In this document: positions 1-37,589 of the stretch, piece after piece
How positions within the stretch are numbered: position 1 is the first letter of the stretch
Layout of the letters: every line of letters begins with the position of its first letter
Source: Parachlamydiales bacterium
GTDB taxonomy: Bacteria > Chlamydiota > Chlamydiia > Chlamydiales > SM23-39
NCBI GenBank assembly: GCA_016935395.1
Contig: JAFGQY010000110.1
Span: 1 to 37,589, forward strand
DNA length: 37,589 bases
Direction of reading: 5' to 3'
The notes under the pieces: generated by a model
Databases searched by the model: none
What the model saw: only the letters and a program-made list of their open reading frames with translations
What the model was told of the DNA's origin: nothing
Translations under genes and position numbers: made by a program

Positions 1-1908
1 AAAAGTAATCCAGGAAGATATTTTCACACCGCTTTTAAAGAATTTAAAAATTTCAAATTTTACCCCAAAATCTTTAGCTAAAAATTGTCCAACAGATGTT
101 TTGAATCTAAGCATATAGGGCTTGTAGTCATAATAAAGATCTAAAAAATATTGAAACCCAATAAAATTTTCATATGTAGGATTTGTGTTTTCAAGTTTTC
201 TTACTTTTTTTTGAAATGAAAAAATATTTTCAAAACTTCTTTTGTAAATATTGGCAACTTGAAATCCAACAGCAAAATTTTTTGAACTTACCGGATAATA
301 TAAGGACTCAAATGCAATACCTGCATAAGACATCTCAAAATATCCCAAAGCTGCTTTTAAAAAATATCCATTTTGAAGATTCCAGTCTTTTTGAAAATAA
401 AGTTTTTCTAAGTGAAAGTTTTTAGATTTGTAATAATTTATAAAATCGGATCTGACATTTATGATTTGAGAGGGATTATATTTGTCTTTATCCCCGACAT
501 CTTTATTAGAAGATTTTACAAAAAAGCTACTTTGCAAGTTATAATAAATTTTTTGATTGGGCAAATATCCGTCAAACAGCAAAGAAAGACCGGAGTCATA
601 TTTAAACTTACCTTTAGTAGATCCAAAATAGGCGTTTACGATTGGTTTAAAAGTAGCGTAAAATATTTTACTGTTTTTTTGATAAATAACATTTGAATCT
701 AAGGTAGAATAATCTTTCGAATAATTTTTCAAAGGGGTAAGCGCCTCTATTTCGAAAGAATTAATTTCTTTGTTTTTGTACTTTTCTAAATATTTTTTTT
801 GAAAAGAATATCTGTTAATAGGAACCGAATAATTTTCTACACCAACATTAATATTTTCGATATCATCAAAGGTAGAGCTGATTAAAACGCCTTGAATTCT
901 TTCCTTAAGATTTTTTTGAGATGTATACTTATTATTTTCAATACTTAAAGAAAGACTTTTTTTATCCCCCTCACTAAAGTGTAAAGCTGCTTTACAAAGA
1001 TCGATTCCTTGATTCTTAAATGCTTCATTTAACTTATGAGATAGACTTTCTTCTTCCTTAAAAAGATTGTTAGATTTTTTTTTGTTGTATAAAGGAGGAT
1101 CTAAATATTTTGGATACATACCTACAGGACTATTTAAATCACAATATGCAGAAATTGAACCTGCTATTTTTTGCCCTCTAATTGAGCTTAAGCTCAATTG
1201 CAAAAAATCCCAAAAGTTATAGTGAAGCCCTATATTTATAGGAGTATTAACTTTTTTCCCCTTGGGATGTTCGAACAGATGATTTTGATAATCATTTGCA
1301 TCATACTCAACAGCAAAAGACAAACTAGAAAGATAAGTATCCCGATCTATAAATGGGTAATACTCCACTCCCCCAAAAAATCCATTTATTCTCCCCTTTG
1401 AATATCCAAAGCTTACTTCAAAATTTTCATTAAAAAACTGCTTTGTTAAAACAATATATTTTGAATGAAATCTTTTAGATCCAAATAAATCATTAAATCC
1501 GATAGCTACATCAAAAAAATTTTGGAATCCAAAGTTTTTACTTTTTAATAATAGTTTAACATTTAGAGCTCTGTCAGCATCATTTCCAAAACCTAAATGA
1601 CCAAACCCCCTTTCAATATAGTTATTATAAATCCAATAGTTGAAAGACAATTCAAAATTATCAAAATATTGAAGAGAAGATGAAAAAAGATTATACGGAT
1701 CAACAAAGCTATACCCAAAACAGATTTTTCCGCTTAGAACACTTCTGGCTGAAGGCATATTGAAATAGCCTACAATTCCATTAAAATTATAATTAGCCGG
1801 CAGTTCTTTATAATTTTCCGAGTTAATACACTTATAACTATTAGGATCTATTAAGCCAAAACCTGCCGATAAAAAAATTAATGATGTAAATAATAATTTT
1901 AATTTCAA
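1..1908 (-). CDS. YjbH-family (exopolysaccharide biosynthesis-type) outer-membrane protein, partial; C-terminus lies beyond window start
   Basis: Minus-strand frame open from 1908 to 1 (636 codons, no stop), missed by the ORF track because no stop lies in the window. TTG start preceded by AGGGA. Signal peptide MKLKLLFTSLIFLSAGFG. Motifs GIVGYFNMPSARSVLSGKICFGYSF, FGGVEYYPF, GYFEMSYAGIAFESLYYPVSSKNFAVGF and LRFKTSVGQFLAKDFGVKFEI resemble E. coli YjbH as I recall it. Confidence 0.85.
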   Translation of the reverse strand, partial: MKLKLLFTSLIFLSAGFGLIDPNSYKCINSENYKELPANYNFNGIVGYFNMPSARSVLSGKICFGYSFVDPYNLFSSSLQYFDNFELSFNYWIYNNYIERGFGHLGFGNDADRALNVKLLLKSKNFGFQNFFDVAIGFNDLFGSKRFHSKYIVLTKQFFNENFEVSFGYSKGRINGFFGGVEYYPFIDRDTYLSSLSFAVEYDANDYQNHLFEHPKGKKVNTPINIGLHYNFWDFLQLSLSSIRGQKIAGSISAYCDLNSPVGMYPKYLDPPLYNKKKSNNLFKEEESLSHKLNEAFKNQGIDLCKAALHFSEGDKKSLSLSIENNKYTSQKNLKERIQGVLISSTFDDIENINVGVENYSVPINRYSFQKKYLEKYKNKEINSFEIEALTPLKNYSKDYSTLDSNVIYQKNSKIFYATFKPIVNAYFGSTKGKFKYDSGLSLLFDGYLPNQKIYYNLQSSFFVKSSNKDVGDKDKYNPSQIINVRSDFINYYKSKNFHLEKLYFQKDWNLQNGYFLKAALGYFEMSYAGIAFESLYYPVSSKNFAVGFQVANIYKRSFENIFSFQKKVRKLENTNPTYENFIGFQYFLDLYYDYKPYMLRFKTSVGQFLAKDFGVKFEIFKFFKSGVKISSWITF

Positions 1909-2089
1909 AATATCCCTAATATTTTATTTTAATAATAAAATTCTATTAATCATAAGGGAAATTATTTAAAAACCAACAATTTCTTAACGATTTCTTAAAT
2001 CTTATTTGAAGATTAATAATGCTTTTTCATATACTAAAATTCTACCAGAAGTATATGCATATGTACTTTAATTTATAAAAGGGATTGAA

Positions 2090-4237
2090 ATGACATATTT
2101 AAATGATTTCAAAGAAAAAATAAAAGAAAATGATTATCCAGGTTTTATAAAAATTTGGGAAGAATACTGTTATAATGACAGTGTAGATTATGATGAACTG
2201 AAAAGCATTCTTTTAGAGGCTAGTAATTCTGATATTAAAGAAAAGTTTGGCCAGCACGTTAATAGAGCCCTGTCATTATATGAAAAAATTCAAGATGAAG
2301 AAAAAAAACATGACATATTTAAATTAATTATAGATATACAAACGAGAAATGATGAAGATTTGGCTTCACTTGTTTACGATCATTTAGAAAAAAGATATTC
2401 AAAAGACCCATTATTTAGTGAAAAAATAAGAATCATCGGACTTAGATCCAGACAAGATTTCCAAGGCGCTATTAGTAAATATGAACTTTTAAATCACATT
2501 GATAAAGGAAAATTTGTTTTTCATAAAGCCGGATGGGGGACTGGGGAAGTTTTAGAATGTTCACTTCTTAGAGAAGAGTTGGTTTTAGAATTTGAATATC
2601 TTGTGGGGCATAAAAGTTTATCTTTTGAAAATGCTTTAAAAACCTTAATTCCTTTAGATGACAACCACTTTTTAGCAAGAAGATTCGGTAATCCGGATTT
2701 TTTAGAAAAACAGGCGAAAGAAAATCCAGTAGAAATTATTAAACTGCTTATACAGGATTTAGGACCTAAATCAGCTTCTGAAATCAAAGAAAATTTAAGT
2801 GAACTTGTAATTCCATCAGATGAATGGAATAAATGGTGGCAAACAGCCCGAGCAAAACTAAAAAAAGACAAATTTATCGAATCTCCAGCTTCTCTTAACG
2901 AACCGTTTAAACTAAGAAAAAAAGAAGTATCTCACGAAGAAATTTTACATAAAAGTTTAGAAAACAAGCCAAAACCTAAAGAAATAATCCAAATGATTCA
3001 TTCATTTTTAAGAGATTTTTCTGAAACCTTAAAAAATGAAGATTTTAAAAACTCTTTAATTTCAAAACTTTTGGATGTACTTTCTTATGAGGATGTAAAA
3101 GAGTCTGAAAAATTACAAATATATTTCTTTTTAGAAACACTTAAAGCAGAAAAAGAATTAATCAACACCAAACAAATAATAGAAGAATCTAAATCATTGA
3201 CAGAGCTTTTACATGAAATTGATGTAATAAGTTTTAAAAAACGTCTTTTATTAAGCATTAGAAAGTATAAAAAAGATTGGCAAGAAATATTTTTAGATCT
3301 TTTCTTTAAAGTAGATCAAAATATCTTACGAGATTACATTTTACAGGAACTTACCAAAGCTAAAAATGTTAAATTGAAAGATAAGATTAAAGAACTTATG
3401 AATCATCCTCTTATTCAACCTTTAGCATTTATTTGGTATTTCCAAAAAATTATCTCCGAAAAAGAGAAAGTTCCTTTTTCTGATAAAGAGGGTAAAACAA
3501 AATTTTTTGAAGGCTTTTTAATATTATTAGATCATTTAGGGTCAAAACCTGAAAAGAAAGATTTGGCTAAAAAGATGGTTAATATTCTTACAGGCAATAA
3601 ATTTGAATTAGTTCGAGATATTATGAAAATTGCAAATCTCGAACAAGTTAAAGAATACATACTTCTGTCCACAAAATGTGGAGTTTTGGAAGATCATGAT
3701 ATTAAAATAATTCATTCGGTAGCAAAAGTTGCTCATCCAAGTCTAAATGACTATTCCTCTTCCGAAATACCTGAAGATATTATTTGGATGACAGCTGAAG
3801 GGTACAACAAACTGAAAAACAAAATTGAAAGATTGTCTTCTGTTGAAATGATTGACAATGCAAAAGAAATAGAAGAGGCTAGATCACACGGAGACTTAAG
3901 AGAAAATGCTGAATACAAAGCAGCTCTTGAAAGAAGAGACAGACTGCAAAGCGAAATAAAACTTTTAGTTGATCAAATTAGCAAAGCAAAACTTCTTTTA
4001 AAAGAAGATGTTACAACTGAAAAGGTTAATGTCGGAACAGTAATTGACTGCAAAAGTCCCCATGGAGAAAAAATCACTTTTACAATATTAGGACCCTTTG
4101 AAGCTAAAGCTGAAGAAAACATAATCTCTTTTCAATCTAAACTTGCTAAAGATATCCTTGGTAAAACTATTGGAGAAAAGTTTTTATTCAAAAATCAAGA
4201 GTATACCATCGTTGATATCAGAAATTATTTTGAATAA
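2090..4237 (+). CDS. greA: Transcript cleavage factor GreA, long chlamydial form with large N-terminal helical extension
   Basis: 715 aa. C-terminal Gre domain: MTAEGYNKLKNKIERLSS...EEARSHGDLRENAEYKAALERRDRLQSEIKLL. Length fits chlamydial GreA (CT636-like). Confidence 0.93.
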   Translation: MTYLNDFKEKIKENDYPGFIKIWEEYCYNDSVDYDELKSILLEASNSDIKEKFGQHVNRALSLYEKIQDEEKKHDIFKLIIDIQTRNDEDLASLVYDHLEKRYSKDPLFSEKIRIIGLRSRQDFQGAISKYELLNHIDKGKFVFHKAGWGTGEVLECSLLREELVLEFEYLVGHKSLSFENALKTLIPLDDNHFLARRFGNPDFLEKQAKENPVEIIKLLIQDLGPKSASEIKENLSELVIPSDEWNKWWQTARAKLKKDKFIESPASLNEPFKLRKKEVSHEEILHKSLENKPKPKEIIQMIHSFLRDFSETLKNEDFKNSLISKLLDVLSYEDVKESEKLQIYFFLETLKAEKELINTKQIIEESKSLTELLHEIDVISFKKRLLLSIRKYKKDWQEIFLDLFFKVDQNILRDYILQELTKAKNVKLKDKIKELMNHPLIQPLAFIWYFQKIISEKEKVPFSDKEGKTKFFEGFLILLDHLGSKPEKKDLAKKMVNILTGNKFELVRDIMKIANLEQVKEYILLSTKCGVLEDHDIKIIHSVAKVAHPSLNDYSSSEIPEDIIWMTAEGYNKLKNKIERLSSVEMIDNAKEIEEARSHGDLRENAEYKAALERRDRLQSEIKLLVDQISKAKLLLKEDVTTEKVNVGTVIDCKSPHGEKITFTILGPFEAKAEENIISFQSKLAKDILGKTIGEKFLFKNQEYTIVDIRNYFE

Positions 4238-4287
4238 ATTTTAATTTAGTATAGTTTTATAAAAGAGCACATTTTTTAAGGTTTTGT

Positions 4288-4920
4288 ATGAATATAGAAG
4301 AAGAGTCAATCAAAAAAGATTTTCAAATTGTATTAGCTACAAAGAATTTACATAAAATTAGGGAGATAAAAACCATTCTGTCAGAACTTCTTCCAAATTT
4401 AGATGTTTTAAGCTTGTTAGATTTTCCAGATTATACCCCGGTAAAAGAAACAGGCAAAACTTTTGAAGAAAATGCAATTTTAAAAGCGATTGATGCTGCA
4501 AAAGTTTTAAATAAATGGACCCTCGCCGATGATTCAGGTCTGGTAGTTCCTTCTTTAAATGGAGAGCCTGGTGTGTATTCAGCTAGATATGCAGGAGAAA
4601 ATGCAACAGACAAGGATAATAGAGCAAAGCTTTTATCAAAACTTGAGTCTCTATCTGAAAAAGAAAGATATGCCTATTTCCAATGCTGTATGGCCATTGC
4701 AAGTCCAAATGGCTTGAAAAAATGCGCTTGCTCGAAAGTTGAAGGAAAGCTCACTTTAGAAGAAAGAGGGGGAGAGGGTTTTGGATACGATCCGATCTTT
4801 ATTAAACATGATTATAACCAAACCTTTGCCGAGCTAAAAGAGGCTATTAAAAATAAAATTTCCCATAGAAGAAAAGCTATAGACAAGATTTTAGCTACAT
4901 TAGAAAATCTTAATTCATGA
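4288..4920 (+). CDS. rdgB: Non-canonical purine NTP pyrophosphatase (RdgB/HAM1 family)
   Basis: VLATKNLHKIREIK, ETGKTFEENAILKA, ADDSGLVVPSLNGEPGVYSARYAG, GFGYDPIF, SHRRKA. Confidence 0.95.
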   Translation: MNIEEESIKKDFQIVLATKNLHKIREIKTILSELLPNLDVLSLLDFPDYTPVKETGKTFEENAILKAIDAAKVLNKWTLADDSGLVVPSLNGEPGVYSARYAGENATDKDNRAKLLSKLESLSEKERYAYFQCCMAIASPNGLKKCACSKVEGKLTLEERGGEGFGYDPIFIKHDYNQTFAELKEAIKNKISHRRKAIDKILATLENLNS

Positions 4921-5417
4921 AATATTACATTGATGGCTACAATCTTCTGTTTCAATTATTTCACTGCGATAAAAAATTAGAAATTCAAAGAAATCTTGTA
5001 ATAGATTTTTTAAAAGAGAGCTGTTTGCATCTAGATTTAAATATCGAAGTTGTATTTGATGGACATAAAAGTGAATCCCCGATGCCAAATAGAGATTATT
5101 TTGATCATTTAGATGTTATTTATACACCCAAAAATCAAACAGCTGACGATTATATACTAGAGCAAATTTTTTTAAGCAAAACGCCTTCTAAAATAACCGT
5201 CATTTCATCTGACAAACACCTTACTAAAACAGCTAAAAGCATGAACTCCTCCGCTATGTCGTTAACCGGCTTTTTAAATTGGTTAAAAAACCAGGAAAAA
5301 AAAGCGCTTCAAAAAAAGGTTTTTGATGAAGAGTTTTCTGATACCTCTAAAAATATAAAAAGACTTAAAAAGATTTTTGAAGAAAAATTAGAAGGCGGAG
5401 TAGAAGATTGGGATTAA
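4917..5417 (+). CDS. NYN-domain (YacP-like) putative endoribonuclease
   Basis: YYIDGYNLLFQLF, EVVFDGHKS, ADDYILEQI, ITVISSDKHL. Start overlaps the rdgB stop (ATGA). Confidence 0.8.
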   Translation: MKYYIDGYNLLFQLFHCDKKLEIQRNLVIDFLKESCLHLDLNIEVVFDGHKSESPMPNRDYFDHLDVIYTPKNQTADDYILEQIFLSKTPSKITVISSDKHLTKTAKSMNSSAMSLTGFLNWLKNQEKKALQKKVFDEEFSDTSKNIKRLKKIFEEKLEGGVEDWD

Positions 5418-5695
5418 TATTTAATCTCAAATTTTGAATAATTATTTTGAGGTTTTTTCATCTCTTTTTCAAATTTAGTAATTTTCCCAAAACCGGGATT
5501 ATTCAAAATCAATTTCAATAATTCATCTAAAACCTGCTTTTTTGCTTGAGCTACAAGCTCAACAGACCCATTTTCCAAATTTTTAATATATCCGTTAATT
5601 TGAAGCATGTTAGCAAAAGATTTTACATGTGATCTAAAAAAAACTCCCTGAACAGTACCAAAAAAAATTACATGAAGCTCAAATATTTCACCCAT
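5414..5695 (-). CDS. acyP: Acylphosphatase
   Basis: HVIFFGTVQGVFFRSHVKSFANMLQINGYIKNLENGSVELVAQ matches the acylphosphatase signature (G.VQGV.FR, GW.kN..dG.Ve). Confidence 0.88.
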   Translation of the reverse strand: MGEIFELHVIFFGTVQGVFFRSHVKSFANMLQINGYIKNLENGSVELVAQAKKQVLDELLKLILNNPGFGKITKFEKEMKKPQNNYSKFEIKY

Positions 5696-6668
5696 CTAAA
5701 TAGCTCCAAGAAAAGTCATTAATATGGCCCAAAATATCCTTAATATTATCTGAAGAATTTATATCAATTCTAAGTTGTTTTATGTTTTTGATCTCTTTTA
5801 AGTACCATCCACAAATTCTTCTAATAGCAAAAACGGCATTTGTATTTCCATCTTCTTGAATCAAGTAATCTATATATTTTAGTAAGCTGTTTTTTCTTTT
5901 TTCAGCATCCTTATTAATTATTTTATCATTAAAAAAATCTTCAATATCTTCTGCTAACCATGGAGTTTTAAGCATTCCTCTGGCTATCATAACCCCATCG
6001 CAAGCGGTTTGATCAAAAATATTTTTTACATCCTGCGGTGTATACAAGTCTCCATTCCCTATAACCAATATTTCTTTAGCTATGGCTTTACATTGCTTAA
6101 TATAGTCCCAATTTGCTTTTCCGCTATATCCCTGTTTTTTTGTTCTTCCGTGAATTGTTATTGCTTTAGCGTTAGCACTCTCGGCTATTTTCACTAGATC
6201 TTGAGCTACAATTGAGTTTTCATCCCATCCGATTCTGATTTTAACTGTGATGGGAACTTTTACATTTGATGCCATTTCATGAATGATTTCTCCAATTAGC
6301 TCAGGAGTTTTTAACATTGCCGAGCCGCTTCCGTCTTTGACTACTTTGGGAACTGGACAACCGCAATTTAAATCAATAACATCAAATCCTAAATCTTCAA
6401 CAATTTTGGCTGCCAATCTTGCGCTTTTGGGATTTGTGCCACAAAGCTGAGCTCCTATTGGCTTCATATCTTGGGTGTATTTTAACATTTTACCCATTTT
6501 CCCTCTGACAAGAGGTTCTATCTTTAGCATTTCACAAAAAAGTAGTCCCTTATGAAAATGCCTTAATAATTTTCTAAAAGAAAAATCGGTATATTCAGCT
6601 AAAGGAGCATACAAAATATTATTATCTAAACAAAGAGATCCAATGTTGAATTTTTTTTTGTATGTCAT
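5688..6668 (-). CDS. dus: tRNA-dihydrouridine synthase
   Basis: APLAEYTDFSFRKLLR, GAQLCGTNP, VIDLNCGCPVPKVVKDGSGSAML, VKIRIGWD, AITIHGRTKKQGYSGKANWDYI, GNGDLYTPQDV. CT644/yohI-like. Confidence 0.95.
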   Translation of the reverse strand: MTYKKKFNIGSLCLDNNILYAPLAEYTDFSFRKLLRHFHKGLLFCEMLKIEPLVRGKMGKMLKYTQDMKPIGAQLCGTNPKSARLAAKIVEDLGFDVIDLNCGCPVPKVVKDGSGSAMLKTPELIGEIIHEMASNVKVPITVKIRIGWDENSIVAQDLVKIAESANAKAITIHGRTKKQGYSGKANWDYIKQCKAIAKEILVIGNGDLYTPQDVKNIFDQTACDGVMIARGMLKTPWLAEDIEDFFNDKIINKDAEKRKNSLLKYIDYLIQEDGNTNAVFAIRRICGWYLKEIKNIKQLRIDINSSDNIKDILGHINDFSWSYLDG

Positions 6669-6916
6669 CTTAAAAAACTTAAAACTATTTTTTCTAATAT
6701 TTGAAGAGCAAAAAAACCGATCATAGGACTTAAATCCAACATTCCTCCAATTGGAGGAATTATCCTTCTAAAGATATTTAGATAGGGATCTGTATAATGA
6801 GCTATAAATCTCATAAAATGACTGTCTGTAAAAGATGGGAACCATGATCCCATTACTCGAGCAAATAACATTATAGTATAACAAGAAAATAATAACTTTA
6901 CAGAGTTTGCAAACAT
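6665..6916 (-). CDS. YggT family membrane protein
   Basis: 83 aa; YGGT-type AHYTDPYLNIFRRIIPPIGGMLDLSPMIGFFALQILE. Overlaps the dus start. Confidence 0.85.
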   Translation of the reverse strand: MFANSVKLLFSCYTIMLFARVMGSWFPSFTDSHFMRFIAHYTDPYLNIFRRIIPPIGGMLDLSPMIGFFALQILEKIVLSFLR

Positions 6917-7070
6917 ATATATTTTTTTTTGTTTATTTCTTTAATATTCTACAATTCATAAAGCTAAAAGTCATTCAAAAAAAATGAACATTCAAAAGAT
7001 TATTTCATCTTCTTTAAAAAGCAAAATCTAGGTAAAATTACATACCTTAAAAATGAAAGGATTTTTTTGA

Positions 7071-8468
7071 ATGAAATATATAGGAATTGATTATACTGAT
7101 GATATTTTTTATATAGCTAGATTAGATGAAAATAATGCTATTTTATCATTAGAAAATCTGGATAGCAAAAACCAAAAAAATGTAAAACAGCTTTACATTT
7201 TGGATAAAGAAAAGATTTTAATTTCTACCGGACTCGACGCTTCTGATGTAGTTATTAAAAATACTGATTTTCATGTAAAAAAATCTTTATTTATGAAAAA
7301 TGCTTATGATTTTCAAAAAGAGTCGCTAACCACTTTAGATCCAGAAAAGACAATATCAATACAAAATCATATAAATGAAAAATCTTTGCTGCAATTTTTT
7401 ATAACCACAAAAGATCTGGTCAAAAAGCATCTTAGAAAATTTAACCATTTTCAAATAGATCCGGATTTTATATCTGCTTCAGCTGTGGCTTTAAAAAGGT
7501 TTGCAAAACTCTACACAGCTGAAAAAAACATTTTTATCGTTAACATTCAAAAGTCAAAAATTACTTTTGTGTTAATTAAAGATGATATTATTGAAAAGAG
7601 CTTTGCTATTAAAAATGGGCATGTAGACAAATCAGTTACAGAAAATGACATTATAAAAATATTTGAATCGTTTAATCAAAATCCTAAAGATGTATTTAAC
7701 CTTCTTTTGTGCGGTGAAGAGAATTTTAAAAGCTCTTTCTCCCATTTAAAAGCTCATAAAAATATCTCAATCTTTTTAACAAATAATGAATTAGAAAAAA
7801 AGTTACCTGAAATACAAAAATATGCTATTTCCATAGGCCTTGCCTTAGAGCCAAGTCAGCCGGACAAAGATCAAATTAATTTCAGAACCAAAGAATTTAC
7901 GACAATAAAGGTTTTGAAAAATAGAGTTAGAAAAATTAAAACTTTTGCATTGGTTTGTATTCTTCTTTCAATTTTATTGATTTTATTTACAAATATTTCT
8001 GTATTCAAAAAAGAAAAAAAATTAAGAAAAAATTTAGAAAATCTATCTATCTACGAAAAAAAATATCTAGATTCAAACCAGAATTTACTTTTTAAAGATA
8101 TTCATAAAGATATTGCAGGTTATGAAAGCAGATTAAACAATCAAACCAAAAAGTTTCCCTATTTTTTTACAGCATATCAAGTAACCGATGTCTTGAATTG
8201 GGTAAACACACATCCATATTTAAAAAATGCTGAAATAAAAAGCTTTACTTACGAGATGCAAAGCTATCCTACTTTGGAAGCAAAAGCCCAACCTTATTTG
8301 GTAAAAATAGATTTGGAATTTCAAACGGCAAACTCAAAAGAAGCTAGAGGCTTTTATAGTGATCTGCAAAAGCAAAAAGCTTTAATCGACCAATCTAAAG
8401 AAATTTTATGGGAATCATTTAACGACACATATAAAACAACATTTTATTTAAAAAACAAAAAAACATAA
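7071..8468 (+). CDS. PilM/GspL-like protein: actin-like ATPase fold followed by one TM helix and a periplasmic domain
   Basis: MKYIGIDYTDDIFYIARLD; IFIVNIQKSKITFVLIKDD; TM FALVCILLSILLILFTNISVF then coiled-coil. CT646-like by position and size (from memory). Confidence 0.6.
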   Translation: MKYIGIDYTDDIFYIARLDENNAILSLENLDSKNQKNVKQLYILDKEKILISTGLDASDVVIKNTDFHVKKSLFMKNAYDFQKESLTTLDPEKTISIQNHINEKSLLQFFITTKDLVKKHLRKFNHFQIDPDFISASAVALKRFAKLYTAEKNIFIVNIQKSKITFVLIKDDIIEKSFAIKNGHVDKSVTENDIIKIFESFNQNPKDVFNLLLCGEENFKSSFSHLKAHKNISIFLTNNELEKKLPEIQKYAISIGLALEPSQPDKDQINFRTKEFTTIKVLKNRVRKIKTFALVCILLSILLILFTNISVFKKEKKLRKNLENLSIYEKKYLDSNQNLLFKDIHKDIAGYESRLNNQTKKFPYFFTAYQVTDVLNWVNTHPYLKNAEIKSFTYEMQSYPTLEAKAQPYLVKIDLEFQTANSKEARGFYSDLQKQKALIDQSKEILWESFNDTYKTTFYLKNKKT

Positions 8469-8477
8469 GAAAAACAA

Positions 8478-9125
8478 ATGCTTAAAAATATTGAAGACAA
8501 ATTGATAGATTTTTTTAAAAGCGAGAAAAACTCACTATATACAATTTTAATTTTAGCCTTTATTTTTGCCGCTTCTTTTTTTTACAGCTTTTCAAAAAAC
8601 AAAAAAATTAACCAGGCCTTTCAAACCTATCAAACCCTTGAAACAACCTGCATTAATAGTTTGGAATATAGAAAAAAAATATTAGACTTTTTACAAAAAA
8701 AAACTGTTTTTGATCCTTACTTTATTGATAATCATTTAGAAAGCATAACTCTACTGCAAAACGAAAAAAGCAAATTAGAAAATATTGGAAAACATCCTTT
8801 GTTTTCAAACAGCGATAGTCTTAAAAGAAGACTAAAATATTTATCCGGCAAAGATAATAAAATAAAATTTATCGAAGAAAATATTAAAGAAAGTTCATTA
8901 GTTAAAGAAACAGATGAGATTTTGCAAAACCAAATAGAAATCGATCTTTCTGATCTTAAAAAAATTCTTTCGATTATAGAAAACAGAAAGATTGATGAAT
9001 TCATCCCTATAGAATCATCTCCTCAATTAATAATAAAATATTTTGATTTAAAAAAAGAAAAAGACAGCTCTTTTTCTTTAGATTTAAAACTTTTAAAAAG
9101 AGAATTTACAAAGAAAAAATCATGA
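8478..9125 (+). CDS. Bitopic membrane protein, GspM/PilO-like by architecture and position
   Basis: Single N-terminal TM (LYTILILAFIFAASFFYSFS), then coiled-coil and a small C-terminal domain. Directly follows the GspL/PilM-like gene. Confidence 0.5.
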   Translation: MLKNIEDKLIDFFKSEKNSLYTILILAFIFAASFFYSFSKNKKINQAFQTYQTLETTCINSLEYRKKILDFLQKKTVFDPYFIDNHLESITLLQNEKSKLENIGKHPLFSNSDSLKRRLKYLSGKDNKIKFIEENIKESSLVKETDEILQNQIEIDLSDLKKILSIIENRKIDEFIPIESSPQLIIKYFDLKKEKDSSFSLDLKLLKREFTKKKS

Positions 9126-10399
9126 AAAAAATTATAATACTTGCTTCATTTATATTAATGGCCTGTTCATCAAAATGCATCGATGATGAACTAACATGCC
9201 TTCAAATAGTTGATAGAAATGGCATGTCTGAAACTATAAGTTCTAAAGAGAAGCTTAAAAATTTTTCGAACGTAGACTTTCAAAAACCGCAATCCTATCA
9301 AAGGGTTCTGAGAATCTATCAAAACCGTGAAAAAGGACAAATTGTCTCAAAGCTCACAACCTACTATCCTAATGGTCAGCTTCATAAATCTTTAGAAATT
9401 ATAAACTCCAGAGCTTATGGCAAATATATTGAAAAGCATCCAAATGGGAATTTGAAAATTGAAGCTAATGTAATAGGTGGACCTGCTGATTTTAATGCTC
9501 AGGATGAATGGATATTTGAAGGACCGTCAAAAGTTTTCGATGAAAAAGGAACTTTGATTTCTGAGTTTTATTATGAAAAAGGAATGCTTCAAAAAGAAGC
9601 TAAATATTATCACCCCAAAAACTCGAAGTTAAAAAAAGTAATCCCTTATCTTGATAATGAAATTGATGGAATGGTTTTGGAATATGATATTAATGAACAA
9701 TTAATCAGTAAAGCCAGCTTCAAAAAAGGAATCAATCATGGAACAGCTACTGCTTTTTGGGGAAAAGACAACATTCGATACATTGAAGAATATGAAGAAG
9801 GTAAAATTATTTCAGGACAATATTTTCAAAAGTCCAGAGTTCGAATATGCAAGATTAAAAATGGAGATGGTCAAAAAGCCATTTTTAAAGATGGTCTGTT
9901 ACATCAGCTAGTAGAATACAAAAATGGAAAACCTGAAGGAAAGATTGAAGTTTTTTCCAAAGATTTTGAGCTGGTGAATGAATACTATCAAAAAGATCAA
10001 GTAAAAGACGGTGAAGAAATTGAATACTACACAAAAAAACAAAGAGCTGACCCATCAAAAAACAAAACCCTGCTGCCAAAACTTTTAATTACATGGGATA
10101 ATGGATTAATACAAGGAAATGTTAAAACGTGGTATAAGAATGGGAAGCTTGAAAGTCAAAAAGAGTATTTACAAAACAAAAAAAATGGCCCTCATTTCGC
10201 TTGGTATGAAAATGGATCTGTAATGTTTATAGAAGAATATGAAAACGATTCTTTAATCAAAGGATCCTATTTTCAAATGAGCCAAAAGGAGCCTGCAAGC
10301 ACAATAGTTAATGGATGCGGAATAGCAACTCTTTTTGATTCAAAAGGTAGGTTTATAAAAAAAATAAACTACAAAAATGGAAATCCTTTGAATGAATGA
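9122..10399 (+). CDS. Lipoprotein with MORN/YwqK-type repeats
   Basis: Lipobox IILASFILMAC-SS. Repeats such as TYYPNGQLHKSLEI, KHPNGNLKIEANV, TWYKNGKLESQKEYLQNKKNGPHFAWYENGSVMFIEEYEN. CT648-like position. Confidence 0.85.
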   Translation: MKKIIILASFILMACSSKCIDDELTCLQIVDRNGMSETISSKEKLKNFSNVDFQKPQSYQRVLRIYQNREKGQIVSKLTTYYPNGQLHKSLEIINSRAYGKYIEKHPNGNLKIEANVIGGPADFNAQDEWIFEGPSKVFDEKGTLISEFYYEKGMLQKEAKYYHPKNSKLKKVIPYLDNEIDGMVLEYDINEQLISKASFKKGINHGTATAFWGKDNIRYIEEYEEGKIISGQYFQKSRVRICKIKNGDGQKAIFKDGLLHQLVEYKNGKPEGKIEVFSKDFELVNEYYQKDQVKDGEEIEYYTKKQRADPSKNKTLLPKLLITWDNGLIQGNVKTWYKNGKLESQKEYLQNKKNGPHFAWYENGSVMFIEEYENDSLIKGSYFQMSQKEPASTIVNGCGIATLFDSKGRFIKKINYKNGNPLNE

Positions 10400-10919
10400 C
10401 AATAAGTCCGATCTTAGAAAAAAGTTTTTAAAGATTAGAAATGGCATATCTTTAACAAGAAGAGCTATAGCTGAAAAAAAGATCAAAAAACTTGCCTCAT
10501 TAAATTTCAAAAATGTTTTATCTTTTGCAAGCAAGGCAAAAGAAATTAATCTTTGGTCTTTAAACAAAAAGCTTGCATCTGAAAAAAGATGTTTTCTCCC
10601 AAAAGTCTTTAAAAATGAGCTTCGCATATATAAAATAGAGAACATTGAAACAGATTTAATAAAAGGAAAATTTCAATTATTAGAACCAAATCCTGCAATC
10701 TGTGAAGAAGTAGATATCGGTATAATATCTTGTGTAATAGTTCCGGGTTTAGTTTTTGACAAAAAAAACAATAGACTTGGATATGGCAGGGGATTTTATG
10801 ACAGATTTTTAACACAGATTGATTGCCCTTTTATCGGTGTCGGTTTTTTAGAACAGTTAACAGAATCAATCCCAATAGAAAAACATGATATTAAAATGAA
10901 TCATGTTTTATTATTTTAA
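10392..10919 (+). CDS. 5-formyltetrahydrofolate cyclo-ligase
   Basis: DLRKKFLKIRNGIS at the N-terminus; VPGLVFDKKNNRLGYGRGFYDRFL signature. ygfA/CT649-like. Confidence 0.93.
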   Translation: MNDNKSDLRKKFLKIRNGISLTRRAIAEKKIKKLASLNFKNVLSFASKAKEINLWSLNKKLASEKRCFLPKVFKNELRIYKIENIETDLIKGKFQLLEPNPAICEEVDIGIISCVIVPGLVFDKKNNRLGYGRGFYDRFLTQIDCPFIGVGFLEQLTESIPIEKHDIKMNHVLLF

Positions 10920-11339
10920 AAAAAAATCTTCACTTGGCCTGCAGCCATTACAAGACGTGTCATCTTCATCTTCAGAATTTTGTTTTTTTGGTTTTGGTTT
11001 GCAGTAATGAGGCCCTGGGCATTCACTAGCTGATACATTGCTTCCTGCTGCAACATTTGAACACATTGCAAAAAAACCTCCATATTCACATCTCCAAATA
11101 ACCGTATAAGGAGTATAAGAAGAGGTAGCATCGTAATTAATATCTAGTTGAGTTTTAGATGAGTCAGAATCCCAATTGGATTGATCTCCCGGCTGAAAGG
11201 TAGTTTGTCCTAAAACTTTTCCATTTGCAGATTGGACTATGGCAGTCAACTGAAATGGAGTGTCGTTGTATAAATATAAAGAATCAGCATAACTATATCC
11301 GATAAATAAAAATATTGATAAGATAAATAATCTTTTCAC
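10911..11339 (-). CDS. Secreted Cys-containing hypothetical protein
   Basis: Best start is GTG at 11339 (AAGGGGGATAGAG-GTG), giving signal peptide MKRLFILSIFLFIGYSYA; the track start is 11363. Mature part has paired Cys (WRCEYGGFFAMCSN, ECPGPHYC, SCNGC) and a charged tail. Confidence 0.7.
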   Translation of the reverse strand: MKRLFILSIFLFIGYSYADSLYLYNDTPFQLTAIVQSANGKVLGQTTFQPGDQSNWDSDSSKTQLDINYDATSSYTPYTVIWRCEYGGFFAMCSNVAAGSNVSASECPGPHYCKPKPKKQNSEDEDDTSCNGCRPSEDFFLK

Positions 11340-11480
11340 CTCTATCCCCCTTGCTAATTTCATAAATACCTAACAAGCAATTTTTGATCAAAGAAATATT
11401 AATAAAAAAAACATCGGGTTAATTCAGCTTCATCTTTTTATTCATAAAAAAATATTTTCTTTCTTTTATAAAAAAAAAGA

Positions 11481-11508
11481 TTGAACTTACAAACCGTATA
11501 TATTATAT
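11481..11508 (+). promoter_or_regulatory. Putative sigma70-like promoter upstream of the first porin gene
   Basis: TTGAAC (11481-11486), 16-nt spacer, TTATAT (11503-11508), about 70 bp upstream of the porin-1 start. AT-rich context limits confidence. Confidence 0.35.
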
Positions 11509-11581
11509 GACAGTTAAAGGAAGAAAAAATATTTAGCTTTTTTATTTTGAAGGCTATTTAGATAAACAAGGGGGGAGAAAA

Positions 11582-12727
11582 ATGTCCCATGCAAAAACAT
11601 TTATTTTATTAGGCATCTTTACAGTTAATTTTTTATTTTCAGAAAACAATAGTAATTGTAACCCAAAGTGCCCTCCCCAAAAATGTGAACCTGCGGTTTG
11701 TAAACCCAAACCAAAATGTCCCCCGGTTAAATGTGAGCCGGTAAAATGCAAAGAAGAAGAAAAACCTGAATGTGAAGTTCCAAAAGCTCCGGATTCTTCA
11801 GCTTATGTAGCTCCCGGAAGAATAAATGTATGCACTACTTGGGATTTTAACTTATCAGCATCATTTATATATTGGGAACCTAGAGAAAAGGGTCTTGAAC
11901 TTGGAATCCCGTTTAATAATACAAACATGGATTTTAACAAGTCAGAACTTCAAAACATGGACTTTACATATAAGATGGGGTTTAAAGCTGCTCTTGGTTT
12001 TAACTTTGAAAATGACAACTGGACATCATTATTTGAATATACCAGATTTCATATGACTCACAATTCTAAATCTACAAGACCCGATTGGGCAGATAGATTT
12101 AATGCCATCTGGTTTTCTAATGCAGAAGATAATACTACCGAAATAAAAGGCAGATGGAAATTAAACTTAGACATTATTGATTTTAGAATAGCAAGACCTT
12201 CTTATTTTGGAGAAAAGTTTATCTTAACTCCATTATTTGGAGGAAAAGGCGGATGGATAGATCAAAATTACAGATCTACTATATTATATAATGGATCTTA
12301 CGTACAAAATAATCTTAAATCTAGATCTTGGCTTATTGGACCTAGAGCGGGTATTGATTCGAAATGGCTTCTAGGCTCTGCATTTAGAATAAATGGTGAT
12401 TTTGCTTTTAGCTTATTTTATCAGTATTTTAGAAGCATTACTATGAAAAGACAAAATATAAATGCTCCCGATTCTTTAGAAGCTAACGTTTTAAATAAAA
12501 AAGGATATGTTAATCCTGCAATTGAAACTGCTGTTGGTCTTGGATGGGGCTCTTACTTCAGTAGAAACAAATATCACTTTGACTTACTGGCAAATTATGA
12601 ATTTCAATTCTATTTCAATCAAAACATGATGAGAAGCCTGAAAGATAATTATGATGCAAAATCTGATTCTAGTCCCGGAGATTTAATGTTTCATGGATTA
12701 ACAGTTACAATGAAATTTGATTTCTAA
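11582..12727 (+). CDS. MOMP-like porin 1, Cys/Lys/Pro-rich N-terminus
   Basis: CNPKCPPQKCEPAVCKPKPKCPPVKCEPVKC; SRSWLIGPRAGIDSKWLLG; ends MKFDF. RBS GGGGGGAG. Confidence 0.9.
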   Translation: MSHAKTFILLGIFTVNFLFSENNSNCNPKCPPQKCEPAVCKPKPKCPPVKCEPVKCKEEEKPECEVPKAPDSSAYVAPGRINVCTTWDFNLSASFIYWEPREKGLELGIPFNNTNMDFNKSELQNMDFTYKMGFKAALGFNFENDNWTSLFEYTRFHMTHNSKSTRPDWADRFNAIWFSNAEDNTTEIKGRWKLNLDIIDFRIARPSYFGEKFILTPLFGGKGGWIDQNYRSTILYNGSYVQNNLKSRSWLIGPRAGIDSKWLLGSAFRINGDFAFSLFYQYFRSITMKRQNINAPDSLEANVLNKKGYVNPAIETAVGLGWGSYFSRNKYHFDLLANYEFQFYFNQNMMRSLKDNYDAKSDSSPGDLMFHGLTVTMKFDF

Positions 12728-12745
12728 TAAAGTTTTTTAATATTT

Positions 12746-12780
12746 AACCGAAAAGAGATTCTTACTTTTCGGTTTTTTTA
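12746..12780 (+). terminator. Rho-independent terminator after porin 1
   Basis: AACCGAAAAG...CTTTTCGGTT stem followed by a T tract. Confidence 0.85.
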
Positions 12781-12855
12781 TTTTTCAAACAATTTACTAA
12801 AATCTTTCAACGATCTACATTAGATTTAAAAATATATTTAAATGGAGTTTTTCTA

Positions 12856-13908
12856 ATGAAAAAAATTTTCCTGTTTTTAATCTTCCTTTTTTCTTTTACT
12901 TTACTTATTGCTGAAAATTGCTGTCCACCCACACCTTGCGAGTGTGAACCTGCCCCTTGCTGTGAAATTCCCATGCAACCAACAATAAACGGCTATAATA
13001 CACCTGCAAATATTAATGTTTGCGGTCCTGTCGATGCTTTTATTAGCGCAACTTTACTATGGTGGGAAGCATCTCAAGATCAGATGGAGCTTGGAACTCA
13101 AACTTTTCCGTCTAATGAATACGGCCGTCTTATAAAATGTAACTTTGAATGGAAGCCCGCTTTTAAAGTAGCCCTTGGATATAACATAGACTATGATAAT
13201 TGGGTAACTTTAGTTCAATACACTAGATGGAACGGAACAACTAATACTTCCAAATCACTATCTGAAAACGGAACTTTAAACGATCTTTGGTTTGGGCAAA
13301 CTCTTCCAACTCTTTCAAAAATATCTCAAAAATGGAAATTGGATTTTAATATTTTCGATTTAGAATTTACCCGCCCCTTTTATAATGGAACAAAACTCAC
13401 CCTTTCCCCCCAGATTGGATTAAAAAGCGGATGGATATCTCAAGAAATAGATGAAACTGTAACGTCCTTATCAGATAATAAGTTTCAAATGTCCCTCCAA
13501 TCAAAATCTTGGCTTGTTGGCCCTAAAGTTGGTCTTTACTCAAATTTTCTTGTCGGTAATGGCTTTAGATTTTTTGGAAATTTTGCGGGAAGTCTATTTT
13601 ACCAAAGATTTAATAAGTTAAAATTAACAGAACCTGATGTAACAGATACTTCAACTTTATTTAATGCACTAAAATATTCAAATGGATTTATCAATCCAAG
13701 CTTTGAATGTATAGTAGGAATCGGTTATGGAAAATATTTTGCTAGAAATAATTGGCATTTTGATGTTTTTGCAGGATATGAAACTCAAATTTATTTCTCT
13801 CAAAATATGAACACATTTTTAAATATTACAAAAAATTCTGACAATACAATATCGCCTGGAAATTTGATGTTTCAGGGACTTACTCTATCTATGCAATTTG
13901 ATTTCTAA
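12856..13908 (+). CDS. MOMP-like porin 2
   Basis: ENCCPPTPCECEPAPCCEIPMQPTINGYNTPANINVCG; SKSWLVGPKVGLYSNFLVG; ends MQFDF. Confidence 0.9.
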   Translation: MKKIFLFLIFLFSFTLLIAENCCPPTPCECEPAPCCEIPMQPTINGYNTPANINVCGPVDAFISATLLWWEASQDQMELGTQTFPSNEYGRLIKCNFEWKPAFKVALGYNIDYDNWVTLVQYTRWNGTTNTSKSLSENGTLNDLWFGQTLPTLSKISQKWKLDFNIFDLEFTRPFYNGTKLTLSPQIGLKSGWISQEIDETVTSLSDNKFQMSLQSKSWLVGPKVGLYSNFLVGNGFRFFGNFAGSLFYQRFNKLKLTEPDVTDTSTLFNALKYSNGFINPSFECIVGIGYGKYFARNNWHFDVFAGYETQIYFSQNMNTFLNITKNSDNTISPGNLMFQGLTLSMQFDF

Positions 13909-13928
13909 GCAAAGTATAAAAACCACTT

Positions 13929-13960
13929 AAATCAAACCCGATTTTTCCGGGTTTGATTTT
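13929..13960 (+). terminator. Rho-independent terminator after porin 2
   Basis: AAATCAAACCCG...CGGGTTTGATTT perfect stem. Confidence 0.85.
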
Positions 13961-14047
13961 GATTCATAAAATATTATTATGTAAAAAAAACTTTAATTGT
14001 TTATATTAAAGAAAAAGATTTTTAAATTAAAAATTCGGAGATTTCTT

Positions 14048-15196
14048 ATGAAAAAATTTTCACTAATGTTAATTGCACTTTTTGCGACAACTTGTGTTTT
14101 CGCAGGAACATATAACAATACAGATAATTCTTATCCTTCAGACAATAATTATCAGGACAATTGTCCACCAGATCCTTGTTGTGAACCTTGTCCTCCAACG
14201 CCCTGCTGCGATATTCCTCAGGCGCCAACTATGCCAGCATATAATGCTCCTGCTAGAATAAATGTTTGCGGATGCTGGGATTTTAATATTGATGCTACAT
14301 TTTTATACTGGCAAGCTAACGAAGAAGGGTTATCATTGGGTTATGATGTAGGAAATACAGAACAAATTACCACTGATTTAGGTGAAAAAGTATACGAGTT
14401 TGACTTTAAGTATAAACCGGCATTCAAAGTCGGAATTGGATATAACATGAATTACGATAACTGGAGTTTGCGCCTTCAATATACTAGATTTTATTCAACT
14501 CAGACAACAAGTACCTCTTTAAGATCAAGTGATTTTACTTTTAGATCCAGATGGCTATCTTCCGCAGTTAACAATTATGAAAAAATGCAAAGTAAATGGA
14601 CACTTGATTTTAATATTTTCGATTTAGATCTTCTTAGAACATATTATAATGGTAAACATTTAATTCTCGAACCCTCCTTTGGTCTTAAAGGTGGATGGAT
14701 AGATCAAAAATATATTCATGAGGTAAGCAATCCCCTTGTAGCTGTAGATGTAAATCCTCTACATGCAGACTTTTTAAGCGATTCTTGGCTTATAGGACCT
14801 AGAGCAGGCTTAAAAACTAAATGGTTTTTGGGCTGTGGCTTTAATGTAATTGGTAATTCTTCTATTAACCTTTTTTACCAAAAATTCAACAAAGTAATTT
14901 TACAGCAACAATCTAATACAAATGCAAATTTATTATCTCAAAACATAAAAACTAATGATCAAAGTAACATTAACTCATCTTTTGAATATTTACTTGGACT
15001 TAGTTATGAAACATATTTTAACAGAAATAATTATCATTTTTTAATTTCAGCCGGATATGAATCTCAAATCTATTTTCGTCAAAATGAGATCAGATCTCAA
15101 TCTGATACTGCAACAAGTACTAATGGAGGAGCTTTTTCTAACCCTGGAGACTTATCTTTCCATGGCTTAAATCTTCAGATAAGATTTGATTTTTAA
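14048..15196 (+). CDS. MOMP-like porin 3
   Basis: Start corrected from 13997 to the ATG at 14048 (CGGAG RBS; MKKFSLMLIALFATTCVFA signal peptide). CPPDPCCEPCPPTPCCDIPQAPTMPAYNAPARINVCG; ends IRFDF. Confidence 0.9.
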   Translation: MKKFSLMLIALFATTCVFAGTYNNTDNSYPSDNNYQDNCPPDPCCEPCPPTPCCDIPQAPTMPAYNAPARINVCGCWDFNIDATFLYWQANEEGLSLGYDVGNTEQITTDLGEKVYEFDFKYKPAFKVGIGYNMNYDNWSLRLQYTRFYSTQTTSTSLRSSDFTFRSRWLSSAVNNYEKMQSKWTLDFNIFDLDLLRTYYNGKHLILEPSFGLKGGWIDQKYIHEVSNPLVAVDVNPLHADFLSDSWLIGPRAGLKTKWFLGCGFNVIGNSSINLFYQKFNKVILQQQSNTNANLLSQNIKTNDQSNINSSFEYLLGLSYETYFNRNNYHFLISAGYESQIYFRQNEIRSQSDTATSTNGGAFSNPGDLSFHGLNLQIRFDF

Positions 15197-15229
15197 TAAT
15201 GATGAATAAAAAAATTAAGGATAATTGAA

Positions 15230-16342
15230 ATGAATATAAATAAAATAAAACTACTTTTAATATCATTAGTTGTTTTTTCAAACGCATTTGCAAAGCAATT
15301 TAGTGATAACAATAACTGTCCACCCTGTTGTGAAATACCTCCCACTCCTCAATCTTCAGCATACAACGCACCTGCGAGAATAAATGTGTGCAATGAATGG
15401 GACGTTTATGCATCTGGAACATTTCTTTGGTGGCAGGCTAATGAAGAGGGTTTAGCTGTAGGTTACTCTAGAGGAGGAACGGGTGTTATCGGTAATAATA
15501 ATGTGATTACATCACGTCCAGATAAAATTTTTGATTTTGATTTTAAATATGAACCTGCCTTTAAGATTGGCCTTGGTTATAATGTGGTTTATGATGATTG
15601 GGATGTTTTTCTGCAATATACAAGATTAAACTTCACAAACACCACTACCGCACAAAAACCTAGTGATGGGGTTTTGATTCCCAGATGGGTTAGAGCAACA
15701 AGTTCAGTTTTTGTCGGTATTTCAGGTTTAGAAAGTAAATGGAAATTAGATTTTAATATTTTTGATTTGGATTTGGGCAGAAGTTATTATGTAGGAAAAA
15801 AATTTACATTAAAAACACTTTATGGCCTAAAAGGCGGTTGGATCAATCAAGCTTATACACAAGTAGCTACCCTTCCCGATTTTTCACTAATTAACAGTAA
15901 TACATCTGTAACAAGGTCTTTGTCAGATTCTTGGTTATTAGGACCTAGAGCTGGATTAAATGGAAAGTGGCATCTTGGATCCGGTTTTAATTTAATCGGG
16001 AATACTGAAATAAGTTTATTCTATCAACAATTCTCTAAATATTCTATGAAAATGCAATCGCCTACAAATCCGAATTTACTTTTTAGAAATAAATCAAACA
16101 AAAATTTCAACGCTGTCAATCCTTCAATCGAATTTCTATTAGGATTTAATTGGGGCTGTTATTTAGATAGAAATAATTGGCATTTTGATATTTTAGTAGC
16201 TTATGAACAACAAACATATTTTTTTCAAAATAAAATGAGATCATATGCGGATACTATATCAGGTGTTAATGGAGGAGAGATTTCTAACCCTGGAGACTTA
16301 TCTTTACATGGATTAAATCTTCAGATAAGATTTGATTTTTAG
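15230..16342 (+). CDS. MOMP-like porin 4
   Basis: NNCPPCCEIPPTPQSSAYNAPARINVCNEWD; SDSWLLGPRAGLNGKWHLG; ends IRFDF. Short gap to porin 3, no terminator between. Confidence 0.9.
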   Translation: MNINKIKLLLISLVVFSNAFAKQFSDNNNCPPCCEIPPTPQSSAYNAPARINVCNEWDVYASGTFLWWQANEEGLAVGYSRGGTGVIGNNNVITSRPDKIFDFDFKYEPAFKIGLGYNVVYDDWDVFLQYTRLNFTNTTTAQKPSDGVLIPRWVRATSSVFVGISGLESKWKLDFNIFDLDLGRSYYVGKKFTLKTLYGLKGGWINQAYTQVATLPDFSLINSNTSVTRSLSDSWLLGPRAGLNGKWHLGSGFNLIGNTEISLFYQQFSKYSMKMQSPTNPNLLFRNKSNKNFNAVNPSIEFLLGFNWGCYLDRNNWHFDILVAYEQQTYFFQNKMRSYADTISGVNGGEISNPGDLSLHGLNLQIRFDF

Positions 16343-16369
16343 GCTATAGAAATATTCTTACAATATTCC

Positions 16370-16402
16370 AACCGAAAAGAATAAAAATCTTTTCGGTTTT
16401 TT
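16370..16402 (+). terminator. Rho-independent terminator after porin 4
   Basis: AACCGAAAAGA...TCTTTTCGGTT then T tract; same stem as after porin 1. Confidence 0.85.
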
Positions 16403-16490
16403 TATTAACTTAATTAGATTTGTAAAAAAAAGCTAAATTATTTAATGTTAAGTAAAAGACGTTTAATAATTTTCAAGTCGGAGATTGATT

Positions 16491-17627
16491 ATGAAAAAAT
16501 TTTCACTAATGTTAATTGCACTTTTTGCGACAACTTTTGTTTTCGCGGGGTCATATAACAATACAAATGATTCTTGTCCTTCAGACAATAATTATCAGGA
16601 CAATTGTCCACCCAATCCTTGCCCGCCAGAACCCTGCTGCGAGCCTTGTCCTTCAACACCATGTTGCGACGTTCCTCAATCGCCAACCATGCCAGCATAT
16701 AATGCACCTGCAAGCATAAATGTATGCGGAGCTTGGGATTTTTACGTTACAGGAACTTTTCTTTGGTGGGAACCTAAACAAGAAAATATGGAAATTGCTT
16801 TAACAACAAATCAAGGCCAGCCGAATAATCCTGGAGAATTTTTTGGATTAGATTACAAATTTAAAGCAGCATTCAAAGTTAGCTTGGGGTATAACTTTAA
16901 CCACGACGATTGGGGTACAAATCTTCAATACACAAGATTTAACTCAACAATTAATGGCTCAGCTGAAATAGGTAACGCTACAAACATGTGGAACCTTTGG
17001 ATAGTTGATGCAGATGCTTTTACTGACGTACAATCTGTATTAAATGTTGATGCAAAATGGAAAGTTGATCATAATATTTTTGATTTTCAATTAATTCGTC
17101 CTGCATACAATGGAAAAAATTTAACTCTTAAACCACACGCAGGCTTAAAAGGTGGATGGATAGATCAAAAATTAACTAATACAAGCTTAGATAATTTAGG
17201 TGCAGAGACATATTATAGTACTTTCGAATCTAAATCTTGGCTAATTGGTCCAAGAGTTGGTATTGACGGCAATTGGTTTTTAGTTGATAGATTCAGAATC
17301 TTTGCAGATGCTGCATTTAGCTTGTTCTACCAAAAATTTTCTAAAATTCTAGCTAGAACCACCTCTTCAGATCCAACTGACACTACTATTGGATATGGAG
17401 TAGAACACAATCTTTCACAAATCAATTCAAGTACAGAGATACAACTCGGATTAGCTTGGGGAAAATATTTTGATAGAAATAACTGGTATTTTGATATTTC
17501 TGCAGGATATGATGTGCAAATCTATTTTGATCAAAATATTATAAGCGATGCTAGATCGACAGACATAACTAAACCTGGAAATTTAATGTTTCATGGTTTA
17601 AATGCAACCATTCGTTTTGATTTCTAG
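16491..17627 (+). CDS. MOMP-like porin 5
   Basis: ATG at 16491 preferred over TTG at 16485 (CGGAG RBS). MKKFSLMLIALFATTFVFA; CPPNPCPPEPCCEPCPSTPCCDVPQSPTMPAYNAPASINVCG; ends IRFDF. Confidence 0.9.
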   Translation: MKKFSLMLIALFATTFVFAGSYNNTNDSCPSDNNYQDNCPPNPCPPEPCCEPCPSTPCCDVPQSPTMPAYNAPASINVCGAWDFYVTGTFLWWEPKQENMEIALTTNQGQPNNPGEFFGLDYKFKAAFKVSLGYNFNHDDWGTNLQYTRFNSTINGSAEIGNATNMWNLWIVDADAFTDVQSVLNVDAKWKVDHNIFDFQLIRPAYNGKNLTLKPHAGLKGGWIDQKLTNTSLDNLGAETYYSTFESKSWLIGPRVGIDGNWFLVDRFRIFADAAFSLFYQKFSKILARTTSSDPTDTTIGYGVEHNLSQINSSTEIQLGLAWGKYFDRNNWYFDISAGYDVQIYFDQNIISDARSTDITKPGNLMFHGLNATIRFDF

Positions 17628-17657
17628 TAACTAAAAAAATTAACTCAAAACTAAAAA

Positions 17658-17692
17658 AACCAAAAAGAAAAAAATCTTTTTGGTTTTTTTAT
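17658..17692 (+). terminator. Rho-independent terminator after porin 5
   Basis: AACCAAAAAGA...TCTTTTTGGTT then T tract. Confidence 0.85.
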
Positions 17693-17789
17693 TTTTGAAA
17701 TTTGATTTGTCATAAAAATATAAAATTACTTAATATCTTAATCAGCTATTTTCCAATAAAAGGAAAAGATAAAACCGGAGATGATAATT

Positions 17790-18866
17790 ATGAAAAAATT
17801 TTCTCTAACGTTAATTGCATTTTTCGCGATGACTTGTGTATTTGCTGATTCTTATAACAGCAATGATTCTTGTCCTCCAGAACCTTGTTGTGAGCCTTGT
17901 CCTCCAACACCATGCTGCGATGTTCCTCAAGCTCCTACTATGCCAGCATATAATGCGCCTGCGCGTTATAATGTTTGCGGAAGCTGGGATTTCTTCGTAA
18001 CAGGTACTTTTTTATGGTGGCAAGCTAAAGAACAAGGTCTAGAAATCGCTCTTATTGATGGAGCAACATCTACTGAAAAAGGCCAAATTGAAGACATGAA
18101 ATTCGATTATAAAGCTGCCTTTAAAGTTGGGTTGGGTTACAACACTAATTGTGATGATTGGACAACATATTTACAATATACAAGAATGAACATTACTCAA
18201 AATAAAACAGTTACCTCTTCAAATTTTAACTCAAACGTAGATTTTTGGGTTACAGCTTTAGGGGACATTCAAAGCGCAGCAGAAGCTCGCTGGGAATTGA
18301 ATCATAACGTGTTTGATTTTGAATTAGGTCGTCCTTATTACAGCGGTAAGGATTTAGTTTTCCAACCTTTCTTTGGTATCAGAGCTGGTTGGTCAGATCA
18401 AGAATACAGAGACATAGCAACTGCTGTTGATACAACTCAACAAGAAGTTAATGTTAAATCTGATTCTTGGTTAGTTGGACCTAGAGTAGGCGTTAATTCT
18501 AATTGGTACTTCATAGATGAGTTTGGACTTATTGGTAATGCTGCGTTAAGCGTATTTTATCAAAAATTCAACAAACTTACATTAAAAGAATTTGATGTTG
18601 CAACACCAAATACTTTTGATAAATATTATGAAGACTCTATACAAACTATTAATTCTAGCATTGAATTATTATTCGGCTTAGGTTATGGCACATATTTTGA
18701 TCATAACAACTGGCACTTTAATATCTTTGCTGGTTATGAAGCACAAATATATTTTAATCAAAATATGTTACGTTTCTACAATGAAATTACAGATGGCGCA
18801 CCTGTTGTTAAGCCAAATAACTTGATATTTCATGGTTTGAATGTAACTGCAAGATTTGATTTCTAA
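17790..18866 (+). CDS. MOMP-like porin 6
   Basis: ATG at 17790 fits the CCGGAG RBS better than 17781. CPPEPCCEPCPPTPCCDVPQAPTMPAYNAPARYNVCG; SDSWLVGPRVGVNSNWYF; ends ARFDF. Confidence 0.9.
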   Translation: MKKFSLTLIAFFAMTCVFADSYNSNDSCPPEPCCEPCPPTPCCDVPQAPTMPAYNAPARYNVCGSWDFFVTGTFLWWQAKEQGLEIALIDGATSTEKGQIEDMKFDYKAAFKVGLGYNTNCDDWTTYLQYTRMNITQNKTVTSSNFNSNVDFWVTALGDIQSAAEARWELNHNVFDFELGRPYYSGKDLVFQPFFGIRAGWSDQEYRDIATAVDTTQQEVNVKSDSWLVGPRVGVNSNWYFIDEFGLIGNAALSVFYQKFNKLTLKEFDVATPNTFDKYYEDSIQTINSSIELLFGLGYGTYFDHNNWHFNIFAGYEAQIYFNQNMLRFYNEITDGAPVVKPNNLIFHGLNVTARFDF

Positions 18867-18889
18867 TTAAATCTTATTTAACAATCTTT

Positions 18890-18930
18890 AAGAGCTGAAA
18901 AGGATCGATACTTTTCAGCTCTTTTTTTTA
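18890..18930 (+). terminator. Rho-independent terminator after porin 6
   Basis: AGAGCTGAAAAG...CTTTTCAGCTCT then T tract. Confidence 0.85.
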
Positions 18931-19015
18931 TAAAAAAATATTTTTGTTATTTAATTACTATTCTAAGTATTATTTAAATATACCAAAAAAAAATAATTAA
19001 AAATTGGAGAAAATC

Positions 19016-20110
19016 GTGATAAAATATAAGAAAATATTTTTCATTCTAGCTCTAACAGCAGGAGTTAGTTCTTTTGCAAATGTAAGCAAAAACAACAATA
19101 GATGTGCTGAAAGTGGTTTCTCTCAAGGGTATGAAACCTCAAAAGCTCAAATGAGAAACGGATATAATACACCTGCAAGAATCAACGTTGAAGGATCTTG
19201 GGATTTTTTCGTTACTGGAAGTTTTATATACTTTCAGCCCCAAGAAAGAGGCCTTGAACTTGGCACTGTCAGATCAGGAAATCAAGAAAAATTAAACACA
19301 ACGCCCGGCGAGTTAATAAATGCAAAACTTGAATATAAATCAGGCTTCAAAGTTGCATTGGGATACAATTTTGATCATGATGACTGGACCGGTCTTATCA
19401 AATATATGTGGTTTCATCCTACAATAAATACAAAAAAAACAGATGTTGCTAACGAAATTTTTATCTCTGAATGGAGGCCATCAAGATTAAATCCTGCTTC
19501 CCCGATAATCTCAACAAATAGCAAATGGGAATTGGATCTTGACATATTAGACTTTGAACTAGGACGATATAACTACACAGGCAGATATTTAATTTTTATG
19601 CCTTATTCTGGATTAAGAGGCGGATGGATCGATCAAAAATATGTTTCAATAGTGACAACTCGTACAAATATTGATTTTCCTACAACTTCTAAGTCTGATT
19701 CATGGATAATTGGACCTAGAGTTGGAATTGATACTAAATGGCTACTTGGAAGTGGTTTCCGTTTTTTTGGTGATATATCAACAAGCTTATTCTATCAAAG
19801 ATATAGCAAGGTAAAATTTATTCAATCTAGCAATACTAATCCATCAATTCCCTCTATAAACATCAAAGATAAAAACAATTTCATAAATCCTAACTTAGAT
19901 TTAACTTTAGGATTTGGTTTCGGTTCTTATTTCAATGAAAATAATTGGAATTTTGATCTTTTAGTTGGCTATGAATTTCATATGTTTTGGAATCAAAATA
20001 TAATGAACCAACTAAAAGCTAGAACTGATCTTACTAATGATGCTGAAGCCATAAAACCTGCCAACCTAATGCTTCATGGTTTAATAGCTAGCATTAGTTT
20101 TGATTTTTAA
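19016..20110 (+). CDS. MOMP-like porin 7
   Basis: GTG at 19016 preferred (TTGGAGA RBS) over TTG at 19004. NGYNTPARINVEGSWDFFVTGSFIYFQP; SDSWIIGPRVGIDTKWLLG; ends ISFDF. Confidence 0.9.
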   Translation: MIKYKKIFFILALTAGVSSFANVSKNNNRCAESGFSQGYETSKAQMRNGYNTPARINVEGSWDFFVTGSFIYFQPQERGLELGTVRSGNQEKLNTTPGELINAKLEYKSGFKVALGYNFDHDDWTGLIKYMWFHPTINTKKTDVANEIFISEWRPSRLNPASPIISTNSKWELDLDILDFELGRYNYTGRYLIFMPYSGLRGGWIDQKYVSIVTTRTNIDFPTTSKSDSWIIGPRVGIDTKWLLGSGFRFFGDISTSLFYQRYSKVKFIQSSNTNPSIPSINIKDKNNFINPNLDLTLGFGFGSYFNENNWNFDLLVGYEFHMFWNQNIMNQLKARTDLTNDAEAIKPANLMLHGLIASISFDF

Positions 20111-20131
20111 TAATAAAAATGGAGTAAAAAA

Positions 20132-21193
20132 ATGAAATTTAAAAAAATAATTTTTTCAATGATTGGTGTTTTTTCGATAGTGAGTATTTCTGCTCAAAAT
20201 CAAAAAAAAACCGTAGATCAAAAATGCACCTCTAAAAAGATAATAGAGATGGGTTATCCCTTAGAAAAAAATCAGAGCAAAAATATTTATAATGCACCAG
20301 CAAGCATCGATGTTTGTGGCTCTTGGGACGTATTTGTATCAGGAAGTTTTATATTGTGGCAGGCAAAAGAAAACTGTCTTCAATTAGGTAAATTTACCCC
20401 AACTATTGCATCTGATCAAGTTTCTACAGTAAATATGGATTTTGATTTTGCACCGGGATTTAAGGTCGGTTTGGGTTTTAATACAGGATTTGATGGTTGG
20501 AATACCTATTTAGAATACGTTAGACTACAATCAACATCAAAAGAAGATTATAACTCCTTGCCAGAAGGTGTTGCTCACATCAACAGCCCCTGGATACCTA
20601 TCCCCTTAACAAACATTCAGGGAAAGTGGAAGATAGAGTACAATATGGCAGATTTCGAACTTTCAAGACCATATTATAATGGCACAAAGCTTACTATAAA
20701 CCCTCTTTTTGGTTTCCGAGGAGGCGCAATAGATCAAAAGTTTGAGGTTTCTACAAACGGAGCTCTTGGCAGATCAACATCGAATTTCAAAAATGATTCT
20801 TGGTTAATTGGAGGAAGAGCTGGAATATATTCTAATTATTTATTAGGTTATGGCGTTAAAATTGTTAGTAAAGTTGCAACAAGCCTAAACTATCAACGCT
20901 TCAAAACAAGCATTCTGTTTATAAACGCAAACGATCCATCATTAATTACTAAAATTTTGGAAGATAAAATTGGACTTTTCTCTCCAAATTTAGATTTAAA
21001 TATAGGATTTGGATGGGGAACTTATTTTGATCATAATAATTGGCATTTCAATCTTTTGGCATTGTATGATGCGGTTTTTTGGTGGAATCAAAACGAAATA
21101 GAAAACTTAAGAAGTACAAATAATTTGTCAGATGGAGAACCGAGCAGTTTATTTTTACATGGCTTAACAGTAACAATAAAATTTGATTTTTAA
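20132..21193 (+). CDS. MOMP-like porin 8
   Basis: NIYNAPASIDVCGSWDVFVSGSFILWQ; NDSWLIGGRAGIYSNYLLG; ends IKFDF. Confidence 0.9.
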   Translation: MKFKKIIFSMIGVFSIVSISAQNQKKTVDQKCTSKKIIEMGYPLEKNQSKNIYNAPASIDVCGSWDVFVSGSFILWQAKENCLQLGKFTPTIASDQVSTVNMDFDFAPGFKVGLGFNTGFDGWNTYLEYVRLQSTSKEDYNSLPEGVAHINSPWIPIPLTNIQGKWKIEYNMADFELSRPYYNGTKLTINPLFGFRGGAIDQKFEVSTNGALGRSTSNFKNDSWLIGGRAGIYSNYLLGYGVKIVSKVATSLNYQRFKTSILFINANDPSLITKILEDKIGLFSPNLDLNIGFGWGTYFDHNNWHFNLLALYDAVFWWNQNEIENLRSTNNLSDGEPSSLFLHGLTVTIKFDF

Positions 21194-21267
21194 ATAAAAA
21201 AAAAAGTATATTGCTATGCTTTACAATAAATAAATATAAAGCATTGTAAAATGGAGTAAAAAAAAAC

Positions 21268-22350
21268 ATGAGAATAAAAAAAATATATTTTTTGTTATCA
21301 ATGTTATTGTCTTTTTTTGCTTTTGCAGATCAAGGTGATGATGATTTAGTAACATATAACGCTATGTACAAAAAACAGACCCATAGATACGACCAGGGTG
21401 AAGTTGTCGGAAAAAATAATATGACTGACGGGTATAATTCTCCTGCTAGAATAGATACTACTGGTTGGGATATATATATCAATTCAAGCTTTGTATATTG
21501 GCAATCAAGACAAAGGGGACTTCGTTTTGCTGCAACAGCGGGATATGAGCTCATTCCTTATGTTACTAAAAATTTAAATTATGAATTTGGACCTGGTTTT
21601 AAAGTATCATTAGGAATGGGAACAGGATTGGATCAATGGACAATAGGAATTGATTATTTACGTTATCACACAACTGTAAAAGATTCCAAAAGTCCAAGTT
21701 TAGATCCAAGTATAATTCCATTAATACCTTTTTGGAGAACTCAATCAGTTAATGCATCTAAAATTGATTTTAAATGGAAATTAAACTTAGACATTTTAGA
21801 TTTAAAAGTTGGACGTCCTTTTTATGAAGGGACACATTTAATAGCACGCCCTTATTTAGGTCTTAGAGGGGGATGGATATATCAAAGAGTATTTTCTAAT
21901 ACTACTACCTTTTCAACTTTATTGCTTTTAGAAGATAGAGCAAAATCTGATTCTTGGATTATAGGCCCTAGAGCAGGGGTAGATGCTGATTGGATTTTTG
22001 GTGGTGGTTTTAGTTTCTTTACATCATTAGCAGCTTGTATTTTCTATCAAGATTTTGATGCAACATATTTAGAGGTTAACCATACTAATCCTGAAAATTT
22101 AGTCCTAAATATAAAAAACAATGCAAAATATGTCTCTTCAAATCTTGATATTTTAGCCGGATTTAAGTGGGGAATGTATAATAGAAGTAAATCTTTTCAT
22201 TTTTCAATTCTTGCAGCATATGAACTGCAAAACTATTGGGCCCAAAATGAAATGAGACATTTAAAGGACATTTCAGAAACGGTCAATGAAAAAACACCTG
22301 GAAGTTTATTTTTGCAAGGACTAACAGCAAGCATAAATTTAGATTTTTAA
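21268..22350 (+). CDS. MOMP-like porin 9
   Basis: DGYNSPARIDTTGWDIYINSSFVYWQS; SDSWIIGPRAGVDADWIFG; ends INLDF. Confidence 0.9.
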   Translation: MRIKKIYFLLSMLLSFFAFADQGDDDLVTYNAMYKKQTHRYDQGEVVGKNNMTDGYNSPARIDTTGWDIYINSSFVYWQSRQRGLRFAATAGYELIPYVTKNLNYEFGPGFKVSLGMGTGLDQWTIGIDYLRYHTTVKDSKSPSLDPSIIPLIPFWRTQSVNASKIDFKWKLNLDILDLKVGRPFYEGTHLIARPYLGLRGGWIYQRVFSNTTTFSTLLLLEDRAKSDSWIIGPRAGVDADWIFGGGFSFFTSLAACIFYQDFDATYLEVNHTNPENLVLNIKNNAKYVSSNLDILAGFKWGMYNRSKSFHFSILAAYELQNYWAQNEMRHLKDISETVNEKTPGSLFLQGLTASINLDF

Positions 22351-22369
22351 GATAAAATTAAATCTTTTT

Positions 22370-22410
22370 CAAAAAACCCTAAAAGAAAAAAACTTTTAGG
22401 GTTTTTTATT
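22370..22410 (+). terminator. Rho-independent terminator after porin 9
   Basis: AAAAAACCCTAAAAG...CTTTTAGGGTTTTTT. Confidence 0.85.
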
Positions 22411-22474
22411 TTTTTGCTAAAAACATCTTTATTATTTATTCTATTAATTAATTAATTTTCTTTAGGTACTAAAT

Positions 22475-23518
22475 ATGAATTTTCCAAAAATTTTAGCAGT
22501 TTTTTCATTATTCTTTTTAATTGAAGGATTTTCAAATATTCAAGAACCTAAAATAATTGACCCAATCTTAGGCTACAACAAAAGTGCATTTATCAACGTA
22601 CAAAAACCTTTTGGTCTTTATACCGAAGCCACTTTCCTTTACCTTCAGCCGACGGAAAAGTCTTTAGAGCTTGGATTTGAATTGCCCCAAGACGATTTAA
22701 TTAACAACACAAAAGGTCAAGTCATAAACATGAAGTTTGAATATAAACCCGGGTTTAAAGTTGGACTGGGTCTACATACTCTTCATGATGGATGGGACGG
22801 CTTATTTGAATATACCTATCTTCATATGAAAGAAACGACAAATCATAAAAAGTCAAGTTCAGCAAAAGCGATTATTCCTATTTTCAGACCATCAAGAACT
22901 CCAAATTTCAGTTCAATTTTAGAAATAAAAAACAGCTGGAAGCTAAATTTTGATCTTTTTGATTTTCTGTTATCAAAACCTTTTTTTTCTGGAAAAAAAC
23001 TTATTGTAAGTCCATTTTTTGGAATTAGATCAGGATGGATAAATCAAAATTTCAGATATGAAACTTTTACAGATTTAGCGCTTTCATTAAACAACATGAA
23101 ATCAACTTCTTGGCTTATAGGACCAAGACTTGGTCAAAATTCTAAATGGATGATTGAAAAATATTTCAAATTCTTCGCAAATACCTCTATTAGCTTGACA
23201 TTTCAACAATTTAAAACAATAAAACTTCAAGAAGAAAATGGAAATACACCTGATATTTTATCTCACAGTGCAATAAACAGAAAAACCAACTTGATTAGTC
23301 CTATTTTTGATATGGTTTTAGGGGTGGGCTTTGAAAATTTCATAGCATCAAATAAGTATCACTATGATCTTAAGTTTGGTTATTTGCTTTTATATCTTTT
23401 TAATCAAAATATGATATCAAACCTTAAAACCAGATTAGATGTAGATGTTAGAACTTCAACAAAACCCGCTAATTTACTGCTTCAGGGGCTGGATTTTTCT
23501 TTTAGATTAGATTTTTAA
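22475..23518 (+). CDS. MOMP-like porin 10
   Basis: LGYNKSAFINVQKPFGLYTEATFLYLQP; STSWLIGPRLGQNSKWMI; ends FRLDF. No Cys seen. Confidence 0.85.
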   Translation: MNFPKILAVFSLFFLIEGFSNIQEPKIIDPILGYNKSAFINVQKPFGLYTEATFLYLQPTEKSLELGFELPQDDLINNTKGQVINMKFEYKPGFKVGLGLHTLHDGWDGLFEYTYLHMKETTNHKKSSSAKAIIPIFRPSRTPNFSSILEIKNSWKLNFDLFDFLLSKPFFSGKKLIVSPFFGIRSGWINQNFRYETFTDLALSLNNMKSTSWLIGPRLGQNSKWMIEKYFKFFANTSISLTFQQFKTIKLQEENGNTPDILSHSAINRKTNLISPIFDMVLGVGFENFIASNKYHYDLKFGYLLLYLFNQNMISNLKTRLDVDVRTSTKPANLLLQGLDFSFRLDF

Positions 23519-23534
23519 AAAATAGGAAATTTTG

Positions 23535-24578
23535 ATGAAAAATAAAAAAACAATATTAGTGTTAATTTTAGCCTTACCTTTACTTCTTTTTTCTAATGAT
23601 TTTTGTGAAAACGATACCGAATCGTTCAAAAAACATGACCCTCAAAAAGATAGATTAGAAAAGATCTACAACATCTCCTATTTTGAAAAGAATCTTCCTG
23701 AAGTGGATTACTCGGTAAGCGGATCTGTCATTTTATGGCAGCCAATTGAGGGTGGGTTAGAACTAGGCATTTTTAGGCCTAGCGATCAAAACAGTGATTG
23801 GCCTTCAATTAATATGGATTTTGATTATAGACCCGGATTTAAAGTTGCTCTTGGCTGTCATTTTAAAAATAGTTATTTAGAGGCTTTTCTTGAATACACC
23901 TTTTTTCATATGCAATCTTCAAAAGAGTCAAGACAAAAAGGAGCTATGCAAAGCATAATAACTCCTTGGTATAACGAAACTGAAATTCCCTCTTTAGTTT
24001 TAAAAGCTAAATGGAGATTGAAATATGACATTTTAGATTTTAAACTTTTGAGAAAGTCTTACACAGGAAAAAAACTAGTTTTAAGTCCTTTATTCGGAGT
24101 AAGGGGAGGATTTTTAAGACAAAAATATGATCTTTTTACCACATTAGATTATGGAAAGATAAACTCTTTTAACAATGTTAGATCTTTTTTAGTAGGACCC
24201 AAAACCGGAGTCGAAACAAATTGGATATTAAATCATGGAGTTGACATATTAGTTAACTTCTCAGGTTCTCTATTATTTCAAAATTTTACTACCAAAAGAC
24301 AGGTTGATAACTTTTCTGATCCTCAAAGCCTAGATATTAACATTAAGACAAAATCAAAAAATTTTAATCCAAATCTAGAAGTATTGTTCGCAATAAACTA
24401 TCAAAATTTCAATGAAACAAAAAACAGTTATTTAAATTTTTTAGCGGGATATGAATTCCAATATTTTTTTAATCAAAATATTTTCCAAAATGTTCAGGCT
24501 ATAGAAAATAGAGCCGATGACAATCCAAATGATCTGATGATGCATGGATTAACTATTAAATTTAGATATGATTATTAA
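23535..24578 (+). CDS. MOMP-like porin 11 (diverged)
   Basis: VDYSVSGSVILWQPIEGGLELGIF; VRSFLVGPKTGVETNWIL; LAGYEFQYFFNQNIF; ends FRYDY. ATG at 23535. Confidence 0.85.
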   Translation: MKNKKTILVLILALPLLLFSNDFCENDTESFKKHDPQKDRLEKIYNISYFEKNLPEVDYSVSGSVILWQPIEGGLELGIFRPSDQNSDWPSINMDFDYRPGFKVALGCHFKNSYLEAFLEYTFFHMQSSKESRQKGAMQSIITPWYNETEIPSLVLKAKWRLKYDILDFKLLRKSYTGKKLVLSPLFGVRGGFLRQKYDLFTTLDYGKINSFNNVRSFLVGPKTGVETNWILNHGVDILVNFSGSLLFQNFTTKRQVDNFSDPQSLDINIKTKSKNFNPNLEVLFAINYQNFNETKNSYLNFLAGYEFQYFFNQNIFQNVQAIENRADDNPNDLMMHGLTIKFRYDY

Positions 24579-24593
24579 AGGAGCTAAAAAGCA

Positions 24594-25604
24594 ATGAAAT
24601 TTAAAAATTTTTTATTTTTTATAATATTAACAACAGCTTCTTGTGCTTATGCATTTAATAGTAGCTCTAACAATTTTGAAAAGGAAAATTTTAACTTTGG
24701 ATATAACCCTTCATCTAACATCAACCCTGATTTTTTTACATCAGCAAGTTACATATTTTTTGCAGCAAAAGAAAAAGGACAAAGCTTTGCCTTTATAAAT
24801 TATTCAACCGATAGGGCAGATGAAATCAAAGAATTTAAATTTGATTATATCAGCGGATTTAAAGTTGAACTTGGAAAAAATTTAAATTATGACAGCTTTT
24901 CTTTAGTAGCAAAATATATGTTTTATCATCCCACCTACAAAGAAAATGAAACTGTTAAATACAATTCAATTCTATCAGATTTGTGGCACACAACTACTCT
25001 TAATTCAAAAAGTATTCATGCAAAATGGATACTTGATATGGACCTTGGAGATATAATTTTAAGGCGTTTATATCAAAATAGCGAAAAGTTGTCCTTGGGT
25101 TATTTTTTTGGTCTTTTCGGTGGCAGAATCAATCAAAAAGAGGAAACAAAAACAGAACAGTTAACCTCAAATAATCTCATCTTTGCGAAAGCTAAATCTA
25201 ATTCATTGCTTATTGGACCTGAAATTGGAATAGATGTAAAATGGCAGCTTACTAAAAAGTTTAGTTTTATAAGTAACTCTTCAAGTGCTTTGTTTTTCCA
25301 GTCGTTCAAAGTTTTTTATGAAGAAGAAAATCCATCTCCTCCACCTTTTCAATTGCAAAAACATGAAGAGAACAGAGTAAATTATTTCAACCCGAAAATA
25401 GATCTATTATTTGGATTTAAATGGGAAAACCATTTTTCAAATAACAACAGATATTCATCTATTTTTTTAGGATATGAATTAGATTACTACTTTAATCAAA
25501 ACATGATGAGACATTTAAAAGATTTACTAGAATCGCTCGATTCTAAATCACCGGGTGATCTTGTTTTAAACGGGGCCGTACTAACTCTTCAAATTGGGTT
25601 TTAA
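24594..25604 (+). CDS. MOMP-like porin 12 (most diverged)
   Basis: INPDFFTSASYIFFAAKEKGQSFAF; SNSLLIGPEIGIDVKWQL; LGYELDYYFNQNMMRHLKD; ends LQIGF. Confidence 0.82.
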   Translation: MKFKNFLFFIILTTASCAYAFNSSSNNFEKENFNFGYNPSSNINPDFFTSASYIFFAAKEKGQSFAFINYSTDRADEIKEFKFDYISGFKVELGKNLNYDSFSLVAKYMFYHPTYKENETVKYNSILSDLWHTTTLNSKSIHAKWILDMDLGDIILRRLYQNSEKLSLGYFFGLFGGRINQKEETKTEQLTSNNLIFAKAKSNSLLIGPEIGIDVKWQLTKKFSFISNSSSALFFQSFKVFYEEENPSPPPFQLQKHEENRVNYFNPKIDLLFGFKWENHFSNNNRYSSIFLGYELDYYFNQNMMRHLKDLLESLDSKSPGDLVLNGAVLTLQIGF

Positions 25605-25605
25605 T

Positions 25606-26583
25606 TTATTTGTGAATCAGAGCATATTGAGCCGCTCCTAATAAAGCGGCCTTATCATTAAGTATTACTTTTACCGGAATTTTTCTCATAAAATCTGAAA
25701 ACCTTCCTTTTTCTGAAAAAGCTCTCATAAAATGCTCTTCTTTAATTTTTTCTAACATTTTTGGAGCAATACCGCCTCCAATATAAACCCCGCCTAAAGC
25801 AAAAAATTTCAATGCCGCATTTCCTGCCTCAGCTCCATAAATTGAGATAAATAAATCAACAGCAACTTCACAAACTTTAATTTCTTTTTTCATTCCTTTT
25901 TGAGTTATCAAAACTTGAGGCTGTCTAACACTAGCAAGAGAGTGATCAAAAGAACTAACTCTTTGTTCGTACCCTCTATCGATTAAAAATTTATAAATTG
26001 AATACAAACCTGGTCCGGATAAAATTCTTTCATAAGAAACGTGTCCAAATTCTTCTCTCAAATATTTTAAAAGTTCTATCTCAATATCATTTCTAGGTCC
26101 AAAATCCGTATGTCCACCTTCGCAGGCAAATGGTCTATATTTTTTTCCATCAAAGTAAAGGCCAGCCTCTCCAAGTCCTGTTCCTGCAGCAACAAGGCAT
26201 CTATTGCCTAAAACATTTTTCTCGCCTTCATTTATGGTATAAAATTCATCTTCATTTAAAACTTCTATTCCATATGCATTCGCTTCTAAATCATTTAACA
26301 AATAAACATTTTCACAATTTAGCTCTTCTTTTAACTCGCTTACATCCACCATCCACGGTATATTAGTAGCTTTACATCTTCCTTCCTTCACAGGTCCGGC
26401 AATTCCAAAACTTGCAGCTTTGAGGTCAATTTTTTCATTTTCTAAAAAGTGTTTTATTGCAGAGTGAATTGAATCATAATTAGTACTCAAAAATCTATCT
26501 TCCTTTAATAATTTCAAAGGCCATTTGTATTCAAACAAAGCAAAGCGTGAATTAGTACCTCCAATATCTCCAACTAGTAACAT
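25606..26583 (-). CDS. glk: Glucokinase
   Basis: MLLVGDIGGTNSRFALFE; SFGIAGPVKEGRCKATNIPW; LLNDLEANAYGI; VAAGTGLGEAGLYFDGKKYRPFACEGGHTDFGPR; LGGVYIGGGIAPKM. Confidence 0.95.
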   Translation of the reverse strand: MLLVGDIGGTNSRFALFEYKWPLKLLKEDRFLSTNYDSIHSAIKHFLENEKIDLKAASFGIAGPVKEGRCKATNIPWMVDVSELKEELNCENVYLLNDLEANAYGIEVLNEDEFYTINEGEKNVLGNRCLVAAGTGLGEAGLYFDGKKYRPFACEGGHTDFGPRNDIEIELLKYLREEFGHVSYERILSGPGLYSIYKFLIDRGYEQRVSSFDHSLASVRQPQVLITQKGMKKEIKVCEVAVDLFISIYGAEAGNAALKFFALGGVYIGGGIAPKMLEKIKEEHFMRAFSEKGRFSDFMRKIPVKVILNDKAALLGAAQYALIHK

Positions 26584-26710
26584 TTTTTTATACTCCGGTG
26601 TTATTATTTGTATTGAATCAGATATTTATTTATTTTTCCTTATTTTTCTTCTTGACGAGAAGCTCTTTTCATATCAATCTATATATTAGTTTTCATAATA
26701 AGGAGTTTCT

Positions 26711-27736
26711 ATGACTAAAGAAAATTTAGAAAAGAAAAAAGCTTTAGAACTTGCTATCGCTCAAATTCAAAAACAGTTCGGAGAAGGCGCGGTGATGGCT
26801 CTCGGCAAACATTCATCATCAAGAAAAATTGAATCTATCCCAACCGGAGCTTTATCTTTAGATCTGGCCCTCGGTATAGGCGGACTTCCAAGAGGAAGAA
26901 TTGTTGAAGTTTTTGGTCCAGAATCTTCTGGAAAATCAACGCTCGCACTTCATGCAGTTGCCAGCGCTCAAAAAAACGGCGGAATCGCAGCTTACATTGA
27001 TGCTGAACATGCCCTAGATCCCGCTTACGCAGCCAAAATTGGAGTTAACTTAGATGAACTGATGATATCACAGCCGGACTCCGGAGAAGAGGCTTTAAAC
27101 ATAGCGGATACGCTTGCTAGATCAAATGCCTTAGATCTTATAGTTATCGATTCGGTTGCAGCTTTGGTTCCTAAAAATGAACTTGAAGGTGAAATTGGAG
27201 ACTCTCATATGGGACTTCAGGCAAGAATGATGTCTCAAGCTCTTCGTAAACTTACCGCAACTTTATCAAAAGCAAAAACATGCGCTATTTTTATTAACCA
27301 GATAAGAGAGAAAATTGGAATTGTGTTTGGTAATCCCGAAACAACAACAGGTGGAAGAGCGTTAAAATTTTATGCATCTGTCCGCTTAGACATAAGAAGA
27401 ATAGCTTCAATAAAAGGTCCTGATGGAAGAGATCTTGGAAGTAGAACTAGAGTAAAAGTTGTAAAAAATAAAATGGCCCCTCCTTTTAGAATTGCTGAAT
27501 TTGACATAAACTTTAATGAAGGGATTTCAAGAGCTGGATCTGTTTTAGACCTAGCTGTTGAATATGAAATTATTGATAAAAAAGGAACCTGGTTTAGTTT
27601 CGAAAACAACAGACTGGGACAGGGTAGAGAGTCGGCTAAAGAAGAGCTAAAAAAAGATGAAACATTGCTTCAGAAACTTGAAAAATTGATTACAGAAAAA
27701 TCAGAACCTAAAATTGTTGAAGTAGAAAAAAAATAA
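26711..27736 (+). CDS. recA: Recombinase RecA
   Basis: [64 protein letters not shown]. Confidence 0.99.
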
Positions 27737-27757
27737 TTCTTTTTTTTAAAAAACCCT

Positions 27758-28633
27758 TTAGACTAATTTTTCTAATTTATCGACGATTAGTTTAAAGGGG
27801 TCTTTATTTAGATCTAATTGATTTAAGGTATCTTTTAGGTTTTTAATTTCACTCAAAAATTTATTTTTAGCAGTTTCCTTGCCCAAAGCTATCGCTATGT
27901 TAATCGTCTTATTGTTTTTGAGATCTTCATCAAAATCTTTTAAATCATCAGCAACCTGAAAAGCCATTCCAAAATGAAATGAAGCTTTTTTTACAAGATC
28001 CAGTTTTTCCAACTCACCACCGCCGAAAAGCCATCCTAAAATAAAAGCTATCTCAAAAAGAGAAATTGTTTTTTTATGAATTATTTCAGTAATAGCTTCG
28101 ATCGAATCATCCCGTGAGTACAAATCTAAATATTGACCGCCTGTAGCTCCATTAACCCCCGCATATTTTGAAACGGCCTCAATAGCAATAGTGCATATTC
28201 TATCACACTTTTCTTGAGGCAGCTTGCTTAATAAGCTTTGGGAATTTTTATAAATAAGTTCGTATCCTGCGGAAATCAAAGAATAACTTGCGAGCACTGC
28301 GATAGCTTCGCTAAAACGCAAATGTAAAGTGGGTTTACATCTTCTTAATTTTTCATCATCCATGCAGGGCAGATCGTCAGCTATTAAAGAAGCTGTATGA
28401 AAAAACTCACAAGAAATAGCAGCTTTTGTAGCATCAAAATTTTTTCCTATACACTGAGCTATTAATAAAACAATTATAGGTCTAAATCTTTTTCCGCCAT
28501 TTAAAAGGCTGTATTCTATAGCGTCTCTTAGTTCATTTTTTTTTGACATCTCTTTAATTTCTAATAAGATGTCATCTTCAATTTTTTGCTTTAGATCTAA
28601 AAGAATTTTATTTTTTGATTTCATCAAAAACAT
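27758..28633 (-). CDS. ispA: Polyprenyl (geranyl/farnesyl) diphosphate synthase
   Basis: GGKRFRPIIVLL; DDLPCMDDEKLRRCKPTLH (first Asp-rich motif); GATGGQYLDL; FQVADDLKDFDED (second motif). CT628-like. Confidence 0.9.
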   Translation of the reverse strand: MFLMKSKNKILLDLKQKIEDDILLEIKEMSKKNELRDAIEYSLLNGGKRFRPIIVLLIAQCIGKNFDATKAAISCEFFHTASLIADDLPCMDDEKLRRCKPTLHLRFSEAIAVLASYSLISAGYELIYKNSQSLLSKLPQEKCDRICTIAIEAVSKYAGVNGATGGQYLDLYSRDDSIEAITEIIHKKTISLFEIAFILGWLFGGGELEKLDLVKKASFHFGMAFQVADDLKDFDEDLKNNKTINIAIALGKETAKNKFLSEIKNLKDTLNQLDLNKDPFKLIVDKLEKLV

Positions 28634-29363
28634 TTTTTATACCCTTGGTCTTGACAAAAGGTAAAGCTCCCGGCTTTACAATTGAATCTTCCGTTATGTA
28701 ATTTCCAATATTTAAACAAGAATAAATAATAACATTTTTCCCTAAAAAAGTCGCAGGATTTAAAACGCTATTACATCCTATTTGAGAATTGTCCCCGATA
28801 ATAGCTCCGAGCTTTTTCAAATTAGTTTTATAAATCTTTCCTAAATGAAAAAAGGAAATGTTTTTTTTATCTAACCTGAAATTAGCACATTTAACTCCAG
28901 CTCCCAGATTAACATTATTTCCTATAATGGAATCTCCAACATAAGCAAAGTGGGCTAATGATGCATTATCTAACAATATTGAGTTTTTAATTTCAGTAGA
29001 ATGTCCAATAATAGCATTATGCCCGGTTATAACATTTCCTCTTATATAAGCACCGTGCCTGATTTGTGAATTTTTTCCAATAATGCAGGGGCCTTTAATA
29101 TAGGAAAAGGGTTCGACTGACGTTCCTTTGCCTATAGAAATTTGCTCAATATTTTCTAAATGCACATTTTTAGGAATTTCAACTTCTATCTTTCCAAGTG
29201 ACAAACTTTTTAAATAACTATCTATATTAGAAATAACTTCATAAACATTTTTGAAATTTTTAAAAATTTTTAAATGTTCATAATTATCTAAGGTAAAAAA
29301 TTTCTTTACATCAAAAGGATTCATGAGTTTATCATAAGGCAGGTACTGAAAAAAAGATATCAA
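28608..29363 (-). CDS. Left-handed beta-helix (GlmU-like/UDP-GlcNAc pyrophosphorylase-related) protein
   Basis: Hexapeptide repeats (SIGKGTSVEPFSYIKGPCIIGKNSQIRHGAYIRGNVITGHNAIIGHSTEIKNSILLDNAS...). Overlaps ispA; CT629-like. True start may be the ATG at 29324. Confidence 0.8.
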   Translation of the reverse strand: MISFFQYLPYDKLMNPFDVKKFFTLDNYEHLKIFKNFKNVYEVISNIDSYLKSLSLGKIEVEIPKNVHLENIEQISIGKGTSVEPFSYIKGPCIIGKNSQIRHGAYIRGNVITGHNAIIGHSTEIKNSILLDNASLAHFAYVGDSIIGNNVNLGAGVKCANFRLDKKNISFFHLGKIYKTNLKKLGAIIGDNSQIGCNSVLNPATFLGKNVIIYSCLNIGNYITEDSIVKPGALPFVKTKGIKNVFDEIKK

Positions 29364-29599
29364 AATATTGAAGAGCGTTTAAAGAAGATAAATATTTATA
29401 AATATACTCTTCATACTCTATTTGTGTGGAAATGTTCACAACTACCTCATTTTATCCAGCTACATATGTTGTTTATAAAATGTTTATAGAACTCTTTTTT
29501 TATGCCGGTTTTAAACAACGAAGAGTTTTGAACAGAGTTATAAACAGGTTATGCGTACATATTTTCAACAATTCAAAAAAAAAGTTAAAAAAAAGCAAA
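29364..29599. other. Non-coding region with DnaA-box-like elements; candidate replication-origin region
   Basis: TTATAAACA at 29538-29546; TGTTTATAA at 29470-29478 and TGTTTATAG at 29481-29489 (reverse orientation); TTATCCAGC at 29452-29460; imperfect inverted repeat 29468-29480/29509-29519; local strand-composition switch. Confidence 0.4.
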
Positions 29600-29674
29600 T
29601 CTGGGTGAGAGGATTTGAACCTCCGACCTTTTGCCCCCCAGACAAACGCGCTAGCCAAGCTGCGCTACACCCAG
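29600..29674 (-). tRNA. tRNA-Pro(GGG)
   Basis: CTGGGTGTAGCGCAGCTTGGCTAGCGCGTTTGTCTGGGGGGCAAAAGGTCGGAGGTTCAAATCCTCTCACCCAG-A: paired acceptor, D, anticodon (loop CTGGGGG) and T arms. CCA not encoded. Confidence 0.95.
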
Positions 29675-29751
29675 ATATAAAATAGGATTTTCTATTATTT
29701 ACAAATTGTTTATATTTTTCACTTGTTTTTAATAAATTTTAAGGAATTTTA

Positions 29752-30435
29752 ATGGGATTAGGGCTTTTTATGCAAAAAGATTGGGCTGAAGCTTTAAGAG
29801 AAGAGTTTCAAAAACCCTATATTAAAAAACTCCAAAATTTTTTAATGGAAGAAAATAAAAAATATCAAATTTTTCCTCCTGAAAATTTAATATTTAATGC
29901 ATTTTGTCAAACTGCATTAAAAGATGTTAAAGTAGTAATAATAGGACAGGATCCTTACCATGGAGAAGGACAGGCGCATGGTTTGTCTTTTAGCGTTCCT
30001 AAAAATATTAATCCGCCTCCATCTTTAAAAAATATTTTTAAAGAAATAAAAGAAGATGTTGGAATGAATATTCCAAATAGTGGAGATTTAACTAATTGGG
30101 CAAAGCAGGGAGTTTTGCTTTTAAATGCAACGTTAACTGTTAGAAAATCTTGTCCTAAATCTCACTATGGTATGGGGTGGGAAATATTTACGGATAAGGT
30201 AGTTGAAATTCTAATAAGCCAAAAAGATCAAAAAATTGTTTTTATGTTATGGGGAGCCTCTGCAAAAGAAAAAATTGAAAAAGTTTTTAAAGATCAAAAT
30301 CATCCGCATCTGATTTTAAAAGCAGCTCATCCATCTTTTTATTCTGCAGCTAACTTTTTTGGATGCAGACACTTTTCAAAAGCTAACGAATTTTTAAGAA
30401 AAAACGGAAAAAAAGAGATAAACTGGCAGATATAA
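29752..30435 (+). CDS. ung: Uracil-DNA glycosylase
   Basis: VVIIGQDPYHGEGQAHGLSFSVP; GVLLLNATLTVR; FMLWGASAKEK; AAHPSFYSAANFFGCRHFSKAN. Confidence 0.98.
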   Translation: MGLGLFMQKDWAEALREEFQKPYIKKLQNFLMEENKKYQIFPPENLIFNAFCQTALKDVKVVIIGQDPYHGEGQAHGLSFSVPKNINPPPSLKNIFKEIKEDVGMNIPNSGDLTNWAKQGVLLLNATLTVRKSCPKSHYGMGWEIFTDKVVEILISQKDQKIVFMLWGASAKEKIEKVFKDQNHPHLILKAAHPSFYSAANFFGCRHFSKANEFLRKNGKKEINWQI

Positions 30436-30487
30436 TAGCCTAAAATGTTAAAAAAAAATAAACTAATGATCTAGAAAGCTTTGGAGT

Positions 30488-31720
30488 TTGATGAATACTA
30501 CAACAAAAAAAAGAATATCTTTCCTTTCGATTCTTTTTACTTTTTTTGTTGATAATTTAGGATGGTCAATTGTTTTTCCAATATTTGCTCCACTATTTTT
30601 GGATGCAGATAATTTAATATTTACAAAAGAGATATCCTTTTCTACAAGAACGGCTATTTTGGGCATTTTTTTATCAGCATTTCCTTTAGCTCAATTTTTT
30701 GGAGCTCCAATACTTGGTGAGTTTGCAGATAAATCTGGAAGAAAAAAGGCGTTACTTATTTCTATATTATTAACTTTTTTGGGGTATATTTTAACCGGAT
30801 ACAGCATACTTTATAATAAGTTAGTTTTGCTTTTCATAGGAAGGGTTGTTACTGGACTTTTTTCAGGCAATTTGTCGGTGTGTTTGGCTTCTATTTCTGA
30901 TTTAAGTACAGATGAAAAATCTAAAGCTAGAAATTTTGGATTTCTGTCAGTTTTAGCAGGATTTTCTTTTATCGTTGGAGCTTTTTTAGGTGGAAAACTA
31001 TCAGACCCAAAAGTTTTTGAAATTTTTAACTCAGCTTTTCCATTTTGGATAGCCGCTATTTTGAGTTTGATTAATTTGCTTTTTATATTTTTTGCTTTTT
31101 ATGAAACTTATACACCGGATAAAAATGTAAAATATGATTTTTTAGAAGGCATTCATAATATTCAAGAAGCACTCAAAACTAAAAGAATAAAAACGATCTA
31201 TTTGATTTATTTTTTATTTGTTTTTGGTTGGACAATTTTGTTTCAGTTTTCTCCTGTCTTAGTGATTAAAAAATTTCATTTTACAAACTCTCAAATTGGT
31301 GACTTGGCTGCTTTTATGGGTATCTGTTGGGCGATCGGATCTGGTATTATTAATAAGCTTTTAACAAGGCAATTTTCTTCAATGCGGGTTTTAGAAGTGT
31401 CGTTAATTATTTTTACCATTCTTTGTGGTTTTGTTGGCTTTCCAAATCATTTATATGGAATTATTCTTATATTGGGGTCCTGTGTGGTTATTGGCGGAAT
31501 AGCCTGGCCTCTTTGCGCAACTTTAATATCAAATAAGGCCACAAAGCCCATGCAAGGGAAAATTATGGGAATAAGTCAATCGATGCAATCTCTTGCTATG
31601 GCGGTATCTCCGATTATTGGTGGTTTTTCAGATCAGGTGTTTATATATTTGCCTTTTTTAATAGCGGCATTTGCATCTTTGATCGCGAGTTTAATTTATT
31701 TTAAAACAAAATTTGATTGA
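30488..31720 (+). CDS. MFS (DHA1-type) transporter
   Basis: About 12 hydrophobic segments; loop 2-3 motif GEFADKSGRKKALL; FIGRVVTGLFSGN. Confidence 0.85.
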   Translation: MMNTTTKKRISFLSILFTFFVDNLGWSIVFPIFAPLFLDADNLIFTKEISFSTRTAILGIFLSAFPLAQFFGAPILGEFADKSGRKKALLISILLTFLGYILTGYSILYNKLVLLFIGRVVTGLFSGNLSVCLASISDLSTDEKSKARNFGFLSVLAGFSFIVGAFLGGKLSDPKVFEIFNSAFPFWIAAILSLINLLFIFFAFYETYTPDKNVKYDFLEGIHNIQEALKTKRIKTIYLIYFLFVFGWTILFQFSPVLVIKKFHFTNSQIGDLAAFMGICWAIGSGIINKLLTRQFSSMRVLEVSLIIFTILCGFVGFPNHLYGIILILGSCVVIGGIAWPLCATLISNKATKPMQGKIMGISQSMQSLAMAVSPIIGGFSDQVFIYLPFLIAAFASLIASLIYFKTKFD

Positions 31721-31736
31721 TTATGGAGATTGGTAA

Positions 31737-31982
31737 ATGAATAAAAAAGATAAATTTTTAAATGTTTTAAGTTCTCAAAAAAATGGGTTTTCAAATAAAA
31801 AACCTCTTAGAGAGGCTCTTTCGTCTGTTTTTAAAGACAATACAAAAAAAGAGAGTTTGAAAAAAATTAAAGAGGAACTTAACGATATCGAACATGACAT
31901 GAAATCAAGTTTTGAAAATTTTATCAAAATGCAAAAAAAATTAACCAAAGCATATAAAGGAATAAAAAATGAAAAAAAATAG
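31737..31982 (+). CDS. Small charged coiled-coil hypothetical protein
   Basis: 81 aa; its 3' end overlaps the HlyD-like ORF start; in line with the MFS/HlyD/Rsm22 run; plausible RBS (GGAGATTGGTAA). Confidence 0.6.
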   Translation: MNKKDKFLNVLSSQKNGFSNKKPLREALSSVFKDNTKKESLKKIKEELNDIEHDMKSSFENFIKMQKKLTKAYKGIKNEKK

Positions 31983-32814
31983 AAAACACAGAAAAATAAT
32001 TAAAGGAATTTTTTTATTTTTATTACTTGTAAGTCTAGTTGGGCTCAGATTTTGGTATATTAAGTCTGTAGACTCACCTAAAATGATAGGATCAATCTAC
32101 GCAGAGAAAAAACAGGTTTTGTCTCAGGTTTCGGGGATTGTTGATAAGGTGTTTGTTAATGAAAATGATTTTGTAAAGCCAAAAGATAAAATTGCCAGTG
32201 TTGATACGGAATTGTTAGAATTAAAAGTAAAAGAAATCGATGCTAAAATTAACTACACTACAAAACAGAAAAACTTAATAAAAATGCAAGAAGATAGAGC
32301 TTTAGAAGAATATATAACTTCTAAAAAAGATACTGAACCAGATCAAAAAAGTTTTAAGGATAAACTGAAAAATTTAGAAGAAAAGCAGCATCAAGCAAAG
32401 ATCGTTGATGCTAAAATTGAAATGTACAAATCAGAAAAAGAGCTTATTGAAAAACAGATAGAAAGAAAATATATCTTCTCCTCTTTTTCAGGTCAAATAT
32501 CTGATATTAATATTGAAATTGGAAAACCCATTTATAAAAGTGATTATATCTGTAGTATAAAAGATAATGAAAATCTCTGGCTTAACGTTAAGGTAAATGA
32601 AAGTCAACTTAAAGACTTGAAAAAAAATAAAACTTTAAAATTAGAATTTATTTCTTATCCTGATCAGAAATTTCAAGGAAATATTTTTGATATATCTAAA
32701 AATGAAGACAATTTATTTAACTTAAAATTATCAGTAAATCATTTGAAAAATTCCCCGGATGAAAAAAGTGTTAATCTTTTACCCGGAATGACAGCGTATT
32801 TAAAAAATGAATAA
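31969..32814 (+). CDS. HlyD/EmrA-like periplasmic adaptor (membrane fusion protein)
   Basis: N-terminal TM GIFLFLLLVSLVGLRFWYI; lipoyl half-motifs SQVSGIVDKVFVNENDFVKPKDKIASVD and FSGQISDINIEIGKPI flanking a coiled-coil. Confidence 0.82.
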   Translation: MKKNRKHRKIIKGIFLFLLLVSLVGLRFWYIKSVDSPKMIGSIYAEKKQVLSQVSGIVDKVFVNENDFVKPKDKIASVDTELLELKVKEIDAKINYTTKQKNLIKMQEDRALEEYITSKKDTEPDQKSFKDKLKNLEEKQHQAKIVDAKIEMYKSEKELIEKQIERKYIFSSFSGQISDINIEIGKPIYKSDYICSIKDNENLWLNVKVNESQLKDLKKNKTLKLEFISYPDQKFQGNIFDISKNEDNLFNLKLSVNHLKNSPDEKSVNLLPGMTAYLKNE

Positions 32815-33769
32815 TATTGATTTAGAAAAAACACTTTTTGATGAGATTAAAAAGCTACTTGAAAATTTAAGTTTAAAAGAACTGAGAAATATAAATTTAG
32901 GCTTAACTAAAAGATATAAAGAAAGAGTACATAATAAATTTTTATCAGACTCTCAAAGACTCGCATATATTACATCAAGAATGCCCTCTACTTTTAAAGC
33001 CCTTTTAAAAGCTTTACAGGAAATGGTAAAAATTGCCCCTGAAATTAAAATCCAAACTGTTTTAGATTTAGGCTCCGGACCTGGCACTTCTGTTTGGTCA
33101 CTGTTTTCAATTTTTGAAGATATTTTAAAAATAAATCTAATTGAAAAAGATGCAAAGTTAGTTGAATATGCAAAAGTTTTAACCAAAAACTTACCTTTTG
33201 AAAATAAACTACATTTTGAAATAAACGATCTTTTAAAGATTAAAAATTATGATAGCGATCTTGTGATTTTATCTTACGTTGCAAATGAACTTAAAGATTA
33301 CGCTTTAGATAAAATTGTAAACAACTGGTTTAAATCAGAAAGTTCAAAAGTGATTTTATTTATAGAACCCGGCACCAAATATGGCTTTAAATCAATTAAC
33401 TATGTAAGAGACAGACTAATTGACAAGGGAGCCAGTATGATCGCTCCTTGCCCCAACGAACTTAAATGTCCCATGAAAAAAAATGACTGGTGTCATTTTT
33501 ATGTAAGAGTTAAAAGAACCAAACAACACCAATACATCAAAAATGCTACTCTTGCATATGAAGATGAAAAATTTTCGTATGTAATCGCTTCTAAAGATCC
33601 TGTAAGAAAACCAAATTCCAGGGTTTTAAGGTATCCAAAAACATCCAAAACTGAAGTAAATTTGGTTTTATGTAAAGAGGGGCAAATAAAGCAAGAGTCT
33701 ATTTATATAAAGGACAGAAAAAACTTCAAAATAGCTAAAAAGTTAGACTGGGGTGATTCTTTTATATAG
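32807..33769 (+). CDS. Rsm22-family small-ribosomal-subunit methyltransferase-like protein
   Basis: SRMPSTFKALLKALQEM; TVLDLGSGPGTSVWS (SAM motif); LVILSYVANEL; IEPGTKYGFKSI; Cys-rich APCPNELKCPMKKNDWCHFYVRVKR. Confidence 0.88.
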   Translation: MNNIDLEKTLFDEIKKLLENLSLKELRNINLGLTKRYKERVHNKFLSDSQRLAYITSRMPSTFKALLKALQEMVKIAPEIKIQTVLDLGSGPGTSVWSLFSIFEDILKINLIEKDAKLVEYAKVLTKNLPFENKLHFEINDLLKIKNYDSDLVILSYVANELKDYALDKIVNNWFKSESSKVILFIEPGTKYGFKSINYVRDRLIDKGASMIAPCPNELKCPMKKNDWCHFYVRVKRTKQHQYIKNATLAYEDEKFSYVIASKDPVRKPNSRVLRYPKTSKTEVNLVLCKEGQIKQESIYIKDRKNFKIAKKLDWGDSFI

Positions 33770-33896
33770 CTTTAATTATAAAGAATATTTTTTTATTTCT
33801 CTATGAATTTGCTTATTATATAGATACTTAGGTAGTAAGTTAATAGAATCAGATTTCATGAATTTATAAAATGATTAAAAAGCAGAATTAAAGTTA

Positions 33897-33933
33897 AAAA
33901 AGCTCTTCTATAATAAAAAAGAAGAGCTTTTTT
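33897..33933. terminator. Bidirectional terminator between convergent Rsm22-like and pGP6-D-like genes
   Basis: AAAAAGCTCTTCT...AGAAGAGCTTTTT between convergent ORFs. Confidence 0.85.
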
Positions 33934-33950
33934 CTATATCTTAAATTAAA

Positions 33951-34694
33951 TTAGATTAGTTTATTGAACATTTCAAAAAGATTTTTAATTTCATTTTTTT
34001 GATCTTCATTTGGATTGAAGTGCGGGTGAGAAAATGAAGCTTTTAATTTTCTCAAACTTATTATAATTTGTTCTGCGATATCAGGCTGCCTTTTATCTTG
34101 ATCTGCTAAAGGAAATAATTTTCTAATAATTGATAAAAGCTCTTGTTTTGGCTGTCCCTGATAGTTTTTAACGATGTCCTGTTTTTTGTCGATATCACCT
34201 GATCTTGAAGCTAGAGTATATATTGCTTGTCTTGGCATTGAATCTATTCTTGGACGAAGATTTGTCGGCATTGACATATAAAAGTCATAATATTGTAAAA
34301 AGTTATAAGGCGTTTGTCTATTGCCATAGGTTGTCATAAGCCAAGTTGTAAAAGCTCCTTCTTTATAATTTTTTAAAAGTTTTTGAGCTTTTTTAACTCT
34401 TTCGCCGTGAAGTATAACCGCCTGATTTGTTATAGCTTTTACCTCAGAGGTAATAGTAATTAGTTCTAATAAATCTTTTTCAATATCTACATCTTTTTCT
34501 TCTTCTTTGTAGTTTTGTAAAATATTAGATAGATTCTCTTTTTCATCTTCATTAAGAGTATTTAATTTAAAGACGCCTGAGAAACTTGATAAACTTCCTT
34601 GAGCGGATTTTTCTGCTAATGCAGTCATTTTTGCTTTATTTTCATTTTCTTTTGATCTTAATCTTAAATTTAAAAGATCATTAAATTTTACCAT
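33951..34694 (-). CDS. pGP6-D-like protein (chromosomal homolog of chlamydial plasmid protein)
   Basis: 247 aa; LLKNYKEGAFTTWLMTTYGNRQTPYNFLQYYDFYMSMP..RPRIDSMPRQAIYTLASR; directly follows parA as in CT582-CT583. Confidence 0.82.
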   Translation of the reverse strand: MVKFNDLLNLRLRSKENENKAKMTALAEKSAQGSLSSFSGVFKLNTLNEDEKENLSNILQNYKEEEKDVDIEKDLLELITITSEVKAITNQAVILHGERVKKAQKLLKNYKEGAFTTWLMTTYGNRQTPYNFLQYYDFYMSMPTNLRPRIDSMPRQAIYTLASRSGDIDKKQDIVKNYQGQPKQELLSIIRKLFPLADQDKRQPDIAEQIIISLRKLKASFSHPHFNPNEDQKNEIKNLFEMFNKLI

Positions 34695-34723
34695 TTTAAT
34701 ATTACTCCTAATGTAAAGCGGTT

Positions 34724-35485
34724 TTACATTTTTTTTGCTTTTTGTAAAAATTCTTTAGTTAGCGCTTTGTAATCTTCAGAAGCTCGGCTATTTGGAGAGG
34801 TTTTAAAAACAGGGTTTCCATAAATTGTTGCTTCTGAGATTGAAATATCTCTTCTTACTTTTGATTTAAGTAATTTTCCGGGAAAAGTTTCTTCGATTAT
34901 TTTTGAAAAATCATCGTTGCTTTTTCCTCTTGGATACCAAAAAGACAAAGCAATTCCCATTACTGTTAAGTTGTGTCTTTCAGAAATGTTTTTAATAAAA
35001 ACTGAAAGTCTTTGCAGTCCTTTAATACTGTAAAATTCTGGTGTGGCGCAAATGAGAGATCTGTTTGCTGCAATTAGAGCAGACTCGGTAAGCCAACAAA
35101 TTGAAGGAGGCGTATCGATAAAGATAAAATCGTAGTCTAAAGGAGCCAGGATCTCTTTAAGCCTTTCATGAGAATACCTGTCAGAGGCTAAAGAACCGGT
35201 TACTTCGATTCTTTCAAGCCAGGCATCTGCAGGCACCAAATCTAAATTGGGAATTGATGTTTTCAAAATGACATCTTTAATTGACTTTTCTTTTTGTAGA
35301 ACAGGAGACATGCTGTCCTGTTCATCCGGATCAAAACCAAGACCAGTTGTCAAATTGGCTTGAGAATCAAAATCAATTAAAAGAACCCTTTTTTTATGAT
35401 AAAGCGCTAGCGCAGAACCAATATGTAAGCATGTTGATGTTTTAGCTGTGCCGCCTTTGAAACTAGTTATTGCAATAGTTTCCAC
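34724..35485 (-). CDS. parA: ParA-family ATPase
   Basis: IAITSFKGGTAKTSTCLHIGSALA (deviant Walker A); LLIDFDSQANLTTGLG; FIFIDTPPSICWLTESAL. Confidence 0.95.
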   Translation of the reverse strand: METIAITSFKGGTAKTSTCLHIGSALALYHKKRVLLIDFDSQANLTTGLGFDPDEQDSMSPVLQKEKSIKDVILKTSIPNLDLVPADAWLERIEVTGSLASDRYSHERLKEILAPLDYDFIFIDTPPSICWLTESALIAANRSLICATPEFYSIKGLQRLSVFIKNISERHNLTVMGIALSFWYPRGKSNDDFSKIIEETFPGKLLKSKVRRDISISEATIYGNPVFKTSPNSRASEDYKALTKEFLQKAKKM

Positions 35486-35506
35486 AAAAAAATCCCCTTT
35501 TAGTTT

Positions 35507-37423
35507 TTAACTTGCCACAAAAGGAGATAATAATGCTTTTTTTATTTTTTCTAAAATTACTTTTTCTAAAAATTCAGAAATTTTTAATTCACCGCGTCTT
35601 ACATTGTCTCTTGTTCTAAGGTTGATGGTGTTGTTTTCCATTTCTTGATCTCCAACAGTTAGCATGTAATTTATTTTCAAAAGCTGAGCGTTTCTAATTT
35701 TTTTAGAAACAGATTCATTTGAATCATCAACGTCAACCGGAAGATTTGTTTTTTCAATAATCTCATTTTTAATTTTATGTGCATATTCATTATGTCTATC
35801 AGCAACCGGTATTATTCTAATTGCTCTTGGAGACAGCCAAAGAGGAAAATTTCCTGCAAAGTGTTCGATCAACACTCCAAAAAACCTTTCTATAGATCCA
35901 AATAAGGCTCTGTGGATCATAATAGGTCTTTTATGAGATCCATCCATATCGACATATTTTAAATCAAATTTTTCAGGAAGAGACATGTCTAACTGAATTG
36001 TTCCACATTGCCAATCCCTTTTTAAAGCATCTTGAATGTGAAGATCAATTTTAGGACCATAGAACGCTCCGTCTCCTTCATTAATTTTATAAGATTTTCC
36101 ATAATCATCTAAAGCGCCTTTAAGACCCTTAGTAGCTATTTCCCAATCCTGATCTGTTCCCATTGATTTTTCAGGTCTTGTTGAAAGCTCTAATTTATAA
36201 GAAAGACCAAAAGTCATATATATTTTCTCAGCGAGATCCAAAAGTTCCAAAATCTGATCTTTAATTTGGTTAGGTGTCATAAAAACATGAGCGTCATCTT
36301 GATGGAAAGATCTAACTCTAAAAAGACCATTTAAAGCTCCTGAAAATTCATGTCTGTGAACAAGGCCTATTTCTGAAACCTTTAGTGGAAACTCTTTATA
36401 GCTATGAACATTAGAACTATAATACAACATGCACCCAGGGCAGTTCATGGGCTTTATTGCAAACTCCCTATCTTCAATGGAAGTAATATACATATTTTCT
36501 TTGTAATAAAACCAGTGACCCGATCTTTCCCAAAGTTCTTTTGTTAAAATGATAGGTGTTTTGATTTCAATATAGTCTTTTTCTTTTAAGCACATGTTTA
36601 AAAATTCTAAAAGATTATTCCATATGTAAAGTCCTTTAGGAAAAATAAATGGCATTCCGGGAGCTTCTTCTTTTAAAGCAAAAAGATTCAGTTTTTGACC
36701 AAGCATTTTATGGTCTCGTTTTTTTGCCTCTTCTAAAAATGTTAAATAGTTTTGAAGCATCTGTTTGTCGGGAAAGGATATACCATAGATTCTTGTAAGC
36801 ATTTCATTTTTAGAATCTCCTTTCCAATAAGCTCCAGATGTTTTTGTAACTTTAAAAGCTTTTATTTTTGAAAGTATTGGTAAGTGAGGGCCTCTACAAA
36901 GATCTATAAACTCCCCTTGCTTATATGCCGATATTACCCCATCTTCAAATTCATTTATCAGAGCTGTTTTGTAGGGGTTATTTTTAAAAGCATCTATAGC
37001 CTCTTTTTTTGATCCAAACTCTTGTCTTATGGGTTTTAAAGATTCGGCTATTATTTTTTTTGCTTCTTTTTCTATTTTATCTAAGTCTTCTTCTGTAATT
37101 TTTAAATTTGCAAAGTCATAATAAAAGCCATTTTCAATAGATGGTCCTATTGTTGGTGAAGCATCCGGATAAAGTCTCATAACAGCTTGAGCTAAAACGT
37201 GAGCCGATGAATGCCAAAAAATTGACTGTCCTTCTTTGCTGTCAAAAGATAAAAATTTTACTTTATCTCCATCTTTTAAAATATGATGAAGATCAAGTGT
37301 TGTATCATTAACCGTCATAGCAATAGCATCTTTTGGAGAAGTCAATTTTAGCTTTTCAGCTAAAGTCAAGCCATTAGAATCTTTTTCTATTTCAACTTTT
37401 TTATCTTCAACATATACAAACAT
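35507..37423 (-). CDS. thrS: Threonyl-tRNA synthetase
   Basis: TGS domain; HSSAHVLAQAVMRLYP; FIDLCRGPHLP; FAIKPMNCPGCMLYYSS; VHRHEFSGALNGLFRVRSFHQDDAH; MIHRALFGSIERFFGVLIEHFAGNFPLWLSP. Confidence 0.99.
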   Translation of the reverse strand: MFVYVEDKKVEIEKDSNGLTLAEKLKLTSPKDAIAMTVNDTTLDLHHILKDGDKVKFLSFDSKEGQSIFWHSSAHVLAQAVMRLYPDASPTIGPSIENGFYYDFANLKITEEDLDKIEKEAKKIIAESLKPIRQEFGSKKEAIDAFKNNPYKTALINEFEDGVISAYKQGEFIDLCRGPHLPILSKIKAFKVTKTSGAYWKGDSKNEMLTRIYGISFPDKQMLQNYLTFLEEAKKRDHKMLGQKLNLFALKEEAPGMPFIFPKGLYIWNNLLEFLNMCLKEKDYIEIKTPIILTKELWERSGHWFYYKENMYITSIEDREFAIKPMNCPGCMLYYSSNVHSYKEFPLKVSEIGLVHRHEFSGALNGLFRVRSFHQDDAHVFMTPNQIKDQILELLDLAEKIYMTFGLSYKLELSTRPEKSMGTDQDWEIATKGLKGALDDYGKSYKINEGDGAFYGPKIDLHIQDALKRDWQCGTIQLDMSLPEKFDLKYVDMDGSHKRPIMIHRALFGSIERFFGVLIEHFAGNFPLWLSPRAIRIIPVADRHNEYAHKIKNEIIEKTNLPVDVDDSNESVSKKIRNAQLLKINYMLTVGDQEMENNTINLRTRDNVRRGELKISEFLEKVILEKIKKALLSPFVAS

Positions 37424-37589
37424 ATTTTCACCTGATTTTTTTTATGCAATTATAACTACATACATTTTACATCAAATGAGCCAAAGAAAAAAACTAAAAA
37501 TTTAAAATTAATTATTTTTCCATATGTTAAATTCTTTGCTAAAGAAAAAAGATATGATATATATTTTATTTTTTTGAAATAGAGTGACT

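Follow-up and report, generated by a model that had tools for sequence, protein, structure and literature searches.

The window, a stretch of 37,589 nucleotides from the MAG of an uncultured environmental chlamydia (Anoxychlamydiaceae, a lineage identified through a flanking gene), carries beside recA an unbroken tandem array of twelve diverged genes of one barrel family, PF05150. We favour the reading that this family has expanded in tandem and that the copies have probably been kept as a specialised set of channels with different loops and pores. At the site adjoining recA, where many relatives have just one porin gene, repeated duplication would have given twelve complete genes. These would be expressed from about seven units as a mixed channel population that differs in extracellular loops and pores, and individual copies may have been retained because each serves a different range of substrates, stage of life or contact with a host. 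Environmental chlamydiae are already known to amplify this gene family, and the array stands as a long and well-preserved case of it.

Gene content, predicted fold and putative transcription units

Positions 11582–25604 of the forward strand hold exactly 12 consecutive open reading frames (ORFs) of 336–382 amino acids, none of them broken and with no other gene in between. An apparent 781-codon frame joining p3 and p4 was rejected as a read-through artefact, p3 ending at a TAA stop. All 12 proteins exceed the curated cut-off (25.4 bits) of the Pfam model PF05150 (Legionella_OMP, Lpg1974-type), scoring 71–105 bits in an HMM search, and their E values (9e-20 to 5e-30) exclude a chance origin. 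The matches span about positions 4–280 of the 281 in the model (26–278 in p12). Read by eye, every N terminus resembles a signal peptide, and the last residue is always aromatic (the final pair is DF in ten proteins, DY in p11 and GF in p12). Pairs of copies are 24–52% identical, and the alignment of the twelve extends along the entire proteins and has 20 invariant columns, rather than being limited to short motifs. The tandem same-strand arrangement, the secreted character with a terminal F or Y and the graded divergence reported in the initial annotation are thus all borne out. Its description of the genes as MOMP-like members of the Lpg1974 family stands as regards the Lpg1974, or Legionella MOMP, type; the Chlamydiaceae MOMP model, PF01308, detects none of them. 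PF01308 was rejected as the array family, having no match in the array's own genome while a positive-control genome (G032) scored E = 2e-230. A search of NCBIfam with the array proteins returned no usable name (one spurious Plasmodium match), and the best hit of the Pfam Autotransporter model (E = 0.005) fell under the cut-off and was not significant.

AlphaFold models of p5 and p12 are β-barrels (pLDDT 74 and 80), in which we count ten strands. For both, the best match in the PDB by Foldseek is the Legionella MOMP structure 9nh1 (rank 1; target TM 0.74 and 0.79), at 11–15% identity within the structural alignments. A sequence-profile search of the PDB matched 9nh1 weakly (E = 0.08), and it was the fold search that was decisive. 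Judging from the alignment, the other ten copies would adopt the same barrel fold. Pore function is uncertain because a ten-stranded barrel is narrow.

Hairpins are present in all six intergenic gaps of at least 124 bases, and the five shorter gaps contain no hairpin with a T tail. Promoter-like sites are not enriched (77 in the array versus 74.3 in shuffled sequence), so the division into transcription units rests on gap length and hairpins; these terminator-like structures suggest that the array may be read as about seven units.

Table 1. Features of the array and its flanks; the starts given for p3, p5, p6 and p11 are refined positions.
Feature	Position	Strand	Evidence
5-formyltetrahydrofolate cyclo-ligase-like gene, conserved left flank	10392..10919	+	Synteny; name from sequence reading
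Left-boundary gene, small secreted Cys-containing protein	10911..11363	-	Adjoins locus in relatives too
Porin p1, 381 aa, Cys-rich N-terminal tail (9 Cys)	11582..12727	+	PF05150 100 bits; Cys positions
Terminator-like hairpin 3' of p1, AACCGAAAAG...CTTTTCGGTT, then T tail	12746..12785	+	Gap sequence and its fold
Porin p2, 350 aa, Cys-rich tail	12856..13908	+	PF05150 92 bits
Hairpin 3' of p2, weak T tail	13929..13962	+	Gap sequence and fold
Porin p3, 382 aa, Cys-rich tail; 5' end common with p5, 3' end with p4	14048..15196	+	PF05150 96 bits
Porin p4, 370 aa, short Cys tail	15230..16342	+	PF05150 96 bits
Terminator-like hairpin 3' of p4	16370..16405	+	Gap sequence and fold
Porin p5, 378 aa, Cys-rich tail, structure modelled	16491..17627	+	PF05150 105 bits; model
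Terminator-like hairpin 3' of p5	17652..17700	+	Gap sequence and fold
Porin p6, 358 aa, Cys-rich tail	17790..18866	+	PF05150 96 bits
Terminator-like hairpin 3' of p6	18890..18932	+	Gap sequence and fold
Porin p7, 368 aa, Cys-poor	19004..20110	+	PF05150 95 bits
Porin p8, 353 aa, Cys-poor	20132..21193	+	PF05150 73 bits
Porin p9, 360 aa, Cys-poor	21268..22350	+	PF05150 89 bits
Terminator-like hairpin 3' of p9	22371..22415	+	Gap sequence and fold
Porin p10, 347 aa, 0 Cys	22475..23518	+	PF05150 83 bits
Porin p11, 347 aa, Cys-poor	23535..24578	+	PF05150 83 bits
Porin p12, 336 aa, Cys-poor, structure modelled	24594..25604	+	PF05150 71 bits; model
Glucokinase-like gene, conserved right flank	25606..26583	-	Synteny; name from sequence reading
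recA, conserved right flank	26711..27736	+	Full-length relatives 68-79% identical

Copy history at the recA-linked site

The site beside recA is conserved in relatives, and those in which the locus is complete, the only ones counted, hold 1–5 copies there, compared with twelve in this genome, which has 18 PF05150 copies in total. Copy number differs strongly between related genera. Within the array, p2–p6 form one clade (support 100/99) and are lineage-specific duplicates. No orthologues were resolved for p7–p12. Positional orthology is seen in the arrays of relatives, where the triplets at the site in three genomes (G020, G025 and G011) are positional orthologues of one another, and not for most copies in the window. 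A single clade of all twelve copies is neither established nor rejected by an AU test (p = 0.327).

The uninterrupted length that the initial annotation singled out is indeed the longest run seen (12). Expansions of PF05150 are seen across the phylum, and other members of the order that were searched carry up to 37 copies per genome, with runs of 7–8 at most, so the array is extreme in size and not a new kind of locus. PF05150 is absent from all listed Chlamydiaceae-like genomes (f8), and copy number therefore tracks the environmental lineages: these barrels have expanded repeatedly in environmental chlamydiae, while Chlamydiaceae have none of them. With one recA-anchored site ranging from one to twelve copies within a single family, the locus offers a natural series on copy gain, retention and specialisation.

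Loop divergence, sequence exchange and possible roles of the array

Variability is concentrated in the extracellular loops, where mean identity is 0.18 compared with 0.39 in the strands (p = 3e-11); within the strands, the extracellular halves are more variable than the periplasmic halves (p = 1e-5). Orthologues in relatives have dN/dS of 0.07–0.37 across all parts of the protein, indicating purifying selection. These values, well under 1, together with twelve uninterrupted frames that have diverged while conserving core residues, largely refute neutral amplification, in which duplicates would drift without selected differences; the strongly variable copy number of related genera speaks for it, and we regard it as very improbable. 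Divergence focused in the loops would also suit a repertoire for adhesion or host interaction, in which the barrels mainly show different loops to host or phage and transport is secondary. The narrow barrel points the same way, and OmpT/Pla and OpcA, which are barrels with known surface activities, are among the Foldseek neighbours ranking below Legionella MOMP. The absence of PF05150 from the Chlamydiaceae-like genomes also favours this view, and for a comparable family the authors of the Waddlia study suggested functions in host range and immunity (PMC2878342). However, fold neighbours found by shape carry no information on activity, and the surface zones of the orthologues are on average still under purifying selection; we regard a role mainly in adhesion or host interaction as unlikely.

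Two pairs of copies reveal sequence exchange. At the 3' ends of p3 and p4, codons for the same residue are identical in 38 of 40 cases versus 66 of 138 (p = 5e-5), and at the 5' ends of p3 and p5 in 29 of 31 versus 78 of 145 (p = 0.002). The 5' similarity of p3/p6 and p5/p6 was not significant at synonymous sites, so just two tracts are claimed. They attest to some recombination between copies, which counts against the channel-set view. Together with the variable loops and the nearby recA, they would fit the surface-variation locus suggested by the initial annotation, with the paralogues as a reservoir for loop switching through gene conversion or phase variation. Yet the tracts that stand out lie in the signal/tail region and at the C-terminal end; for the majority of pairs no significant tract is seen. 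All 12 ORFs are complete, with a start, a signal-like N terminus and a stop, and the array contains no silent partial donor cassettes. Its simple-sequence runs are short (G/C runs do not exceed 6 and A/T runs 10, and there is one (AT)5), and among the neighbouring genes that were examined none was identified as an invertase or a site-specific recombinase. Moreover, the stable positional orthologues of relatives are the opposite of continual reshuffling. We therefore do not favour antigenic or phase variation, which we hold to be improbable: the lack of phase-variation tracts and cassettes, the seven or so apparent units and the constrained orthologues argue instead for a specialised channel set, and substrate specialisation of these putative channels appears the better fit.

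A Cys/Pro-rich N-terminal tail is found in p1–p6 only, p7–p12 being without it, and Cys-rich tails also occur in some relatives (for example, G021, G013 and G014). OmcB (PF03504) was detected in none of the 19 Anoxychlamydiaceae genomes searched; it was detected in members of five further families within the order. The tail, flexible and periplasmic, probably serves to anchor these barrels, whether to one another, to the cell wall or to a different envelope protein; a precedent for tethering is the covalent attachment of Legionella MOMPs to peptidoglycan (PMC11841132). These observations, with the conserved secreted Cys protein that adjoins the array (no match in Pfam or NCBIfam), would be compatible with a mainly structural array, its Cys-tailed barrels being linked by disulfides or tethered to the wall in an envelope that takes the place of OmcA/OmcB–MOMP cross-linking. 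But such a role cannot account for the whole array, because six copies have no tail, and disulfide formation is less obvious in a family described as including strict anaerobes (PMC8242063); we consider it decidedly unlikely. We likewise give little credence, as a long shot, to a two-class envelope in which p1–p6 and the left-boundary Cys protein would form a covalent porin lattice in place of the OmcB/MOMP complex and p7–p12 would be free channels, the two sets being transcribed separately and used at different developmental stages. The difference in tails provides a testable handle on how chlamydiae of a family in which OmcB is not detected might stabilise their envelope.

Comparison with known systems

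The likeness to Chlamydiaceae MOMP/OmpA (PF01308) is one of name and, by analogy, of an outer-membrane barrel role; the array has no match to that model. The chlamydial Pmp autotransporters, proposed to act in adhesion and variation, are likewise a multi-copy surface family, but their architecture of a passenger and an autotransporter barrel is unlike that of the array proteins. Closer are the Legionella MOMPs (Lpg2961, Lpg2960 and Lpg1974; TCDB LM-OMP 1.B.57), which belong to the same Pfam family over the barrel, provide the closest solved fold, and are multi-copy and peptidoglycan-bound in Legionella; unlike them, the array has Cys/Pro-rich tails in half of its copies and twelve copies in one run. 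MOMP-like families are also known in Simkania (35–37 copies), Waddlia (11) and Rhabdochlamydia (5–6) (PMC3561449, PMC2878342, PMC6490308). In their published descriptions these resemble the array as diverged barrels, some clustered and some Cys-rich, whereas the array is distinguished by a single run of twelve, a conserved recA-linked site and its Cys-tailed and Cys-poor halves.

Twelve tandem porins of one family

The array consists of twelve intact open reading frames (p1 to p12, in order) with no foreign gene in between, and all twelve products exceed the 25.4-bit cut-off of PF05150 (Legionella_OMP). The tandem array reported in the initial annotation is sound, and its name for the family, MOMP-like or Lpg1974-family, was nearly right and gains a PF05150 match in every member. 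Each protein has a signal-like N-terminus and an aromatic last residue. The set aligns end to end with 20 invariant columns, and its pairwise identities of 24–52% bear out the graded divergence described earlier. Because this divergence is so large, an assembly artefact from near-identical repeats is ruled out.

Positions of the porin array and of other loci discussed
Feature	Sequence	Position	Strand
GreA/GreB-domain protein	window	2090-4237	+
three-gene run	window	7071-10399	+
small secreted Cys-containing protein	window	10911-11363	-
porin array	window	11582-25604	+
p3, refined start	window	14048	+
p5, refined start	window	16491	+
p6, refined start	window	17790	+
p11, refined start	window	23535	+
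six-copy array L019	G020:C64	6947-15600	
four-copy array L023	G025:C27	3600-8900	
PF05150 copy with internal TAA	G030:C3	241199-242104	
PF01308-type frames	G033:C136	4243-6870	

Models of p5 (pLDDT 74, pTM 0.71) and p12 (the lowest Pfam score; pLDDT 80, pTM 0.75), built from the twelve-sequence alignment, are predicted beta-barrels with ten long strands each, counted by reading. Their top PDB match is 9nh1 (target TM 0.74 and 0.79), in-situ porin I of Legionella, the sequence of which is named major outer membrane protein; the ten-stranded OmpT/Pla barrels come second. Residues 20–80 or so of p5 are disordered in the model. With the N-terminus presumed periplasmic, as is standard for such barrels, strands and periplasmic turns each average 0.39 in pairwise identity, against 0.18 for extracellular loops (p = 3e-11), and the extracellular strand halves are more variable than the periplasmic ones (0.31 versus 0.42, p = 1e-5). 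Variability is thus greatest in the extracellular loops.

The recA site across related genomes

The source genome (1.58 Mb, 147 contigs, 96% complete; the window is one entire contig) holds 18 PF05150 copies: the twelve here, three on one contig and three single. A flanking gene with a C-terminal GreA domain is 59% identical to its counterpart in ‘Candidatus Anoxychlamydiales’ K1060_chlam_5, where the downstream genes are ordered as in the window, which argues for placing the genome in the Anoxychlamydiaceae (family SM23-39 of PMC8242063). The GreA/GreB domain of the 715-aa protein is confined to the C-terminus, behind a long uncharacterised N-terminal part; counterparts occur in Clavichlamydia and Chlamydia (39–40% identity).

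Relatives share a recurrent order, in which dus, two genes, a MORN protein, a cyclo-ligase and a small secreted gene precede the porin(s), and glucokinase, recA, polyprenyl synthase and one next gene follow. Between these flanks lie one porin in G015, G018, G021, G023, G004, G007, G014 and G016, three and a fragment in G008, and five in G002, so that twelve compares with one to five. In G001, G005, G010, G011, G013, G017, G020 and G025 the contig ends or the left flank is missing, and the copies number at least one to three. An additional large gene sits at this locus in some genomes. In other families, G036 and G040 carry two porins at the recA site, and G026, G030, G033 and G034 have recA and the left-flank genes with no porin adjoining.

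Among the matches listed, the window's twelve is the longest porin run at the recA site and in all searches. Other long PF05150 runs comprise at least eight (G102, G129), at least seven (G102) and at least six copies (G020, where one of the gaps is wider), and at least 37 copies occur in a genome of two contigs; these counts are lower bounds, as MAG contigs end within loci. Such porin expansion is common in this chlamydial group. Away from recA, further members of the same wider porin subfamily form a second tandem array (L019, L023) in one genus. The G030 copy with an internal TAA, in a five-copy run, is a probable decaying member. Tandem MOMP frames of about 290–360 aa in G033, from another family of the order, represent a different barrel family that has expanded in parallel.

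The small secreted protein, which had no match in Pfam and NCBIfam searches, is retained on the left border of the porin locus in eleven Anoxychlamydiaceae genomes and two of other families; it was not found in four other-family loci with flanks but without a porin. The three-gene run (two proteins without a family and one MORN-repeat protein) keeps its order across the Anoxychlamydiaceae, although its first gene is only 20–31% identical among relatives.

Duplication, exchange and expression

In a tree of 44 porins, p2–p6 form their own clade (support 100/99) containing the pairs p3+p4 and p5+p6, and p7–p12 branch among relatives without resolution; the AU test does not reject a tree that forces the twelve into one group (p-AU 0.327). 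Each position of the recA-site triplets in G020, G025 and G011 has its own orthologues, and three further triplets match one-to-one across genera (G025/G014, G014/G022 and G002/G016, some pairs with moderate support). For relatives' copies, orthologue dN/dS is 0.13–0.37 in the extracellular zone and 0.07–0.32 in the remainder; one gene has a surface evolving at three to four times the rate of its other parts. On this sequence evidence, the orthologous copies of relatives are maintained as distinct genes.

Towards their common 3′ end, p3 and p4 have identical codons at 38 of 40 shared residues; over the remainder of the genes the figure is 66 of 138 (p = 5e-5). The common 5′ end of p3 and p5, which includes an exact match of 48 bases, gives 29 of 31 against 78 of 145 (p = 0.002, weakening once several pairs are allowed for). 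These tracts indicate that local conversion or crossing-over happens at gene ends, not in loops. Every intergenic gap of at least 124 bases contains a hairpin, usually followed by a T tail, and the five gaps of 13–74 bases have none of that T-tailed kind; from this layout we infer the putative transcription units p1, p2, p3-p4, p5, p6, p7-p9 and p10-p12.

Surface variation and substrate specialisation had both been proposed for the locus. The former is not favoured: a search of the array found no contingency tract, exchange falls at gene ends rather than in loops, and relatives' copies are kept distinct. The array is best read as an expanded, specialised set of channels, a function that we infer.

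Cysteine tails

Proteins p1–p6 have 5–10 cysteines each, nearly all in a tail ahead of the first strand (for example, CPPEPCCEPCPPTPCC), and p7–p12 have 0–3. Some relatives (G021, G013 and G014) have comparable tails in their recA-site copies, so p7–p12 probably lost a tail of old origin. OmcB was not found in 19 Anoxychlamydiaceae genomes. Legionella MOMPs, also of PF05150, are covalently bound to peptidoglycan, a precedent for a tethering tail.
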